Assembly (NCBI RefSeq): GCF_001889605.1
Contig: NZ_CP018171.1
Span: 3,928,501 to 3,992,500 of the forward strand
DNA from: Aquibium oceanicum
GTDB lineage: Bacteria > Pseudomonadota > Alphaproteobacteria > Rhizobiales > Rhizobiaceae
Direction: 5' to 3'
DNA length: 64,000 bases
The stretch's first letter is position 1. Each line of letters begins with the position of its first letter. The position numbers were made by a program, and so were the translations under genes. The notes under the pieces were generated by a model, which was not told where the DNA came from, did no database searches, and saw only the letters and a program-made list of their open reading frames with translations. Of this stretch, positions 1 through 64,000 are shown one piece after another.

Positions 1-172
1 GATTCTTGTCGCACGTAACCAGGCACGCTATCTCGCGTTCCCGCAGCCGCTGCAACAACTCGCCATTCTTCAAACCCTTCCAGTCATTCGGAAACCCTGC
101 GACCATGCAGCCCCGCTCTGCCAATTTCCTGGAGAGTCGGAAAGGAACGGACTCGTCGAGCAGCGCGGTCAC
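1..172 (-). CDS. DUF5615-type PIN-like toxin, N-terminal part
   Basis: The gene runs off the left edge, so only the first 57 residues are visible. They read VTALLDESVPFRLSRKLAER and end at VTCDKN. The LLDE start and the TCDK segment are the two acidic motifs expected of the DUF5615 (Mut7-C/PIN-like) nuclease family. The likely start is a GTG at 172 that overlaps the stop of the upstream DUF433 gene in a GTGA, so translation is probably coupled. With the DUF433 partner it would form a type II toxin-antitoxin pair. Nuclease activity is inferred from the family. The call is fairly secure although the C-terminus is missing. Confidence 0.72.
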   Translation of the reverse strand, partial: MTALLDESVPFRLSRKLAERGCMVAGFPNDWKGLKNGELLQRLREREIACLVTCDKN

Positions 173-396
173 GCAGCCCGCTTGTCAACGAGGCGTTCCA
201 GGTCTTCTCCGGCCAATCGAATCGCCGTTTCGGCCTGCTCCCGCTCGACAGTGGGAAAATCCAGCAGGAATTCGTCGAGCGAGTCGCCAGCCCCGAGATA
301 AGCGAAGAGCGCGGAGACCGGTACGCGGGTTCCCCTGAAGACAACTGCTCCTGACATGATCGCCGCGTCTTGGCTCAGGACATCATCAACACCCAT
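169..396 (-). CDS. DUF433 family antitoxin
   Basis: This 75-residue protein contains MSGAVVFRGTRVPVSALFAY and then a DEFLLDFPTVEREQ segment, the typical pattern of DUF433 proteins (GxPVFxGTRVPV and LxxFLxxFP). DUF433 proteins are small helix-turn-helix antitoxins usually encoded just before a DUF5615 toxin, which is the order here. The ATG at 396 is preceded by a strong AAGGAGG ribosome-binding site. A much longer open frame continues upstream but reads through the neighbouring gene, so the short form is preferred. Autoregulation is expected for the family, but I see no clear palindrome in the 32 bases before it. Confidence 0.82.
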   Translation of the reverse strand: MGVDDVLSQDAAIMSGAVVFRGTRVPVSALFAYLGAGDSLDEFLLDFPTVEREQAETAIRLAGEDLERLVDKRAA

Positions 397-428
397 CGCT
401 CGACCTCCTTGACTGATCCTCAAACAGT

Positions 429-803
429 TCAGATCACCCAGCTTCCCGGGTTCCTGATCGGCTCGTTGCTGCTCGCAGCCTGCAGCCCGATCACGCATCT
501 TATCACGAACCAGACGGCCACCGCGATCATCAGCACGAAGCCGATCAGAACGAAGGCGAGCACCATGCTGACGAAGGCGTAGAGCAAGCCGATCCAGAAC
601 GTGCGGATCGCCCAGGTATAGTGCGTGTCGACCCAACCACCCGCCTTGCCGCGATTGATGTAGGCCAGAACGATGCCGATAAGCGGAGTGAAACCGATGG
701 CGAAGCCGACCAGAAAAAGGATGTACACGATCTGGACGTTGGTACGCCCGGGTTCCAGCCAGCGATCCGTCTGACGACCGCCCGGCGGGTTGTTTTCGCT
801 CAC
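429..803 (-). CDS. DUF4870-like small membrane protein
   Basis: This 124-residue protein has a polar N-terminus, a hydrophobic segment at about residues 25-49 (IVYILFLVGFAIGFTPLIGI), a conserved-looking AYINRGKAGGWVDTHYTWAIRTFW linker, and a long hydrophobic block at about 68-107. This matches DUF4870/Tic20-like membrane proteins. Its ATG overlaps the glcE stop in an ATGA (800-803), so it is translated as the gene after glcE. Its role is unknown and a link to glycolate oxidation is not established. It probably sits in the inner membrane with two to three helices. Confidence 0.75.
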   Translation of the reverse strand: MSENNPPGGRQTDRWLEPGRTNVQIVYILFLVGFAIGFTPLIGIVLAYINRGKAGGWVDTHYTWAIRTFWIGLLYAFVSMVLAFVLIGFVLMIAVAVWFVIRCVIGLQAASSNEPIRNPGSWVI

Positions 804-2050
804 GACACCGCCTCCTTTGCAATCGACCCAGCCTGCGTCGACGCCTCCGGCAACCCCATCCGCCCCGGATTGAGGATGCCTTTCGGGTCGAACTGTTCCT
901 TCAGTCTAGCCGATAGCGCCGCGAGTGCGGGCGGCTGCGGCTGGAACACGGGCACGGCAGCGCGTTCGGCGAGGCCGGCCCGCACCAGCGTGGCGTGCCC
1001 GCCGCCAAATTGCTTCACCAGCCGCCGGACGGCCGACGCCTCGCTGTCTCCTTCCAGCCGGAGCCAGACCAGTCCGCCCTGCCAGTCATAGAACGCATCG
1101 GCTGCAGCTTCCATGCGCAAAGCCATGACCATCCGATGGGCCTCGCCCGGCGCCATCGAGACTCGCCAGATGGGCCTGTGCGTTCCGTCGGCAAATGGCA
1201 TGCAGTCGCGCACCTCGCGCCACAGAGTCCTTGAACGGTCATCTTCCAGTTCGTCGATCGCGATCGACCGGTACATGTCCTTTAGCATCGTCGCACGATA
1301 GACGACCGACGGCCCGAAGCCCTCGACCCGCAGCAGGGTCGAACCGGCACCCGAAAGCGCGCCGTCCAGCACCCTGCCCGTCACCGTTTCCGGCAGGTGC
1401 GCTGCTGCCGACACCTCTGCGCTCGAGCCCATCGCGGCGGCCATGGCAGCCGCCGCCTCTTCCTCGGTGAGGCCGCGCAAGGCCAGCGTGGTCTCGGTCT
1501 CGGATTTCGGCAGTACCTTGAAGGTCACGTCGGTCACGGCGGCCAGCGTGCCCCAGGACCCTGCCATGGCTTTCGAGAGATCGTAGCCGGTCACGTTCTT
1601 CACCACCCGACCGCCCGACTTGATGGCTTCGCCCCAACCCGATACGGCACGGATGCCCAGGATGTGGTCTCGGGCAGCGCCGATCTTCAACCGTCGCGGC
1701 CCCGCGAGGTTCGCCGCCAGCACGCCGCCGATGGTCCCGTTTCCCGCCTCGCCGCCGAGCAGCGGACCGTAGTCCATCGGTTCGAAGGCGAGTTCCTGGC
1801 CGCTCGCGTCAAGCAGCGCCTCGATTTCGGCAAGCGGCGTACCGGCGCGAGCCGACAGCACCAGCTCCTCCGGTTCGTAGAGCGTCACGCCGCACAGTCC
1901 GGACAGATCGAGCACATGCTCCGTTTGCACCGGCCGGCCGATACCGCGCTTGGTGCCTTGCCCAACAATCTCAAGAGGCTCGCCCTCGCCAGCGGCCCAT
2001 TGGACGGCGGTGAGCACTTCGTCGGCGGTGGTGGGGGTGAAGGTCGTCAT
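800..2050 (-). CDS. glcE: Glycolate oxidase FAD-binding subunit GlcE
   Basis: This 416-residue protein begins with an FAD_binding_4 fold: a GQGTKRGIG phosphate-binding loop near residue 30, ARAGTPLAEIEALL, and then TIGGVLAANLAGPRRL. It also has a GGRVVKNVTGYDLSKAMAGS segment typical of GlcE. Its length and short C-terminal half separate it from GlcD. GlcDEF oxidises glycolate (and D-lactate) to glyoxylate at the membrane. The ATG at 2050 overlaps the stop of a PIN-domain toxin gene by 4 bases, so the usual glcD-glcE junction is interrupted. No glcF is visible in the window; it could lie beyond the left edge. Confidence 0.9.
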   Translation of the reverse strand: MTTFTPTTADEVLTAVQWAAGEGEPLEIVGQGTKRGIGRPVQTEHVLDLSGLCGVTLYEPEELVLSARAGTPLAEIEALLDASGQELAFEPMDYGPLLGGEAGNGTIGGVLAANLAGPRRLKIGAARDHILGIRAVSGWGEAIKSGGRVVKNVTGYDLSKAMAGSWGTLAAVTDVTFKVLPKSETETTLALRGLTEEEAAAAMAAAMGSSAEVSAAAHLPETVTGRVLDGALSGAGSTLLRVEGFGPSVVYRATMLKDMYRSIAIDELEDDRSRTLWREVRDCMPFADGTHRPIWRVSMAPGEAHRMVMALRMEAAADAFYDWQGGLVWLRLEGDSEASAVRRLVKQFGGGHATLVRAGLAERAAVPVFQPQPPALAALSARLKEQFDPKGILNPGRMGLPEASTQAGSIAKEAVS

Positions 2051-2454
2051 GCAAAGTCCAACGCGTTGCGGGCCTGAATTCCGATCGCGATGACACGATC
2101 CACGGCTCTGCCATCAAAGGACACGAAAGTCTCGCCACCCATCGAAATGCCGACTGCGGCAATGACCCCGTCTGCGAAGTCGCCGCCGGCTTCCAGCACA
2201 TTTAGACCCGCATCCACGGCACGGAAATCGGTGGTGACGTTCGCTCGCTGGACGATCGCCCGGATGGACAATGCCACACTTTCGCGCGGCAGCCGGTATG
2301 TCCTGTCGAGAACCCAGGCGAACTCGCACAAGCAGTGCAGTGGAATGATGACGGCGTCCGCTATGGCGAGGATGCGCAACGCGATCTGCGCCTGCGAAAC
2401 GTCGTCGGCGACGACGACCCGCACCAGAATGTTCGTGTCCGCTATGATCTTCAC
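2047..2454 (-). CDS. PIN-domain ribonuclease toxin (VapC-like)
   Basis: This 135-residue PIN protein starts VKIIADTNILVRVVVADD, with the first catalytic Asp in ADTN. It has a Glu in LCEFAWVL (about residue 44) and later acidic residues in FADGVIAAVG and VSFDGRA, giving the four-acid PIN site. The GTG at 2454 overlaps the stop of the AbrB-like antitoxin in a GTGA. Its own stop overlaps the glcE start. Toxins of this class cleave RNA and are neutralised by the cognate antitoxin. The sequence supports the family; the RNA target cannot be read. The cassette lies between glcD and glcE on the same strand. Confidence 0.87.
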   Translation of the reverse strand: MKIIADTNILVRVVVADDVSQAQIALRILAIADAVIIPLHCLCEFAWVLDRTYRLPRESVALSIRAIVQRANVTTDFRAVDAGLNVLEAGGDFADGVIAAVGISMGGETFVSFDGRAVDRVIAIGIQARNALDFA

Positions 2455-2702
2455 TTCTCGCCAGCCCAACCCTTGCGGATGGCCTCGTTCATCTCTTCGA
2501 TCGTCGCGACCTTCTCCGTCTTCCCCGCTAGCAGGCCGAAGATATCCTCCCATACACCGCTTCGCGGAACGGCGCTGATGGCGAGTTTTCCGCCAGGCAA
2601 GGGATCGACCTCAACCTTCTCGCCCGGCCTCACACCGAGATGCTGAAGCAGTTCCTTCTTGAGGGTCACCTGGCCCTTTGCGGTCACCGTCAGCGTCGTC
2701 AC
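2451..2702 (-). CDS. AbrB/MazE-type antitoxin
   Basis: This 83-residue protein begins MTTLTVTAKGQVTLKKELLQHLGV, followed by PGEKVEVDPLPGGKLAI. This is the swapped-hairpin AbrB/SpoVT DNA-binding domain, and the acidic C-terminal tail (KVATIEEMNEAIRKGWA) would bind the toxin. It is encoded just upstream of the PIN toxin with a 4-base overlap, the standard antitoxin-first order. A perfect palindrome at 2729-2752 lies 27 bases before its start and is the likely autoregulatory operator. Confidence 0.88.
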   Translation of the reverse strand: MTTLTVTAKGQVTLKKELLQHLGVRPGEKVEVDPLPGGKLAISAVPRSGVWEDIFGLLAGKTEKVATIEEMNEAIRKGWAGEK

Positions 2703-2728
2703 AATTCACCTCCGTCGGAAGCCATATC

Positions 2729-2752
2729 AAGTAAGGCAAAAATGCCTTACTT
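2729..2752. promoter_or_regulatory. Perfect palindrome, probable toxin-antitoxin operator
   Basis: AAGTAAGGCA (2729-2738) and TGCCTTACTT (2743-2752) are exact inverted copies around AAAA. The site lies in the 61 bases between the glcD stop and the AbrB-type antitoxin start. AbrB/MazE antitoxins and their toxin complexes usually bind such palindromes to repress their own promoter. It could also fold as a hairpin in the glcD transcript, but on the minus strand no long T-run follows, so an operator is the better reading. Confidence 0.7.
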
Positions 2753-2763
2753 TCAAGACGCCA

Positions 2764-4260
2764 TCAGAACCTCGGTATCTCCGGAAACGCCATCTGCCCC
2801 CGGTGGACATGCATGCGCCCCAATTCCGCGCAGCGCCTCAACTGGGGAAACACCTTGCCGGGGTTGAGCAGATGGTTCGGATCGAAGGCGCATTTCACCC
2901 GCATCTGCTGGTCGAGGTCGGCCTCGTTGAACATGGTTCCCATCAGGTCGCGCTTCTCCACGCCCACCCCGTGCTCGCCGGTCAGCACGCCGCCGACCTC
3001 GACGCAGAGCTTGAGGATGTCGGACCCGAAGGCCTCAGCCTTCTCCAGTTCCCCGGGATTGTTGGCATCGTAGAGGATCAGCGGGTGAAGGTTGCCGTCA
3101 CCGGCGTGGAAGACGTTGGCGACGCCGAGCCCGTAGCGCTCCGACATCTCGCGCATGCCGGCCAAAACCTTCGGCAGTTCCTTGCGCGGGATCGTACCGT
3201 CCATACAGTAGTAGTCCGGCGAAATGCGCCCAACCGCCGGGAAGGCCGCCTTGCGTCCGGCCCAGAAGGACATGCGCTCCTCGTCCGAGGTCGACACGCG
3301 GCAGGTCGTGGAACCGTTTTCCTGCGCTATCCGCTGTACCTCGCCGATCAGATGGTCGATTTCCGGCCCCGGACCGTCGAGTTCGACGATCAGCAGCGCA
3401 TCGACGTCGAGCGGATAGCCTGCGTTGACGAAATCTTCCGCCGCGCGGATCGCCGGACCGTCCATCATCTCCATGCCGCCGGGAATGATGCCGGCGCCGA
3501 TGATGTCGGCCACGCACTGCCCCGCCGCCTCGCTGGATGGGAACCCGATCAGCAGCGCGCGCGCCGCCTCCGGCTTCTTGAGGATGCGCACCGTCACTTC
3601 GGTAACGACGCCGAGCAGCCCTTCCGAGCCGGTCATGATGCCGAGCAGGTCGTAGCCTTCGGCGTCGAGATGCTTGCCGCCGAGCCGCACGACCTCGCCG
3701 TCCATCAGCACCATCTCGATGCCGAGCACGTTGTTCGCCGTCAATCCGTATTTCAGGCAGTGCACCCCACCGGAGTTCTCCGCCACGTTGCCGCCTATCG
3801 AGCAGGCGATCTGGGAAGAAGGGTCCGGCGCGTAGTAGAAGCCTTCCTGCTCGACCGCATGAGTGATGCCGAGATTGGTGACGCCGGGCTGCGCGGTCAC
3901 GGTCCGGTTGGCGTAGTCGATATCGAGGATGCGGTTGAACCGGCTCATCACCAGCAGCACCGCATCTTCCAGGGGCAGCGCGCCGCCGGAGAGCGACGTA
4001 CCGGAACCGCGCGGCACGACGCGGATGTTGCGGTCGTTGCAATACTTCAGGATGCGCGCGACCTGCGCTGTCGTCTCGGGCAGGACGACGACCAGAGGCA
4101 GTTGCCGATACGCGGTCAGTCCGTCCGACTCGAAGGCGCGCATGCCGTTGACGGCGTCGACCACGCCCTCGTTCGGCACGATGATCTTCATGTCCTCGAC
4201 AATCTCCACGCGCCGCGCCAATGTCGCGGCATCGGGTTTCGGCATCGCCAGTCCGGTCAT
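2764..4260 (-). CDS. glcD: Glycolate oxidase catalytic subunit GlcD
   Basis: This 498-residue FAD-linked oxidase has the FAD_binding_4 phosphate loop PRGSGTSLSGGA near residue 85, GGNVAENSGGVHCLKYGLT near 155, and the C-terminal motif TGEHGVGVEKRDLM near 440 followed by DPNHLLNPGK. These features and the length fit GlcD, which carries the flavin that oxidises glycolate or D-lactate. It is the first gene of the minus-strand operon and diverges from a GntR/FCD regulator across a 164-base region with inverted half-sites. The last 25 residues (after VFPQLRRCAELG) are ordinary for the family. Confidence 0.93.
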   Translation of the reverse strand: MTGLAMPKPDAATLARRVEIVEDMKIIVPNEGVVDAVNGMRAFESDGLTAYRQLPLVVVLPETTAQVARILKYCNDRNIRVVPRGSGTSLSGGALPLEDAVLLVMSRFNRILDIDYANRTVTAQPGVTNLGITHAVEQEGFYYAPDPSSQIACSIGGNVAENSGGVHCLKYGLTANNVLGIEMVLMDGEVVRLGGKHLDAEGYDLLGIMTGSEGLLGVVTEVTVRILKKPEAARALLIGFPSSEAAGQCVADIIGAGIIPGGMEMMDGPAIRAAEDFVNAGYPLDVDALLIVELDGPGPEIDHLIGEVQRIAQENGSTTCRVSTSDEERMSFWAGRKAAFPAVGRISPDYYCMDGTIPRKELPKVLAGMREMSERYGLGVANVFHAGDGNLHPLILYDANNPGELEKAEAFGSDILKLCVEVGGVLTGEHGVGVEKRDLMGTMFNEADLDQQMRVKCAFDPNHLLNPGKVFPQLRRCAELGRMHVHRGQMAFPEIPRF

Positions 4261-4275
4261 GAAGGCCTCCTCGGC

Positions 4276-4380
4276 AAGTGGTCAAATTCCTTTACCACTT
4301 TTTCCGGGCGCGGCAAGTTGCCTTTGACCGCTTCTCCCTTGCGAGCCCACGAGGAGACTGGATAAATAAATTGACCACTT
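4276..4380. promoter_or_regulatory. Divergent promoter region with GntR/FCD half-sites
   Basis: AAGTGGT (4276-4282) and ACCACTT (4294-4300) form a 7-base inverted repeat with an 11-base spacer. TTGACCACTT (4371-4380) is the exact reverse complement of AAGTGGTCAA (4276-4285). TGGT/ACCA cores are typical of GntR/FCD operators such as those of LldR and PdhR. The two sites flank the glcD side and the regulator side of the 164-base divergent intergenic region, consistent with joint control of glcDE and lutABC. Which regulator binds is inferred. Confidence 0.6.
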
Positions 4381-4424
4381 ATCGGTGATCGCACTAGGTT
4401 GCCGCCGCAGCGGCAAGCATCATC

Positions 4425-5228
4425 ATGGAAGAAATCTTCGCCCCCATCGAGCATTCGCGCACGTCCGACGAGGTGGTCCATCAGATCGAGGGACTGATCC
4501 TCGAAGGCATTTTCCGCGCAGGCGACCGGCTTCCCGGGGAGCGCGAGCTTTCCCGCCGGTTCGACGTGTCGCGGCCGATCCTGCGCGACGCGCTGAAGGA
4601 ACTGGAGGCGCGCGGCCTGCTGGTCTCGCGCCACGGCGGCGGCACCCATGTCGCCGACATCATCGGCGAGGTCTTCACGCGGCCCGTGCTCGACCTGATC
4701 GCGACGCACAAAAAAGCCGCCCGCGACTACCTCGAATACAGGCGCGAGATGGAAGCGGTGGCGGCGGAATATGCCGCCCGCCGCGCTACGCCGGATGACC
4801 GGACGATGATCGAAGACGTGCTCGGCCGAATGACGGCGGCCCACAATGGCGATGATTTCGCCGAAGAGGCCGCCCTCGACGTCGAACTCCATGGCGCCGT
4901 CGGCGAAAGCGCGCACAACATCATCCTGCTGCACACGCTACGCTCCTGCTATCGGCTGCTTGCAGACGACGTCTTCGTCAACCGCACGCTGATCTACGCC
5001 CTGCCCGGCGCGCGCGACGACCTGCTCGCCCAGCATCTGGCGATCGGCGAGGCGGTCGTCGCCGGCGATCCGTCGAAGGCCCGCGCCGCGGCGCGGGAGC
5101 ATATCGACTATGTGGAGCGCGCCATGAGCGAGGCGGAACGCAGCGAGGGCTGGCATAAGGTCTCGCGGCTGAGGCTGATGCACCGCAACGGCTCCGAAAC
5201 GAGAAAGACAATGGGGAACGCGCATTGA
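4425..5228 (+). CDS. GntR-family FCD-domain transcriptional regulator
   Basis: This 267-residue protein has an N-terminal winged helix (GERELSRRFDVSRPILRDAL then EARGLLVSRHGGGTHVAD, about residues 25-77) and an all-helical FCD ligand domain. The FCD domain contains DVELHGAVGESAHN and a REHIDYVE end that would supply metal-binding histidines. Relatives such as LldR and GlcC sense lactate or glycolate. It is the first gene of the lutABC operon; its stop overlaps the lutA TTG start by 4 bases. It probably represses lutABC and the divergent glc genes until the hydroxy acid is present. The exact ligand is not visible. Confidence 0.88.
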   Translation: MEEIFAPIEHSRTSDEVVHQIEGLILEGIFRAGDRLPGERELSRRFDVSRPILRDALKELEARGLLVSRHGGGTHVADIIGEVFTRPVLDLIATHKKAARDYLEYRREMEAVAAEYAARRATPDDRTMIEDVLGRMTAAHNGDDFAEEAALDVELHGAVGESAHNIILLHTLRSCYRLLADDVFVNRTLIYALPGARDDLLAQHLAIGEAVVAGDPSKARAAAREHIDYVERAMSEAERSEGWHKVSRLRLMHRNGSETRKTMGNAH

Positions 5229-5995
5229 ACGGGACGAACGACAGACCGACGGTGGGCCTCTTCGTGACCTGCCTGGTGGATCTCTTCCGGCCGGTGGTCG
5301 GCTTCGCTGCGGTGAAGCTCATCGAGGACGCCGGCTGCGCCGTAGACGTGCCGATGGCGCAGACCTGCTGCGGCCAGCCGGCCTACAATTCGGGCGACCG
5401 AGCCGACACGCGCGCCATCGCCGAAAACACCATCCGCGCCTTCGAGGGCTTCGACTATGTGGTGGCGCCGTCCGGCTCCTGCGCGGGAATGCTGAAGAAG
5501 CACTATCCGGCGCTATTCAAGGACGACCCAGCATGGGGGGCGCGGGCCAAAGCGTTTTCTGCCAAGGTCCACGAACTCGTCTCGTTCCTCGTCGACGTGC
5601 GCGGCATGGACAGGGTGACGGCGGCCAATGCCGGCGCGGTCACCTATCACGATTCCTGCTCGGGCCTGCGCGAACTCGGCATCAGGGACCAGCCGCGCGC
5701 CCTGCTTGCCTCCATGGAGGGGACGGAAATCCGCGAGATGCCCGACGCCGACGTCTGCTGCGGCTTCGGCGGCACCTTCTGCGTCAAGTATCCCGACGTT
5801 TCGAACGCCATCGTCGAAACCAAGACCCGCACGATCGAGGCGAGCGGTGCCGAGACGCTGCTGGCGGGCGATCTTGGCTGCCTGATGAACATGGCGGGCA
5901 AACTTAAGCGCCAGGGCTCCAGGGTCGAGGCCCGCCACGTCGCCGAGGTGCTGGCCGGCATGACCGACACCGCGCCGATCGGCGGGAGGGGCTGA
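5225..5995 (+). CDS. lutA: L-lactate utilisation Fe-S oxidoreductase LutA
   Basis: This 256-residue protein has two cysteine-rich CCG domains: TCCGQPAYNSG near residue 50 and CCGFGGTFCVKYPDVSNAI near 178. It also has SGSCAGMLKKHYP near 88. Length and motif order match LutA (YkgE), one of three subunits that oxidise L-lactate to pyruvate. The TTG start at 5225 is chosen because it overlaps the upstream stop in a TTGA and opens the conserved GLFVTCLVDLFRP segment; an ATG is not available nearby. It is also similar to the CCG half of GlcF, but the lutB and lutC neighbours decide the call. Confidence 0.92.
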   Translation: MNGTNDRPTVGLFVTCLVDLFRPVVGFAAVKLIEDAGCAVDVPMAQTCCGQPAYNSGDRADTRAIAENTIRAFEGFDYVVAPSGSCAGMLKKHYPALFKDDPAWGARAKAFSAKVHELVSFLVDVRGMDRVTAANAGAVTYHDSCSGLRELGIRDQPRALLASMEGTEIREMPDADVCCGFGGTFCVKYPDVSNAIVETKTRTIEASGAETLLAGDLGCLMNMAGKLKRQGSRVEARHVAEVLAGMTDTAPIGGRG

Positions 5996-5997
5996 CC

Positions 5998-7434
5998 ATG
6001 CAGATCACCTCCCCATCCTTCAAGCAAAACGCCCGACACGCGCTCGACGACGCCCAGTTGCAGAAGGCGCTTGGCAACGTGCGTAGCGGCTTCATCGACA
6101 AGCGCCAGAAGGCGGTCGACGCACTGCCCGAATTCGATGCGCTGCGCGACAATGCCCGCGACATCAAGAACCATACGCTGGAGAACCTCGACCTTTATCT
6201 CGAAGCCTACGAGAAGCAGGTGACCGCGGCCGGAGGCCATGTCCACTGGGCCGAGACGGCCGCGGACGCGCGCCGTATCGTGCTCGACATCTGCCGCATG
6301 ACCAATGCCCGCACGGTGACAAAGGGCAAGTCCATGATCACCGAGGAGATCGAACTCAACGATTTCCTGGAAGCGGCCGGCATCCAGCCGATCGAGACCG
6401 ACCTCGGCGAGTACATCATCCAGCTGCGCGGCGAACATCCGAGCCACATCATCGCGCCCGCCGTCCACGTCAACAAGGACCAGGTCGAGGCCGACTTCCG
6501 CCGCGTCCACGACCACCTGGCGCCCGACCGTGACCTGACCGAACCGGAGACGCTGCTCGACGAGGCACGGCGCATCCTGCGCGCCAAGTACTTCGAAGCC
6601 GATGTCGGCATCACCGGCGCCAACTTCCTCGTCGCCGAGACCGGCTCCTCCATCATCGTCACCAACGAGGGCAACGGCGATCTCACCCAGATCCTGCCGC
6701 GCGTGCATGTCGTGCTGGCATCGATCGAAAAGATCGTGCCGACACTGAACGACGCCAGCCAGATCCTGCGCGTGCTCGCGCGTTCGGCGACCGGCCAGGA
6801 CATGAGCGTCTACACGACGCTGTCGACCGGACCGAAGCGAAACGGCGATCCGGACGGGCCCGAGCAGTATCACGTCATCCTGCTCGACAATGGACGCTCG
6901 TCCATGCTCGGCACAGAGTTCCAGGAGATGCTGCGCTGTATCCGCTGCGGCGCCTGCATGAACCACTGCCCGGTCTATCACGCGATCGGCGGCCACGCCT
7001 ACGGCTGGGTCTATCCCGGCCCGATGGGCGCGGTGCTGACACCGGCCCTGATCGGCGTCGACAAGGGCGGGCATCTGCCGAACGCCTCTACCTTCTGCGG
7101 TCGCTGCGAAGCGGTCTGCCCGATGAAGATCCCGCTGCCCAAGATGATGCGCCACTGGCGCGAGAAGGAGTTCGAGCGAGGACTGAATCCCGCTACGCAG
7201 CGCTACGGCCTAGGATTCTGGGCTTGGTTCGCCAAGCGGCCTTGGGCGTACAATATTGCCGTCTCGCTCGGAATTCCCGTTCTCGGCGTGCTCGGCGGCA
7301 GGAAGCGCCGCTTCTCCTGGTTGCCGCTGGCCGGCAGTTGGACGAGGCACCGCGACCTTCCGGCACCGGAGACCCGTACCTTCCGCCAGCAGTGGCGCGA
7401 GCGGGATACACTCAAGCAGGGAGCGCCCTCATGA
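5998..7434 (+). CDS. lutB: L-lactate utilisation iron-sulfur protein LutB
   Basis: This 478-residue protein has the LUD/DUF162 domain in its first 300 residues (TKGKSMITEEIELNDFLEA and GITGANFLVAETGSSIIVTN). Ferredoxin-like clusters follow: CIRCGACMNHCPVY near residue 312 and CGRCEAVCPMKIPLP near 368. This is the LutB (YkgF) layout, the central electron-transfer subunit of the L-lactate dehydrogenase complex. It starts 2 bases after the lutA stop and overlaps lutC by 4 bases, so the three are co-translated. A short basic, aromatic C-terminal tail (from about residue 400) is usual for the family. Confidence 0.94.
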   Translation: MQITSPSFKQNARHALDDAQLQKALGNVRSGFIDKRQKAVDALPEFDALRDNARDIKNHTLENLDLYLEAYEKQVTAAGGHVHWAETAADARRIVLDICRMTNARTVTKGKSMITEEIELNDFLEAAGIQPIETDLGEYIIQLRGEHPSHIIAPAVHVNKDQVEADFRRVHDHLAPDRDLTEPETLLDEARRILRAKYFEADVGITGANFLVAETGSSIIVTNEGNGDLTQILPRVHVVLASIEKIVPTLNDASQILRVLARSATGQDMSVYTTLSTGPKRNGDPDGPEQYHVILLDNGRSSMLGTEFQEMLRCIRCGACMNHCPVYHAIGGHAYGWVYPGPMGAVLTPALIGVDKGGHLPNASTFCGRCEAVCPMKIPLPKMMRHWREKEFERGLNPATQRYGLGFWAWFAKRPWAYNIAVSLGIPVLGVLGGRKRRFSWLPLAGSWTRHRDLPAPETRTFRQQWRERDTLKQGAPS

Positions 7435-8102
7435 GCCCCCGCGACGCGATCATGACAAAGATCCGCGGCGCGCTTGCCGGAGGCGGCAGCGACGAGGCGC
7501 GCCGCAGCGCGGTCGAGACCAGGCTCTCGCGCCCGCCGAAGGGCATCATCCCCGCCCGCGGCCAACTCGACGACGAGGCGCGCGTCGAACTCTTCTGCGA
7601 AATGGCGCGAAAGGTGACCGCTTCCGTCGTACGGGTGCGATCCCACGACCGGGTGCCGAAGGCGGTCGGCGAATATCTGCGCGCGAAGAACCTGCCCTCC
7701 TCGATCCGCCTCGGCGATGACCGCCGGCTGAAGTCGATGCCCTGGGACAAGCATCGCTCGATCGAGGTGAAACGCGGGCCCTCCGACGGCTTCGACGAAA
7801 CCGGCGTCAGCCATGCCTTCGCTGGCGTCGCGGAGACGGGCACGGTGGCTATGACGTCGGGAAAGGAAAACCCCACGACCATCAACTTCCTGCCCGAGCA
7901 TCACATCGTCGTCGTCGATGCGAAGGACATCGCGGGCGATCTCGAAAGCGTCATGGCGCGCGTGCGCCGGAAATTCGGCAAGGGCGAGATGCCGCGCACG
8001 CTTAACCTCATCACCGGTCCGTCCCGGTCAGGCGACATCGAGCAGAAGATCATCCTGGGCGCCCACGGCCCCCGTGCTGTCCATCTGATCGTGGTGGGGT
8101 AG
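7431..8102 (+). CDS. lutC: Lactate utilisation protein LutC
   Basis: This 223-residue LUD-domain protein includes AFAGVAETGTVAMTSG, NFLPEHHIVVVDAKDI and ITGPSRSGDIEQKIILGAHGPRAVHLIVV, the LutC (YkgG) signature. The start is the ATG at 7431, which overlaps the lutB stop in an ATGA. A longer frame upstream lies inside lutB and is rejected. It is the third subunit of the LutABC complex, and no cofactor motif is visible, as is usual for LutC. A phosphatase gene begins immediately at its stop codon. Confidence 0.93.
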   Translation: MSPRDAIMTKIRGALAGGGSDEARRSAVETRLSRPPKGIIPARGQLDDEARVELFCEMARKVTASVVRVRSHDRVPKAVGEYLRAKNLPSSIRLGDDRRLKSMPWDKHRSIEVKRGPSDGFDETGVSHAFAGVAETGTVAMTSGKENPTTINFLPEHHIVVVDAKDIAGDLESVMARVRRKFGKGEMPRTLNLITGPSRSGDIEQKIILGAHGPRAVHLIVVG

Positions 8103-8843
8103 TTGGGCGTTCACTTCCTGAAGGCAGCGGGGCCGGAAGACATCCGCGTCTACGCAATCGGCGACGTTCATGGGCGCCTCGACCTGCTCCGCCGCCTGCA
8201 TGACACCATCCGCCAGGAGATCGAGCGCGACAGGCCCGCCGACTGGCGCATCGTGCATCTCGGCGACTACGTCGACCGTGGTCCGGATTCGGCCGGCGTG
8301 CTCGATTTCCTGATCAACGCCATTGCGTCCGACGAGCGCCACATTGCGCTGGCGGGGAACCACGATCTCGGTTTCCTCGAATTCCTTGCCAAGCCTGACC
8401 CCACGGGATTGTTCGCCAATTTCGGAGGCCGGGAGACCGCCGCATCCTATGGCGTCGTCATCGCAGGCAGGGACCGTAGCGGTTTCGTCGAAGCGCACGG
8501 GGATCTTTGCCGCGCTGTGCCGCGAGAACATGCCACTTTCCTGGCCACAAGGCCGCCCTCCGTGACATTAGGCGACTTCTTCTTCTGCCACGCGGGCATA
8601 CGCCCCGGCGTTCCACTTGAACGGCAGGACCTTCAGGATCTCGTCTGGATTCGGAAAGAATTCCTGGACTGGCCGCACCTCCATCCGAAGGTCGTCGTCC
8701 ACGGCCACACGCCGCACCATGAACCGCAGGTGATGCCGAACCGGGTCAACCTCGACACCCTCGCCTACCAGTCCGGAATACTGACGGCACTGGTGATAGA
8801 CGCCGGGGAGAAGCGCCTTATCTCGACTTCTGGCGAAAGTTGA
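8103..8843 (+). CDS. PPP-family metallophosphoesterase
   Basis: This 246-residue protein has the full metal-site set of PPP-type phosphatases: GDVHG at 20-24, GDYVDRG at 54-60, AGNHD near 82, FCHAGIRPG near 163 and HGHTPH near 202. It resembles bacterial PrpA/bis(5'-nucleosyl)-tetraphosphatase-like serine/threonine phosphatases. The reading frame begins with a TTG at 8103 directly after the lutC stop, with GGTGGGG upstream as a possible ribosome site, so it probably belongs to the lut transcript. The substrate cannot be told from the sequence. Confidence 0.87.
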   Translation: MGVHFLKAAGPEDIRVYAIGDVHGRLDLLRRLHDTIRQEIERDRPADWRIVHLGDYVDRGPDSAGVLDFLINAIASDERHIALAGNHDLGFLEFLAKPDPTGLFANFGGRETAASYGVVIAGRDRSGFVEAHGDLCRAVPREHATFLATRPPSVTLGDFFFCHAGIRPGVPLERQDLQDLVWIRKEFLDWPHLHPKVVVHGHTPHHEPQVMPNRVNLDTLAYQSGILTALVIDAGEKRLISTSGES

Positions 8844-8885
8844 AGACGTTCCGCTAAGCGCTGGAAACGAATCCGAGAAGCAACC

Positions 8886-9026
8886 TTAGCGGCTGCCGGC
8901 GCTGACGCCGTAGCCATCGACGACCTGATGCCCGGAAGCCGCATCGGCGGCGTATATTCCCGCACCCCAGAGCACGATTCCGGAGAGCATGAAGAAGGAG
9001 AGAAGCGTGGCTTTCACGGGTGTCAT
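8886..9026 (-). CDS. Small signal-anchored or secreted protein
   Basis: A 46-residue frame starts MTPVKATLLSFFMLSGIVLW and ends with a polar tail (HQVVDGYGVSAGSR). The first 30 residues look like a signal peptide or single membrane helix, with an AADAAS stretch as a possible cleavage site. GC-rich third positions suggest real coding. A weak GAG lies just before the ATG. It stands alone between the phosphatase and the thioredoxin-like gene, on the opposite strand. I do not recognise a family. Confidence 0.5.
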   Translation of the reverse strand: MTPVKATLLSFFMLSGIVLWGAGIYAADAASGHQVVDGYGVSAGSR

Positions 9027-9247
9027 CTCAGTTTCTCGTTGCGTCGCATTCGACACGATCGCGGTTACTATTCAGTTTCATCGCCGCACGGAGTTCGTAA
9101 CGGGATCGATTCTGCCGTGAATACGCTTGGAGGGTCCGAAAGTTCCCATCGCAGATCGGCTCGGGCGGCGTGTCCATAGTGTGGTAGCGGGAACGGTGCT
9201 AGACTTCCGTGAAATCTTCCACATGGATTCCGGAAGGCGTATCAAAA

Positions 9248-9868
9248 ATGTCACGGCTGCTGATCGCGGTGCTGTCGCTTCTCCTCTCCTTGCCGGTCGC
9301 AGCCCACGCGACGTCCGACGTGGAGCTTCTCCCCGAGCCCCAGCTCGGCGACGACGGCCTCCATGTCCAAGACTGGTTCCTGCAGTCGTTCCTCGACATC
9401 GGCGAAGACCTCGCCGAGGCGCAGGCCAACGGCAAGGGGCTGGTCGTCGTGTTCGAACAGTCGGGCTGTCCCTACTGCCGCGAGATGCACCGGGTGAACC
9501 TGCGCGATGCCGCGATCGTGGAGCAGATCAGGGCGACGTTCGACGTGCTTCAACTCGACCTGCGCGGCAGCCGCGCCGTGACCGACACGGACGGCGAGGA
9601 ACTGCCGGAGCGCGAGCTCGCCCGCAAATGGGGCGTGGTCTTCACGCCGACGCTTATCTTCATCCCCAGGGACGCGGATCCAGCGGGCGAGCCCGCCAAC
9701 ACGACGGCAGCGGCGGTGATGCCGGGTTATTTCAAGCCCTTCCACTTCGCGTCGATGTTCGACTATGTCGCGACCGGCGCCTGGCGCGACCGGCACTTTC
9801 AGGATTTCATCACCGCGCGTGCCGAGAAGCTGCGTGAGGAAGGCGCAGAGGTCGAGATCTGGGACTGA
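9248..9868 (+). CDS. Periplasmic thioredoxin-like protein
   Basis: This 206-residue protein has a signal peptide (MSRLLIAVLSLLLSLPVAAHA) and a thioredoxin fold with a CPYC active site at residues 74-77 in VVVFEQSGCPYCREMHRVNL. A cis-Pro region follows (GVVFTPTLIFIPRD). This resembles SoxW/DsbE-type proteins. It would reduce or exchange disulfides outside the cytoplasm. The start at 9248 is chosen over the frame's earlier codon at 9209 because GGAAGG at 9232-9237 is well placed and the signal peptide then begins at residue 1. No sox genes are nearby, so the partner is unknown. Confidence 0.85.
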   Translation: MSRLLIAVLSLLLSLPVAAHATSDVELLPEPQLGDDGLHVQDWFLQSFLDIGEDLAEAQANGKGLVVVFEQSGCPYCREMHRVNLRDAAIVEQIRATFDVLQLDLRGSRAVTDTDGEELPERELARKWGVVFTPTLIFIPRDADPAGEPANTTAAAVMPGYFKPFHFASMFDYVATGAWRDRHFQDFITARAEKLREEGAEVEIWD

Positions 9869-9875
9869 GCCGGCC

Positions 9876-10574
9876 TCAGACGGTCGCAACCCAGGCCCGG
9901 GCAATTGCGAGGCCCGCGGCGTCCGCCTGCGGCCCGTGCCGCGCCGCCTCGGCTTCGAACCGGTCCGGCCAGTCCGGATGGCGTTCCGCGAGGTAGGCGG
10001 CGAAGCTGCTGTTCCAATGCCGAACCATTTTCCGGTCGGCCTCGAAATGAAACTGGATGCCATAGGCCGCGCGCGCCACGCGAAAAGCCTGGTTGTGCGC
10101 CGTCATGTTGCCGGCGAGCCGGACCGCGCCTCTCGGCAAGGTGAAGGTATCGTCGTGCCACTGGAAGATCGGGAAGCGCCCGGGCACCTTGGCCAGCACA
10201 GGATCGGCGGCGCCTTCCGGCGTCAACTCGACCTCCTGCCAGCCGAATTCGGGCGCCGCGCCGATCAGGTTGTCCGCCCCGAAGGCGCGCGCGAGCAACT
10301 GCGCGCCCAGGCAGACCCCCAACACCGCGCGGTCGGCGACCGCGAAATCTCGCATCAGCTCGACCAGCTGCGGCATGTAGGGATACTCCGCATCCGCCAG
10401 GGCATTCTGGCCGCCGCCGAGCACGATCAGCCCGTCATGGCCGTCCTCCAGCGCTGGCAGCCTCTCTCCCTTGTGCGCACGAACGAGTTCGACACTTGCC
10501 CCAGCCTCTTCCAGCGCAAAGCCGATCTGGCCGAGGCCGGTATCGTCGAAGTTCTGGATCGTGAGAATGCGCAT
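9876..10574 (-). CDS. Class I glutamine amidotransferase
   Basis: This 232-residue protein has a GATase1 fold with the nucleophile Cys88 in GVCLGAQLLARAFGA, and the catalytic His and Glu in IQFHFEAD near residue 175. It resembles stand-alone GuaA-like amidotransferases (for example YfeJ or glutamine-amide hydrolases of the GAT_1 superfamily). No synthetase domain is fused and none is adjacent. The gene is convergent with the thioredoxin-like gene (7-base gap) and divergent from the next gene. The acceptor substrate is unknown. Confidence 0.85.
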   Translation of the reverse strand: MRILTIQNFDDTGLGQIGFALEEAGASVELVRAHKGERLPALEDGHDGLIVLGGGQNALADAEYPYMPQLVELMRDFAVADRAVLGVCLGAQLLARAFGADNLIGAAPEFGWQEVELTPEGAADPVLAKVPGRFPIFQWHDDTFTLPRGAVRLAGNMTAHNQAFRVARAAYGIQFHFEADRKMVRHWNSSFAAYLAERHPDWPDRFEAEAARHGPQADAAGLAIARAWVATV

Positions 10575-10618
10575 GGGCCGGGATTTCGGGTGGCGGAAGG
10601 GATCGCCACAGCGTTAGC

Positions 10619-11296
10619 ATGCACGACCCGGCGCGCAAGAGCGTCCGGGAGAAGAAGAAGGCGATGCCGTTCCGAAACCGCGTCGACCCGTTCGGCGACA
10701 TCCATGCCCATCCCGCGAGAGGCCTGTTCACGGGCAATCGCGGCGTTATCCACGATCCCGAGACAAGAACACTGCTTTCGCGCCGCTGGACCACCAAGGC
10801 ATGGATCGTCTGCGCCTGCGACTTTCGTGGCCGCAGGCGCGAGGTGATGGGGCGCAACGCGCCCTCGGGCGGTGCCGGCTGGACGGAACTGTTCTTCCTC
10901 GACGAGGTCACCGCGCTCGCCGCCGGCCATCGCCCCTGCTACTATTGCCGGCGCGACGCGGCGAAGGAATTCGCCCGCTGCTTCGCCGCCGCGCGGAAGC
11001 GGGAGTCCGTGAGCGCGCCAGAGATGGATGCCGTTCTCCACGGCCAAAGACGTGCCGCGGGCGGGGAATCGGTCGGCGTCGGGCATATCCGGTCGCTGCC
11101 CGACGGGGCGATGGTGGAAGCCGCAGGCAGGTGTTTTGCAATCCGCGAGGGACAACCGCTCGAATGGACCTTCGAAGGCTATCGCAATCCGGAATCGCCA
11201 CCCAAAACACACGCGGCGACGCTTCTGACGCCTACCGCAACGGTCGGGGCCCTGGCCGCGGGATACCGGCCGGTCTGGCACCCGTCGGCCCGTTAA
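10619..11296 (+). CDS. Conserved uncharacterised protein with a CxxC motif
   Basis: This 225-residue protein includes MPFRNRVDPFGDIHAHPARG, LFTGNRGVIHDP, RRWTTKAWIVCACDFRGRRR, TELFFLDEVTALAAGHRPCYYCRRDAAKEF and a C-terminal TPTATVGALAAGYRPVWHPSA. I recognise the layout (PFGDI, TGNRG, ELFFLDEATALAAGHRPC..CRR) as a conserved family of unknown function in alphaproteobacteria and some other bacteria. The CYYCRR segment could be a metal knuckle, but no nuclease His triad is clear. It stands alone, divergent from the amidotransferase. Confidence 0.72.
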   Translation: MHDPARKSVREKKKAMPFRNRVDPFGDIHAHPARGLFTGNRGVIHDPETRTLLSRRWTTKAWIVCACDFRGRRREVMGRNAPSGGAGWTELFFLDEVTALAAGHRPCYYCRRDAAKEFARCFAAARKRESVSAPEMDAVLHGQRRAAGGESVGVGHIRSLPDGAMVEAAGRCFAIREGQPLEWTFEGYRNPESPPKTHAATLLTPTATVGALAAGYRPVWHPSAR

Positions 11297-11346
11297 GCTT
11301 GTCGAAACCATCCTGCGTAACGCGAAGGTAGGCCTGCCCGGTCATA

Positions 11347-12531
11347 GTGAAGGGACAGACGGGGGATCCACGCCAGGTGAGCGGCACGTACAAGCTCGAC
11401 ACTTTCACGCTTTTTGCCGCCAATGCCGTCTGCATGGTCATCATGGCGGCCGCGTTTCTTTTTGCCGGCCGCGACGGACACGGACAGCGTTACTGGAAAT
11501 CGTGGGCGTCCGCCAACCTCGTCATCGCCTGCGCCATCCTGCTCTACATGTTCGCGGAATCGATGTTGCAGTCGGTATTCGCCGCCGTGCCCAACAGCCT
11601 GCTCCTCGCCGGCTTCGGGCTCAGATGGCAGGCGTCGCGCGAATTCGGCAGGCGCCATCCCGCCAAACTCGTCGTGTGGGGGCCGGCGCTGCTGATATTC
11701 GCAATCTGCATGACAGCTCCGCTGATCGGTTCGCGCAGTCTGGTCTACACGAGCACCAACCTGTTGCTGACGGTGCTTGCCATCGCCACCGCGTGGGAAT
11801 TCTGGCGCGACCGTGCCGATTCCCTGCCGTCCCGATACGGCCTCACCGGCGCCTACGTTTTCATGGCCGCCTCGTTCGGCGTGCGCACGATCCAGGGCTT
11901 CGTCAGCGGTGAGACACTGAGCGACTACTTCCCAGACGACATCCTGTTGACCACCCATCTGATGCTCGGCCTCGTCTACACCTGCGCCAGCGGTGCCTTC
12001 GCGCTGTCAATCGCCTATGAGCGGAATTCCGCCAAGCTGCGCGTTTCAGCCATGTACGACGCGCTGACCAACCTGCTGAACCGCGGCGCCTTCGAGGAAC
12101 TCGCGCGCCAGAAACTCGCCTCGAGCGCCACCAGCGCCATCGTCGTGCTCGACATCGACCATTTCAAGCAGATCAACGACCGCTACGGCCACGCCGCCGG
12201 CGACGAAGCGCTGCGCCAGTGCGCCGCTCTGTGCCGGGAGGCGGCTGAAAATCATCATCTCGTCGGCCGCATCGGCGGCGAGGAATTCGCGATCTTCATG
12301 CCCGACGCGGGGCAGGAAGACGCAGCACTTCTGGCGGAACGACTGCGCATGGCCGTCGATGCCTCCATCTTCCGCTATGGGGACCGCGTCCTGCGCCTGA
12401 CGGTCAGCCTTGGCTACAGCTGGCGCGAGGCATCGGGCGACGAATACGAAAAACTGATGCGGGAGGCGGACGCCGCGCTCTACCGCGCCAAGGATGCCGG
12501 CCGCAACCGCGTCGAACGCCGCATCGCCTGA
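11347..12531 (+). CDS. Membrane diguanylate cyclase (GGDEF)
   Basis: This protein has 394 residues from the GTG at 11347; a GTG at 11377 is also possible. The N-terminal 210 residues hold about six hydrophobic helices of an integral-membrane sensor. A GGDEF domain follows, starting at [17 protein letters not shown], with [24 protein letters not shown] and the catalytic GGEEF near residue 309-313. The ending [16 protein letters not shown] is canonical. The active-site motif is intact, so c-di-GMP synthesis from GTP is expected. An RxxD inhibitory site is not obvious. No effector gene is adjacent. Confidence 0.9.
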
Positions 12532-12605
12532 CCGGCGGCCGGCTCCGGCAACCCTTGTTCCGCTCTGCCTTGACCGCGCCACAAGCCTCCCGCATGGACG
12601 CCGCC

Positions 12606-13343
12606 ATGCGCGCGAATTACAGGATGCAGAGGCTCTTCGTCACGGCGGATCTCGCCCAGGGAAAGCCGTTCGATGCCGAACAGTCACAGGCTCACTATCT
12701 CCTGAACGTGCTCCGGATGACCCCCGGCTCCGAACTCCTCGTCTTCAACGGCCGCGACGGCGAATGGCTGGCGGCCATCGGCGAGACTGGCAAGAAGAAG
12801 GCCCAGATCGTCCCGACCGCGCAGACGCGCGCCCAGCCGAAGCTGCCCGACCTTCTCTACTGCTTCGCGCCGCTGAAACAGGGCCGCCTCGACTACATGG
12901 TGCAGAAGGCGGTGGAGATGGGCGCGGGCATCCTCCAGCCGGTGATCACCCAGCACACGCAGATGTCGACGGTCGGTGTCGAGCGCCTCCAGGCCAATGC
13001 ACTGGAAGCCGCCGAACAGTGCGGCATCCTCGCCGTACCGGTGGTGAAGGAGGCGATCAAGCTGGAGCGACTTCTTTGGGAATGGGAGCCAGGCCGACGC
13101 CTGATCTTCTGCGACGAGGGCGTGGCGACAAACAACCCGCTGGAAATCCTGCACGGCGTCGAGGAGCCAAGGCTGGGGCTGCTCGTCGGTCCGGAAGGCG
13201 GCTTTTCCGAAGACGAGCGCCACCAGCTGCGGGGGCTTCCTTATGTGACGCCGATCCCGCTCGGACCGCGCATCCTGCGCGCCGACACCGCCGCCGTCGC
13301 CGCGCTCGCGGTCGTGCAGGCGACGATCGGGGACTGGCGCTAG
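12606..13343 (+). CDS. rsmE: 16S rRNA m3U1498 methyltransferase RsmE
   Basis: This 245-residue SPOUT methyltransferase carries the knot motifs [14 protein letters not shown] and [23 protein letters not shown], after an N-terminal PUA-like part ([20 protein letters not shown]). RsmE methylates N3 of U1498 in 16S rRNA. The frame is open upstream to 12555, but the ATG at 12606 gives [12 protein letters not shown], the usual start of rhizobial RsmE, and the normal family length. It lies between the cyclase and the Hsp70-like gene, which is unremarkable. Confidence 0.92.
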
Positions 13344-13504
13344 CGCACTTGCGGCTCCCAGCGAGCAGCCGCCTCGCCTCTTGCCAAGGAAGTTCGTCCA
13401 TGCGACCAGCGCTGCCTCGTTCCGGGGACCGCGCGACGCCCTTCCCCAGACCGGGTGGACCTCGCCCCGCACACATCAGGAAGCTGACAGGAAGGACGTT
13501 AGCC

Positions 13505-14797
13505 ATGGCACGCGCGCTCGGGCTAGATTTCGGCACGACGAACACGGTCTTGGCGGTCGCAGAGGCGGCCGGCGCTGCCACGCAGTCGATCCCCTTCACC
13601 TCCGATGCCGGGACGACCGATACGATGCGCACCGCGCTGGGCTTCATGAAGGAGGGCCGCAGCACCGCGTCCCTGCGGGTGGAGGCCGGACAGGCCGCGA
13701 TCCGCCTCTTCGTCGACCATCCCGGCGACTGCAGGTTCCTGCAGTCGATCAAGACCTTCGCCGCCAGCGCCGCCTTCCAGGCGACGATCGTCCACGCACG
13801 GAAGCAGACCTTCGAGGACCTGATGGAGACGTTTTTGCGCCGGCTGCAGGTCTATGCCGGCGACGGTTGGCCCTCCGACGTCGCGCGCCTCGTCGTTGGC
13901 CGCCCGGTGCGCTTCGCCGGCGCCAACCCGGACGAGCGGCTGGCGCTGGAGCGCTATCGGACGGCGCTGGATCGCTTCGGCTTTCCGGAAGTCCACTATG
14001 TGTATGAGCCGGTCGCGGCGGCATACTGGTTCGCGCAGTCGCTCCAAAGCGACGCCACGATCATGGTCGCGGATTTTGGCGGCGGCACCACCGACTACTC
14101 GCTGATCCGCTTCGAGAGGCATGCGGGAGAATTGCGCTCGACGCCAGTCGGCCACTCCGGCGTCGGCATTGCCGGCGACCACTTCGATTACCGCATGGTC
14201 GACAATCTGGTCTCGCCCGAAATCGGAAAGGGCAGCCGGTTCAGGAGCTTCGGCAAGCTTCTGGACCTCCCAGGCAGCTACTTTGCCAGCTTCGGGCGCT
14301 GGAACCAGCTGTCGATCTTCAAGACCACGCGGGAGTTCGCGGATCTGAAGAGCCTGGTGCGGCATTCCACGGAGCCGGAGAAGCTCGAATTATTCATCGA
14401 CCTCATCGAGTATGACGAAGGCTATCCGCTCTACCAGGCGATCTCGGAAACCAAGATGGCCCTGTCCGAGGCGGAGGAGGCCGAGTTCCAATTCGATCCG
14501 CTCGGCCCGGCCGGCCGCAAGACCGTCAGGCGCGCGGATTTCGAGACCTGGATCGCCGACGACCTCGCACGCATCGAAGGCGCCCTCGACGAGGTTCTCG
14601 CCACAACCGGGACAGCGGCCAACGCCGTCGACAAGGTTTTCCTGACCGGCGGGACATCCTTCGTTCCGGCGGTCCGCCGCATCTTCGAGCGCTGCTTCGA
14701 CGCATCTAGGATCGAGAGCGGCGGTGAGCTTCTCTCCATCGCCCACGGTCTGGCGCTGATCGGCGAAAGCGGGGATGTCGAGCGCTGGGCGGCTTGA
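13505..14797 (+). CDS. Hsp70-like ATPase (YegD type)
   Basis: This 430-residue protein is built only from the Hsp70/actin ATPase fold: phosphate-1 loop GLDFGTTNTV at residues 6-15, VVGRPVRF, phosphate-2 loop VADFGGGTTDYSL near 190, and adenosine loop VFLTGGTSFVPAVRRIF near 380. The peptide-binding domain of DnaK is absent, as in YegD. ATPase activity is expected but the client is unknown. The ATG at 13505 follows a GAAGGA site. The open frame continues about 1 kb upstream through rsmE in another frame, but that part has no sense and is discarded. Confidence 0.88.
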   Translation: MARALGLDFGTTNTVLAVAEAAGAATQSIPFTSDAGTTDTMRTALGFMKEGRSTASLRVEAGQAAIRLFVDHPGDCRFLQSIKTFAASAAFQATIVHARKQTFEDLMETFLRRLQVYAGDGWPSDVARLVVGRPVRFAGANPDERLALERYRTALDRFGFPEVHYVYEPVAAAYWFAQSLQSDATIMVADFGGGTTDYSLIRFERHAGELRSTPVGHSGVGIAGDHFDYRMVDNLVSPEIGKGSRFRSFGKLLDLPGSYFASFGRWNQLSIFKTTREFADLKSLVRHSTEPEKLELFIDLIEYDEGYPLYQAISETKMALSEAEEAEFQFDPLGPAGRKTVRRADFETWIADDLARIEGALDEVLATTGTAANAVDKVFLTGGTSFVPAVRRIFERCFDASRIESGGELLSIAHGLALIGESGDVERWAA

Positions 14798-14851
14798 CTG
14801 CAAAATCCTGCAGCCAACTCAGGACTCGTTATCAGGTGTGCGGCGGTGGCA

Positions 14852-15948
14852 TCACTGCGGTGGCACACCGTCGATGTAGCGCACCAAGTTGCTGCCATCA
14901 TGTACGATGAAGAAGCCGCCGCGACGCCCCGGGTCCGCGGCAAGCCCTTCCAGCTTCGCGAGAACCGGCTCGTCTTCCCTGTCCCTGCCTATGACATCGG
15001 GAAAGTCAATGACGAAGTCCTCAAACCGATCCCCATTGTCCGGTTTCCAGACGCGCAGCCTGAACGGCCGCCCGGGAACTTCCTTGTTGAGGTTCGTTCG
15101 CACTCCCGCGCCGCACCATCTTCCAAGTCGCTCGTACCTGCGTCACCCGTGATGACGAAGACAGATTCATCCACCGTTTCCAGCGCGCGGATGCCTATAA
15201 AAGGTTGGCCAGTGGCAAGCAGGTGTTTGCGGGCATTCGTAAAGTTTTCGTTCTCAAGGCCGCTCAGCTCAGTCGAGATGACCAACACGCCATGCAACTG
15301 TTCGTATGTCCCATGTGGTGAGCGAAGGCCGATCAGCAACCGATCTCCAAAGATCGTGGCTGCCTCGATGTTCAATCCGCCGCACTGGAGCTGCTTGTCG
15401 AAAGCTCCCCCGGCCATGTCTTCCCGTTTGAGAAGAGCATCCAAGGTCACCCACCTTGCATTAACTTGGACATCCTTTTCCAGGTCGGATGTCGCCAAGA
15501 TTCCAACCAGGTGCGAGCCGGAGTTGTATATGCCCTTCTTCCGCTTCCTGGCATGGGAGCCGACCAGAAGCACAACATCATCATTGCCAGCGACAGCCTC
15601 CAGATCGAACTCATCGAGCGCTCCGGACAACCCGTGCTCCTCCAGGAATTCGGGCGGCGGCTCTCCGATGTCTATGGCGGCGTCATGAACCAGGGTCGGA
15701 AGATTTTCTCCATCCCGGACGATCCTAAAACGGTGAACCCCGCGCAACTCGTTCGCCACTGCCACACACCAGTTAGCATGCGGACAGAACATACCGCTGA
15801 TATTGGTCCTCTGCTCGAAATTGGCCTTCTTCTTTTTATAGGGAGGTTCGTACGGAACCTCGACTTCACCGGCATCTATCAGTTCGGAGGCGCTTGCTCC
15901 CGCGAATAGGAATGATATCATCAGCAGGCAGGCGGCTGGAAAGTTCAT
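14852..15948 (-). pseudogene. DUF3616 family exported protein, frameshifted
   Basis: The protein begins with a signal peptide (MNFPAACLLMISFLFAGASA) after a good GGAG site. The body matches DUF3616 beta-propeller-like proteins: SGMFCPHANWCVAVANELRG, LDEFDLEAVAGNDDVVLLVGSHA and RLLIGLRSPHGT. At about 15100-15115 this frame turns into low-sense residues, while the next frame takes up RPFRLRVWKPDNGDRFEDFV and runs to a stop at 14852. One missing base in a GCG-rich stretch explains both halves. It is either a real inactivating frameshift or a sequencing error. Codon use is less GC-biased than in neighbours, which suggests acquisition by transfer. The function of intact members is unknown. Confidence 0.75.
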
Positions 15949-16239
15949 CTTATTCTCCACCCACAAATTATTATTATTTTTTCATAGCGCACTATATTGT
16001 TATAAGCAACTCGAATCAGAATATTACATAGATATATTGAAACAGGGAGAGCATACGAAAAGGTCTCCCATATCGAAGGCGGATCACACTGCCGCGTGAA
16101 CGATTCCAGTAGAGTATCCCGCTTCAACCCCGCTTGAACGCAGCGTCAGCTTTTTTCGCTTGCCCTTCCTCACGCTGTTCGGCCATCACTCGCGCGCCGA
16201 CGCCAGATCGGCCGACAGTATCGTCTCGAGGAAATGCCG
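15949..16239. other. Low-GC gene-free stretch
   Basis: About 290 bases separate the DUF3616 gene from gshA. The first half (about 15955-16060) is strikingly A+T rich, with runs such as TTATTATTATTTTTT, unlike the GC-rich rest of the window. It probably holds the DUF3616 promoter. The half next to gshA returns to normal composition. No open frame or RNA gene is supported. Confidence 0.6.
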
Positions 16240-17613
16240 ATGGCGCGCGACACGACCGATTCCCGTCCGATCGAGAATTTCGACGAACTCGTCGCGCACA
16301 TGGCCGAGGGCTGCAAGCCGAAGGACAAGTGGCGCATCGGCACCGAGCACGAGAAATTCCCCTTCTACGTCGACGGCAATGCGCCCGTTCCTTATGAGGG
16401 CGACCGCGGCATCAAGGCGTTGCTAGAAGGCATGCAGCGCGTGCTGGGCTGGGAGCCGATTCTCGACGCCGGCCGCATCATCGGGCTGGTGGAACCCACC
16501 GGCCAGGGGGCGATCTCGCTGGAGCCCGGCGGCCAGTTCGAGCTCTCCGGCGCGCCCGTCGAGACGATCCACCAGACCTGCCGCGAGGGCAACGCGCACC
16601 TAGCGCAACTGCGCGAGATCGCCGAGCCGCTCGGCATCCGCTTCCTCGGCCTCGGCGGCAGTCCCAAGTGGACGCTGGCCGAGACGCCGCGCATGCCGAA
16701 ATCGCGCTATGACATCATGAGAGCCTACATGCCCAAGGTCGGCAGCCGGGGGCTCGACATGATGTACCGCACCTGCACGATCCAGGTGAATCTCGACTTC
16801 GGGAGCGAGGCCGACATGCGCCGCAAGATGCAGGTCTCGCTGAAACTGCAGCCGCTGTCGACCGCGCTCTTCGCCAATTCGCCCTTCACCGAAGGCCGGC
16901 CGAACGGCCTGAAGTCGTGGCGCGGCGATATCTGGCGCGACACGGACAACCAGCGCTCCGGCCTGCTTCCCTTGTGCTTCTCGCCGGAGTTCGGCTTCGC
17001 CGACTATGCCGAATGGGCGCTCGACGTACCGATGTACTTCCTTATCCGTGGGGGACGGTATTACGACTGCACCCACGTTACCTTCCGCCAGTTCATGGAC
17101 GGCGCGTTGCGCAACTCCGTGCCGGACGGGTTTCCCACCATGGGCGACTGGGCGAACCATCTCTCCACGCTCTTCCCAGACGTGCGCCTGAAGCGCTTCC
17201 TGGAGATGCGAGGTGCCGATGGTGGCCCCTGGCGGCGTATCTGTGCCTTGCCCGCCTTCTGGGTCGGCTTGCTCTACGACGAGACGGCGCTGGATGCGGC
17301 GGAGGCGCTGACATCGGCCTGGACCTACGAGGACGTGCTCGCGCAGCGCGATTCCGTGCCCCGCGATGGCATCGACACCTCGTTTGGTTCCGGCACGTTA
17401 CGCGAGGTTGCCCGAGAGGTGCTGGCGATCTCGCGCTTGGGCCTGAAGAACCGCGCCCGAGAGAACCGCGAGGGCTTCGACGAAACCTACTTCCTGTCGC
17501 CGCTCGACGAAGTGGTCGCCCGCGGCACCACCTCCGCCGACGAGATGGTCACCGCCTACCACACGCGCTGGGGCGGCTCGATCGAGCCCGTTTTCCTGGA
17601 GTATGCGTACTGA
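16240..17613 (+). CDS. gshA: Glutamate-cysteine ligase
   Basis: This 457-residue protein is of the plant/alphaproteobacterial GCS2 type, with WRIGTEHEKFPFY near residue 30, GLVEPTGQGAISLEPGGQFELSGAP near 85, RTCTIQVNLDFGSE near 180 and a C-terminal MVTAYHTRWGGSIEPVFLEY. It makes gamma-glutamylcysteine from glutamate and cysteine with ATP, the first step of glutathione synthesis. Two ATGs lie 6 bases apart. The second (16240) is chosen because GAGGAA at 16228-16233 is then spaced 6 bases from the start. No gshB is adjacent. Confidence 0.93.
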   Translation: MARDTTDSRPIENFDELVAHMAEGCKPKDKWRIGTEHEKFPFYVDGNAPVPYEGDRGIKALLEGMQRVLGWEPILDAGRIIGLVEPTGQGAISLEPGGQFELSGAPVETIHQTCREGNAHLAQLREIAEPLGIRFLGLGGSPKWTLAETPRMPKSRYDIMRAYMPKVGSRGLDMMYRTCTIQVNLDFGSEADMRRKMQVSLKLQPLSTALFANSPFTEGRPNGLKSWRGDIWRDTDNQRSGLLPLCFSPEFGFADYAEWALDVPMYFLIRGGRYYDCTHVTFRQFMDGALRNSVPDGFPTMGDWANHLSTLFPDVRLKRFLEMRGADGGPWRRICALPAFWVGLLYDETALDAAEALTSAWTYEDVLAQRDSVPRDGIDTSFGSGTLREVAREVLAISRLGLKNRARENREGFDETYFLSPLDEVVARGTTSADEMVTAYHTRWGGSIEPVFLEYAY

Positions 17614-17625
17614 GGGGAATGTGCT

Positions 17626-17874
17626 CTACGGCTCGTTGCCGGTTGTGGCCTGGATCGGATCGGACGGGATGGTCGGCCCCCGATGCGGACGACGGTTGTT
17701 CCTGAGGAGCAATTTCAGATCCACGTCCGTCCCAAATTTGAGAGCCAGCCGCCGGTAGAATCGCACGGCAGGTTCGGACGCCGCCTCGGGCGTCGTGCAG
17801 GGATTCCTCTCCTTTGCTTCGATAGGCGCAGAAGCGTCGTGGTCTTCTCGATCGGAAGGTGTGCGTCTCTTCAT
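17626..17874 (-). CDS. Hypothetical small protein
   Basis: An 82-residue frame starts MKRRTPSDREDHDASAPIEA and ends LLLRNNRRPHRGPTIPSDPI followed by a short tail. A GGAAAAGGA ribosome-like site precedes the ATG at 17874. Third-position GC is lower than in the surrounding genes, so coding is uncertain. The protein is polar and basic with a short helical part (AVRFYRRLALKFG). I recognise no family. It lies convergent to gshA and divergent from the DUF937 gene. Confidence 0.35.
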   Translation of the reverse strand: MKRRTPSDREDHDASAPIEAKERNPCTTPEAASEPAVRFYRRLALKFGTDVDLKLLLRNNRRPHRGPTIPSDPIQATTGNEP

Positions 17875-17992
17875 GTGGTCCTTTTCCGGGCACCGGGTCG
17901 GACGCGCATGCATCCAGGATCGGGAACCGGGTCTCGCAACGCCCTTTGAGCAATGATACCCTTTCGTGATTGCTTCTTCGAGGAGAAATCCC

Positions 17993-18895
17993 ATGCTGCC
18001 GCTCTACGACATGCTCGCCGCGCAGAACGGCCAGGCTTTCGAGGCGCTGGCGCGCCAGTTCGGGCTCTCGCAGCAGCAAGCGCGCGCGGCCGTCGAGGCC
18101 GTCCTGCCGGCCTTCAGCCAGGGGCTGAAGCAGAACGCCTCCGATCCCTATGGCCTTGGGACGTTCATCGCGGCACTTTCCAGCGGTCAGCATGCGAACT
18201 ATTTCGACAATCCGGCCAATGCGTTTTCTCCGGCCGGTCTCGCCGACGGCAACGGCGTTCTCGGCCATCTTTTCGGCTCGAAGGACCTGTCGCGCGCCGT
18301 CGCGCAGCAGGCGGCGTCCTTGACCGGCCTCGGCGAGGGGCTGATCCGGCAGATGTTGCCCGCCATGGCATCCATGATCATGGGCGGGCTTTTCAAGCAG
18401 ATGACAGGTCAGCTCGGTCCCGGGCCGGCCGTGCAGCCCAATTTCGGCTCCGCCAGCTTCGGCGGCAGCAACCCGTTGGCGGACGCGATGGCCCAGATGA
18501 TGCGGCAGGGCGCCGACGCCATGACCGGTCAGCCGCAACGGCGCGCTCCCGAACAGGCGAACCCGATGGACAATCCCTTCGGGCGGATGATGCAGGATAT
18601 GTTTGCCGGCGCTTCCGGCCGGCCGCCGGAGCCCGAGCCGGCGGCAAAGAGCCCCAGCGCTGCCAATCCATTCGGCAAGATGATGGAAGACTGGATGCGC
18701 TTGGCCCAGCCGGGCGGAGCGGCGGAAGAACCCCAGGAAGAACGGCGCGAGAACCCAAGCGGCCGTCCGCGCACGCCCTGGGACGATCTTTTCGGCGACA
18801 TGTTCGAGACCGGCGCCAGGCAGCGCGACGACTACCAGAAGAACATGGAGGCGATCGTCGACCGCTATCTCAGGGACGTGGCCCGCAACCGCTGA
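17993..18895 (+). CDS. DUF937 domain protein
   Basis: This 300-residue protein has an N-terminal DUF937-like helical region (YDMLAAQNGQAFEALARQFG, LSQQQARAAVEAVLPAFSQGL, VAQQAASLTGLGEGLIRQML) followed by a low-complexity tail rich in Gln, Pro, Gly and Met. The ATG at 17993 has AGGAG at 17981-17985. Such proteins are widespread in rhizobia with no known activity. The helical repeats and glutamine-rich tail suggest protein interaction. Nothing in the neighbourhood points to a role. Confidence 0.8.
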   Translation: MLPLYDMLAAQNGQAFEALARQFGLSQQQARAAVEAVLPAFSQGLKQNASDPYGLGTFIAALSSGQHANYFDNPANAFSPAGLADGNGVLGHLFGSKDLSRAVAQQAASLTGLGEGLIRQMLPAMASMIMGGLFKQMTGQLGPGPAVQPNFGSASFGGSNPLADAMAQMMRQGADAMTGQPQRRAPEQANPMDNPFGRMMQDMFAGASGRPPEPEPAAKSPSAANPFGKMMEDWMRLAQPGGAAEEPQEERRENPSGRPRTPWDDLFGDMFETGARQRDDYQKNMEAIVDRYLRDVARNR

Positions 18896-18943
18896 CGGGC
18901 CCGGGGGCTACCGGGAACTCGTCAGTTGGCGCGGTCGCGAAAG

Positions 18944-19198
18944 TCAGTCGCCCATCAAGAGGCGCGCTTCCCGTGCGGCCTCGATGAAGTCCCTGCGGGC
19001 GCGGTGAGGCTGGACGTCGCCCTTCAATGCGGAGAGGCAGGTCGCCATCGCCTTCTGCCGCTTCGGCAGATCATCGCCGGGCCAGTCGCGCAGAAGCGCC
19101 TCGGCCGCTTCCCTCAGACTGCGAACTTCCCGCACCCTGCCGAGCCGCGGCTCGATGACGATCGACGACTTGAAACGCCTGTCCTTCATCATGCGCAT
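18944..19198 (-). CDS. DUF982 domain small protein
   Basis: This 84-residue protein contains VREVRSLREAAEALLRDWPG, AMATCLSALKGDVQPHRARRDFIEAAREA and LL. This is the DUF982 pattern, found in many copies in rhizobial genomes. It is a single compact alpha-beta domain of unknown function. Three ATGs lie within the first four codons, so the start is uncertain by a few residues. It stands just downstream of the last gene of the aromatic operon, on the same strand but 72 bases away. Confidence 0.8.
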   Translation of the reverse strand: MRMMKDRRFKSSIVIEPRLGRVREVRSLREAAEALLRDWPGDDLPKRQKAMATCLSALKGDVQPHRARRDFIEAAREARLLMGD

Positions 19199-19270
19199 CG
19201 CTATAGCCGCGCCAGATAAGCCACGAAATATATTATGTTAATGTCCATCAGCGGATGGTCGCCGCGTCGA

Positions 19271-20167
19271 TTAGCGTCCTGTACCGCCTTTTCGCGCCAA
19301 CACGAAATCGTGCTCCACGTCCCAGAACGAACCCGCGAACTCCAGCTCCCGAGCCCGATCCGCGTCGTCGATCTTGCGGAATTCGGCGAGCAGGCTCTCC
19401 TTCACGCCGAACACCGCATCGGAATTGATGTAGCGGTCGTGCGGATCGAAGATGTGCGTCGTCAGGGTCTCGAACCCTTCGGCCTTGATGATGTAGTGCA
19501 GGTGCGCCGGCCGGTAGGGATGCCGGCCGAGCTGACCGAGCAGCTGACCCACGGGGCCGTCGTCGGGGATCGGATAGAATTTCGGCTTCACGGCGCGGAA
19601 CCAGTAGCTTCCGTCCGGCCCGGTGCGGAAGATGCCGCGCAGGTTGAAATGCGGCTGGATGCCCTTCTGTTGCACGTCGTAGAAGCCTTCCTCATTGGCC
19701 TGCCAGACGTCGATCACCGCGTCGGCGACCGGCTGGCCCTCGGTGTCGAGGATACGGCCCGAGACGACCATGTCCTCGCCCTTCTGGTCCAGGCAGATAT
19801 TGGCGCCCATCGGCAGTTCCGGCGCGCCTTCGACGTGGAAGGGGCCGAGCACCGTGCTCTCCGAGGCGCCCGAAGGTTTGCGGTTGTTGATCGCGTCGAC
19901 CAGCATGGAGACGCCGAGGATGTCCGACAGGAGGATGTATTCCTGGCGCCACTCGTTGCAGATCTGGCCGGTCCTGGTCAGGAAGAGGATTGCCTGAAGC
20001 CATTCCTCCTGCGTCGGTTCGATCTCCTTCACCGCCTCGTGCAGTTTGCGTGTGATCACTTCCATGGCGAACTTCAGCCGTTCGTCCTTCGCCGCAGCAT
20101 TGCGGCCGGTGACGACCTCCACCGAATCCTCCTCGGTGAAAAAACCCTTCTCATGTGCTTCGGTCAT
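19271..20167 (-). CDS. Hydroxyquinol 1,2-dioxygenase-type intradiol enzyme (copy 1)
   Basis: This 298-residue protein has an N-terminal helical dimerisation domain (FLTRTGQICNEWRQEYILLSD) and the intradiol beta fold. Iron ligands are visible as Tyr163 (NEEGFYDVQ), Tyr198 (KFYPIPDDGPVG), His222 and His224 (RPAHLHYI). Spacing is close to that of known hydroxyquinol 1,2-dioxygenases, and the NNRKPSGASESTVLGPFH region fits that subgroup rather than plain catechol dioxygenases. It would open hydroxyquinol to maleylacetate. It is the last gene of the operon, 5 bases after the flavin hydroxylase. Substrate choice between hydroxyquinol and substituted catechols is inferred. Confidence 0.87.
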   Translation of the reverse strand: MTEAHEKGFFTEEDSVEVVTGRNAAAKDERLKFAMEVITRKLHEAVKEIEPTQEEWLQAILFLTRTGQICNEWRQEYILLSDILGVSMLVDAINNRKPSGASESTVLGPFHVEGAPELPMGANICLDQKGEDMVVSGRILDTEGQPVADAVIDVWQANEEGFYDVQQKGIQPHFNLRGIFRTGPDGSYWFRAVKPKFYPIPDDGPVGQLLGQLGRHPYRPAHLHYIIKAEGFETLTTHIFDPHDRYINSDAVFGVKESLLAEFRKIDDADRARELEFAGSFWDVEHDFVLARKGGTGR

Positions 20168-20172
20168 GGCGT

Positions 20173-21927
20173 TCACCTGTCCAGAATTGATGTGAGCACG
20201 CGGCGGAGTTCGTCCACCGGTTTGTCGGGGATCGTTTCGCTCCGCCACGCGACGTGGTGGTCCGGTCGTACGAGCACCGCGCCGGAATCGCGGGTCTCGC
20301 GTGCACGCGCCCAGTCGCCGGCATAGTCCTCCCACTGCTGGCGCGGACCGATCGTCTGGACCGAGATCTCGATACCGAGTTCCTCGCCAACGGCACGCGC
20401 CGCCTCGTTCCAGCCCTTGCCGCCGATGCCGGTCAGGAGCGAGAACCGTCCATGGCCGGCGAGGTCGAGCGTGGAAACCTTTTCGCCATTCGGACCGAAG
20501 ACCCAGACGTGCGGCAGCCGCGCACCGGGCCATGTCGTCGGCTGGTAATGCAGTTCGGCGTCCTTCTCGAATGCCGGCTCGGCCTGTCCGTCGGTCACGA
20601 TTGCCTCCGAACGATAGCGCTGGTTCATCTCGACGCCATGCGCGTCGAACTCGTAGACCTTATAGGCGATTGCCTCGCGGATGGCGGTGCGCTGAGCTTC
20701 GGCGTCGGCCGTGTCGTCGCAGCGCGCATCCATGTTCTGCTGCATCTTCACGGGATCGATCGAATCCAGCAATCCGAGCCCCTTGAAGATCGGCCCGAAC
20801 TCCTCGATCGACTTGTTGGCGCGGGTGACGATCTGCTTGGCGATTGGCGCGCGCTCGACCTGATAGCTGTCGAGCAAACGTGTTCCCGCCTGTCCCCTGA
20901 CGACCATGGCGAGCTTCCAGGCGAGATTGAAGGCGTCCTGGATGGAGGTGTTGGAACCAAGCCCGTTGGAAGGGGGGTGCCGGTGGATCGCGTCGCCCAT
21001 GCAGAACACCCGCCCGTTGGAGAGGGTCGTCGCGTACATGTTGTTGACCGTCCAGGTCGAGACGGAGGTGATCTCGACGTCGAGATCGGGATCGCCGACG
21101 AGATCCCGCGCGACCTTTTTCGCGAAGGCCTCGTCCACCTCCGGCTCGGGGCCGTTGATGTCGTAGCCCCAGACGATGAGCCACTCGTTCCATGGCCGGA
21201 TCATGCGGACCAGACCCATACCGATGCCGCCGACGTTCGATCCCGGCTGCAGAACCCAGTAGAGAACGGAGGGCCGGTGGGCGACGTATTTCGACAGGTC
21301 CGCCTTGAAGAGGATGTTCATCGATCCGCCGACGCCCATCTTGCCTTCGAACTCCAGCCCGGCATACTCGGCCACCTTCGAGTTGCCGCCGTCCGCGCCG
21401 ACGAAATACTTCGAGCGGATGGTGATCTCCTTCCCGGTCAGCCGGTCGAGGCAGGTGGTGGTGACGCCGTCCGCGTCCTGCTCGTGGCGGAGATATTCCG
21501 TCGACATGCGCGCCTGCGTCCCGCGCGAGCAGGCAGTCTTGAAGAGGACGGGCTCCATGTAGGTCTGCGGGCAGTCGTTCATGTGGGTGGGTGAGGAAAG
21601 AAGGTGCTCGGCGCGCGACAGCGGATGCTTGCCCCAGCTACGCATGCGCCCGATCTCCTCGCCCGCCAGCGACGTGCAGAAGACGTTCTCGCCCATCAGG
21701 TCCTGGTCCGTGCCGTAGAGGTAGACCTCGTCCTCGACCGCACGGCCGAGGTCGCGCAGCACCTCCATCGCCCGCTGGTTGGTGATGTGCGCGCGCGGCG
21801 TGTTGGCGAGCCATCGGTAGCGGTTGATGACCATGTTCTCGACCCCGTAGGTCGAGAGCAGCGCGGCGGTGGCCGATCCGGCCGGCCCCGTGCCGATGAT
21901 GAGTACGTCGGTGGTGATGTCAGCCAT
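20173..21927 (-). CDS. FAD-dependent phenol hydroxylase (TfdB-like)
   Basis: This 584-residue flavoprotein monooxygenase has the dinucleotide motif VLIIGTGPAGSATAALLS at residues 8-25, a middle VGADGGNSKVAEYAG, and the FAD motif VFCMGDAIHRHPPSNGLGSN near 300. The C-terminal thioredoxin-like domain of phenol hydroxylases begins near residue 450. Length and motifs fit the group of 2,4-dichlorophenol 6-monooxygenase and related single-component hydroxylases. In this operon it would add a ring hydroxyl to a phenol such as resorcinol or hydroquinone to give hydroxyquinol. The start overlaps livM by 8 bases. The true substrate is unknown; a chlorophenol cannot be excluded. Confidence 0.87.
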   Translation of the reverse strand: MADITTDVLIIGTGPAGSATAALLSTYGVENMVINRYRWLANTPRAHITNQRAMEVLRDLGRAVEDEVYLYGTDQDLMGENVFCTSLAGEEIGRMRSWGKHPLSRAEHLLSSPTHMNDCPQTYMEPVLFKTACSRGTQARMSTEYLRHEQDADGVTTTCLDRLTGKEITIRSKYFVGADGGNSKVAEYAGLEFEGKMGVGGSMNILFKADLSKYVAHRPSVLYWVLQPGSNVGGIGMGLVRMIRPWNEWLIVWGYDINGPEPEVDEAFAKKVARDLVGDPDLDVEITSVSTWTVNNMYATTLSNGRVFCMGDAIHRHPPSNGLGSNTSIQDAFNLAWKLAMVVRGQAGTRLLDSYQVERAPIAKQIVTRANKSIEEFGPIFKGLGLLDSIDPVKMQQNMDARCDDTADAEAQRTAIREAIAYKVYEFDAHGVEMNQRYRSEAIVTDGQAEPAFEKDAELHYQPTTWPGARLPHVWVFGPNGEKVSTLDLAGHGRFSLLTGIGGKGWNEAARAVGEELGIEISVQTIGPRQQWEDYAGDWARARETRDSGAVLVRPDHHVAWRSETIPDKPVDELRRVLTSILDR

Positions 21928-23014
21928 GCGGCCCTCCCCTGGTGCCCGTTTTGTCGAAATTCGGCCCGCCCTTCAGGATGCGGCGGACCGGGAAGAACTG
22001 GATGCCGGTGCGGTCGCTGAAGAGGCCCCACAGCCCCTTCGGCGCGAACAGCATGACGGCGATGCCGATCAGCCCCAGCACAAGCAAATACCAGGAGCCG
22101 AAATCGGCAAGCGTCTTCTGCAGGATGAAGAACACGATGACGCCGACGATCGGGCCTTCCAGCGTGCCGATGCCGCCGATGACGACGATGAAGATGACGT
22201 AGGCGGTCCAATCTATCACCGAGAAGGCGGCGTCCGGCGAGATGCGGGCTTTCTGGACGTAGATCAGCGCGCCGGCGAGGCCCGTGGCGAAGGCCACGGC
22301 CACGTAGACGATCCACTTGATGCGCCGCGCATCGACGCCGACCGAACGCGCCGCTTCCTGGTTGTCGCGGACGGCCGCCAGTCCGAGCCCCTGCCGGGAC
22401 CTGAGCAGCCAGTAGATGAAGCCGGTCGTGGCGCAGACCAGCACCAGCGCCAGCCAGTAGGTCAGGATGTCGGCCGCCTGCGAGGAGCGGACGCCGAAGG
22501 CGTCCGAAATCCACTCGACGGGTGGGAAGTCGCGGATCGCCGTGTTCGGCAGCGAGGTGCCGGTACCTCCGCCGAGCGCGCGCCATTGCGCCAGCACCAG
22601 CCGGACGACCTCCGCTACGACCCAGGTCCCGATGGCGAAATAGGCGCCGTAGAGCCGGAAGACGAAGAAGCCGGTGGCGATCGAAAGAAGCGCCGCGGCG
22701 ATACCGCCGACGAGGATCGCGCTGACCGGGTCCAGCCCCCAAAGGCTGACGCAGGCAAACATCGCATAGGCGCCGAAGCCGACGAAGGCCTGCTGGCCGA
22801 CCGAGACTAGCCCCGCATAGCCTGCGAGCAGGTTCCAGTTCTGCGCGAGCACCAGCATGGTGAGGATGAAGAAGAGGTCCTGCAGCGTCCCGCGCGACAC
22901 GAAGAGCGGCGCGGCAACGGCGACCGCGAGCAGGACGATTGCGACGATCGCGAAGCCTGTCGCCGCGCGCGTTCGGGTCCGGACCGTCCAGGGGGTGATG
23001 GTGCCTGCGCTCAT
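21920..23014 (-). CDS. livM: Branched-chain-type ABC permease LivM
   Basis: This is a membrane permease of 364 residues from the ATG at 23014. About ten hydrophobic helices are visible. LVLAQNWNLLAGYAGLVSVGQQAFVGFGAY is the LivM signature near residue 60, and GLAAVRDNQEAARSVGVDARRIK is the coupling loop facing the ATPases. The frame could start at 23035, but 23014 gives MSAGTITPWTV and avoids a 14-base overlap with livH. It belongs to the five-gene importer of the aromatic operon and probably carries an aromatic acid or phenol rather than an amino acid. Confidence 0.88.
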   Translation of the reverse strand: MSAGTITPWTVRTRTRAATGFAIVAIVLLAVAVAAPLFVSRGTLQDLFFILTMLVLAQNWNLLAGYAGLVSVGQQAFVGFGAYAMFACVSLWGLDPVSAILVGGIAAALLSIATGFFVFRLYGAYFAIGTWVVAEVVRLVLAQWRALGGGTGTSLPNTAIRDFPPVEWISDAFGVRSSQAADILTYWLALVLVCATTGFIYWLLRSRQGLGLAAVRDNQEAARSVGVDARRIKWIVYVAVAFATGLAGALIYVQKARISPDAAFSVIDWTAYVIFIVVIGGIGTLEGPIVGVIVFFILQKTLADFGSWYLLVLGLIGIAVMLFAPKGLWGLFSDRTGIQFFPVRRILKGGPNFDKTGTRGGPHG

Positions 23015-23021
23015 CGCAGCC

Positions 23022-23885
23022 TCAGTCCGTCGCACGCGGGAACAGGCCGCGCGGCCTGGCGAGCAGGACGACGAGGAAGGCGACGTGACCTGCCAGGATC
23101 TGCCATTCCGGGTTGATGGCGGCGCCGAGCGTCTGCGCCACGCCGATGATGATGCCGCCCGCCAGCGTGCCCCAGAAGGAGCCGAGCCCGCCGATGATGA
23201 CCGCCTCGAAGGCGTAGATCAGCCGCGCCGGCCCGATCGTCGGGTCGAAATTGGACCGGGTGCCGAGATAGAGCGCCGCGATCGTCACCACGATCATCGC
23301 GAGCCCCGTCGCCGTCGCGAACAGCCGTTTCGGATCGACGCCCATCAGCCCCGCTGTCACCGCGTCGTCCGACGTGGCGCGGAAGGCGCGGCCGAGTTCG
23401 GTGCGGTAGAAGAGGAGATTGAGGCCGAGGATCACCGCGACGGCAGAGACGAAGGTCAGGAGCGGCATCACGCCGACGGCGATCGGTCCGAGGCTGATCG
23501 AGGCGGTTTCCAGCGCACCGGCCGGGATGCGCCGGCTGTCGGCCGAAAAACTCTCCAGAAGCGCGTTCTGGATGACGATCGACAGTCCGAAGGTGACAAG
23601 CAGGGGCGGCAGGATGTCGTCGCCGAGCGTACGGTTGAGCACGTGGTACTGCAGGAGCCATCCGAGCCCGAACATCACCGGCAGCGCCACCAGAGCTGCG
23701 AGGAAGGGATTGAGACCGAGGGCCGTCACCAGGACGAGAATGAGGAAGGCCCCGAGTACGATCAGGTCGCCGTGGGCGAGGTTGACCAGCCGCATGACGC
23801 CGAAGACGAGGCTCAGCCCCGCGGCGAAGAGGGCATAGAGCCCGCCCAGCAGAATTCCCTGCACGATCGTGTCGACCCAGATCAT
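23022..23885 (-). CDS. livH: Branched-chain-type ABC permease LivH
   Basis: This 287-residue permease begins MIWVDTIVQGILLGGLYALF and carries the LivH signature FGVMRLVNLAHGDLIVLGAF near residue 30 and the coupling loop RAFRATSDDAVTAGLMGVDPKR. It has about eight hydrophobic helices. The ATG at 23885 overlaps the livF stop by 4 bases. The frame is open much further upstream, but that stretch lies over livF and has no membrane character. It pairs with LivM as the inner-membrane channel of the importer. Confidence 0.9.
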   Translation of the reverse strand: MIWVDTIVQGILLGGLYALFAAGLSLVFGVMRLVNLAHGDLIVLGAFLILVLVTALGLNPFLAALVALPVMFGLGWLLQYHVLNRTLGDDILPPLLVTFGLSIVIQNALLESFSADSRRIPAGALETASISLGPIAVGVMPLLTFVSAVAVILGLNLLFYRTELGRAFRATSDDAVTAGLMGVDPKRLFATATGLAMIVVTIAALYLGTRSNFDPTIGPARLIYAFEAVIIGGLGSFWGTLAGGIIIGVAQTLGAAINPEWQILAGHVAFLVVLLARPRGLFPRATD

Positions 23886-24589
23886 GCGGCTGCCCCGAAA
23901 TAGGCGGCGTGGATGCGCTGTCGGTCGAGCTCGGCCGGGCGCCCGCTGAGCGTCACGCGCCCCTCCATCATGCAGTAGACGCGGTCGGCCACCTTCATGG
24001 CCTGGCTGATGTCCTGCTCGACGATCACGAGCGAGGCGCCCGCGGCCTTGATCTTCGGGAAGGCGGCGTAGATGTCGCGGATGACGACCGGCGCCAGCCC
24101 GAGGCTGATCTCGTCGCACAGGAGCACGCGCGGGTTGGACATCAGCGCCCGTCCGATCGCCACCATCTGCTGCTGCCCGCCCGACAGCGCCGTTCCGGGG
24201 CTGCCGCGGCGCTCCTTGAGGATCGGGAAGAGCTCGTAGACCGTATCGAGAGACCAGGCGCCTGCGGCCTTGCGGCCGTAGCTGCCCATCAGCAGGTTCT
24301 CCTCGACGGACAACGACGGGAAGAGCTTGCGGCCTTCCGGTACCATGGCGATGCCGCGCGCCATGACCTTGGCGGACGCGAGCGCGCCGATCGGCTCGCC
24401 GTCGAACAGGATTTCCCCCGGCGCGTTCGGCAGGACGCCGGCGATGGATCGCATCAGCGTCGTCTTGCCGGCGCCGTTCGCTCCGATGATGGCGACCGTT
24501 TCGCCGGCCTCCAGCACGACGTCGACGCCGAAGAGCGCCTGGAAATCGCCGTAACGGGCCGTCAATCCCCTGGTCACGAGCAGCGGCAT
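23882..24589 (-). CDS. livF: ABC transporter ATPase LivF
   Basis: This 235-residue ATPase has Walker A GANGAGKTTLMRSIAG near residue 37, signature LSGGQQQMVAIGRALMSNP near 135, Walker B RVLLCDEISLGLAP, and switch His replaced by Gln (VIVEQD), as is usual in LivF. The start is the ATG at 24589, sharing one base with the livG stop. It provides one of two ATP sites of the importer in this operon. Confidence 0.92.
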   Translation of the reverse strand: MPLLVTRGLTARYGDFQALFGVDVVLEAGETVAIIGANGAGKTTLMRSIAGVLPNAPGEILFDGEPIGALASAKVMARGIAMVPEGRKLFPSLSVEENLLMGSYGRKAAGAWSLDTVYELFPILKERRGSPGTALSGGQQQMVAIGRALMSNPRVLLCDEISLGLAPVVIRDIYAAFPKIKAAGASLVIVEQDISQAMKVADRVYCMMEGRVTLSGRPAELDRQRIHAAYFGAAA

Positions 24590-25311
24590 CAGACCTCGAT
24601 CCCGAGATAGATTTCGCGCACCTCGCGCGAGGCCATGATCTCGTCGGGCTTGCCGATGCCAATCACCTTGCCGAAATCGAGCACGAGCAGGCGCTCCACC
24701 ACCGAGTTCAGCGCATGCAGAACGTGCTCGATCCAGATGATTGACATGCCGGAGGCGTGGATGTCGCGGATGGTGGCGACGAGTTGCGTGCATTCGCCTT
24801 CCGTAAGTCCGCCGGCGATCTCGTCGAGCAGGAGCACCTTGGGTGCCGTCGCCAGCGCCCGCGCCAGTTCCAGCCGCTTGCGCTCCAGCAGTGACAGCCG
24901 CCCGGCCGGAACGTTGGCGCGCGCGATCAGCCCCGTCTGGACGAGGATGTCGGCGCAGGCGTCGGCCACGTCCGCCTCGCGCTTACGCGAACCGAAGGAG
25001 CCGGCGACCAGCAGGTTCTCGAAGGCGGTGAGCTTTTCGAAAGGCTGTGGAATCTGGAACGTCCTGCCGACGCCCATGAGGCAGCGCTGCATCGGCGCCG
25101 CGTGGGTCACGTCGGTGCCGGCGAAGACGATGCGGCCGCCGTCCACCTTGAGATTGCCCGTGATTAGGTTGAACAGCGTGGACTTGCCGGCGCCGTTCGG
25201 TCCGATGATGCCGAGCGCCTCGCCCGAACCGAGCGCGAACGACACCTCGTCGGCGACCGTGAGGGCGCCGAACCTCTTCGTCAGGCCGATGATTTCGAGC
25301 ACGGGCTGCAC
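24589..25311 (-). CDS. livG: ABC transporter ATPase LivG
   Basis: This 240-residue ATPase has Walker A GPNGAGKSTLFNLITG near residue 38, signature region LSLLERKRLELARALATAPKV and Walker B LLLDEIAGGLTEGE. The signature reads LSLLE instead of the common LSxGE/Q, a variation seen in some LivG-type subunits. The GVGRTFQIPQPFEKLTAFENLL segment is typical of LivG. It follows the binding-protein gene after a strong hairpin, so it may be expressed at a lower level. Confidence 0.9.
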   Translation of the reverse strand: MQPVLEIIGLTKRFGALTVADEVSFALGSGEALGIIGPNGAGKSTLFNLITGNLKVDGGRIVFAGTDVTHAAPMQRCLMGVGRTFQIPQPFEKLTAFENLLVAGSFGSRKREADVADACADILVQTGLIARANVPAGRLSLLERKRLELARALATAPKVLLLDEIAGGLTEGECTQLVATIRDIHASGMSIIWIEHVLHALNSVVERLLVLDFGKVIGIGKPDEIMASREVREIYLGIEV

Positions 25312-25341
25312 GCCAGCGGAACTCCAGGTTTAGGGTGTGGT

Positions 25342-25365
25342 GGGCGGGCGGTTTCCCGCCCGCCC
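25342..25365 (-). terminator. Stem-loop after the binding-protein gene
   Basis: GGGCGGGCGG (25342-25351) and CCGCCCGCCC (25356-25365) form a perfect 10-base GC stem with a 4-base loop. It lies in the 65 bases between the binding protein and livG. No T-run follows in the direction of transcription, so it is more likely a partial attenuator or an mRNA-stabilising 3' hairpin that raises binding-protein expression above that of the permease genes. Confidence 0.65.
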
Positions 25366-25376
25366 GATTATTGAGA

Positions 25377-26657
25377 TCAGACGATCGGTTCCATCTGGCC
25401 GCCGGTGGGGATGTTCGGTGCCGTCTTGTTGTCGACGACGACCAGATCGTAGCTGCCACCATCCTTAAGCCGCCACTGGCCGCCGACCAGCGGCGTCTTG
25501 GCGACGTTCTTTTGGGCGAAGGGCGGCAGGTTGGCGCCGTCCCACGTCACCGGTCCAACGAGCGTGTCGAGCTTGGTGGCGGCGATCGCGGCCACGACCG
25601 CGTCGGGATCCGTCGTGTCGCCCGCCCGCTTGGCGACGTCGACGGCGACCTCGAACAGCGCGTGGATGAAGCCGATCGGCTGCGTCCACGGACGGCCGGT
25701 CGCGGCGGTGAAGCCTTCGGCCACCTGTGCGGAAGTCTCGCCCGTGAGCGAGGACTTGAACGGATGGCTCGGCGACCACCACACCTCGGACGACAGGTTG
25801 TGGCCCGAATCGCCCAGCGCCTCGACCGCCTGCGGGAACAGGATCGCCTTGCCGATCGAGGCGACCTTCGGCGTGAAGCCCTGCTGCTTCGCCTGGTTCC
25901 AAAAGGTGGTGAAGTCCGGCGGGATCACGACGCCCGTGATGATCTCGGCGTTGGCCTGCTTGAACGCGTTGATCTGGGCGGAAAAGTCATCGGTGAGGTT
26001 CTGATAGCGGCCCGGATCGGTGAGCGTGTAGCCCTTTTCCGCGAGCACCGGCGGGAAGCCGACGTTCGGATCGCCCCAGGCGTTGCCGTCGCCGTCGTTG
26101 GGGAAGAGCGCGCCGACCTGCTTGTTGGTCTCGACCTGCGCCCACATGTTGGTGAACACGGCGATGACGTCCTCCAGCCCCCAGAAGAAGTGGAAGGAGC
26201 TGTTGAAGGGCTGCCAGCTCGACGGGTCGCCGGGGTTAGCCTGCTGGCCGATGAACCAGGGCTGCCAGGGCGCCATGGTGGAGATGCAGGGGACTTCCTC
26301 GGCTTCGCAGGTCGTGGTCACCGGATTGGTGGTCTCCGGCGTCGAGGCCACGAGCATGATGTGGATCTCGTCGCTGACGATCAGTTCCTTGGCCACTTCG
26401 GCGGCGCGGTTCGGATTGGACTGGCTGTCCTTGACGATGACCTCGAAGTTCAGTCCGGCGGCCTTGGTGGCCTTCATGAAGTTCTCGATGACGAAATTGT
26501 CCGCCTCGGCGAAGGCGGCGAGCGGCCCGGTCTGCGGGCTGACATAGCCGAGCTTGACCGGCCCGCTCTGCGCGAGCGCCGGCATCGCGAGGCCGGAGGT
26601 GCCGGCGAGCACGCCGGTGGCGGCGGCATTTTTGAGCAGTGTCCTTCTGGTGATCAT
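25377..26657 (-). CDS. Periplasmic substrate-binding protein, branched-chain/aromatic type
   Basis: This 426-residue protein has a signal with a twin Arg (MITRRTLLKNAAATGVLAG) and then the Peripla_BP_6 fold, starting VKLGYVSPQTGPLAAFAEAD. Other segments are TPETTNPVTTTCEAEEVPCIST and a GWGLEDV-like central hinge (FHFFWGLEDVIAVF). It would deliver the substrate to LivHMGF. The RR motif suggests Tat export, although the following hydrophobic part would also suit Sec. Relatives in catabolic operons bind aromatic acids or other non-amino-acid compounds. The ligand cannot be read. Confidence 0.87.
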   Translation of the reverse strand: MITRRTLLKNAAATGVLAGTSGLAMPALAQSGPVKLGYVSPQTGPLAAFAEADNFVIENFMKATKAAGLNFEVIVKDSQSNPNRAAEVAKELIVSDEIHIMLVASTPETTNPVTTTCEAEEVPCISTMAPWQPWFIGQQANPGDPSSWQPFNSSFHFFWGLEDVIAVFTNMWAQVETNKQVGALFPNDGDGNAWGDPNVGFPPVLAEKGYTLTDPGRYQNLTDDFSAQINAFKQANAEIITGVVIPPDFTTFWNQAKQQGFTPKVASIGKAILFPQAVEALGDSGHNLSSEVWWSPSHPFKSSLTGETSAQVAEGFTAATGRPWTQPIGFIHALFEVAVDVAKRAGDTTDPDAVVAAIAATKLDTLVGPVTWDGANLPPFAQKNVAKTPLVGGQWRLKDGGSYDLVVVDNKTAPNIPTGGQMEPIV

Positions 26658-26688
26658 GTCCTGTCCTCCCTGTTGATGTGACTGCGCT

Positions 26689-27756
26689 TCATTGCGGCGG
26701 TTGCCGTCCCTCCAGGGCATCCTGGAGGAGCGAGCGGATCTGCTGTCGGTCGAAAGGCCTCGGGTTCGAATAGGGGTTCCTCGTCGCGATCTCGGCGGCG
26801 CGATCCAAATCGGCTTCGGTAAGACCGAAATCCGCAAGCCGCATCGGCGAGCCGAGGTCTCGCGCGAAGCGGAACAAGCCGCGCCCCGGCGTATCTCCGA
26901 AAGCCTTGGCGACAGGCTCGAGCAGCCCGGCCGCGGCGCCCGCATTGAACCCGACCGTGTGCGGCAGCAGGATGGCGTGGGTCTCGGCGTGCGGCGTGCC
27001 GAAGCTGCCGCCGAGCGTGTGGCAGAGCTTGTGGTGCAGCGCCATCGCCGAGCCGCCGAGCGCGATGCCGCACAGCCAGGCGCCGTACTGCGCGAGGCTG
27101 CGCGCTTCGACGTCGGACGGATCGCGTACCACTGCCGGAAGTGCCTCGGCGAGCGCGCGGATCGCCTCGGCTGACATCAGCGCGATGACCGGGTTGCGGT
27201 CTTCGGCGTAGAGCGCCTCGGCGGCATGCGCGAGCGCGTTGAGGCCGGAAGTGACGGTCATGCCGACCGGCAGCGTCAGCGTCAGGTCGACGTCGTAGAT
27301 GACGGTCTCTGGCAGGATCGAGGCGTCGCGGCGCGTGGTCTTTTCGCCGCCGGCGGTCTCGCCCAGGATGTCGGTCATCTCCGAGCCGGCATAGGTGGTG
27401 GGAATGACCACCTGGTCGGTGCCGGTACGGGTGGCGATGGCCTTGCCTAGCCCCGTGGTCGAGCCGCCGCCCAGCGCCACGACGCAGTCCGCACCGGAAC
27501 CGCTGAAGACGGCCAGCGCCTTCTCGGTGACCTCGACCGGCGTATGCATGGCGGCCTCGGTGAAGACGCCCGCCGAAAGCGGGCCGAGCCGGTCGGCGAG
27601 CGCATGCGCATCGGCCTCCTGGTTGGGCGTCGAGAGCACGAGGGCGCGGGACCGCCCGAGGCGCTCCACCTCGGCTCCGGTGCGGGCGATGGTTCCGGCA
27701 CCGAAGATCACCCGCGAGCGCAGGCCGGGAAAGACGAACGGAGCGATCGGGGTCAT
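26689..27756 (-). CDS. Maleylacetate reductase
   Basis: This 355-residue iron-containing alcohol dehydrogenase-fold protein has ALGGGSTTGLGKAIATRTG near residue 95, TYAGSEMTDILG near 120, GLNALAHAAEALYAEDRNP near 185 and HHKLCHTLGGSFGTPHAETHAILLPH near 250. These are marks of maleylacetate reductases, which reduce maleylacetate to 3-oxoadipate with NAD(P)H. This is the step after hydroxyquinol ring opening. The ATG at 27756 overlaps the hydrolase stop in an ATGA. Upstream frame extension is out of sense. Confidence 0.92.
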   Translation of the reverse strand: MTPIAPFVFPGLRSRVIFGAGTIARTGAEVERLGRSRALVLSTPNQEADAHALADRLGPLSAGVFTEAAMHTPVEVTEKALAVFSGSGADCVVALGGGSTTGLGKAIATRTGTDQVVIPTTYAGSEMTDILGETAGGEKTTRRDASILPETVIYDVDLTLTLPVGMTVTSGLNALAHAAEALYAEDRNPVIALMSAEAIRALAEALPAVVRDPSDVEARSLAQYGAWLCGIALGGSAMALHHKLCHTLGGSFGTPHAETHAILLPHTVGFNAGAAAGLLEPVAKAFGDTPGRGLFRFARDLGSPMRLADFGLTEADLDRAAEIATRNPYSNPRPFDRQQIRSLLQDALEGRQPPQ

Positions 27757-28394
27757 GGCGTTGCTCCAGTCTGGGCAAGGATCTCGGCGAAGACGTCGAT
27801 CTCGGCGTCGGACACCTCGTGCGCCCGGCCCGGAAAGCTCTCCGCCCGCAAGCGCGCGCCGCAGACGGCGAGATCGGCTGCCGCCGCGAAGGCCGCGGAG
27901 GCCGGTATCCAAGGATCGGCGTCGCTTCCCGACAGGTAGACTGGCAGTCCGTCGAGCCTGCGGCGCGGCGAGGTATCGGTCGGCGGACCGACACGGCAGC
28001 CGGTCAGCGCCACCAGGGCGCCTAGCGCGCGATCACGGCGCATGGCGTATTCCAGCACCAGGCAGGCGCCCTGCGAGAACCCGGCCAGAACCGGCCGGTC
28101 GGACGGCGCCCCGTCGGCCGCCGCAGACGCGATTGCCGCATCGATCGCATCGAGCGCCTCTTCCAGCTGGGCGAGCGTCGCATCGGAGGCGGGATCGATT
28201 GCCCGGGCATCGTACCAGGCTTCCCGCGGCGAGCGCGGCAGCACGAAATGCGTGTCGCCGACCGGCAGGCGGGCGATCACATGCTCGCCCATCTCCTCCG
28301 GCGTCTGCGCCCGCCCATGCACGAACACGCAGAGACGCGCGGCGCTTCGCGGTGGAGCGCCGAGCCTCAGGGACGTGTCGCGCATCTGCGCCAA
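27753..28394 (-). CDS. Alpha/beta hydrolase, phospholipase/carboxylesterase family (MhqD-like)
   Basis: This 213-residue protein starts the fold with LCVFVHGRAQTPEEM. The nucleophile is Ser107 in LAGFSQGACLVLEYAM, an Asp lies in YLSGSDADPWIP near 175, and a His in FPGRAHEVSD near 195. It belongs to the Abhydrolase_2 group that contains MhqD. It is encoded between the VOC dioxygenase-like gene and maleylacetate reductase. It may hydrolyse a ring-cleavage product or an ester substrate entering the pathway; the reaction is not established. Confidence 0.82.
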   Translation of the reverse strand: MAQMRDTSLRLGAPPRSAARLCVFVHGRAQTPEEMGEHVIARLPVGDTHFVLPRSPREAWYDARAIDPASDATLAQLEEALDAIDAAIASAAADGAPSDRPVLAGFSQGACLVLEYAMRRDRALGALVALTGCRVGPPTDTSPRRRLDGLPVYLSGSDADPWIPASAAFAAAADLAVCGARLRAESFPGRAHEVSDAEIDVFAEILAQTGATP

Positions 28395-28418
28395 GTCGTT
28401 CTCCTCCCGCCGACCGAC

Positions 28419-29366
28419 CTACCAGTGGAACTCTTCGAGGCCGGCGATCATCTCGGCCTTACGATCCTCGAACCAGGGCGGGAAGACGAGCGTGCGGCCG
28501 GTCTCGCCCGCCGGCTCGTCCACCGCCCAGCCCTGCGGCACCGTCCAGGCGATCTCGAACAGCGCGCCGCTGGGAGAACGCACATAGCAGGACTTGAAGT
28601 AGTTGCGGTCCTTCTGGTCCGAGACGTCGGTGAAGCCAAGTCCCTCGAGATGCGCCTTCAGCTTGAGCTGGTTCTCCTCGTCGCCCGTGTCGAGCGCCAG
28701 GTGGTGGATCGTACCGCCGGCGAGCGTCCACGTGCCCTGCGGCTTGTCGGGCTCGTGCAGCACCTCGACGGCGGTGGTCGCGCCGGCGCCGGCCAGCTTG
28801 AACTTCAGGTCCGGGCCATCCTCGCCGTCCTTCTCCATGCCCATACCGATGGTCATGAAATCGTCCATGGACGTGCGGTCGTACACCGCGATGCCGATGC
28901 CGTAGATGCCCTTGATGCCGTTTTCCGCGCTGATGCCGTCCGAGACGATGGAGCGGCGGTCGTCCTTCTCGGCCGCCACCAGCTCATGCGGGATGCCGCA
29001 GGGATGCGCGAAGGCGACGCGCGGCAGGCCGAAGCGCTCGGTGCGCTCGGCCTTGAAGCCGGCCGCGTTCAGCCTGTCCTCCCAGAAGTCGAGGCTCTTG
29101 GGCGGCACGGAGAGCTGGATGATCTTCGACTGGTTGGTGCCGCGCTTGCCGAAGACGCCCGGCTTGCGGAAGGGGAAGGTGGTGACGATGGTGGAGGCGT
29201 CGCCGGTCTCGTTGGCATAATAGAGATGGTAGACGGGCGTCGTGCCGTCGAAGAGCACGGTCTTCTTGATCGACTTCATGCCGAGCGTGCCGGTGAAGAA
29301 ATCGAAGTCCTCCTGGGCGCCGTCGACGCTCATCGTGACGTGGTGGTATCCGCTGATCAGTGCCAT
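28419..29366 (-). CDS. VOC-superfamily ring-cleaving dioxygenase (MhqO-like)
   Basis: This 315-residue protein consists of two vicinal-oxygen-chelate halves. Likely metal ligands are a His in SGYHHVTMSVD at residues 8-9, a His in GGTIHHLALDTGD in the second half, and a Glu in GALFEIAWTVPQG near the end. Segments such as FFTGTLGMKSIKKTVLFDGT, PVYHLYYANETGDAST and TTFPF match the ring-cleaving dioxygenases linked to quinol breakdown (MhqA/MhqO, LinE-like). It would open para-hydroquinone-type rings using Fe(II). Here it sits with an MhqD-like hydrolase inside a hydroxyquinol operon. Confidence 0.85.
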   Translation of the reverse strand: MALISGYHHVTMSVDGAQEDFDFFTGTLGMKSIKKTVLFDGTTPVYHLYYANETGDASTIVTTFPFRKPGVFGKRGTNQSKIIQLSVPPKSLDFWEDRLNAAGFKAERTERFGLPRVAFAHPCGIPHELVAAEKDDRRSIVSDGISAENGIKGIYGIGIAVYDRTSMDDFMTIGMGMEKDGEDGPDLKFKLAGAGATTAVEVLHEPDKPQGTWTLAGGTIHHLALDTGDEENQLKLKAHLEGLGFTDVSDQKDRNYFKSCYVRSPSGALFEIAWTVPQGWAVDEPAGETGRTLVFPPWFEDRKAEMIAGLEEFHW

Positions 29367-29415
29367 CTCGTTCCTCCCTTGAATTCAGGCGTGGGGCATG
29401 AAGGCTGCGTCGTTC

Positions 29416-30294
29416 CTATGTCGGCGGTCTCGCCGGTCTGGCGCGCGCCATGACGAAGTCGAAGTCGAGCGACCAGGCCGGCACGCCGTCGGCGCCCGAT
29501 TGCGGCCGGAAGTCCCCGACCAGTTCTGGCTTGACGCCGAACAGCGCGTCGCGGTGCAGGTCCGGGTCGCCGCGCTCGTAGACATGCGTGGTGAGCGTCT
29601 CGAACCCTTCGGCGCGGATCATGAAATGCAGGTGCGCCGGGCGGCGCAGAGGATAGCCGACATGCCTCAGCAACTGCCCGACCGGGCCGTCGTCGGGCAC
29701 ACGATAGCCGGCCGGCTTGACGGTGCGGTAGTAGAAGTGGCCGTCGGCACCGGTGGTGAAGGCGCCGCGCAGGTTGAATTCGGGCTGCAGGTCCGGCTGC
29801 TGGTTCTCGTACAGTCCCTCGGAATTAGCCTGCCAGGTCTCGACCACCGCGCCCGGTATCGGATTGCCGTCGAGGTCGCGCACGTGACCCGACACGCACA
29901 GCGGCTCTCCCACTCCGTCGAGCGAGACGATCGCTCCCATCGGCAGGCGCGGCACATCCGATCTGTAGAAGGGACCGCGGATCGTGTTGGGCGTGGCGCC
30001 CGCTGGACGCCGCGAGTTGATGTCCTCGACTAGCGCGGAGACCCCGAGCAGATCGGACAGCAGGATCCACTCCTGCCGCCGCTCGTCGCTGGCGTGGCCG
30101 ACATCCGTCAGAAAACCGATGACGCGGCGCCAGTCGGCATGGCTCGGGCGCGCTTCCTTGACGACCTGGTGCAGGTGTTCGACGACGCTGACCAACACCC
30201 GCGACAGTCGCCCGTCGCCGGCCCCGAGCAGGCGCTCGGCGACGACCTGAGCGGAATTGTGCTCGCCATAGGGATGGCCGGTCGGCAACTGCAT
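29416..30294 (-). CDS. Hydroxyquinol 1,2-dioxygenase-type intradiol enzyme (copy 2)
   Basis: This 292-residue paralogue of the operon's last gene has the same layout: helical linker (FLTDVGHASDERRQEWILLSD) and iron ligands Tyr162 (NSEGLYENQ), Tyr197 (AGYRVPDDGPVG), His221 and His223 (RPAHLHFM). The two copies clearly share the RPAHLHxxIxAEGFETLTTH block but differ widely in the N- and C-terminal 40 residues. It is the first gene of the operon, just after the divergent LysR promoter. Having two intradiol enzymes suggests different substrate ranges or conditions. Confidence 0.87.
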   Translation of the reverse strand: MQLPTGHPYGEHNSAQVVAERLLGAGDGRLSRVLVSVVEHLHQVVKEARPSHADWRRVIGFLTDVGHASDERRQEWILLSDLLGVSALVEDINSRRPAGATPNTIRGPFYRSDVPRLPMGAIVSLDGVGEPLCVSGHVRDLDGNPIPGAVVETWQANSEGLYENQQPDLQPEFNLRGAFTTGADGHFYYRTVKPAGYRVPDDGPVGQLLRHVGYPLRRPAHLHFMIRAEGFETLTTHVYERGDPDLHRDALFGVKPELVGDFRPQSGADGVPAWSLDFDFVMARARPARPPT

Positions 30295-30381
30295 CGTTCC
30301 TCCCCGGGATTGTGACCGGACGTTGCGGAGCCAAGAATAGTCGAACGATGGCGATACTGGATGATTTTCCTACACCTTTAG

Positions 30382-30398
30382 CATAGCATATCGCTATG
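30382..30398. promoter_or_regulatory. Palindrome overlapping the LysR start codon
   Basis: CATAGC (30382-30387) and GCTATG (30393-30398) are a perfect inverted repeat around ATATC. The ATG of the LysR gene (30396) is inside the right arm. The site contains the T-N11-A type symmetry expected of LysR-family binding sites and lies about 90 bases from the divergent operon start. It is a likely autoregulatory and operon-control site. Confidence 0.5.
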
Positions 30399-31346
30399 AA
30401 ACTCGATGAACGTCATCTCGTCCAGCTGGCCGCCGTCGTCCAGGCGGGCGGCGTGACCGAAGGCGCGGCGCTGATCGGCATGACGCAACCCGCCGTCTCG
30501 CGCACGCTTTCGATGTTGGAGAAGCGTCTTGGAGAAGCACTGTTTGTCAAGGGCCGCCGCCCTTTGCAGCCGACTCCGCTGGGGCGGGCTTTGGCCGAAC
30601 ACGGCCAGGCGATGCTGCTCGCCTCTCGAAAAGCCTCCGAACTGGTCGAAAGCTTCCACCATGGCCGGGGCGGGCTGGTTCGCATCGGCGGAACCCCGTT
30701 CTTCATGGACGCCCTCATCTCCGGTACGATCGCCGAATTCCAGAACCACTATCCCGACGTGCGCGTCGACCAGAGCTACGGATATCTCCAGGAGCTTCAG
30801 GCCTCCGTCATCGCCGGCCGGCTCGACCTCGCCATCTGCCCGATCGACATTGTCGACGAAGGGTCGGGGCTTGAGTTCCAGGAGATCCTGCCGGGTCGCA
30901 ACGTCGTCGCCTGCCGCTCGACCCACCCGCTGCTCATCAAGCGTCGGCTGGGCGGCAAGGAACTGCTCGACTATCCCTGGATCGCGCCGCCGCCCGGCAG
31001 TCCGCTGCTGGCCGACCTGCGCAGCCTGCTCCTGTCGCTCGGCGCCACCGAGATCAAGGTGCGCTATTCCGGCGGGTCGCTCACCAGCGCCATGACCTAC
31101 CTGAAGAGCACCGACGCGCTGACCGTTCTGCCGCATGGCGTGGTCTTCGCCTTCCGCAAGGAGAAGTCGATCACCGCCCTGCCCCTGAACATCCCGCACC
31201 CGGAACGCGCGCTCGGCCTGCTACGACTCGCCGACGCACCGCGGTCGCCTGCCGTGGAGAAATTCGCCCTGCACGTACGCCAGAGCTTCGACAACCTGCG
31301 CCATCTGATCAAGCGGCACGAGCAGGCGGTGGTATGGGGCGCGTGA
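30396..31346 (+). CDS. LysR-type regulator of the aromatic operon
   Basis: This 316-residue LysR protein has an N-terminal winged HTH (LVQLAAVVQAGGVTEGAALI, GMTQPAVSRTLSMLEKRLGEALF, residues 8-54) and a periplasmic-binding-like effector domain starting VRIGGTPFFMDALISG. It diverges from an eleven-gene catabolic operon across 101 bases and is the only regulator nearby, so it is the likely activator that responds to the aromatic substrate or a pathway intermediate. An inverted repeat overlaps its own start codon. Confidence 0.88.
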   Translation: MKLDERHLVQLAAVVQAGGVTEGAALIGMTQPAVSRTLSMLEKRLGEALFVKGRRPLQPTPLGRALAEHGQAMLLASRKASELVESFHHGRGGLVRIGGTPFFMDALISGTIAEFQNHYPDVRVDQSYGYLQELQASVIAGRLDLAICPIDIVDEGSGLEFQEILPGRNVVACRSTHPLLIKRRLGGKELLDYPWIAPPPGSPLLADLRSLLLSLGATEIKVRYSGGSLTSAMTYLKSTDALTVLPHGVVFAFRKEKSITALPLNIPHPERALGLLRLADAPRSPAVEKFALHVRQSFDNLRHLIKRHEQAVVWGA

Positions 31347-31418
31347 AGTGTCATACCCGCGGGCGGTAGCGGGGTAGAATTCGATGGCAGCGATGTTCGA
31401 TGGTCTGCACGGCATGCC

Positions 31419-31829
31419 TCATGACGTATCGTACCGCTCCGCTATCCAGCAGCTCGGGCGACTAATGCGGCCCGATGCTGCGTGAAACGCCAGGTCCCGA
31501 CGCTCGCGTTGGCGGTCGAACAGGTCTCCGAGTGGTAACAAAGTGCAGAGCGCAGCGGCCGCCGCGTAGAAGCGCGCGGCGAGCCGCAGCGCGTCGTCGG
31601 GCTCGTTGCCCTCCGACGCTATCACGTCGAGTTCCGAGTGCGGCATGCCCGCCGCCTCGAAGACGTAGTCTTCCGACACAGTCGCCGCATAGCGCAAGAT
31701 GCAGAGCACGAACCAGCGAACCGGCGCTGAGCGCGTGGCGGCCTGCTCGGCCATGGCGGCGAAAGAGACGAGCAGCGCAATGACGCGCCGAAGCATCCTT
31801 TCGTCCACCATTGCCGCATGCACGTCCAT
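31419..31829 (-). CDS. Conserved hypothetical rhizobial protein
   Basis: This 136-residue protein starts MDVHAAMVDERMLRRVIALL, with an AAGGA ribosome site 7-8 bases before the ATG. The middle RSAPVRWFVLCILRYAATVSEDYV is hydrophobic and may be a membrane-associated helix. A second helical block includes LRLAARFYAAAAALCTLLPL. It ends in a short polar tail. The pattern resembles uncharacterised proteins found in Mesorhizobium-like genomes; no known domain is evident. It stands alone, convergent with the LysR gene. Confidence 0.6.
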   Translation of the reverse strand: MDVHAAMVDERMLRRVIALLVSFAAMAEQAATRSAPVRWFVLCILRYAATVSEDYVFEAAGMPHSELDVIASEGNEPDDALRLAARFYAAAAALCTLLPLGDLFDRQRERRDLAFHAASGRISRPSCWIAERYDTS

Positions 31830-31952
31830 GTCGTGTCCTTCGCTGACCAAGCGGTAGTGTGGCGCGGGTAGCGGGCGCGTGGACGGAATTCGAGGAAGCC
31901 GTTGATCCGGCTGGGATGGGTGCCCGTCCGATCCACGCCGGCTCCCCCTCCG

Positions 31953-32004
31953 CTTCGTCATCCTCGGCCGACCGGAGCGAAGTGGAGGGAGAGCCGGGGA
32001 TCCA
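31953..32004 (-). repeat. Intergenic mosaic repeat, copy A
   Basis: Read on the minus strand, this copy begins TGGATCCCCGG, has a CTTCGCTCCGG centre and ends GGATGACGAAG. The same frame of motifs (TGGATCCC, CTTCG, GGATGACGAAG) occurs in copy B on the plus strand 120 bases away. This type of hairpin-forming intergenic repeat is common in Mesorhizobium-like genomes from what I recall. No gene lies in 31830-32303. Confidence 0.6.
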
Positions 32005-32049
32005 GGCCTGAGAGGCGGTAGAGGATGAGGTGGAGGAGAACGGGGCGGT

Positions 32050-32104
32050 TTCCTGCACCACCTCACGGGGCCGGCGGAGATTGCGCTTCCTGCACCGCCT
32101 CACG
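32050..32104. repeat. Short direct repeat between the inverted pair
   Basis: TTCCTGCACCACCTCACG (32050-32067) recurs as TTCCTGCACCGCCTCACG (32087-32104), 37 bases further, with one mismatch. The pair lies between repeat copies A and B in an otherwise gene-free 470-base stretch. It shows local duplication. No function is apparent. Confidence 0.6.
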
Positions 32105-32123
32105 CTGCCGATATGCTCAAGCA

Positions 32124-32181
32124 TGGATCCCAGGGTCTGCGCGACACCGCTTCGCGGCTGCTCCGCCCTGGGATGACGAAG
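32124..32181 (+). repeat. Intergenic mosaic repeat, copy B
   Basis: This copy begins TGGATCCCAGGG and ends CCCTGGGATGACGAAG. ATCCCAGGG and CCCTGGGAT are exact inverted arms, so the copy forms a long hairpin. It is in opposite orientation to copy A, and the two could also pair with each other. It lies about 120 bases from the tRNA-His gene. Confidence 0.65.
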
Positions 32182-32303
32182 GTGGGGAGTTGTCGCCAAC
32201 CGAGCCTATCCGACAACGGCGGGGCAGCAGAGGACGTGAGCGGCTTCGCGACGGCGCCGGGCAGTGCGCGAGGCGCGATCAGCGAAAGCCTTTTTGAAGG
32301 TGA

Positions 32304-32380
32304 TGGTACGGTTGCTCGGGATCGAACCGAGGACCTCCGGATCCACAATCCGGCGCTCTAACCATCTGAGCTACAACCGC
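32304..32380 (-). tRNA. tRNA-His (GTG anticodon)
   Basis: The 77-base cloverleaf reads on the minus strand from GCGGTTG (32380) through TAGCTCAGATGGTTAGAGC (D arm), CCGGA-TTGTGGA-TCCGG (anticodon arm, GTG) and GGTTCGATCC (T arm), to CAACCGT-A-CCA. The CCA end is encoded and the discriminator is A73. The base before position 1 in the gene is T, so no G-1 is encoded, and A73 cannot pair with a G-1. This is the alphaproteobacterial form of tRNA-His. The G1-T72 pair closes the acceptor stem as a wobble. Confidence 0.97.
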
Positions 32381-32506
32381 ACGCCCGGTGCTACGAAGCG
32401 AGTGTGCAAATACGGTCAAATGCACGCGAATGCAAGCACCGCACCGGCATTGTTTGTACGCCCCGCATCGGCCAGTATCGTAACGCGGATGGCCATACGG
32501 GACAAG

Positions 32507-32537
32507 GAAAAGGGCCGGCACGAGGCCGACCCTTTTC
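32507..32537 (-). terminator. Terminator after the phasin gene
   Basis: GAAAAGGGCCGGC (32507-32519) and GCCGACCCTTTTC (32525-32537) pair with one mismatch around a 5-base loop. On the minus strand the stem ends in CCCTTTTC, a short T-run. It lies about 90 bases past the phasin stop and separates it from tRNA-His. Its symmetry would also let it work on the plus strand. Confidence 0.7.
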
Positions 32538-32627
32538 GTTTGCACGACAGGCGGGAGGAGGTGCCCGTCGCGGCTCCGGGCGCGTGGGAGGAAGATCGCG
32601 CTCCGGGTACTTGGGCTATCGAACGCC

Positions 32628-33080
32628 TCAGGCGACCTTGAGTTCCTTCATCGACTTGTCGAATGCGTCCTTGGCCGGCTTCGAGAGTTCGTCGACGGCC
32701 TTGGTCGAAGCAGACTGCATGTCCTTGACCTGGTCGACGGCCATCTCGATGCGCTTGCGCATGTAGCCGGTCTGGAGTTCAATGACCTCGGAGAACGACT
32801 TGGCGCCGAGAAGCGATTCCATGTAGGAGAAGTCGGCTTCGGCGTTCGCACGCATCGCGGCGATCGACTTCAGCGACAGGTCCGTGCCGGCCTTCTTCAT
32901 GGTCTCCATGGAGGCCTCGACGGCCTTCTGGCCTTCCTCGGCATTGGACTTGAACTTGGCATAGGCCTCCTTCGACTGCTCGACGCCCTTCTCGGCAAAG
33001 GAGCGGAACTGGTCGGTCGCCTTGGAGGCATCGAAGGTCGGGAATTCGATGGTTTCTGCGGTCTTTGCTGCTTTCGACAT
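32628..33080 (-). CDS. Phasin family protein
   Basis: This 150-residue, almost fully helical protein includes ATDQFRSFAEKGVEQSKEAYA, KFKSNAEEGQKAVEASMETMK, YMESLLGAKSFSEVIELQTGYMRKRIEMAVDQVKDM and an Ala/Lys-rich C-terminus. This is the Phasin_2 pattern. Phasins coat polyhydroxybutyrate granules and control their size. The ATG at 33080 has AAGGA upstream. A perfect palindrome with TGCA arms lies about 90 bases before the start. The acetoacetyl-CoA synthetase further along also fits polyhydroxybutyrate turnover. Confidence 0.9.
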   Translation of the reverse strand: MSKAAKTAETIEFPTFDASKATDQFRSFAEKGVEQSKEAYAKFKSNAEEGQKAVEASMETMKKAGTDLSLKSIAAMRANAEADFSYMESLLGAKSFSEVIELQTGYMRKRIEMAVDQVKDMQSASTKAVDELSKPAKDAFDKSMKELKVA

Positions 33081-33167
33081 CTGCGGTAATCCTTCATGTT
33101 GCGGGCAGCGGCCTGACGCTGAACAATTTCCGGCCGCTCGATGCCCACAATATAGGCAGGCCTTTTG

Positions 33168-33195
33168 TGCATTGCAACATTTTTCTTGCAATGCA
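33168..33195. promoter_or_regulatory. TGCA-type palindrome upstream of phasin (possible PhaR site)
   Basis: TGCATTGCAA (33168-33177) and TTGCAATGCA (33186-33195) are exact inverted copies with an 8-base spacer. PhaR (AniA) repressors of phasin genes in alphaproteobacteria bind TGC/GCA-rich palindromes. Position, about 90-115 bases before the phasin ATG, fits an operator over the promoter. The protein that binds is inferred; phaR itself is not in the window. Confidence 0.6.
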
Positions 33196-33337
33196 GCATT
33201 GAGCCGGCGAGATTAACCAAGGGGCCACAAAAGCGCCGGCTCGCCGGGGTGTGATGTGGACGCGGGAAGGCTTGTCTTTTACTAACAAAGTCTTAACGCC
33301 CGGGTCAGGGGAGCCGGACGGGATGGGGTCGGTGCGG

Positions 33338-36300
33338 ATGGCATCCAGCGAATATTCCTTCATCGACATCGCGGTTCTGGACGCGGTCCGTGCGCGATTT
33401 GCCGCAGGCGAGGCGCTGGCGATCCTGTCTGCCGACCTGGAGGAAGTGATCTGGGCGAACGGCCCCGGCGCCAGGCTGTTCGGCTATCCCGACATAGAGG
33501 CGATCATGGGCGCCTCCGCCGGGCTCGGCTTTGCTCAGCGGCGCCAGATTGCGGCGACGACGGGGTTTCCGAGGATCGGCTCGAACCGGCCGCTGCTGGT
33601 CAGGCTGGTCTCTGGCGTGACCAGCCGGGCGGTGTCCTTTCTCGCAAGCAGCGTGACGCTGCCGGACGGAGAGGCGGGCATCCTGCTCGCCGCCCCGCTG
33701 GCCGAGAAGGACGAGCAGGATTCGGCGGAACGGGCCAGCCGGGCGATTTCGGGTTTCACCGAGGCCGGGTACTTCGCGGCATTGCTGTCCGGCGGAGAAA
33801 TCGTCGCCGCAACGCCCGGCTTCCAGGCGCTCGGGATCGAGCCGGGGACGGTGGAAGACCTCGTTGCCGACGTGGCAGATGCTCAAGACCGACTGGTCAA
33901 GCGCCTCGTTCCTGCCGCGAGCGGCCACATCCCGGCCGGGATCGCGCGACTGACCGACGAGCCGGGCATGCATTTGCTGGTCGCGGTGGATGATCCCGAT
34001 CTCTATCGCCGCGAGGATTTCTTCGAAGCCGGTAGCGAACCGGAAGCCGAAGCGCTGCGGAAGTCCGAAGGTCGGGACGAGGAAGCGGACCGCGCGCCGT
34101 CGACGGGCGCGTCCGTCATCGGGATCGCAGCCCTCACGGACCAGGATGATCCCGCGAACTCCGGCTCCGCCGACCCTGCGACCGATGCACCGGCGCAAGT
34201 GGCGGAAGAGACGACGACGGAACAGCGCGCGGGCATCGATCGCTGGTATTTCGAGGCAGATTCCGCCTCCGCCGAGGGGCAGGATGAGCAGGACGAGGTT
34301 CCTGCCGAATCTACGGCGGAGGAAGCCGTCGAAGCCGTTGGAGAAGAGCAACATCTCGAGCCGGAGGAACAGCCGGCTGCGGCAGCCGAGGAGACGCAGC
34401 CCGTCTCGGAACACACCGGGGACGTGGCGGCGGCTCCAAGCCCCCTGCCCTCGGCCGAACATCGCAACACCGCCGCGGTGCGCTTTGCCTGGCGCACGGA
34501 CGCCTCGGGCAATTTCAGCAGCATATCCCGCGAGTTTCTGGAGGCCGTCGGCGGGTCCGAGGCTTCGGTGATCGGCCGCTCCTTCGCGCAGGTCGCGGAA
34601 AACTTCGGCATGGATCCCGACCACGAAATCGCCGGGCTTCTGGAGCGCCGCGACACCTGGTCCGGCCGGACCGTGCTGTGGCCGATCGAGGGAACGGATC
34701 TCGCGGCACCCGTCGATCTGGCCGCCCTTCCCGTGTACGCCCGCGACCGGACCTTCGAGGGATTCCGCGGCTTCGGGATCGCCCGGCTGGGCGACGCCGT
34801 CGCCGCTCCGCGGCCCCTGGCAGTCGAGACCGAGATCGCCGGAGAGGAGGATGTCTCCTCACCGGAGATCGAGGACGACGCCTCTCGCGCCGACAAAGAG
34901 CGGGCAGAGTCATTCGGCGAATTCGACGAAGCAACGGATGCCGAGCCGGCGACATCCGAGGAACCGAAAACTGTCACGTCGGCTCAGGAACCCCCGGCCC
35001 CAGAAACCCGCGAAGACCCGTTCCGTGGCGAGGCTCCGGTCATAGCGATCGAGGAAGCCCGTTACCGGCGCTACTCCGACAAGATTATCCGGCTTGCCGA
35101 ACACCGTCCGAACCAGCCCGAACGCGCCCTTTCGCCGGTCGAGCGCAATGCCTTCCGCGAGATCGGAGATCGCCTCAAGGAGGTGACGCAGCCGCTGCCG
35201 AGGAAGCCGGAGCCCGAGGCGAAACGGGAGGAGAATGCGGCCGAAACCGAAGAAGCGCCCGCGACGACCGAGGCTGACGCTCCACCCGCAGCCAACGATC
35301 AAGTCGCACCGCACGTGGCGGAAGACGACGACGCGACGGCCCTACCCGTCACCTCCGATGCCGCCACAGGATTGGATGGCCCGGAAACGGACGCCCAGCC
35401 TTCAGCCGAGGAGATGCCCTACCTCGACGTCGAGGAGGAACTCTTCGATGAACCTCTGCCGGCAGAGCAGCCCGCGCCGGACGCCGACGCCCACGAGGAT
35501 GGTGGAGCGGTTCTCCGGGATGAGGTGCGAGGCCCGACGCTGCCAGAGACCGTCACTTTCGACGGCGAGCGGCTGCCGGCGAGACAGGCCGGGCAGGTAT
35601 TCGACGGACAGGCCTTCGAGGACCGGCAGGTCGTCGAAGACGTTGCCGATCCCGTCGCGGAAGTACCCGAGACCCGCGACGTCGACATAGAAGCGGCGTC
35701 CGACGTCCAGCCCGCGCAGCATGCGGGGCACGTGTTCGAAGGACAGGTGTTCGAAAACCGGGAGGTGGCCGAAGACGCTGCCGGTCCCGTCGCCGACGCG
35801 CCCGAGATCGATGCCGCCGATACGGAGTCGGTTTCGGACGTCGAACCTCCCGAGCACGCTGTTGTCCCCGCGCCTGACGACGACGGCGAGACCGAAGCCG
35901 AAAGCGACATGGTCGAAACCGGGGAGTTTTCCGGCGAAGCCGAAGAATCCGCGTCGGAGCCGCAGACCGAGCAGCCGGAACCGCACCAGGCGGCCGTGCT
36001 GCCCTTCGTGCCGTCCGCCTTCTCCGCGCCCGCCGGTGAGGGATCGAGACCGGACCTCGACGCCGGAGTCCTGGCGCGGCTGCCGCTGCCGCTGCTGATC
36101 CATCGCGGCGACCAGTTGTTCTTCGCCAACCGGGCATTCTGCGAGTTGACGGGATACGCCTCGCTCGAGGACCTCGAGGCGAGCGGTGGTCTCGGCGAGC
36201 TTTTCCTGGAGCCGTATCGATCCGAGACTGAAACCGGGGAACCGGCGCAGGGCACCGTCCTGTCCACGAAGGATGGCCGCGCGATGCCGGTCAGGGCGCA

Positions 36301-37534
36301 TCTCCAGTCGATCCCCTGGATGGGCGGCAAGGCGCTGCTCCTGGCGCTGAGCCCGCTGGAGACGGAACAGCCCCTCCCCGCCGCGGCAGAACCTGTCGAG
36401 GAACCGGTTGCCGGATTCGGCAACCGTGTGGAGGAGATGCGCACCATCCTCGATACCGCCACCGACGGTGTCGTCCTGATCACCCCGGAAGGCACGATCC
36501 GGTCCATAAGCCACCCGGCGGAGGCGCTGTTCGGCTACGAGGACAAGGACGTGGTGGGCAATCCGTTCGCCATGCTCTTTGCCGTCGAAAGCCAGCGTGC
36601 TGCGCGAGACTATCTCCAGAGCCTGTCCGAGGATGGCGTGGCGTCCGTGCTCAACGACGGACGGGAAGTCATCGGTCGCGAGGCGCAGGGCCGGTTCATT
36701 CCGCTCTTCATGACGATTGGCCGCCTGCCCGGCGGCAACGGCTACTGCGCCGTCATGCGCGACATCACCCAGTGGAAGCGGGCGGAAGAGGAACTCACGC
36801 ACGCGCGCGCCATGGCCGAGCGCGCCTCCTCGCAGAAATCGGAATTTCTCGCCCGCGTCAGCCACGAGATCCGCACGCCGCTCAACGCCATCATCGGGTT
36901 CTCAGAACTCATGATGGACGAGAAGTTCGGCCCGATGGGCAATGACCGGTACCGGGATTATCTCCGCGACATCAACCGATCGGGCAACCACGTGCTCGAT
37001 CTGGTCAACGACCTGCTCGACATCTCGAAGATCGAGGCCGGCGAGCAGGAAATGGCCTACGAGGCGGTGTCACTGAACGACGTGCTGGCCGAAACCGTCG
37101 CCATGATGCAGCCGCAGGCGAACCGGGAACGCGTCATCATCCGTTCGAGCTTCGCCTCGCGTCTGCCGGAGGTCGTTGCCGACCTGCGCAGCATCCGACA
37201 GATTGGCCTGAACCTCCTGTCGAACGCGGTGCGGTTCACGCAGCCTGGCGGGCAGGTGATCGTCTCGACTTCCTGCGAGGCGACGGGCGACGTGGTCATG
37301 CGGGTCCGGGATACAGGGGTCGGCATGTCCGCCGCCGAGATCGAGCAGGCGCTGAAGCCGTTCAAGCAGATCAATTCGCTCAAGCGCAAACGAACCGACG
37401 GCACCGGCCTCGGCCTGCCGCTGACCAAGGCCATGGTCGAGGCAAACCGCGCCCGCTTCACGATCAACTCGACCCCCGGCGAGGGAACGCTCGTGGAGGT
37501 CACGTTCCCCTCCGCGCGAGTACTCGCCGGCTGA
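33338..37534 (+). CDS. pdhS: PdhS-type sensor histidine kinase with giant acidic linker
   Basis: This protein has 1398 residues from the ATG at 33338 (MASSEYSFIDIAVLDAVRAR). The frame is open back to 33251, but this start begins the conserved N-terminal sensor-like region (LSADLEEVIWANGPGARLFG). Residues about 235-380 and 505-890 are acidic and low complexity. Two PAS domains follow at about 910-1010 and 1030-1150. HisKA has phospho-acceptor His1176 in FLARVSHEIRTPLNAIIGFS. HATPase_c ends TGLGLPLTKAMVEANRA. The kinase core matches PdhS/PleC/DivJ kinases that act on DivK and control division and polarity through CtrA. The full length is unusually large. Confidence 0.87.
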   Translation: MASSEYSFIDIAVLDAVRARFAAGEALAILSADLEEVIWANGPGARLFGYPDIEAIMGASAGLGFAQRRQIAATTGFPRIGSNRPLLVRLVSGVTSRAVSFLASSVTLPDGEAGILLAAPLAEKDEQDSAERASRAISGFTEAGYFAALLSGGEIVAATPGFQALGIEPGTVEDLVADVADAQDRLVKRLVPAASGHIPAGIARLTDEPGMHLLVAVDDPDLYRREDFFEAGSEPEAEALRKSEGRDEEADRAPSTGASVIGIAALTDQDDPANSGSADPATDAPAQVAEETTTEQRAGIDRWYFEADSASAEGQDEQDEVPAESTAEEAVEAVGEEQHLEPEEQPAAAAEETQPVSEHTGDVAAAPSPLPSAEHRNTAAVRFAWRTDASGNFSSISREFLEAVGGSEASVIGRSFAQVAENFGMDPDHEIAGLLERRDTWSGRTVLWPIEGTDLAAPVDLAALPVYARDRTFEGFRGFGIARLGDAVAAPRPLAVETEIAGEEDVSSPEIEDDASRADKERAESFGEFDEATDAEPATSEEPKTVTSAQEPPAPETREDPFRGEAPVIAIEEARYRRYSDKIIRLAEHRPNQPERALSPVERNAFREIGDRLKEVTQPLPRKPEPEAKREENAAETEEAPATTEADAPPAANDQVAPHVAEDDDATALPVTSDAATGLDGPETDAQPSAEEMPYLDVEEELFDEPLPAEQPAPDADAHEDGGAVLRDEVRGPTLPETVTFDGERLPARQAGQVFDGQAFEDRQVVEDVADPVAEVPETRDVDIEAASDVQPAQHAGHVFEGQVFENREVAEDAAGPVADAPEIDAADTESVSDVEPPEHAVVPAPDDDGETEAESDMVETGEFSGEAEESASEPQTEQPEPHQAAVLPFVPSAFSAPAGEGSRPDLDAGVLARLPLPLLIHRGDQLFFANRAFCELTGYASLEDLEASGGLGELFLEPYRSETETGEPAQGTVLSTKDGRAMPVRAHLQSIPWMGGKALLLALSPLETEQPLPAAAEPVEEPVAGFGNRVEEMRTILDTATDGVVLITPEGTIRSISHPAEALFGYEDKDVVGNPFAMLFAVESQRAARDYLQSLSEDGVASVLNDGREVIGREAQGRFIPLFMTIGRLPGGNGYCAVMRDITQWKRAEEELTHARAMAERASSQKSEFLARVSHEIRTPLNAIIGFSELMMDEKFGPMGNDRYRDYLRDINRSGNHVLDLVNDLLDISKIEAGEQEMAYEAVSLNDVLAETVAMMQPQANRERVIIRSSFASRLPEVVADLRSIRQIGLNLLSNAVRFTQPGGQVIVSTSCEATGDVVMRVRDTGVGMSAAEIEQALKPFKQINSLKRKRTDGTGLGLPLTKAMVEANRARFTINSTPGEGTLVEVTFPSARVLAG
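35579..35848 (+). repeat. 45-residue tandem duplication in the PdhS linker
   Basis: Two adjacent 135-base units (35579-35713 and 35714-35848) encode ARQAGQVFDGQAFEDRQVVE and AQHAGHVFEGQVFENREVAE as their first 20 residues, and SDVQP and SDVEP as their last five. By eye, 25 of 45 residues are identical. The duplication is old enough to have diverged and shows that the acidic linker has grown by repeat expansion. Confidence 0.85.
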
Positions 37535-37625
37535 TTACGACTTTCGCAAAAATGTGATCGTGTGCGGTGGCGCTAATTCATGAGCCTTTCACTCTGAAAT
37601 TGCATGGAAATTCCTGAATGCAGGA

Positions 37626-37644
37626 GTTTAGAATAGTTCTAAAC
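37626..37644. promoter_or_regulatory. Irr box (iron control element)
   Basis: GTTTAGAATAGTTCTAAAC is a perfect 19-base palindrome containing TTTAGAA-N3-TTCTAAA, the core of the ICE motif bound by the haem-responsive regulator Irr in Rhizobiales. It lies 118 bases before the ferric-iron binding protein start. Irr binding would link the importer to iron and haem status; whether as repressor or activator depends on the promoter position, which is not resolved. Confidence 0.8.
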
Positions 37645-37761
37645 TATTGAATTTGCTGAACTTATGTTGACCCGATAGCGCCTTTCCAGCAAAAGGTGGC
37701 GCTGTTCAGGATGCGGGCACCGGCCCACATCCGCGGATTCGTACAACGTGAGGAGACCTCC

Positions 37762-38820
37762 ATGCCCTTCAGCAATTCGCGCCTCCGAGGCGCGCGCCTG
37801 GCCGCCATCGCGCTATCGGCGTCCTTCGCCTTCTCGGCCGCACCGGCGCTGGCCGAGGGCGTGGTCAACATCTACTCCTATCGTCAGCCTGACCTGATCA
37901 AGCCCGTTCTGGACGCCTTCACCGCCGAGACAGGGATCGATACCGAAGTGCTCTTCCTAGACAAGGGGCTCGAAGAGCGCATCGCGGCCGAAGGCCAGAA
38001 TTCGCCCGCCGACGTCATCCTGACGGTCGACATCTCGCGGCTGACGAACACCAAGGAAAAAGGCGTGACCCAGCCGGTCGACGATCCCGCGATCAATGCG
38101 GCGATCCCCGCCGAGTACCGCGACCCCGATGGCCACTGGTTCGGCGTCACGCGCCGCGGCCGCGTCATCTACGCGTCGAAGGACCGCGTGTCCGACACAG
38201 ACATCTCCTACGCCGATCTCGCCGATCCGAAGTGGGCGGGCAAGATCTGCATCCGTTCGGGCCAGCACGACTACAACCTGGCCCTTTTCTCCGCGCTGAT
38301 CGCTCACTGGGGTGAGGAAAAGGCCGAGCAGTGGATGGAAGGTTTCAAGGCAAACCTTGCCCGCAAGCCGGAGGGCAACGATCGTGGCCAGGCAAAGAGC
38401 ATCATGGCCGGCGAATGCGATCTGGCACTCGGCAACACCTATTACGTCGGTCTCATGATGACCAATGATAAGGAGCCCGAACAGAAGGAATGGGCCAACT
38501 CCATCCACGTCATCTTCCCCTCGATCGACGACGCGGGCACGCATGTGAACATCTCGGGCATGGCCATGGCCAAGCACGCACCCAACCGGGAAAACGCGCT
38601 CAAGCTGATGGAATTTCTCGCCAGCGAGGAGGCCCAGGAGATCTACGCAGCCGAGGTGTTCGAATACCCGGTGAAGGAAGGCGTCGAGGCTTCCGACATC
38701 GTGAAGAGCTTCGGCACGCTGAACGCGGACAAGCTGCCGCTGTCGGAGATCGCCGGTCACCGCAAGGCCGCTTCCGAGATGGTCGACCGGGTCGGTCTGG
38801 ACGATGGTCCGGCGAGCTGA
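37762..38820 (+). CDS. fbpA: Ferric iron ABC transporter, periplasmic binding protein
   Basis: This 352-residue protein has a signal peptide (MPFSNSRLRGARLAAIALSA to ALAEG) followed by VVNIYSYRQPDLIKPVLDAF. The ferric-binding tyrosine pair is in LGNTYYVGLMM, and VTRRGRVIYASKD is typical of FutA/FbpA proteins. It binds Fe(III) in the periplasm. The ATG at 37762 follows GAGGAG. An Irr box lies upstream, and a strong stem-loop separates it from the permease gene. Confidence 0.92.
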   Translation: MPFSNSRLRGARLAAIALSASFAFSAAPALAEGVVNIYSYRQPDLIKPVLDAFTAETGIDTEVLFLDKGLEERIAAEGQNSPADVILTVDISRLTNTKEKGVTQPVDDPAINAAIPAEYRDPDGHWFGVTRRGRVIYASKDRVSDTDISYADLADPKWAGKICIRSGQHDYNLALFSALIAHWGEEKAEQWMEGFKANLARKPEGNDRGQAKSIMAGECDLALGNTYYVGLMMTNDKEPEQKEWANSIHVIFPSIDDAGTHVNISGMAMAKHAPNRENALKLMEFLASEEAQEIYAAEVFEYPVKEGVEASDIVKSFGTLNADKLPLSEIAGHRKAASEMVDRVGLDDGPAS

Positions 38821-38842
38821 CGTAATACCATTGACGAGAACC

Positions 38843-38876
38843 GGGCCGGATCCTCGATCCGGCCCCGTTTCGTTTT
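38843..38876 (+). terminator. Stem-loop between iron-binding protein and permease
   Basis: GGGCCGGATC (38843-38852) and GATCCGGCCC (38856-38865) form a perfect 10-base stem with a CTC loop, followed by CGTTTCGTTTTG. It looks like an intrinsic terminator in the fbpA-fbpB gap and would make the binding protein more abundant than the permease. Confidence 0.72.
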
Positions 38877-38911
38877 GAAGCAGAGCTTGAACCGATCGCG
38901 ATAGCCGAGCC

Positions 38912-40618
38912 ATGCCGAAGATGAACGCACCGGCTGCTTCCGTTGAACGCATGCGAATACCGCGGGCGCGTCGCGAGCGGCATCCGGCGGCCATGGTATC
39001 CGCGACGCTGATAGCCGCGATCGTGCTGGTTCCGATCGCATCGATCGTTGCGATCGCCCTTTCCGGCACCGGAGCCGACTGGCCGCATCTGGCCCGCAAC
39101 GTCCTGCCCCGCTCCACCGCGACCACGCTTTGGCTTCTCGCGATGGTATCGGCCGGCACGGCCTCTATCGGCGTGACCGGCGCGTGGCTGGTCGTGGCCT
39201 TCGACTTTCCGTTCCGGCGCTTCCTGGCCTGGGCGCTGGTGCTGCCCCTGGCGGTGCCCACCTATCTCGCGGCCTATGCGTTCGGAGAGTTCTTCCATTT
39301 CACCGGGCCCGTGCAGACGGGCCTACGGTACCTCTTCGGCTTTCAGACAATGCGGGACTACTGGTTTCCCGACATCCGCACCACCGAGGGAGCGGCAATC
39401 GTCCTGTCGTCGGTGCTCTACCCCTACGTCTATCTGACGACGCGTGTGGTCTTCATCATGCAGGGCCGCAACATCGCCGATGTGGCGCGCACACTCGGCG
39501 CGCGGCCGTCGAAGGTGTTCTTCCGCATCCTGCTTCCGGTGGCGCGCCCGGCCGTCGTCGCCGGGGTGGCTCTGGTTCTCATGGAGACCGTCAACGACAT
39601 CGGCGCGGTCGAGTATCTCGGTGTGCGGACCCTCACCTTCTCCGTCTATTCGACATGGCTCAACCGCGGCAGCCTCGAAGGCGCGGCGCAGATCGCGATG
39701 GTGATGCTGGTCCTGGTGCTGGCCATCCTGCAGGCGGAACGCTGGGCCAGGCGGCGGCAGCGCTTTCACGGCGCACGCGCGACGCATATGCGTGTCAGGC
39801 CTCCACGGGTGATCCTCACCGGCTGGCGGCGTTGGTTGGCTACCTGTGCCGTACTGATGCCCGTGCTGACGGGTTTCGGTATTCCGCTGCTGGTCTTCGG
39901 CGACTATGCGAGCCGGCGCCTGGAACAGCTCGGCGAGCCCGCGTTGCGATCCGCCTTCGTCAACAGCGTCCTGACCGCCGGGGCGACCGCGCTGGTCACG
40001 GTCTTTGCCGCAATGCTGATGATCAACGCGGCGCGGATCTCACGCTCCAGCGCGGTCGGCGGCATGGCGCGCCTGGCATCGAGCGGCTATGCCTTGCCAG
40101 GCACGATCCTGGGACTCGGACTTCTCTTCGCGCTGACGAGGCTCGACAATGCGATCGACGGATTTCTGCGCCTCAACTTCGGGGTATCGAGCGGCCTGCT
40201 CTTCACCGGCACCGCGGGAGCGGTCGTGCTGGCCTGCTCCATCCGCTTTCTCGCTCTCGCCGAAGGCGCGATCCGGTCGGGGATGGAGAAGTTGCCGCCG
40301 CACCTCGACGAGGCTGCCCGAAGCCTCGGGCGTTCTCCTCTTGCGAGCGCCCGCGAAATCCTCCTTCCGCTGCTGCGTCCTGCAATCCTGACGGCGGCGG
40401 TGCTGGTGTTCGTCGACACCGTCAAGGAACTCTCGGCGACGATCCTGCTGCGACCCTTCGGCTTCTCCACGCTCGCCACGCACGTCTACGAGAACGCCTC
40501 GCGCGGGGTCATCGAGGACGGAGCGGTCGCCGCCCTCCTCATCATCGTCACCGCGCTGGTCCCCGTGATCCTGCTCTCGGGCGCCCTGATGCGTGATTCC
40601 GAAGCGTCTCACAGCTAA
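38912..40618 (+). CDS. fbpB: Ferric iron ABC transporter permease (fused double unit)
   Basis: This 568-residue inner-membrane protein consists of two tandem permease units. Each has a BPD-type coupling loop: ADVARTLGARPSKVFFRILLP near residue 200 and DEAARSLGRSPLASAREILLP near 480. This matches FbpB/FutB. It has about twelve hydrophobic helices. It follows fbpA on the same strand. No ATPase gene (fbpC) follows; the next genes are on the other strand, so the ATP-binding subunit must be encoded elsewhere. Confidence 0.91.
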   Translation: MPKMNAPAASVERMRIPRARRERHPAAMVSATLIAAIVLVPIASIVAIALSGTGADWPHLARNVLPRSTATTLWLLAMVSAGTASIGVTGAWLVVAFDFPFRRFLAWALVLPLAVPTYLAAYAFGEFFHFTGPVQTGLRYLFGFQTMRDYWFPDIRTTEGAAIVLSSVLYPYVYLTTRVVFIMQGRNIADVARTLGARPSKVFFRILLPVARPAVVAGVALVLMETVNDIGAVEYLGVRTLTFSVYSTWLNRGSLEGAAQIAMVMLVLVLAILQAERWARRRQRFHGARATHMRVRPPRVILTGWRRWLATCAVLMPVLTGFGIPLLVFGDYASRRLEQLGEPALRSAFVNSVLTAGATALVTVFAAMLMINAARISRSSAVGGMARLASSGYALPGTILGLGLLFALTRLDNAIDGFLRLNFGVSSGLLFTGTAGAVVLACSIRFLALAEGAIRSGMEKLPPHLDEAARSLGRSPLASAREILLPLLRPAILTAAVLVFVDTVKELSATILLRPFGFSTLATHVYENASRGVIEDGAVAALLIIVTALVPVILLSGALMRDSEASHS

Positions 40619-40672
40619 AGCGCGTCGCGATCTTCCAGATTCGCTCGTTGCGCTTCAGCTGTTTGTTTCTAT

Positions 40673-40717
40673 GCATGTCTTTGTCCCGAAACCGGTTCCC
40701 ACTTTCCGGAGACATGC
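40673..40717. repeat. Rhizobial intergenic palindromic repeat
   Basis: GCATGTCT (40673-40680) and AGACATGC (40710-40717) are exact inverted ends enclosing CCCGAAACCGGTTCCCACTT and nearby bases. I recognise the ATGTC...CCCGAAACCGG...CACTTT...GACATGC form as a widespread repeat between genes in Rhizobiales. It lies between the fbpB stop and the convergent terminator, as such elements often do. Confidence 0.65.
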
Positions 40718-40719
40718 TC

Positions 40720-40749
40720 AAAAAAAAGAGGCGCCCGCGAGGGCGCCTC
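40720..40749 (-). terminator. Strong intrinsic terminator, minus strand
   Basis: On the minus strand GAGGCGCCC (40749-40741) pairs perfectly with GGGCGCCTC (40736-40728), closing a 4-base loop, and is followed by eight Ts (40727-40720). It lies 203 bases past the acetoacetyl-CoA synthetase stop, so it ends that transcript or that of a small RNA encoded in the gap. Confidence 0.88.
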
Positions 40750-40860
40750 AGGATCTGGAATTGCTGTCACAACGAGGACTTGAGTGAAACGACGGACCCG
40801 CGGGGGGCTTGGGATTTCTCCCTCAAGTTACGCACGAATATCGGGGCTATCTCTTAACAA
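40720..40860 (-). ncRNA. Candidate structured small RNA
   Basis: Between the acetoacetyl-CoA synthetase stop and the terminator there is no open frame, but the minus strand is strongly structured. ACTTGAG (40828-40822) pairs with CTCAAGT (40784-40778). Just inside it, GGGA-GAAA-TCCC (40822-40811) makes a hairpin with a GNRA-type loop, and CCCGCGGG lies in the same domain. The eight-T terminator closes the 3' end. The 5' end is not defined; 40860 is a guess. It could instead be the long 3' untranslated region of the synthetase mRNA. Confidence 0.38.
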
Positions 40861-40951
40861 AACCTTACCAGGTTAAGGACAGGTTTACGGGAGTGTCCCA
40901 GACGTCAAACTTAGGTAAATTTCGCATTCGCCAATCGTTAACCACCACGAT

Positions 40952-42910
40952 TCAACTCCTGAGTGCCTCGACGTCCCGGAAAAGATCGAGCGCCTCGGGG
41001 TTTGCCAGCGCCTCCTTGTTCTTGACCGCACGGCCGTGCACGACGTCGCGAACCGCGAGCTCGGTGATCTTGCCCGATTTGGTCCGGGGGATATCGCTGA
41101 CCGCGACGATCTTCGCCGGAACGTGGCGCGGACTGGCGCCCGTGCGGATCTTCGCCTTGATCCGTTTTTCGAGATCCGCCTCGAGTTCGACGCCGGGCGC
41201 GAGCCGCACGAACAGGACGACGCGCACGTCGTCGTCCCAGTCCTGCCCGATGCAGATGGCCTCGACCACCTCTTCCATCTGCTCGACCTGGTTGTAGATC
41301 TCGGCGGTGCCGATCCGCACGCCGCCGGGGTTCAGCGTGGCGTCCGACCGTCCGTAGATGATGAAGCCGTCATGCTCGGTCAGTTCGGCGAAATCGCCGT
41401 GACACCACACATTGTCGAAACGGTCGAAGTAGGCGGAATGGTACTTCGCTCCGTCGGGATCGTTCCAGAACATTACCGGCATGGACGGGAACGGCCGCGT
41501 GCAGACGAGTTCGCCCTTTTCCTGTCGCACCTGCTTGCCGTCGTCGTTCCAGACCTCGACGGCCATGCCGAGACCGGCTCCCTGGATCTCCCCGCTCCAG
41601 ACGGGTCGCGTCGGGATGCCGAGCACGAAGCACGAGACAATGTCGGTGCCGCCGGAGATAGACGCGAGATGCACGTCCTTCTTGATGCCCGAATAGACGA
41701 ACTCGAACCCCTCCGGCGAGAGCGGAGACCCGGTAGACGAGACCACCCGCACGGACGACAGGTCGTGCGAGTTTATCGGCTCGAGCCCCGATTTGCGGAC
41801 CGCGTCGATGAACTTCGCAGACGTGCCGAAATAGGTCATCTTCTCGGCCTGGGCGAAATCGAAGATCGCGTTGCCGTCGGGATGGAAAGGCGAGCCGTCG
41901 TAGAGCAGAAGGGTCGCGCCCGAAGCGAGCCCCGAAACAAGCCAGTTCCACATCATCCAACCGCAGGTCGTGAAGTAGAAGAAGCGGTCGCCGTCCTGGA
42001 TGCCGGCATGCAGCCGCTGCTCCTTCACATGCTGGAGCAGCGTTCCGCCGGCGGAATGGACGATGCATTTCGGAATGCCGGTCGTGCCCGACGAGAACAG
42101 GATGTAGAGCGGATGCGCGAACGGCAGGCGTTCGAAGGAAGGCTCTCCCGCGTCATGGCGGGAAATGGCCGACGCGAAGGTTTCCGCGCCGCGCACCTGC
42201 CGTGCGACATCCTCGGCTTGGCCGAGGTAGTCGACCACAAGCGTCTTGCGCACGGTCGGAAGTTTGTCGACGACCTTCGCGACCTTTTCGCCGACATCGA
42301 TGCGCTTGCCCGCATACCAGTAGCCGTCGACGGTGACGAAGATCACCGGCTCGATCTGGCCGAACCTGTCCAGAACACCCTGCTCGCCGAAATCGGGAGA
42401 GCAGGATGACCAGATCGCGCCGATGGAGGCGGCGGCCAGCATGGCGGCGATCGTCTCGGGCATATTGGGCATCATCGCGGCCACGCGGTCTCCGGCCTTC
42501 ACGCCTTCGGCCCGGAACACCTGCTGCAACTGCGAGACCATCGCCCGCAATTCGTCCCAGCAGACGCGGCGTTCCACCTTGTCCTCGCCCCGGAAAACCA
42601 GCGCGTCCGATGGTCCGTTCTTGCGCAGGAGGTTCTCGGCGAAGTTCAGACGCGCGTCCGGAAAGAAGGACGCGCCGGGCATTCGATCTCCGTCAACGAG
42701 GACCCGTTCGCCCTGTTCACCGACGACGCCGCAGAATTGCCATACCAGTTTCCAAAAACCCTCACGGTCTGTTACAGACCAGTCATGAAGTTGTTCATAG
42801 CTGGTGATCGTGCGCCCGGACTGCTTGGATGCCTCCTGCATGAATGCCATCATGGGCGAGCGTTGAATTTCTTCGAACGAGGGTGACCAGAGCGGTTCGG
42901 ACCGGGGCAT
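40952..42910 (-). CDS. Acetoacetyl-CoA synthetase
   Basis: This 652-residue adenylate-forming ligase has the P-loop [21 protein letters not shown] near residue 270, ACS-type [15 protein letters not shown] near 390, [35 protein letters not shown] near 500, and the catalytic Lys in [14 protein letters not shown] near 615. The [10 protein letters not shown] segment and length fit acetoacetate-CoA ligase rather than acetyl-CoA synthetase. It activates acetoacetate for 3-hydroxybutyrate and polyhydroxybutyrate turnover. The ATG at 42910 is chosen; the frame is open much further upstream over the AsmA gene but without sense. Confidence 0.93.
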
Positions 42911-43087
42911 TGAGGTTCTCCAGATATGCCGTGGGTTTATGCATAGTGCGCCGCGGCAGGGCAAGACGGCGTTTCGAGGCTGCCAACACGTGGCCGCAAA
43001 TGGCTGAGATGCGGGTCGTCCGCTAGCCGGAAGCATGCCAACGGCGAAAGTCGCCGTGTGCGCGTAAGTGTTTTTTGACGAGGCAGC

Positions 43088-44923
43088 ATGCCATCCACGA
43101 CGGCACGACGAAGCATCTGGATCATCGCGGGTCTCGCGGTCGTGCTTCTTGCCGTCGTCGTCTCGATTCCGTTCGTCGCATCCACGCAGATCGTGCGAAA
43201 CCGCATCGCGCACGAGTTGAGCGAATGGAGCGGCTACCGGGTGATCCTTCGTGGCGCGCCGCGCATCCGCGTCTGGCCTGCTTTCGAGGCCGACCTGCAG
43301 GATGTCGCCTTCCTCGAATGGGGCACCAGCGATGCGCCTGCCATCCTGCAGGCGGACCGCATCGAGATAGACCTGTCGGCGATCGCGGCCCTGCGCGGCG
43401 ACATCGCCTTTTCCGAGATCACCGTGCTGCGTCCGGTACTGCGGGTCGCCGCCTCCCCCGACGGCATCGTTCTGCCCGCCGCGCCCGGCGGAAGCAGGAT
43501 GGTGCGCGCCATCAACACCGCACGGGCGCTGGTCGACGCCAATCCGGCCGAGCCCGACATTTCCATGATGCCATCCGACGCGTTCGGCACCATCGAGTTC
43601 ACGGACGGCCGCGTGCTGCTCGTGGAAGGGGAGGGAGAGCGCGAGATCCTCTCCAGCATCACCGGCCGAGCCGCCTGGCCCGCGCTCAACCGCTCGGGCA
43701 ACCTCGCGGCCAACGCGATCTGGCGCGGCGAGGCCCTGACGATCGACATCTCCGCGCAGCAGCCGCTGGCGCTCTTTGCCGGCGGCAACTCGCGCGTGAC
43801 GGCCTCGCTGGCGTCGGCGCCGCTGACCGGTAGCTTCGATGGTCTGGCGACCGTCTCGAAGAGCGGCTTCGTCGACGGGACCGTCAAGCTCTCCTCCCCC
43901 TCGCTCCGGCGGGCGCTGGAATGGTCCAAGACCGATATCCAGCCCGGAGCGGCGGTCGGATCGGCTTCGATCTCCGGCCGCCTCATCGGCGATTCGCTTC
44001 GGATGAAGATCGAGGACGCGCAACTGGCTCTCGGTGGACATCCCGGCAACGGCCTCCTGGAGTTCTCGCTGGCGAACGGCATCCCGGCGGTCTCGGGAAC
44101 CCTCGCGTTCCAGTCCTTCGATGCCTACTCCTTCATCTCCGCCTTCATCCGCCTGCCGGGAGACGGTGCGCGCTGGTCGGACGAAATGGATGTGGCCTTC
44201 ACCCGGCAGGTAAACCTCGACCTGCGCCTCTCGGCTGCGAACGCGGTCGTCGGTCCCGTGACGATGACGGATGTCGCGGCGACCGCCCAGGTGAAGGATG
44301 GGCTCGCCGCCTTCGATATCTCCGATGCGACGATCTTCGGCGGCACGCTCCAGACCGGCTTTCGGATCGACACGCAGGCCGACCACAACGGTACGGAAGT
44401 GAGGATGCTAGCCAGCGACATCGACTTGCAGGCCGCGGCAAGTGCGATCGGGTCGATCCTCCCGCTGCCCAAGAGCAAGGGCACGATCTCGGTCGCGCTG
44501 AAAGGCCCGAAATCCAGCTGGGAGCAACTCGCCCAAACGCTCAGCGGAACCGTCTCGCTAAAACTCGGTCCCGGCAGTCTCGAGGGCCTCGACCTCTCAG
44601 CGTTCATCGCGCGCGCCGAACAAGGCGGTTTCTTCGCGTTGAACGAGGTTCCCGCTGGCGTCATTCCGTTCGAGTCGGCCGAGTTCCGCGCTGCCGTGTC
44701 CGGCGGAACGGCCCGGCTCGAACTCGCAAGGGCGACGCTGCCGGAAAAGACCGTCTCGTTCACCGGCATCATTCCGTATGTCGGGCACGGGCTGGCGCTT
44801 TCCGGCCTGATCTCGTCGAAGGAGTCCGCCGCGCCCAAGCAGGCGCCCGCCTCCTTTTTCGTCGGCGGTTCGTGGGATGCACCCTTCGTATCACCCATCA
44901 TTCGGTCTTTTCCGATCGAATGA
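43088..44923 (+). CDS. AsmA family protein
   Basis: This 611-residue protein has one N-terminal membrane anchor ([20 protein letters not shown], residues 10-29), an AsmA_N region ([33 protein letters not shown]), and a C-terminal AsmA_2-like beta-rich region ([23 protein letters not shown]). AsmA-like proteins span the periplasm and are linked to lipid transport to the outer membrane. It diverges from the acetoacetyl-CoA synthetase gene; the two are probably unrelated in function. Confidence 0.87.
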
Positions 44924-44925
44924 TT

Positions 44926-44946
44926 GGCGGAACTACCGCCGCAATT
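44926..44946 (+). terminator. Weak hairpin after the AsmA gene
   Basis: GGCGG (44926-44930) and CCGCC (44936-44940) pair around AACTA, directly after the AsmA stop, followed by GCAATTTT. The stem is short and the T-run weak, so termination is only possible. Confidence 0.35.
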
Positions 44947-45059
44947 TTCAAAAATACCGCGAATCGCTATAGGCTTCCGCGACCATCGGCGCGATTGAAC
45001 GATCGCTCCACGCGCGCGGCAACGGAACCCGTACGTGGATTTGTCTCAAAGGGGCGAGA

Positions 45060-45302
45060 TTGCTGCGTCTGGCTTCGGCAACGTTGAAGATCATCTTCGT
45101 GTCGCTGATCACCGGCGCGGGGCTTTCGGCGCTGGACGTCACCGCTGCGGACATCCTGATGGAAATGGGCCTGACACCGGAGAACGTGCTCGCGCTTCTC
45201 GAACGTGGGGTCTCATGGGCAGTGCCGAACATCGTGCTCGGCTCGATGGTCATCGTGCCCGTATGGCTCGTGATCTACCTGCTGAAACCACCGAGAGGCT
45301 GA
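45060..45302 (+). CDS. Small DUF6460-like membrane protein
   Basis: This 80-residue protein has two hydrophobic helices, TLKIIFVSLITGAGLSAL at about residues 8-25 and IVLGSMVIVPVWLVIYLL at about 58-75, joined by a linker with LMEMGLTPENVLALLERG. The layout (short N-terminal helix, amphipathic linker, GAxVVxPxWLxxxL helix) matches DUF6460 proteins of alphaproteobacteria as I remember them. The start is a TTG at 45060 with AAGGGG upstream. The role is unknown. Confidence 0.68.
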   Translation: MLRLASATLKIIFVSLITGAGLSALDVTAADILMEMGLTPENVLALLERGVSWAVPNIVLGSMVIVPVWLVIYLLKPPRG

Positions 45303-45311
45303 ACGGCGCGA

Positions 45312-46130
45312 TCAGTTCCGCTGCGCCGCCTGTTCGTCGCGCTGGCGCTGGACTTCGCGGCTCTTGTTGACGATGGACGCGACCAGAACGCCTGTGGCGA
45401 CGACCGCGATCAGCAGCGTGCACGCGGCGTTGATCTCGGGCGTGACGCCGAGCCGCACCTGGCTGTAGATCTTCATCGGCAGCGTCGTCGCCCCTGGTCC
45501 GGAGGTGAAGCTCGCGATCACCAAGTCGTCGAGCGACAGCGTGAAGGCGAGCATCCAGCCGGAGATGATGGCGGGCAGGATGACCGGCAGGGTGATGGCG
45601 AAGAAAGTCTTCACCGGCGTCGCCCCGAGGTCCATCGCCGCCTCTTCCAGCGACCGGTCGAAGGTGATCAGGCGCGACTGCACCACCACCGCCACGAAGC
45701 ACATCGAGAAGGTGATGTGCGCAAGCGTCACGGTGACGAAGCCGCGGTCGAAACCGATCGCGACGAAGAGCAGCAGCAGCGACAGACCGGTTATCACCTC
45801 GGGCATGACCAGCGGCGCGAACACCATGCCCGAAAACAGGACGCGGCCGCGGAAGCGTGTGTAGCGGGTAAGCGCGAGTGCGGCGAGCGTGCCGAGCACC
45901 GTTGCGAAGCTCGCCGAGATGAAGCCGACGCGGGCCGTCACCCAGGCCGCGTCGATCAGGCCCTGGTTGCGGAACAGTTCCCCGTACCATTTCGTCGAGA
46001 ACCCGGCCCATACCGTGACGAGCTTGGACTCGTTGAAGGAGAAGATGATGAGCAGAACGATCGGCAGATAGAGGAAGGCGAATCCGAGGACGACCGAGGC
46101 GATGTTGAAGCGGGACCACGTGGTGTTCAT
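45312..46130 (-). CDS. potI: Putrescine ABC transporter permease PotI
   Basis: This 272-residue permease has about six hydrophobic helices and the coupling loop LEEAAMDLGATPVKTFFAITLP near residue 165. It also has a TWSRFNIASVVLGFAFLYLPI start and NESKLVTVWAGFSTKWYGELF, typical of the PotC/PotI family. It pairs with PotH to form the polyamine channel. It is the last gene of the potFGHI operon and is convergent with the DUF6460-like gene (9 bases). Confidence 0.92.
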   Translation of the reverse strand: MNTTWSRFNIASVVLGFAFLYLPIVLLIIFSFNESKLVTVWAGFSTKWYGELFRNQGLIDAAWVTARVGFISASFATVLGTLAALALTRYTRFRGRVLFSGMVFAPLVMPEVITGLSLLLLFVAIGFDRGFVTVTLAHITFSMCFVAVVVQSRLITFDRSLEEAAMDLGATPVKTFFAITLPVILPAIISGWMLAFTLSLDDLVIASFTSGPGATTLPMKIYSQVRLGVTPEINAACTLLIAVVATGVLVASIVNKSREVQRQRDEQAAQRN

Positions 46131-46140
46131 CGCGGCGCCC

Positions 46141-47109
46141 TCACCTGCCCTTTTCCTGCGCGCGCGCCTGCGCCTGCTGGAACAGCATGATCGGCACGAC
46201 GAGCAGCAGGAGCAGGATCACGGCCACCGCCGAGGAGACCGGCCAGTCGCGGTTGTTGAAGAACTCGTTCCACAGCGTCTTGCCGATCATCAGCGTCTGC
46301 GACCCTCCGAGCAGGTCGGGGATGACGAACTCGCCCATTGCCGGGATAAAGACCAGCATCGAACCGGCCACGACGCCCGGCAGCGCCAGTGGAAAGGTGA
46401 TCTTCCAGAAGGCCGAGATCGGTGGGCAGCCGAGGTCCTGCGCCGCCTCGATCAGCGAATAGTCCATCTTCTCCAGCGCCGAGTAGAGCGGCAGCACCAT
46501 GAAGGGGAGATAGGAGTAGACGATGCCGATGTAGATCGCCGTGTGGGTGTTGAGGATGAGCAGCGGCTCGTCGATGATACCGGTCCACATCAGGAACTGG
46601 TTGAGGAGGCCTTCGGGCTTCAGGATGCCGATCCAGGCGTAGACACGGATCAGGAAGCTCGTCCAGAACGGCAGGATCACCAGCATCAAGAGCGTCGGGC
46701 GCAACGAGGTCGGTGCGCGCGCCATGCCGTAGGCGATGGGGAAGCCGATGGCCAGCGTGAGCACGGTCGAGACCGCGGCGATCACGATGCTCGAGACGTA
46801 GGCGTTGAAATAGAGCGCGTCCCCGGTCAGCCATAGGTAGTTGTCGAGGGTCAGCTCGCCGAGATTGGCGAAGAAACCCGAAATGCCATCCTCCAGTCCG
46901 AAAACCGGCAGGTAGGGCGGCATGGCGATAGCCGTGGTTGACAGCGAAATCTTGAAGACGATCAGGAAAGGGACGAGGAAGAAGACGACGAGCCAGAGAT
47001 AGGGGACGAGGATGACGAGGCGGTTGCCGATCGCCCTGCCGATCCCTCCCGCGGTCGGAGCCGCCGCGCTGTCCGATCCGATCCCGTCCGATACGCTCGA
47101 CTGTGCCAT
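46141..47109 (-). CDS. potH: Putrescine ABC transporter permease PotH
   Basis: This 322-residue permease starts with a polar tail and then VILVPYLWLVVFFLVPFLIV near residue 33. Other segments are FWTSFLIRVYAWIGILKPEG near 155 and the coupling loop LIEAAQDLGCPPISAFWKITFP near 225. These are hallmarks of PotB/PotH. It is encoded between potG and potI with short gaps (4 and 10 bases). Confidence 0.93.
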   Translation of the reverse strand: MAQSSVSDGIGSDSAAAPTAGGIGRAIGNRLVILVPYLWLVVFFLVPFLIVFKISLSTTAIAMPPYLPVFGLEDGISGFFANLGELTLDNYLWLTGDALYFNAYVSSIVIAAVSTVLTLAIGFPIAYGMARAPTSLRPTLLMLVILPFWTSFLIRVYAWIGILKPEGLLNQFLMWTGIIDEPLLILNTHTAIYIGIVYSYLPFMVLPLYSALEKMDYSLIEAAQDLGCPPISAFWKITFPLALPGVVAGSMLVFIPAMGEFVIPDLLGGSQTLMIGKTLWNEFFNNRDWPVSSAVAVILLLLLVVPIMLFQQAQARAQEKGR

Positions 47110-47113
47110 CGCC

Positions 47114-48256
47114 CTACCGCGTCAGGACGACGCCGGCGTCCGGCGTAAAGGAAATCCAGGCACGGTCGTTCCAGCTCAGCTGGTCGTCGGTGAGGCGGGC
47201 GCTGTTGAGGGCGCTCGCCTTGACGACCTGCCCATCGGCCAGACGAACATGGTAGACGGTCATGTCGCCGAGATAGGCCAGGTCGAAGATCTCGCCCTCC
47301 ATGACATTGGGCGTGCCCTCGGCAGGCGGGCGCGGCGAGACCTTGATCTTCTCCGGCCGTATGGCAAAGGCGATTTCGCCGGTGCCGACATGATCGGGCG
47401 CGTTCTCCACCAGGATCTGCGCACCGCTCGCCCCGGTGATCCGCAGGTTCGAACCCTCGCGCCCCGCCACGCTGCCTTCAAGCAGGTTCACGGTTCCGAC
47501 GAAACCGGCCACGAAGCGCGAGGCCGGTGCCTCGTAGACCTCGGCCGGTGTCGCCACCTGCATCACCTCGCCCTTGTCGAGGATGGCGATGCGGTCGGCC
47601 ATGGTCATGGCCTCCTCCTGGTCGTGCGTCACGACCACGAAGGTGAGGCCGAGATTCTGCTGCAGGTCCATCAGCTCGAACTGGGTTTCCTCGCGCAGCT
47701 TCTTGTCGAGCGCGCCGAGCGGCTCGTCCAGCAGCAGCACCTTCGGCCGCTTGGCAACGGAGCGGGCGAGCGCCACGCGCTGGCGCTGTCCGCCGGAAAG
47801 CTGATGCGGCTTGCGCTTGGCGAAGGCCTCGAGCTTGACCAGCTTCAGCATCTCGGCCACCCGCTCGGCGATCTGCGCCTTGGGCATTCCGTCCTGCTTG
47901 AGCCCGAAGGCGACGTTCTGCTCCACGCTCATGTGGGGGAACAGCGCGTAGGACTGGAACATCATGTTGACCGGACGGCGGTAGGGCGGGATGCCGCGCA
48001 GGTCCTGCCCGTCGAGCAGGATGCGCCCCGACGTCGGCTCCTCGAAGCCGGCGAGCATCCTGAGCAGCGTGGACTTGCCGCAGCCGGAAGCGCCGAGCAG
48101 GGCGAAGAACTCACGCTCGTAGATTTCAAGCGAGAGGTTGTTGACGGCGGTGAAGTCGCCGAACCGCTTGGTAATGTTTTCGAAGGAAATGTAGGGCTTG
48201 CCGGCCGGATCGGCCCACGGCGCGAAGCTTCTGCGAATGCTGCCGAGCGATTTCAT
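47114..48256 (-). CDS. potG: Putrescine ABC transporter ATPase PotG
   Basis: This 380-residue ATPase has Walker A GASGCGKST at 55-63, signature LSGGQRQRVALARSVAKRP near 155, Walker B KVLLLDEPLGALDKKLRE and a C-terminal TOBE regulatory domain (EIAFAIRPEKIKVSPRPP, AYLGDMTVYHVRL). The start at 48256 gives MKSLGSIRRSFAPWADP, usual for PotG; the frame beyond this lies in the hairpin region. It powers PotHI. Confidence 0.94.
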   Translation of the reverse strand: MKSLGSIRRSFAPWADPAGKPYISFENITKRFGDFTAVNNLSLEIYEREFFALLGASGCGKSTLLRMLAGFEEPTSGRILLDGQDLRGIPPYRRPVNMMFQSYALFPHMSVEQNVAFGLKQDGMPKAQIAERVAEMLKLVKLEAFAKRKPHQLSGGQRQRVALARSVAKRPKVLLLDEPLGALDKKLREETQFELMDLQQNLGLTFVVVTHDQEEAMTMADRIAILDKGEVMQVATPAEVYEAPASRFVAGFVGTVNLLEGSVAGREGSNLRITGASGAQILVENAPDHVGTGEIAFAIRPEKIKVSPRPPAEGTPNVMEGEIFDLAYLGDMTVYHVRLADGQVVKASALNSARLTDDQLSWNDRAWISFTPDAGVVLTR

Positions 48257-48293
48257 GGGTTCCCCAGATTGCGCGCTTGCCCCGAAAGCGAAA

Positions 48294-48315
48294 CCCCCGG
48301 CGCTTGCGCCAGGGG
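48294..48315 (-). terminator. Stem-loop between potF and potG
   Basis: CCCCCGGCGC (48294-48303) and GCGCCAGGGG (48306-48315) pair with one mismatch around a 2-base turn. It lies 3' of the binding-protein gene, and no T-run follows. It probably protects the potF message or partly terminates transcription so that PotF is made in excess. Confidence 0.55.
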
Positions 48316-48330
48316 CTGGTTGAGCAGGAT

Positions 48331-49422
48331 CTATTGGCCGGTCACGACCCTCGTCCATATCCGCGTCACCAGGCGCTGCGTTCTCGCGTCCAGCGGGACC
48401 GTGGTGAAGAGGTTGTTCAGGGTCTCCTCGTCCGGATAGACTGCCGGATCGCCGATCACCTCTTCGTCCAGGAGTTCCTGCGAGGCCTTATTGCCGTTGG
48501 CGTAATAGACATAGTTCGAAGCCTTGGCGATCACGTCCGCCCGCATGATGTAGTTCAAGAACTCGTGCGCTTCCTCGACATGCGGCGCATCGGCGGGGAC
48601 GGCCATCTGGTCAAACCACATCTGGGCGCCTTCCTTCGGGATCGAGTAGTCGATGGCCACGCCCTGATCGGCCTCGGCGGCGCGGTCCCGTGCCTGGAAC
48701 ATGTCACCCGACCATCCGACGGCCAGGCAGATGTCGCCGTTGGCGAGCGCGTTGATGTACTCGGACGAGTGGAACTTGCGGATGGAGGGCCGGATGCTCA
48801 GCAGCAGTTCCTCCGCCTTCCCGAGTTCGTCCGGATCTGTCGTGTTCGGGTCGAGGCCGAGATAGTTGAGCGCGGCCGGGATCATCTCGGCCGGCGCGTC
48901 GAGCATGTAGACGCCGCAGTCGGCGAGCTTGGCCAGCTTCTCCGGATCGAACACCACGTCCCAGCTGTCGATCTTCTCGATGCCGAGCGCATCCTGCACC
49001 TTGTTGACGTTGTAGCCGATGCCGGTGGTGCCCCACATGTAGTTGATCGAGTAGTCGTTGCCCGGATCGTACTTCTCGGTGCGACTGGCGATGACGTCCC
49101 ACATGTTCGACAGGTTCGACAGCTTGGACTTGTCGAGCTTCTGGAAGACGCCTGCCTGGATCTGGCGGGCAAGGAAGGTTCCGGTTGGCACCACGACGTC
49201 GTAGCCGGTGCCGCCGGCGAGCAGTTTGGTCTCGAGAATCTCGTTGGAATCGAAGACGTCGTAGACGACCTTGATGCCGGTCTCCTTGGTGAACTCCTCC
49301 AGGATGGAATCGTCGATGTAGTCCGACCAGTTGTAGACATTGACGACGCGGTCCTGCGCGTGCGCGGAGTAGGTCAGCGCCGCGAGCGACGTCGCGGCCA
49401 GCAGATAGCCCCATCTGTTCAT
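48331..49422 (-). CDS. potF: Putrescine-binding periplasmic protein PotF
   Basis: This 363-residue protein has a signal peptide (MNRWGYLLAATSLAALTYSAHA) followed by RVVNVYNWSDYIDDSILEEF and ETGIKVVYDVFDSNEILETKLLAGG. WSDYID and DSNE are ligand-binding segments of PotF/PotD proteins. It captures putrescine or a related polyamine for PotGHI. It is the first gene of the operon, 124 bases after the puuA-like gene, which is also on the minus strand. Confidence 0.94.
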   Translation of the reverse strand: MNRWGYLLAATSLAALTYSAHAQDRVVNVYNWSDYIDDSILEEFTKETGIKVVYDVFDSNEILETKLLAGGTGYDVVVPTGTFLARQIQAGVFQKLDKSKLSNLSNMWDVIASRTEKYDPGNDYSINYMWGTTGIGYNVNKVQDALGIEKIDSWDVVFDPEKLAKLADCGVYMLDAPAEMIPAALNYLGLDPNTTDPDELGKAEELLLSIRPSIRKFHSSEYINALANGDICLAVGWSGDMFQARDRAAEADQGVAIDYSIPKEGAQMWFDQMAVPADAPHVEEAHEFLNYIMRADVIAKASNYVYYANGNKASQELLDEEVIGDPAVYPDEETLNNLFTTVPLDARTQRLVTRIWTRVVTGQ

Positions 49423-49546
49423 AATGTCGTTCTCCTCTGTTGCCCCGTTTCCCGGCTCGCCTGGCAGAGTCCCTTCGGCCGGGTATGATTGGAAAGCCTA
49501 TTGGCGTTTTTGCAATGCGACAAGCGGCAAATTCCCAGCCTGCCGC

Positions 49547-51016
49547 TCAAAGGTAGGTCGAGCGCTCCAGAGGCGTGATCTCGCTCCAGAAAGCCATGAT
49601 TTCCGCGCGCTTGAGGTCACGATAGACCTTGGCGAGAAGCGGTCCGAGAGCGCGGTCCACGAAGCCGCTCTTTGCCGCCAATTGGAGCGCGTCGTCCATG
49701 TCGTCCGGCAGCGAGAGACCGTCCTCGTCGTAGGCGTTTCCTTCCACGGGCGGCGGCGGCGTCAGCCCGCCTTCGATGCCCTCCACCATGCCCTGGATGA
49801 GTGCTGCCATCACGAGGTAGGGATTGGCGTCGGCCCCGGCGATCCGGTGTTCGACGCGGCGGTTGGACTCGTTGGAAACCGGTATGCGCAGCGCCACCGA
49901 GCGGTTGTTCTCGGCCCACACCGCGCGTGTCGGCGCATAGGAGCCCGGCGTGATGCGACGGAAGCCGTTCCAGGTGTTGATGAACAGGAGCAGCGATTCC
50001 GGCATCGTCAGGAGCAGGCCGGCGACCGCCGATTCCAGCGTCTTGCGGCCGTTCGGACCGGCGAAGACGTTCTTTCCGTCGGGCCCGAGGATGGATGCAT
50101 GTACGTGCATGCCGTTGCCCGCATACTCCAGGAACGGCTTTGCCATGAACGTCGCCTGAAGACCGTGCGCCCGGGCGCAGCCGGTCACGATGCGTCTGAG
50201 CATGATGACGTCGTCGGCGGCGCGTAGCGGATCCCCGCGATGCTTCAGGTTGACCTCGAACTGCCCGGGTGCGGCTTCCTTGATGATCGTGTCGATCGGC
50301 AGGCGCTGCTCGTCGGCGGCGTCGCGGATCATGTCGAAGAGTTCGGCATGCTCGGCCAGATCGTCCAGTCCGTACATGCGCAGGCGGTCCGGGCCAGCGA
50401 CCGCCCCCACCGGACCGGGCATGCCGTCATCCCAGTCGATCTCGGGATCGAGCAGGTAGAATTCGAGCTCGAAGGCGACGACGGGGAAGAACCCCTTCGC
50501 GTTCGCTTCCGCGACCTTCTTCTTCAGCACCTGCCGGGGGTCGGCCAGATAGGGCTCGCCCTCCGGCGTGAACGTCTGGAGCAGGACCTGCGCGGTCTTT
50601 CGCTTCGCCCATGGAACGATCGAGAGAGACCCTCGCGTTGCGCGGCAGTAGCCGTCCTTGTCGCCGGTCTCGATGTGGAGCCCGGTCTCGCTGACCTCCC
50701 TGCCCCACACGTCCAGTCCATGGAGCGACATGGGGAAGTTGACGCCCTCCTGGAACGCCTTCTTCAGCGCGTCTCCCGGCGCCCATTTCCCGCGGATGAC
50801 GCCGTTGGGGTCGACGAGCAGGAATTCCACCGCCTCGATGTCGGGGTGTTTCGCGATGAAGGCGCGGTATTCGTTCTCGTGGTCGGGAGAGATGAAGGAG
50901 GAAATCTCGTCGTCCCCTGGGGAAGCGGTCCCGTCGTCAGGGGCGTCTGCCGTGGCGCGAGTGTCGGGGAGCGGTTTTGTACCGGCGAGCACGGCACCGG
51001 GATCCGAGAAGGGCAA
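49547..51016 (-). CDS. puuA: Gamma-glutamylpolyamine synthetase (PuuA-like, copy 1)
   Basis: This 489-residue protein has the glutamine synthetase fold: beta-grasp N-domain (IEAVEFLLVDPNGVIRGKW), then the catalytic core with FELEFYLLDPEIDWDD, PGQFEVNLKHRGDPLRAADD, GNGMHVHASI and NRRVEHRIAGADANPYLVMA. It lacks the adenylylation loop of GlnA. Next to potFGHI, the best reading is PuuA, which joins glutamate to putrescine. A related enzyme (copy 2) is encoded near 58 kb. The first 50 residues are a polar extension of low conservation, so the start could be further in. Confidence 0.88.
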   Translation of the reverse strand: MPFSDPGAVLAGTKPLPDTRATADAPDDGTASPGDDEISSFISPDHENEYRAFIAKHPDIEAVEFLLVDPNGVIRGKWAPGDALKKAFQEGVNFPMSLHGLDVWGREVSETGLHIETGDKDGYCRATRGSLSIVPWAKRKTAQVLLQTFTPEGEPYLADPRQVLKKKVAEANAKGFFPVVAFELEFYLLDPEIDWDDGMPGPVGAVAGPDRLRMYGLDDLAEHAELFDMIRDAADEQRLPIDTIIKEAAPGQFEVNLKHRGDPLRAADDVIMLRRIVTGCARAHGLQATFMAKPFLEYAGNGMHVHASILGPDGKNVFAGPNGRKTLESAVAGLLLTMPESLLLFINTWNGFRRITPGSYAPTRAVWAENNRSVALRIPVSNESNRRVEHRIAGADANPYLVMAALIQGMVEGIEGGLTPPPPVEGNAYDEDGLSLPDDMDDALQLAAKSGFVDRALGPLLAKVYRDLKRAEIMAFWSEITPLERSTYL

Positions 51017-51097
51017 GATGAGCCTGTGTGTTTGTTTCCGATGACCTAAGCTGCCCTTCCCCTCACAAGCTTGTCAATGCTCGGCCCGATGGCTTCG

Positions 51098-52045
51098 TCA
51101 GTTCGGCGACGGCATGCCGGTGACCCCCGGCTTGGCGGGACGGCTCTGCCGGTGGAACTCGATTCCGATGTGGACGAGGAGCGCGGCGAAGACCACGCTG
51201 CCGCCCAGGATCGTGCGCGACGACGGCAGTTCGCCATGGATGAGCCAGACCCATACCGGGCCGAGCAGCGTCTCGAACGTGCCGAGCAGCGCGGCATAGG
51301 CTGCCGGAATCAGCCTCGCGCCGGTTGCGAAGAGCGCCAGTCCCAGCCCGAGGTTCAGCGCGCCGAAGGCGAAGAGGAATCCCATGTCCGATCCCGAGAC
51401 GGCGAGCGACCCCGCCTGCGTGAAGGCGAAGGCCGCCGCGATCACCGTTCCCAGGCAGGTCGCCGGCGTCATGCGAACATGGGCGTAGCGGCGGGTGATG
51501 ACGGTTGCGACGGAGAAGACCACGGCGATCAGCACCGCCAGCCCGTCGCCGATCGGAGAGACGTTTCCGTCCAGCGAATCCGAGACCATCACCGCGACAC
51601 CGATGATGACGGCCGCGATCGCCGCCCAGGTGGAGCGGGAGACACGTTCGCCGAAGAGCAGGAAGGCAAGCAGAGCCGCGATCAACGGTACGCCGGCTTG
51701 CATGAGCAGGATGTTCGCCACGGTCGTATAGGAGAGCGCCACGACGAACGACGTCGAGGCTATGGCGAAGCAACAGGCGACCGCCAGACCCGGTATGCCC
51801 ATCGACCGGAACAGCGCCGCCATGCCGCGAGCGCCGTCGCGCCACAACATGAAGCCGACCAGGAAAGCAGCCGCCCAGGCCGACCGCCAGAAGACGGTGG
51901 TCCACGGGTCCGCGTTCTCGACGAAACGCCCGATGGCGCCTCCGAAACTCCAGGCGAGCGCCGACAGGAAGACGAGCAGAAGCCCGATGCGCTCCTCGCG
52001 CGCCGGCTGCGTCGATAAGGCAGGGAAAGGTTGCGCACGAGCCAT
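51098..52045 (-). CDS. EamA/DMT-family transporter
   Basis: This 315-residue protein has ten hydrophobic helices in two EamA halves. The first begins IGLLLVFLSALAWSFGGAIG near residue 21, and the second begins GDGLAVLIAVVFSVATVITR near 155. SKATIxxG-like loops are GERVSRSTWAAIAAVIIGV and GELPSSRTILGGSVVF. The family exports metabolites such as amino acids. The start at 52045 (MARAQPFPAL) is preferred for normal length; the frame is open to 52120. The ligand is unknown. The gene is 81 bases upstream of puuA on the same strand. Confidence 0.85.
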   Translation of the reverse strand: MARAQPFPALSTQPAREERIGLLLVFLSALAWSFGGAIGRFVENADPWTTVFWRSAWAAAFLVGFMLWRDGARGMAALFRSMGIPGLAVACCFAIASTSFVVALSYTTVANILLMQAGVPLIAALLAFLLFGERVSRSTWAAIAAVIIGVAVMVSDSLDGNVSPIGDGLAVLIAVVFSVATVITRRYAHVRMTPATCLGTVIAAAFAFTQAGSLAVSGSDMGFLFAFGALNLGLGLALFATGARLIPAAYAALLGTFETLLGPVWVWLIHGELPSSRTILGGSVVFAALLVHIGIEFHRQSRPAKPGVTGMPSPN

Positions 52046-52164
52046 TCGAACACCGAAGCCAGGAACATCAGGCGGAAGCATGATCGCCAGGCCGCGGCTA
52101 GCGCCAGCGGCGGTACGCACGTGATCCAGACGGACTGGCTTTGTTAGCTATCAGTCCGGTTGGA

Positions 52165-52446
52165 TCAGCGCAGGATTTCGAAACCGGACGGAGTATCGCC
52201 ATTGTCGTCTTCCTCTACCTCCACATGCTCGACGCGGGCGCCGGGTGGTCCGTGCCGCAGGCGTTCGAGCATCCGGCCGACGGCATCCTCCGATCCGTGC
52301 AGCAGTGCCTGCACCGAGCCGTCGTCCTCGTTGCGGACCCAGCCGGTTATCCCGAGCTTCCGCGCCTCCTGCTGCGTCCACCAGCGGAAACCCACGCCCT
52401 GCACGTGGCCCGCGACGCGCACTCTCACCGTCCTGACATCAGACAT
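52165..52446 (-). CDS. acyP: Acylphosphatase
   Basis: This 93-residue protein has the acylphosphatase signature VRVAGHVQGVGFRWWTQQEA, with catalytic Arg21, and GITGWVRNEDDGSVQALLHG, with catalytic Asn39. It hydrolyses acyl phosphates. Length is exactly normal for AcyP. The ATG at 52446 starts MSDVRTVRVRV. It is divergent from the quinone reductase gene, 92 bases away. Confidence 0.94.
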   Translation of the reverse strand: MSDVRTVRVRVAGHVQGVGFRWWTQQEARKLGITGWVRNEDDGSVQALLHGSEDAVGRMLERLRHGPPGARVEHVEVEEDDNGDTPSGFEILR

Positions 52447-52538
52447 CGCTCTTCTCCTCGATTTCGAACCTGTCGTCCTGTGGCGGTCGAGGCAAGCCCC
52501 CTGTAAGAAGGCATATCGAACGAAGACGGAGGAACGCG

Positions 52539-53513
52539 ATGAAGGCGGCATGGTACGAGGCTAACGGCGCGGCGCGCGACGTGCTCACGGTGGACGAGAT
52601 CGAGACGCCGGTGCCCGGGCCGGGCGAAGTGCGCGTCCGCCTGAAGACGTCCGGCGCCAACCCCTCCGACGTGAAGAGCCGCCGCGGCCGGCCGATGGTC
52701 GCGCCCCGCATCATCCCCCACTCCGATGGCGCCGGCGTCATCGACCAGGTCGGCGAAGGGGTCCCCGATGCCCGCGTCGGAGAGCGCGTCTGGATATGGA
52801 ACGGCCAGTGGAAACGCGCCTTCGGCACGGCCGCCGAATACATCGTGGTGCCCGCTGAACAGGCGGTGAAGCTGCCCGACAACACCGGCTTCGACGCCGG
52901 CGCCTGCTTCGGCATACCGGCGCTGACCGCCATCCACGGCGTGACGCTGGCGGGCGCCGCGCCGGGCAAGACCATCCTCATCACAGGTGGCGCCGCCGCG
53001 GTCGGCCACTACGCCACCCAGATTGCCGTCCAGCGCGGCGCCCGTGTCATAGCAACCGCTTCGAAGGAGCGGGCGGATCACGCGCGCTCGGCCGGCGCGG
53101 CCGAGGTCATCGACTACAAGAACGAGGACGTCGCCGCGCGCGTGAAGGAACTGACCGGCGGCAAGGGGGCGGACGCCATCCTCGACATGGACCTTTCCAC
53201 CACCGCGCCGCTCCTGCCGCAGGGCGTGCTGGGGCAGTACGGCAAGCTCGTCTGCTACGGGTCGAATGTTGCCGCCGACATCCCCGTCTCCTTCACGGCC
53301 GGTCTCTGGGGCAGCCTTACGATCCAGTTCTACCTGGTCTACGAACTCAGGCCGGAAGAGCGCCGCGCGGCGATCGCCGACCTGACCTGGATGCTCGAGG
53401 CCGGGACGCTGAAGCACACGATCGGCGCCCGCTTTCCGCTCGACGACATCGCCGCTGCCCACGAGGCGGTCGAGGGAGGCAAGGTGATCGGAAACGTGAT
53501 GGTGGATATGTAG
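52539..53513 (+). CDS. NADPH:quinone reductase, zinc-free MDR family
   Basis: This 324-residue medium-chain dehydrogenase has a GroES-like N-domain (VPGPGEVRVRLKTSGANPSDV, PHSDGAGVIDQVGEG) and a nucleotide fold with ITGGAAAVGHYATQIAVQRG near residue 148. Structural-zinc cysteines are absent, as in quinone oxidoreductases. It would reduce quinones with NADPH. It starts MKAAWYEANGAARDV. The natural substrate is not known. It lies convergent with the DUF2218 gene (30 bases). Confidence 0.88.
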   Translation: MKAAWYEANGAARDVLTVDEIETPVPGPGEVRVRLKTSGANPSDVKSRRGRPMVAPRIIPHSDGAGVIDQVGEGVPDARVGERVWIWNGQWKRAFGTAAEYIVVPAEQAVKLPDNTGFDAGACFGIPALTAIHGVTLAGAAPGKTILITGGAAAVGHYATQIAVQRGARVIATASKERADHARSAGAAEVIDYKNEDVAARVKELTGGKGADAILDMDLSTTAPLLPQGVLGQYGKLVCYGSNVAADIPVSFTAGLWGSLTIQFYLVYELRPEERRAAIADLTWMLEAGTLKHTIGARFPLDDIAAAHEAVEGGKVIGNVMVDM

Positions 53514-53543
53514 GAGCGTAGCGGACGAAGCCGCGTGACGCTG

Positions 53544-53825
53544 CTACGACCATTGGAACGAAAGCGGCGCCTCCCGAAAGGCGAAACGGTCGAGATGGCT
53601 CTGCACGACACCCTCGATGCGATCGCGGATCCCATCGTCGGCCGCTTCCACCGTCACCGAAAGAGCCTCCCCGCTCGCCGACATGGAGACCACCGCATCC
53701 TGGAAGCGTACCGTCCCGGCCCGCTCGTCGAACGCCACTTCGAGCTTGTGGCTCCAGTGCTTGCACAGTTGCTGCAGGTAGCGCGAGGCGTTGGCGGTCG
53801 GAACATGGGCGGTGGCAGTGGACAT
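53544..53825 (-). CDS. DUF2218 protein
   Basis: This 93-residue protein starts MSTATAHVPTANASRYLQQL, then CKHWSHKLEVAFDERAGTVR and an IEGVVQSHLDRFAFRE end. This is the DUF2218 pattern: a small alpha-beta protein, often linked to iron-uptake or metabolic genes, with unknown activity. The ATG at 53825 is the second in the frame and gives the normal N-terminus. Confidence 0.83.
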   Translation of the reverse strand: MSTATAHVPTANASRYLQQLCKHWSHKLEVAFDERAGTVRFQDAVVSMSASGEALSVTVEAADDGIRDRIEGVVQSHLDRFAFREAPLSFQWS

Positions 53826-53919
53826 GCGGCGCTCCCGATGCATTCAATTGATATGTTGACTTCGTCAGTCATAATATCACGCCGCGACAGCTGTGCAACT
53901 GCGCCGACCTTGATGCTCT

Positions 53920-55368
53920 TCACCTGAAATCGAACGCGCTCAGCCCCGTCACCATCTCGTCGAGCCCCAGCGGACGCGTCACCGGGGGCTCGGCGCGGGC
54001 GAGGCAGCCGGAGCGTTCGCACAGGCGGCAGGCCGGACCGATCGGAATGGCCGGCACGTGACCCGGCTTGTCGCCGCGCGACGGGGACGTACCTGCCAGT
54101 GCCGCGGAATAGACGATCTCGTCCCGAAAGCCGATGTCGCATCCGAGCAGGATAGCGGTGCGGCGGGGCCGCTCCGAGAAGGCGCCCTGCGGCCCTTCCA
54201 GCGTGCGCGCGATGGTCAGGAATTCCGCCCCGTCCGGCATCTCCACCGCTTCGACGAGAACCTGGCCCGGCTGCGTGAAGGCGGCATGAACGGCAAGCTT
54301 GGGGCACCCTCCCCCGAAGCGGCTTTGCGGAAAGCCCTGCGCACCGGCCCGGCGAAAGCGGTTCCCCGCATTGTCGATCTCCAGCATGAAGAAGGGAACG
54401 CCCGCAGCGCCCGACTTCTGCAGCGTGGTGATGCGGTTTGCCGCCTGCTCGAACGACACGCCGAAGCGAGAGCGGAGCACGTCGAGATCGTAACGCGAAC
54501 GCTGCGCGGCGGCGAGGAACGCCTGATAGGGCATCATCAGTGCGTGCGCGGCATAGCGGCCGATCTCGAACCGCGCCAGCCGGCGCGCCTCGTCGGATGA
54601 GAGTTTCAGCGCCTGTATCTCACCCGCCACCGCCACGTTCATCCGGAGAAGGCAGGCCTCCATCGCGATCTCGCGCAACTGGTCGAAGGGCGACAGGCGC
54701 TCCGATATGAACAGCCGCTGCGAATGTCGGTCGTAGCGGCGCCGCCAGTTCGGCATGGTGGCGACGGGCAGCACGCGCACCACGATGCCGTGCTCGCGCT
54801 TCAGCCAGCCCTTGAGCGCGACGATCAGGTCCTCGCCGAGGTCGAACAGCGCATGGAAGGCCTCGACCTCTTCCTCGATCGCGGAAAAATGGTTGGCGCG
54901 CCGCTCGAAGGTTTCCCGCACCTCGTCGATCGGCAGACGGGCGCCCGACAGCGCAGTCGCCCGCCCTTCGCGGGCGAGCAGTTCGGTCAGGTCCGACAGC
55001 CTCTCGGCCTGTTCGCGGTAGGCGCGGAAGAGCTTCACCATGGCCGCCGAGGCGTTCGGCGCCGCCTCCGCGATCTCGATCAGTTCCTGGTCGCCGGGCA
55101 GTTCTCCCGCAAGCAGCGGATCGGCGAACACTTCCTTCAGCGCCGCGATCGAGCCGCCGGACTGCGCCTGCAACTCCTCGGGGTCGATCCTATAGACCGA
55201 GGCGAGCTTGAGGATCAGCTGGACGGTGAGAGGCCGCTGGTTGCGCTCGATCAGGTTGAGGTAGGACGGCGAGATGCCGAGGCCTTCCGCCATGGCGGTC
55301 TGCGTCAGGCCCTTGGCATTGCGGATACGCCGGATCCGCGGCCCGGCGAAAATCTTCTGTTCGGCCAT
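53920..55368 (-). CDS. XRE-type regulator of isocitrate lyase (ScfR/RamB-like)
   Basis: This 482-residue protein has an N-terminal HTH_3 (IRRIRNAKGLTQTAMAEGLG, ISPSYLNLIERNQRPLTVQL, residues 12-51), a central ImmA/IrrE-like (DUF955) part and a C-terminal DUF2083-type region ending CRLCERSGCLARAEPPVTRP with its CxxC cluster. This is the short-chain-fatty-acyl regulator (ScfR) layout, related to RamB, which controls glyoxylate-cycle genes. It is divergent from aceA across 218 bases, fitting control of isocitrate lyase. CoA-linked ligand sensing is inferred from the family. Confidence 0.87.
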   Translation of the reverse strand: MAEQKIFAGPRIRRIRNAKGLTQTAMAEGLGISPSYLNLIERNQRPLTVQLILKLASVYRIDPEELQAQSGGSIAALKEVFADPLLAGELPGDQELIEIAEAAPNASAAMVKLFRAYREQAERLSDLTELLAREGRATALSGARLPIDEVRETFERRANHFSAIEEEVEAFHALFDLGEDLIVALKGWLKREHGIVVRVLPVATMPNWRRRYDRHSQRLFISERLSPFDQLREIAMEACLLRMNVAVAGEIQALKLSSDEARRLARFEIGRYAAHALMMPYQAFLAAAQRSRYDLDVLRSRFGVSFEQAANRITTLQKSGAAGVPFFMLEIDNAGNRFRRAGAQGFPQSRFGGGCPKLAVHAAFTQPGQVLVEAVEMPDGAEFLTIARTLEGPQGAFSERPRRTAILLGCDIGFRDEIVYSAALAGTSPSRGDKPGHVPAIPIGPACRLCERSGCLARAEPPVTRPLGLDEMVTGLSAFDFR

Positions 55369-55404
55369 TCCGCCTGCCTTTACCGGGTTTTACAAGATCG
55401 TGAC

Positions 55405-55443
55405 TTTGACACTTTTGACAAATTTACAGGAGCGGAGTGTCAA
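55405..55443. promoter_or_regulatory. TTTGACA repeats in the scfR-aceA promoter
   Basis: TTTGACA occurs twice as a direct repeat (55405-55411 and 55414-55420), and TGTCAA (55438-55443) is an inverted copy of the TTGACA core. They lie in the A+T-richer part of the divergent region, on the scfR side. They could be regulator binding sites or simply a -35 element with a chance copy. Confidence 0.4.
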
Positions 55444-55586
55444 TCACAAGACAGCTTCACCCGAATTCCTTGAACGAAATAGCGGTTTTCCTAGTTCTCC
55501 GCTGCATCGCAATGTAAACGATGTCGCAGCGGCTTCGGCGTTCTGACCGCCATGGTCCGCACGCGAAGAAACATTCGGAGAGTATG

Positions 55587-56876
<1,290 letters not shown>

Positions 56877-56931
56877 CTTTCAAAACAAGAGGAAACGCCC
56901 GAAGGGCACAAGGATCGACAGGAGAAGTAAG

Positions 56932-57171
56932 ATGGCTCCCAACACCCGCGTCAAGGAACGTGCCGAGGAACAGTCCTCCACCATGAGTGCCGACCAGCAG
57001 GCGACGATCCGCATGGTGGCGAACGACCTGCACCGCCTCAACCAGTCCGTGATGAAAGCGGTGGAATCGGGTGTATCGGTGGAACTCGTGCGCTCCGCCC
57101 GCCATCACGGCGGCAATGGAAACTGGGGCGATCTGCTGATCCCCGTGATCGTGACGCAAGGCCAGGCCTGA
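56932..57171 (+). CDS. Small conserved protein downstream of aceA
   Basis: This 79-residue protein includes ADQQATIRMVANDLHRLNQS and VMKAVESGVSVELVRSARHH, and ends GGNGNWGDLLIPVIVTQ. A helical core and a Gly/Asn-rich end are visible. It lies 55 bases after aceA with a GGAGAAG ribosome site and is followed by a strong terminator, so it belongs to the aceA transcript. No family name can be given with confidence. Confidence 0.75.
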   Translation: MAPNTRVKERAEEQSSTMSADQQATIRMVANDLHRLNQSVMKAVESGVSVELVRSARHHGGNGNWGDLLIPVIVTQGQA

Positions 57172-57206
57172 TATCGGTCGCCGCTTCGCGGTAACCGCCA
57201 TGAAGA

Positions 57207-57244
57207 TGAAAAAGCCGTTCGCCACCTGGCGGGCGGCTTTTTCA
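57207..57244 (+). terminator. Terminator of the aceA transcript
   Basis: TGAAAAAGCCG (57207-57217) and CGGCTTTTTCA (57234-57244) are exact inverted arms, with an inner CGCC/GGCG pair. The right arm ends in TTTTT, and the left arm starts with AAAAA, so it works in both directions. It follows the 79-residue gene by 36 bases. Confidence 0.9.
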
Positions 57245-57533
57245 TGTGGAAAGGATGGGAGACCGACCGTCAATGGTCAAATGTTAGCGACTTTTTCGCA
57301 AAACTCGTGAACTTCGGCGCATGCTTTGAGAATCGGCCTTGGAACATGTGGTTTGTCGACCGTCGAGAGAGTTCGCTATTGTTCGGTCCGGTAAGCTCAA
57401 TCAATGAGTGTAGCGGATATGGCGCGATTTCCTACTTGCCCGGCCACGACCTCGCCACGTAGATTTCGGGTTCATCAACCCTGAATTGTGCGATCGCCTG
57501 ATGATCGCGGATCAAGAAAGCCGAAAGCGCGGA
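57245..57533. other. Gene-free stretch before the receiver gene
   Basis: About 290 bases with lower GC than average. A 72-residue open frame is present (57244-57462) but begins inside the terminator and lacks family features or a ribosome site. The stretch probably contains the promoter of the following receiver-puuA2 genes. No repeat or palindrome stands out. Confidence 0.5.
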
Positions 57534-57959
57534 ATGTTCGAAAACAGGGAAGACAGGAAGGTGAACGCGCCCCAGGTTCTGGTGGTGGGGAACTCGTCGG
57601 TCAATTGCATTGTGGTGTCCCGCGTGGTCGAGCGCATGGGCCTGAAGGTGCGAACGGAGCGGCCCGAAAGCGCCGCCCTGGCTCTCCGGGAAACCAGCCC
57701 CGCCATCGTCATTCTGGATGGCGGCGCGGACAATCGGGACTGCGACGGGCTGCTCGGAGATCTTCAAAAAAGCCGGGAGGCCACCGAAGGCGCCTTGCCG
57801 GCCGTCATCCTGCTTTCCACCGCCAACATCAGACCCGACACCCTGGCGGCGCCTGCGGTGGACATGGTGATCTCGAAACCGCTGACCGTGGATCGTTTGC
57901 AGCCGGCCATCGATGCTCTGCGCGCTCGCAACGGCGACTTTGCCCGGAAAAGCGGCTAA
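57534..57959 (+). CDS. Degenerate response-regulator receiver
   Basis: This protein has 141 residues from the ATG at 57534. The receiver fold is visible as APQVLVVGNSSVNCIVVSRV, PAIVILDGGADNRDCDG (phospho-acceptor Asp), AVILLST and VDMVISKPLTVDRLQPAID (conserved Lys). The usual acidic pair after strand 1 (DD) is replaced by GN, so Mg2+ binding and phosphorylation are doubtful. A TTG start at 57486 is possible but less likely. The gene is 66 bases upstream of puuA copy 2 and may be co-transcribed with it. Confidence 0.8.
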   Translation: MFENREDRKVNAPQVLVVGNSSVNCIVVSRVVERMGLKVRTERPESAALALRETSPAIVILDGGADNRDCDGLLGDLQKSREATEGALPAVILLSTANIRPDTLAAPAVDMVISKPLTVDRLQPAIDALRARNGDFARKSG

Positions 57960-58025
57960 AGTGTTTCCTTCCGATAGTGGCAATGTCTATAGTCATGTCA
58001 TTGCTTGATTTTATCCCGGTGATTG

Positions 58026-59459
58026 ATGCCTCCCGAAAAGAAGGAAGCCAGGTCGGCTGGACGCGGTAAGCGCGTCCGCACGCCGGCATTCGTGAAGAAT
58101 CTGCGCGGCGTGAAGAACTGGAAGGAAGCGCAGACCTGGCTCGAGTGGCGCGGCATCGAGGATATCGAATGCATAACGCCGGACCAGGCCGGCGTGGCAC
58201 GCGGCAAGATGATGCCGTCCAAGAAGTTCACTTCCAACACGTCGCTGGCGCTTCCCTCGGCGGTCTTCATGACGACGATCACCGGCGGCTACCCAGAGGA
58301 CGGCAACGGCTTCGCCTATCCCAAGGACGATGGCGACCTGAAGCTCGTCCCCGATCTGTCGACGCTCTCCGCCGTCCCCTGGGAATCCGACCCGACGGCG
58401 CAAGTCATCTGCGACCTGGTCCATCAGGACGGGCGCAACGTCGAGTTCACGCCCCGCAACGTCCTGCGCCGTGTGGTGGCGGCCTATGAGCGTCGCGGGC
58501 TCAAGCCCGTCGTCGCCCCGGAGATCGAGTTCTATCTCGTGCGCAAGAACCCCGACCCGGATTATCCGCTGACACCACCGGTCGGGCGCTCGGGCCGCCC
58601 CATCGGCGGCGGACAAGGGTATTCGATCGCCGGCGTCAACGAGTTCGACGAACTGATCGACGACATCTACCACTTCTCCGAAGGGCAAGGGCTCGAGATC
58701 GATACCCTGATCCACGAGGAGGGGGCGGGACAGCTCGAGATCAACCTGCGTCACGGGGACCCGGTCGAGCTCGCGGACCAGGTCTTCATCTTCAAGCGCA
58801 CGATCCGCGAGGCCGCCCTCAAGCACGAGACCTATGCGACGTTCATGGCCAAGCCGATCCAGGGCCAACCCGGGTCGGCCATGCACATCCACCAGTCCAT
58901 CATCGACAGGAAGACCGGACGGAACATCTTCACCTCCGAGGACGGAGGGGAATCGGACGCGTTCCTCCACTTCATCGGCGGCATGCAGCAGCACATGCCG
59001 AACGCGCTGGTGATGATGGCGCCCTACGTGAACTCCTACCGACGCCTTACCCAGTCGGCCTCCGCGCCCGTCAACACCAAATGGGGCTACGATAACCGCA
59101 CCACCGCTTTCCGCATCCCCCGGTCGGATCCCGGCGCGCGCCGCGTCGAGAACCGCATCCCCTCCTCCGACGCGAATCCCTATCTGGCACTCGCCGGTTC
59201 GCTTGCATGCGGGCTTGCCGGCATCATAGCGGGCACGAAGCCGGAACTGCCTGTCGATACCAGCGCCAACGAGGACGAAATCGATCTGCCGCGCGGGCTT
59301 CTCGAGGCGGTCGGCCGCTTCGAAACCGATACGGCCCTGCGCGACATTCTCGGCGATGCCTTCGTCTCGACCTACGCCGCCATCAAGAAGGCGGAGTTCG
59401 AGACGTTCATGGAGGTGATCTCTCCGTGGGAGCGGGAGTTCCTGCTGTTGAACGTGTAG
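58026..59459 (+). CDS. Gamma-glutamylpolyamine synthetase (PuuA-like, copy 2)
   Basis: This 477-residue glutamine-synthetase-fold protein has WRGIEDIECITPDQAGVARGK (beta-grasp), PEIEFYLVRKNPDPDYPLTP, GAGQLEINLRHGDPVELADQ, GSAMHIHQSI, and ARRVENRIPSSDANPYLALA. No adenylylation loop is present. It belongs to the same broad family as copy 1 but differs along most of its length. With the puuB-like oxidase two genes on, it is likely to make gamma-glutamyl amines from a polyamine or another amine. The TTG at 58023 is next to the ATG at 58026; the ATG is preferred. Confidence 0.88.
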   Translation: MPPEKKEARSAGRGKRVRTPAFVKNLRGVKNWKEAQTWLEWRGIEDIECITPDQAGVARGKMMPSKKFTSNTSLALPSAVFMTTITGGYPEDGNGFAYPKDDGDLKLVPDLSTLSAVPWESDPTAQVICDLVHQDGRNVEFTPRNVLRRVVAAYERRGLKPVVAPEIEFYLVRKNPDPDYPLTPPVGRSGRPIGGGQGYSIAGVNEFDELIDDIYHFSEGQGLEIDTLIHEEGAGQLEINLRHGDPVELADQVFIFKRTIREAALKHETYATFMAKPIQGQPGSAMHIHQSIIDRKTGRNIFTSEDGGESDAFLHFIGGMQQHMPNALVMMAPYVNSYRRLTQSASAPVNTKWGYDNRTTAFRIPRSDPGARRVENRIPSSDANPYLALAGSLACGLAGIIAGTKPELPVDTSANEDEIDLPRGLLEAVGRFETDTALRDILGDAFVSTYAAIKKAEFETFMEVISPWEREFLLLNV

Positions 59460-59492
59460 ACTCGGAAGGTAGATGAGATCGATGAGGATGCC

Positions 59493-59729
59493 ATGACGGT
59501 CGAGTTGCAGATTTCGCCCCAACTTCGCGGACGCATCGCCGACATCGCGCGCCGCTCGGGCCTATCCGAAACCCAGGTGGTGGCGGACGCGCTCGAGAAC
59601 GGACATTCGCTGGATTGGCAAGAGACCTTCCTGGACAAGATTGCCGCTGGCCTCGAAGCGGCAGACCGGGGCGACTTTGCCACCCGCGAAGAGATAGAAA
59701 GGGTTCGCAAGCGCTACCGCGCCTCGTGA
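59493..59729 (+). CDS. Ribbon-helix-helix antitoxin
   Basis: This 78-residue protein has an N-terminal ribbon-helix-helix-like part (MTVELQISPQLRGRIADIAR then SGLSETQVVADALENG) and an acidic, helical C-terminus with EAADRGDFATREEIERVRKR. This is the common ParD/CC2985-type pattern in which the C-terminal D-RG-F/TxxE helix binds the toxin. Its stop overlaps the ParE-like start by one base. It lies 33 bases after the puuA-like gene. Confidence 0.85.
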   Translation: MTVELQISPQLRGRIADIARRSGLSETQVVADALENGHSLDWQETFLDKIAAGLEAADRGDFATREEIERVRKRYRAS

Positions 59730-60016
59730 TGAACGTTCTCTGGACCCGCCCATCTCTCGCCGATATCGAAGAAGTGCAGGACTTCATCGCGGCGGAGAAC
59801 CCGGCAGCGGCACACCGGCTGGTCGACGAACTCTTCGAACGGACGGAAAGGCTCCTGTCGCACAACCCGCATGCGGGACGGATCGGACGAGTGAGCGGTA
59901 CGCGCGAACTCGTCCTGTCGGGAACAGCATTCATTGTCGCCTACCGGGTCACGACCCGTGTGGAGATATTGGCGGTGGTACATTCGGCACGCGACTGGCC
60001 TCGAGAATTCACGTAG
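59729..60016 (+). CDS. RelE/ParE-type toxin
   Basis: This 95-residue protein starts MNVLWTRPSLADIEEVQDFI, then NPAAAHRLVDELFERTERLL, HNPHAGRIGRVSGTRELVLS and TAFIVAYRVTTRVEILAVVHSARDWP. These are the four blocks of the ParE/RelE fold, including the central GRxGRVxGTREL and the C-terminal IxxVxHxxR. ParE toxins poison gyrase and RelE toxins cut mRNA; the ParE side is suggested by the RHH partner. It ends 7 bases before the puuB-like start, so the pair is embedded in a metabolic operon. Confidence 0.87.
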   Translation: MNVLWTRPSLADIEEVQDFIAAENPAAAHRLVDELFERTERLLSHNPHAGRIGRVSGTRELVLSGTAFIVAYRVTTRVEILAVVHSARDWPREFT

Positions 60017-60023
60017 AACACAC

Positions 60024-61310
60024 ATGACCTACATCTCCCCCATTTCCCCCGGTTTCTCCTGGTATGAAGACACCGTCGGCGAACGTCCCGAGTATCCGTC
60101 GCTCGAAGGCGATGTAACGGCGGACGTCGTGATCGTCGGCGGCGGCTTCACGGGACTTTCAGCCGCGGCTCATCTGGCCAAGGCCGGGGTCAACGTCGTC
60201 CTTATCGAGGCGTATCGCTTCGGCGACGGTGCGTCGGGGCGCAATGGTGGCCAGCTCGGCACCGGCCAGCGCGCGGGCGCGGAGGAGATGGAGGCGGAGT
60301 ACGGCTTCGAACGCGCCAAGGCGCTCTTCGACCTCGCCGAGGAGGCCAAGGCGCACCTCCTGGAGTTTGCCGAGACCAACGCCATCGAGATCGACTTCCG
60401 ACCCGGCCACCTCAATGTGACCCACAAGAAGCGGGAACTGCCGGAGTTCGAGGAACACGCCGAGGCGATGACGGCCCGTTTCGGCTATCCGCACCTGTCG
60501 ATGATGGACGCGGGCGAGACCGCCGAGCGTGTCGGCTCCACGCAGTATGTCGGCGGCGTGCGCGACACCGGGACCGGCCATATCCACCCGCTGAAGCTGG
60601 TGGTGGGAACCGCGCGGGTTGCCGGCGCCGCCGGCGCGAAGCTCTTCGAGAACACCAAATCGACGGGCATCACGTCGAATGGCGGCAAGATCCGTGTCGG
60701 GACGGAGCGCGGCAGCATCACGGCCGACAAATGCCTCATCGCCACCAATGCCTATGGCGCCGACCTCGAACCCGTCAGCGCCGCCCACATCATGCCCATC
60801 GGCTCCTTCATCGGCGCCACGGTGCCTCTTGGAGACGACAGCCCCGTGCTGCCCGGGGGGGAGTCTGCTTCCGATTCGCGCTTCGTGGTGCGCTATTTCC
60901 GCAAGTCTCCCGACGGACGGCTCCTCTTCGGCGGGCGGGAAATCTATGCTGTGGACGATCCTAAGGATATCTCCATCCACATCCGGCGGCAGATCGCCGA
61001 GATCTATCCCGCGCTGAAGGATGTCGAGATCACCCATGCGTGGGGCGGCTATGTGGGCATCACCATGCCGCGAAAGCCCTTCGTGCGCGAGGTGATGCCG
61101 AACGTGATTTCCTCCGGCGGCTATTCGGGCCACGGGGTGATGCTCTCCAATTTCACCGGCAAGCTCTATGCCGAGGCGGTCGCCGGCAATCGCGATCGCC
61201 TGAAACTGATCGAGGACATGAAGATCCCGCCCTTCCCCGGCGGCCGCCGGTTCCGTGCACCGCTGCTTTTCCTGGCGCTCAACTGGTACGCGTTGCGCGA
61301 CCGGATCTGA
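60024..61310 (+). CDS. puuB: Gamma-glutamylputrescine oxidase-like FAD enzyme (PuuB)
   Basis: This 428-residue DAO-fold flavoenzyme has the dinucleotide motif DVVIVGGGFTGLSAAAHLAK at about residues 34-53, then FGDGASGRNGGQLGTGQRAG (typical of PuuB/OrdL), GHIHPLKLVVGTARVAGAAG and a C-terminal GGYSGHGVMLSNFTGKLYAE. It would oxidise gamma-glutamylputrescine to the aldehyde. It is separated from the puuA-like gene by the toxin-antitoxin pair. The ATG at 60024 has only a weak ribosome site, so it may depend on translation of the toxin gene. Confidence 0.9.
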   Translation: MTYISPISPGFSWYEDTVGERPEYPSLEGDVTADVVIVGGGFTGLSAAAHLAKAGVNVVLIEAYRFGDGASGRNGGQLGTGQRAGAEEMEAEYGFERAKALFDLAEEAKAHLLEFAETNAIEIDFRPGHLNVTHKKRELPEFEEHAEAMTARFGYPHLSMMDAGETAERVGSTQYVGGVRDTGTGHIHPLKLVVGTARVAGAAGAKLFENTKSTGITSNGGKIRVGTERGSITADKCLIATNAYGADLEPVSAAHIMPIGSFIGATVPLGDDSPVLPGGESASDSRFVVRYFRKSPDGRLLFGGREIYAVDDPKDISIHIRRQIAEIYPALKDVEITHAWGGYVGITMPRKPFVREVMPNVISSGGYSGHGVMLSNFTGKLYAEAVAGNRDRLKLIEDMKIPPFPGGRRFRAPLLFLALNWYALRDRI

Positions 61311-61430
61311 CGCCGACAGGACCTGCCGGAGACTTGATCTTCATCAACGACTCGAACCTCTTGCCGGTCCAGATGAGGAGCGCGGGCGGATCCACCTGAC
61401 TCATGGGGCGGCCGGCCGCGGGAGGAGATC

Positions 61431-62228
61431 ATGGCGGAACTATCGAGCGGTACGCCTCCGCGGGCGGCCGGACTGCCGCAAATCCGCGAACTGAGCGTCG
61501 CAGACATCCGCGCCGCGTTGATGCACGGCCTGTCCGATTTCGCTCACGCGCCGCTGTACGGACTCTTCTTTGGCGGCGTCTTCGCACTGGCGGGGATCGT
61601 CATCGTTCTCGCCATGACGTGGTGGAACATCCCGTGGATGATCTATCCCTTCGCTATCGGATTTCCGCTCATCGGCCCCTTCGCGGCCGCCGGTCTCTAC
61701 GAGGTGAGCCGGCGCCTCGAAGAAGGCAGGCCGCTCGCCTGGAAAGAAGTCCTGTCCGTCGTCTGGGCGCAGCGGGGGCGCGAACTGTCGTGGATGGCGT
61801 TCGTGATGCTCTTCGTCTTCTGGATCTGGATGTATCAGGTCAGGCTGCTCATTGCCCTCTTTCTCGGCCGCATGTCCTTCTCGACGCTCGAAAAATTCAT
61901 GACGATCGTCCTCACGACCGAGCAGGGATGGGTGTTCCTCGCAGTCGGGCACGTCGTCGGTGCGGCCATCGCCCTGGTACTCTTTTCGATCACCGTGGTG
62001 TCGATCCCTCTCCTGATGGATCGGGAGATCGATTTCGTCACCGCGATGATCACCAGCGTGAGGACCGTACTGACGAGCCCGGTTCCCATGATCGGGTGGG
62101 GTCTCGTGGTCACCCTCGCGGTCCTGCTTGCCTGTGCGCCCTTCTTCCTCGGCTTGCTGATCGTGCTGCCGGTACTCGGCCATGCGACCTGGCACCTTTA
62201 CCGGCGGGCCGTGCTGCCGGCGGCGTGA
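61431..62228 (+). CDS. DUF2189-like integral membrane protein
   Basis: This 265-residue protein has a polar start, LSVADIRAALMHGLSDFAHA near residue 21, and about six hydrophobic helices (LYGLFFGGVFALAGIVIVLA, WMIYPFAIGFPLIGPFAAAG, SWMAFVMLFVFWIWMYQVRL, GWVFLAVGHVVGAAIALVLF and others). The GLxDFxxxPxxGLFFG motif and YExSRRLEEG loop match DUF2189 proteins. A GGGAGGAG site precedes the ATG. No function is known. Confidence 0.85.
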   Translation: MAELSSGTPPRAAGLPQIRELSVADIRAALMHGLSDFAHAPLYGLFFGGVFALAGIVIVLAMTWWNIPWMIYPFAIGFPLIGPFAAAGLYEVSRRLEEGRPLAWKEVLSVVWAQRGRELSWMAFVMLFVFWIWMYQVRLLIALFLGRMSFSTLEKFMTIVLTTEQGWVFLAVGHVVGAAIALVLFSITVVSIPLLMDREIDFVTAMITSVRTVLTSPVPMIGWGLVVTLAVLLACAPFFLGLLIVLPVLGHATWHLYRRAVLPAA

Positions 62229-62234
62229 GAAAGG

Positions 62235-63407
62235 TTAGCGGGGCTTCCACCGGACCGGCAGGTTGAGAATTCCACGGAACGCCCAGCCGCCGATCCGCAC
62301 CTGTGCGCCTTCCTCGATCTGAAGCCCGCGAAGCCGGCCGAACAGCTTCGGCAGCGCAACCTCGGCCACCATGCAGCGTGAGGCCCATGCACCGGCGCAG
62401 AAATGCGGACCGGCGCCGAAGGCGATCGACTTGGATGTGGCGCGCGACACGTCGAACCGGTCAGGATCGATAAAATGCGCTTCGTCGCGGTTGGCGGAGC
62501 CGAACATGAAGAAGACGCGGTCCTCCGGCTCGAAGGTGATGTCGCCGTAGCGATGCCGGACTGCGACACGGCGCGGCGACATGCCGATCGGGGCAAGCCA
62601 TCGGCAATATTCGTCGAAGACCTGCATCCAGCTCGCCTCGCCCGCCTCCACCCTCGCCCGCTCCGACGGATGGGTCAGCAGCGCCCAGACCGCACCTGCA
62701 ATGGCATCGCGCGGTTCGTTCTGGCCACCGCTGATGGCGAGCTTCACGTTCGCGCGCACGCTCTCCATCGGCATCCCGCCGTCCAGCATGACGCTGAGCA
62801 GGCTCGCATTCGGGGCGGCACGCACGACCGGCACCATGTCGTCGATCGCCGAGTCTATGCCCGACGTCGCCGAGTGGCAGCGCGCCTCGACCGCCGGATC
62901 GCCGGCGTAGTTGGCGATACCGTCGATCATCGCCTGCGACCAGGCATCCATGTCCTGGGATCGCATGTTGACGAGCCCGGTCAGCGACTTCAGGCATTCG
63001 GCGGAGAACCGCAGTGCGAAATCCTTGACGAGGTCCGCCCCGGCCCGCGGATCCAGTTCGTCGAGGACCGTATCCGCATGCGCCTCGAACGTCTGTTTCC
63101 AGACGTCGCGCACGGTCTTCGGCGACACCGACGGAAAGATCGCGCGGCGCTCGGACAGATGCGCGTCGCCATCCTTGCGCATCATGTTGTGGCCCATTAG
63201 CCGGTTCATCAGACCGCCCGGCTGGTGCGAGGAGAAGACGGCGACATTCTTCTCGCAGACGAAGATGTCGTCTCGCCGCGAAAACAGCGTGGCGCCGAGT
63301 TGCGGCACGAACGCTATCGGCGCGCTTTCGCGCATCCGTGCAAGGTCAGGATAGGGATTGCGCCAGAAGGCGGCCGGATCGATTTCGTAGCGCGGCGCGT
63401 CCGACAT
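62235..63407 (-). CDS. Cytochrome P450
   Basis: This 390-residue soluble P450 has the haem motif FGAGPHFCAGAWASRCMVAE near residue 340, with FxxGxHxCxG intact. ExxR is present in the K-helix as FDEYCRWLAP, and the I-helix reads KLAISGGQNEPRDAIAGAVW. In most P450s the I-helix is (A/G)GxxT; here NEP takes the place of the acid-threonine pair. It is a class I bacterial P450 needing ferredoxin and reductase, which are not adjacent. The substrate is unknown. It is convergent with the DUF2189-like gene. Confidence 0.9.
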   Translation of the reverse strand: MSDAPRYEIDPAAFWRNPYPDLARMRESAPIAFVPQLGATLFSRRDDIFVCEKNVAVFSSHQPGGLMNRLMGHNMMRKDGDAHLSERRAIFPSVSPKTVRDVWKQTFEAHADTVLDELDPRAGADLVKDFALRFSAECLKSLTGLVNMRSQDMDAWSQAMIDGIANYAGDPAVEARCHSATSGIDSAIDDMVPVVRAAPNASLLSVMLDGGMPMESVRANVKLAISGGQNEPRDAIAGAVWALLTHPSERARVEAGEASWMQVFDEYCRWLAPIGMSPRRVAVRHRYGDITFEPEDRVFFMFGSANRDEAHFIDPDRFDVSRATSKSIAFGAGPHFCAGAWASRCMVAEVALPKLFGRLRGLQIEEGAQVRIGGWAFRGILNLPVRWKPR

Positions 63408-63473
63408 GGTCTCCTCCCGGTCGCCAGATCACCAGCACCGGGAGACGAACGCAAGGACGGAGTTCGCTCGCGG

Positions 63474-64000
63474 TCAGAGGGGCCAGAAGAAGAGGATGGC
63501 AGGAACCGAGACGGCGATGATGATGGCCTCCAGCGGCAGGCCCATGCGCCAGTAGTCGCCGAAGCGGTAGCCGCCCGGGCCCATGATGATGGTGTTGTTC
63601 TTGTGGCCGATCGGCGTGAGGAAGGCGCAGGAGGCAGCGACCGCCACGCCCATCAGGAACGGATCGGGCGACACCTCGATCGAATTCGCCACGCCGACCG
63701 CGATGGGAGCCGCGATCAGCGCGGTCGCCACGTTGTTGAGGAAGTCGGACAGCGTCATGGTAACGATCATCAGGACGGCGAGGATCGCCCAGGCCGGCAG
63801 GAAAGAGGTCTGCGCGACGATTGCGTTCGCAATTAGCGCGGTACCGCCCGAATCCTCAAGCGCCAATCCGATGGGGATCAGCGAGGCGAGCAGCACGATC
63901 ACCGGCCATTCGACGGAATCGTAGACTTCCCGCGGCCCCACGATGTTGAAGATCGCGTAGAAACCGACTGCCGCCGCAAGCCCGATCGCCAGCGGCACGA
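63474..64000 (-). CDS. SLC13/DASS-type transporter, C-terminal part
   Basis: Only the last about 175 residues are in the window; the gene continues past the right edge. Visible are VEWPVIVLLASLIPIGLALE, ILAVLMIVTMTLSDFLNNVA (with the conserved SDxxNNxAT motif of the family), PDPFLMGVAVAASCAFLTPI and GHKNNTIIMGPGGYRFGDYW. These resemble the end of SLC13/CitT-like anion or sulfate permeases, which move dicarboxylates or sulfate with Na+ or H+. The GTG at 63998 is not the real start. Confidence 0.85.
   Translation of the reverse strand, partial: VPLAIGLAAAVGFYAIFNIVGPREVYDSVEWPVIVLLASLIPIGLALEDSGGTALIANAIVAQTSFLPAWAILAVLMIVTMTLSDFLNNVATALIAAPIAVGVANSIEVSPDPFLMGVAVAASCAFLTPIGHKNNTIIMGPGGYRFGDYWRMGLPLEAIIIAVSVPAILFFWPL

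Follow-up and report, generated by a model that had tools for sequence, protein, structure and literature searches.

All coordinates refer to the window, a 64,000-nt stretch of Aquibium oceanicum (GCF_001889605.1, NZ_CP018171.1 positions 3,928,501 to 3,992,500). On its minus strand, open reading frame calls with chosen starts place 11 contiguous genes from 30294 down to 19271, faced by a divergent LysR gene on the plus strand (Table 1). With these starts, the intergenic gaps in transcription order are 49, 33, -4, 31, 65, -1, -4, 7, -8 and 5 bases, in agreement with the original prediction of eleven genes with short or no gaps (here -8 to +65 bases) facing one LysR regulator, and we infer from the spacing and gene order that the eleven are co-transcribed. 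Families were assigned by a Pfam scan of ten proteins, and LivG and LivF were named from sequence and conserved order. The Pfam families of the ten proteins agreed with the gene identifications made earlier, and the closest solved relatives of MAR are maleylacetate reductases. Both HQD1 and HQD2 carry PF04444 and PF00775.

Table 1. Genes and control region of the operon, with the basis for each assignment.
Feature	Position	Strand	Basis
LysR-type regulator	30396..31346	+	Pfam PF00126+PF03466; TIGR02424 133.4 bits, cut-off 303.8
Putative divergent control region	30295..30395	.	TATATTA, AAATCATCAA, TGCTA block of relatives, partly kept
HQD1, hydroxyquinol-type intradiol dioxygenase (predicted), 292 aa	29416..30294	-	Pfam; solved relatives 8r2x, 1tmx
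VOC, PcpA/LinE-type (type I) hydroquinone 1,2-dioxygenase (predicted), 315 aa	28419..29366	-	4huz match; invariant residues
ABH, phospholipase/carboxylesterase-type serine hydrolase, 210 aa	27753..28385	-	PF02230; triad; model
MAR, maleylacetate reductase (predicted), 355 aa	26689..27756	-	3hl0, 3w5s matches
SBP, periplasmic binding protein, 426 aa	25377..26657	-	PF13458; model
LivG-type ABC ATPase	24589..25311	-	Sequence and conserved operon place
LivF-type ABC ATPase	23882..24589	-	Sequence and conserved operon place
LivH-type permease	23022..23885	-	PF02653; LivH model 84.2 bits, cut-off 379
LivM-type permease	21920..23014	-	PF02653; LivM model 122.5 bits, cut-off 366
FMO, single-component flavin phenol monooxygenase (predicted), 584 aa	20173..21927	-	PF01494+PF21274; 4cy6, 6u0p matches
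HQD2, hydroxyquinol-type intradiol dioxygenase (predicted), 298 aa	19271..20167	-	8r2x match; gene order

The search for the same gene order in other genomes, suggested with the original prediction, covered 120 related loci of at least 9 kb besides the window (117 distinct). The full eleven-gene order was found in 14 loci (13 distinct), and the nine-gene order HQD1-MAR-SBP-LivGFHM-FMO-HQD2, which is the same set without the hydroquinone pair VOC-ABH, in 54 (52 distinct); in the remaining loci the order differs or the end of the contig or locus cuts the set. Conservation of the order in 52 plus 13 of the 117 distinct loci indicates that the gene set is more than a chance assembly. FMO was present in 26 of 151 genomes sampled from the family. 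The cluster looks like the self-contained hydroxyquinol-type unit that had been proposed: it includes its own importer as well as a second ring-cleavage enzyme that is not of the intradiol class. The accompanying claim that it is unusual did not hold: the operon recurs across Hyphomicrobiales and Rhodobacterales, and an aromatic importer under comparable control is already known from Sinorhizobium/Rhizobium, where the LysR regulator PcaQ is reported to control the ABC transport operon PcaMNVWX (PMC4495286). Among the matches listed from the open-licence literature, none described the operon, its substrate or the importer ligand.

Predicted hydroxyquinol core and flavin monooxygenase

Among solved relatives, HQD2 scored 339.6 bits against 8r2x and 132.9 against the best catechol dioxygenase, and HQD1, with 8r2x and 1tmx as its best relatives, scored 278.4 bits against the best hydroxyquinol-type and 134.2 against the best catechol-type enzyme. 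For both proteins no catechol 1,2-dioxygenase reaches more than half the bits of the hydroxyquinol-type matches, which places them in the hydroxyquinol-type rather than the catechol-type class; the best solved relative of each is a 6-chlorohydroxyquinol 1,2-dioxygenase. The two are 48% identical to each other, and gene order identifies HQD2 as the copy retained in most relatives. MAR, a protein of Fe-ADH type, matched two proteins named maleylacetate reductase over nearly its full length (3hl0, 442 bits; 3w5s, 440 bits). Although no 3-oxoadipate gene adjoining the operon was found in the window, a gene of one cluster follows HQD2 at eight loci, and both of the two such genes scanned scored above the cut-off of the NCBIfam model for 3-oxoadipate:acetyl-CoA acetyltransferase (3-oxoadipate cleavage equivalog); at locus L114, PcaI/J- and PcaF-type genes adjoin the operon. 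Through this linkage in relatives, the adjoining genes point to 3-oxoadipate as a candidate end product.

FMO matched 2-hydroxybiphenyl-3-monooxygenase (4cy6, 611.8 bits) and 2,4-dichlorophenol 6-monooxygenase (6u0p, 488.7 bits). It is 71-85% identical to the copies compared in relatives, 68% to one carried by a plasmid in a strain obtained through enrichment with 2,6-dichlorophenol, 54.6-56.4% to two plasmid genes annotated tfdB and 53.7% to a monooxygenase adjoining catA on pPHE69; identity to the tfdB genes at this level does not discriminate between candidate substrates. A resorcinol cluster of the gra type is defined by a two-component resorcinol hydroxylase (oxygenase plus flavin reductase); the operon holds only the single-component PF01494 enzyme and is not of that type.

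Importer, regulator and accessory pair

The PF02653 permeases and the PF13458 binding protein agree with the predicted LivFGHM importer and its binding protein. The three proteins scanned against curated branched-chain models, LivH, LivM and SBP (33.8 bits, cut-off 477), all scored far below the cut-offs and by these models do not belong to a LivFGHMK branched-chain amino acid importer. The predicted SBP model (pLDDT 84.5) gave mixed fold matches, with binders of pyroglutamate, leucine, hydroxybenzoate/vanillate and urea, and comparison of SBP by sequence and fold did not separate aromatic from amino-acid ligands. Across the 151 family genomes, 24 of the 25 with an SBP of at least 67% identity also have FMO (on different contigs in G462), and in the 25th (G411, L183) MAR-SBP-LivGFHM is accompanied by a 55% HQD2 homologue; two FMO genomes (G458, G476) have binding proteins of only 60-61%. 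One group gathers the SBPs that go with the VOC pair, from 13 of 16 fused operons together with all 10 second SBPs; the SBP of the window lies outside it. One locus (L184) carries HQD1-MAR-FMO-HQD2 without an importer, a 57% importer set lying about 4 kb away, and three (L128, L137, L139) carry MAR-FMO-HQD2 with no importer gene within the stretch examined; judging from these gene orders, the importer is separable from the catabolic genes. SBP paralogues of 53-60% identity adjoin gentisate genes at L187 and, at L194, genes for BKACE and 3-hydroxyacyl-CoA dehydrogenase. Since neutral phenols can diffuse, a dedicated importer would be surprising except for a substrate that carries a charge or occurs at very low concentration.

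The LysR protein resembles PcaQ in its match to the PcaQ model TIGR02424, far under the curated cut-off (Table 1), by which its identification as PcaQ was rejected; one PcaQ-type pattern matched none of 107 intergenic regions. An alignment of 36 control regions, hand-picked from the 107 and without a control set, indicated that relatives tend to share TATATTA, AAATCATCAA and a TGCTA block, which the window keeps in part.

VOC, by family a glyoxalase/VOC protein, scored 234.7 bits against 4huz (2,6-dichloro-p-hydroquinone 1,2-dioxygenase) and 152 against MhqO (3oaj). Five of its residues do not vary among the 19 sequences that were aligned out of 34 matches: H9, H222 and E271, which we take to be the His, His, Glu metal ligands of the PcpA/LinE type, and R254 and Y261, presumably second-shell residues; the alignment to 4huz keeps all these positions. 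ABH scored 61.9 bits on PF02230 (cut-off 23), its predicted model (pLDDT 93.8) has 4h0c as closest fold match, and S104, D157 and H189, presumably the Ser-Asp-His triad of PF02230 carboxylesterases, are the same in all 21 sequences that were aligned out of 32 matches. At eleven loci (L046, L049, L070, L075, L080, L103, L106, L108, L109, L111, L160) the pair stands outside the operon in a separate LysR unit, several of these units having their own SBP. The pair is read as an accessory cassette inserted into the operon of certain relatives: an ABH gene immediately before MAR takes two changes on the MAR tree and three on the SBP tree, but six on the FMO tree and six on the LivH tree. This suggests that MAR was largely co-inherited with the pair, yet the reductase of L105, a locus without the pair, falls in the pair-linked MAR clade. 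The ABH and MAR genes overlap by 4 bases, so this joint inheritance may be hitch-hiking. By a nearest-neighbour measure MAR (16/16) stands out little from LivH and LivM (13/16 each), a point on the opposing side. VOC at E<=1e-60 occurs in 10 of the 151 genomes, all 10 with FMO; the hypergeometric p of 4e-9 is overstated because the genomes are related and the genes linked.

Proposed pathway and known systems

We consider it probable that the LysR-controlled operon scavenges a small phenolic and mineralizes it via hydroxyquinol, maleylacetate and 3-oxoadipate, with an accessory hydroquinone branch. The importer and SBP would bring in the substrate, for which a resorcinol-like compound is the best-fitting guess, and FMO, judging from its family, would add a hydroxyl beside one already present, yielding hydroxyquinol (1,2,4-trihydroxybenzene). 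HQD2, assisted by HQD1, would convert this to maleylacetate, as their families support, and MAR would form 3-oxoadipate, as its family and the genes linked in relatives suggest, to be finished by 3-oxoadipate genes elsewhere. VOC and ABH would open a hydroquinone, probably substituted, and pass maleylacetate to the same MAR. A more specific version, which we regard as a long shot, has the pair let bacteria degrade methoxyhydroquinone, which derives from lignin and is made by fungi, without a demethylase, so that this compound and resorcinol-type phenols would enter one importer-fed funnel: VOC would cleave between the hydroxyl- and methoxy-bearing carbons to a methyl ester of maleylacetate, from which ABH would release maleylacetate and methanol, and the co-inherited MAR would yield 3-oxoadipate.

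The pair might instead act like MhqE-MhqD of Firmicutes in quinone detoxification, removing hydroquinones or thiol adducts that arise from auto-oxidizing hydroxyquinol, and not feed MAR. This possibility, which we hold to be real but the less probable one, draws on the match of VOC to MhqO, on ABH being of the enzyme class given for MhqD, and on the eleven separate units; MhqE and MhqD are reported to be a quinone-inducible dioxygenase and phospholipase/carboxylesterase (PMC6798810). However, VOC is nearer to the PcpA-type 4huz, MAR was largely inherited with the pair, and an own SBP in several of the separate units suits catabolism rather than detoxification. It is unlikely that the importer takes up an amino acid or some other compound that is not aromatic, its place in the operon being fortuitous or serving co-regulation: the binders of leucine, pyroglutamate and urea among the fold matches, the 53% paralogue at L194 and the FMO genomes G458 and G476 would fit such a role, but the branched-chain scores are far under their cut-offs and close SBPs accompany FMO or, in the 25th genome, MAR. 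Action of FMO and the dioxygenases on chlorinated phenols, and of VOC on a chlorohydroquinone, would explain why the closest solved relatives of HQD1, HQD2 and VOC act on chlorinated rings and why FMO resembles tfdB genes and the plasmid copy from the 2,6-dichlorophenol enrichment. We find this improbable, as the operon is widespread in rhizobia and Rhodobacterales, FMO is about equally close to the pPHE69 monooxygenase and to TfdB, and the GC content of the operon (0.64-0.68) differs little from the 0.62-0.66 measured elsewhere in the window.

The proposed hydroxyquinol pathway shares its dioxygenase and reductase with the gra genes of Rhizobium sp. MTP-10005, MAR being close to 3w5s, and with other hydroxyquinol (benzenetriol) clusters. 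The gra genes encode a two-component resorcinol hydroxylase and are not known to include a Liv-type importer, whereas the present operon combines a single flavin protein with two dioxygenases, an importer and the putative hydroquinone branch. FMO is a single-component FAD enzyme similar along its full length to the phenol monooxygenases TfdB, HbpA and PheA, but the ring-cleavage enzymes encoded with it are of the hydroxyquinol and not of the catechol type. PcaMNVWX is an importer of the branched-chain type and is reportedly likewise LysR-controlled in rhizobia; it differs in serving protocatechuate, in that it can be unlinked from catabolic genes, and in its regulator, given the score of the window LysR. 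A Liv-type importer would be put to unusual use if SBP were specific for a neutral dihydroxybenzene. VOC resembles PcpA and LinE in its closest solved relative and its conserved residues, and differs in its pairing with a carboxylesterase inside a hydroxyquinol operon; LinE is reported to open the ring of 2-chlorohydroquinone at the bond that joins the hydroxyl-bearing carbon to the one with the chlorine (PMC3222310). A branch ending at maleylacetate would suggest a catabolic role for a dioxygenase-esterase pair otherwise met as a quinone-stress module. The modular variation among close relatives of this widely carried operon makes the questions of importer ligand and pair role tractable. In mhqED/mhqO of Bacillus and Staphylococcus a hydroquinone-type dioxygenase reportedly also lies beside a phospholipase/carboxylesterase (PMC6798810), but those are MarR-controlled stress genes, whereas here the setting is LysR-controlled and catabolic, with an importer and a reductase.

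Gene content and surroundings of the operon

The eleven genes of the operon are separated by gaps of −8 to +65 bases and would be transcribed in the order HQD1, VOC, ABH, MAR, SBP, LivG, LivF, LivH, LivM, FMO and HQD2, with the divergent LysR gene 101 bases away; the original prediction of eleven tightly packed minus-strand genes facing one LysR regulator is thus borne out. Family and sequence matches likewise support the predicted gene content of dioxygenases, flavin hydroxylase, maleylacetate reductase, VOC protein, hydrolase and importer. HQD1 and HQD2 share 48% identity; for both, the bit scores against hydroxyquinol-type dioxygenases are at least double those against any catechol dioxygenase. 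MAR aligns with solved maleylacetate reductases along almost all of its sequence. FMO is related along its full length to 2-hydroxybiphenyl 3-monooxygenase and 2,4-dichlorophenol 6-monooxygenase; its identity is 54.6–56.4% to a pair of plasmid genes carrying the annotation tfdB, and 53.7% to PheA, the monooxygenase encoded next to catA on pPHE69. The closest match of VOC is the PcpA-type enzyme 4huz, whose metal ligands and two second-shell residues are kept in 19 aligned sequences (hand-picked from 34). ABH belongs to the PF02230 serine hydrolases, and the triad is kept in 21 aligned sequences (21 and then 20 were hand-picked from 32); its confident model (pLDDT 93.8) gave a carboxylesterase as best fold match.

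In 36 hand-picked regions out of 107 LysR-facing intergenic regions, an uncontrolled alignment gave the majority pattern TATATTA, AAATCATCAA and TGCTA. The four separate VOC units in this selection show it less strongly, and in the window it is partly degenerate. One PcaQ-type operator pattern matched 0 of the 107 regions, and canonical promoter and terminator signals showed no clear excess over shuffled sequences. The tRNA-His gene on one side of the operon and the GCS2 gene on the other suggest that it may occupy an insertion-prone place.

Coordinates of the operon, its surroundings and selected loci elsewhere
Feature	Position	Strand	Remarks
Window	G000:C1:3928501-3992500		Genome of 5.32 Mb, two contigs
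Operon, eleven genes	window 30294 -> 19271	-	ORF analysis
tRNA-His gene	window 32304-32380	-	Just past the LysR side of the operon
GCS2 glutamate-cysteine ligase gene	window 16234-17613		Other flank of the operon
344-aa open frame	window 17953-18987	+	No Pfam match
Shorter form of this frame	window 17966-18895		No NCBIfam match
1427-aa histidine kinase gene	window 33251-37534	+	Very long, PAS-type domains
Solute-binding protein gene	window 37696-38820		Follows the histidine kinase gene
Permease gene	window 38912-40618		Next in line; two BPD_transp_1 stretches
Second intradiol dioxygenase gene pair	G000:C1:3622370-3624005		Probably protocatechuate 3,4-dioxygenase subunits
HQD1-MAR-FMO-HQD2, contiguous	L184:1-14086		No importer; 57% SBP and Liv set about 4 kb off
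Paralogous SBP and LivGFHM	L187:5163-13569		Directly behind gentisate 1,2-dioxygenase, FAA hydrolase, maiA-type and AraC-type genes
68% FMO and intradiol dioxygenase	L142:6276-18036		Cupriavidus basilensis plasmid; amid amidohydrolase, CocE-type hydrolase, AMP-binding and enoyl-CoA hydratase genes

Recurrence among relatives

FMO was found at E<=1e-100 in 39 of 397 genomes sampled across the order and, in a set from the genus, in 5/5; at E<=1e-200, 26 of 151 genomes sampled across the family carry it (each of these FMO counts includes the window's own genome). The 10 FMO sequences aligned were hand-picked. An SBP of at least 67% identity occurs in 25 of the 151 family genomes, 24 of them with FMO. 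The twenty-fifth (G411, locus L183) carries MAR-SBP-LivGFHM and a 55% HQD2 homologue without FMO, and the best SBPs of two FMO genomes (G458 and G476) reach just 60–61%.

In one set, all 29 other loci have LivM before FMO and HQD2 after it, and LivH is also present in 28, the remaining locus (L018) being cut by its contig. The gene order recurs widely. Apart from the window, 120 loci (117 distinct) span 9 kb or more; the nine-gene form HQD1-MAR-SBP-LivGFHM-FMO-HQD2, which lacks VOC and ABH, was found in 54 of them (52 distinct) and the full eleven-gene order in 14 (13 distinct). A further 17 have the nine-gene form minus HQD1, although three of them (L125, L140 and L160) start inside MAR, so that absence of HQD1 is not established there; the other 35 have other or truncated arrangements. 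Because the 80 named loci were the top-ranking ones among at least 598 pattern matches, close relatives are favoured, and the share of eleven-gene loci is no frequency, since L159–L166 were fetched for carrying VOC and L155–L158 for belonging to the same genus. FMO lacks an adjoining Liv gene in 23 of the 120 loci, which include split Rhodobacterales arrangements, more distant plasmid homologues and three MAR-FMO-HQD2 loci (L128, L137 and L139). The operon had been regarded as an unusual composite, a view that this recurrence across the order does not support; it also rules out a one-off pathway. Recent acquisition of the pathway was also considered, and GC content shows no strong sign of it.

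The proposed accessory VOC-ABH branch

VOC and ABH lie within the operon in the window and in the 13 further distinct loci with all eleven genes. In two loci (L059 and L060) they immediately precede MAR, with no HQD1, and in eleven they form a separate nearby LysR-VOC-ABH unit, sometimes with an adjoining SBP. VOC at E<=1e-60 was found in 10 of 151 family genomes, all with FMO (hypergeometric p 4e-9, an overstatement given the relatedness of the genomes and the linkage of the genes), and at E<=1e-50 in 5 of 398 phylum genomes, G823 and G593 among these.

After removal of monooxygenase-sequence duplicates (L102, L157 and L164; the L157 FMO equals that of L074), ABH directly precedes MAR in 16 of 90 distinct operons. 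The nearest MAR by identity is another of the 16 in 16/16 cases; the corresponding counts are 15/16 for SBP, 13/16 each for LivH and LivM, 11/16 each for LivG and LivF, 10/16 for FMO, 11/14 for HQD1 and 8/14 for HQD2. On trees of hand-picked rows (72 SBP, 55 MAR, 56 FMO and 56 LivH) built by a quick method with SH-aLRT as the sole support, explaining this ABH placement takes 2 changes for MAR, 3 for SBP and 6 on either the FMO or the LivH tree. In the SBP tree, one group (SH-aLRT 96) unites 13 of the 16 SBPs encoded in operons where ABH directly precedes MAR with 10/10 second SBPs beside VOC-ABH; the copies of the window, L156 and L159 grouped with plain nine-gene operons. Separate SBP alignments held 53 and then 50 sequences, hand-picked out of 116 hits. 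Within the genus, L156 and L074 are 92–98% identical from LivG to HQD2 and 65%, 82% and 81% identical in MAR, SBP and HQD1, and the MAR and SBP of L156 are nearer to those of the window (85% and 90%), from which we infer the exchange of a block comprising VOC, ABH, MAR and SBP.

On the simplest reading, the VOC-ABH pair would hand its product to MAR. MAR may instead have been co-inherited with the pair by hitch-hiking through adjacency; co-inheritance itself has one exception, L105. As to the product, it seems improbable that VOC opens methoxyhydroquinone to maleylacetate methyl ester, from which ABH would free maleylacetate. A methoxy group, like a methyl group, is electron-donating. Against this route, the hydroquinone dioxygenase of Sphingomonas TTNP3, a type II enzyme unrelated to type I, appears to open the methyl analogue on the side remote from its electron-donating substituent (PMC3222310). 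In favour of the route, the same paper has this enzyme acting on 2-methoxyhydroquinone at 59% of the hydroquinone rate, and type I LinE is said there to cleave 2-chlorohydroquinone between the two substituted carbons.

Proposed pathway and comparison with known systems

Conversion of hydroxyquinol through maleylacetate to 3-oxoadipate is established in other systems, and linked genes, present in relatives only, fit this route: a gene belonging to one and the same cluster follows HQD2 in eight loci, both of the two scanned exceeding the cut-off of the NCBIfam 3-oxoadipate:acetyl-CoA acetyltransferase model, and L114 has PcaI/J- and PcaF-type genes between HQD2 and LysR. No 3-oxoadipate genes were found beside the window's operon; the rest of the genome holds four BKACE genes. 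On balance, we consider it probable that the importer would take up a substrate that FMO would hydroxylate to hydroxyquinol, which an intradiol dioxygenase would cleave and whose ring-cleavage product MAR would reduce to 3-oxoadipate; cleavage and reduction merit more confidence than this whole, uptake and substrate less.

A resorcinol-like FMO substrate is favoured, since enzymes of this class hydroxylate phenols that carry no carboxyl group. PF04909 amidohydrolases, the family holding resorcylate decarboxylases, number nine in the genome and none in the window, which gives no link to a carboxylated precursor. LivH, LivM and SBP fall well short of the curated thresholds for transporters of branched-chain amino acids; naming the SBP ligand from its fold was rejected, as the top fold matches are of mixed ligand classes.

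Distant SBP paralogues (53–60%) occur in L187, where the gentisate 1,2-dioxygenase exceeds its model cut-off, two further gentisate-type genes are present and the set may represent a further importer-equipped aromatic operon, and in L194, beside BKACE and 3-hydroxyacyl-CoA dehydrogenase genes. Acyl-CoA-dehydrogenase-fold genes lie near the operon as one cluster in L046 (a PF08028 copy), L103, L106, L109 and L133, and an annotated one lies beside a flavin reductase in L153; they possibly encode oxygenase components of two-component monooxygenases, which could make the operon's substrate. The plasmid setting of L142 may indicate a longer-chain phenolic precursor.

The components of the operon are of known kinds. 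Their combination with an importer and a hydroquinone branch had no description among the matches listed from an open-licence library, judged by titles and abstract openings. By its annotation, pRL120214-218 of R. leguminosarum is another cluster, having an amidohydrolase and a flavin reductase. The operon is conserved with an ordinary core, and its interest lies in the modular branch and the importer.
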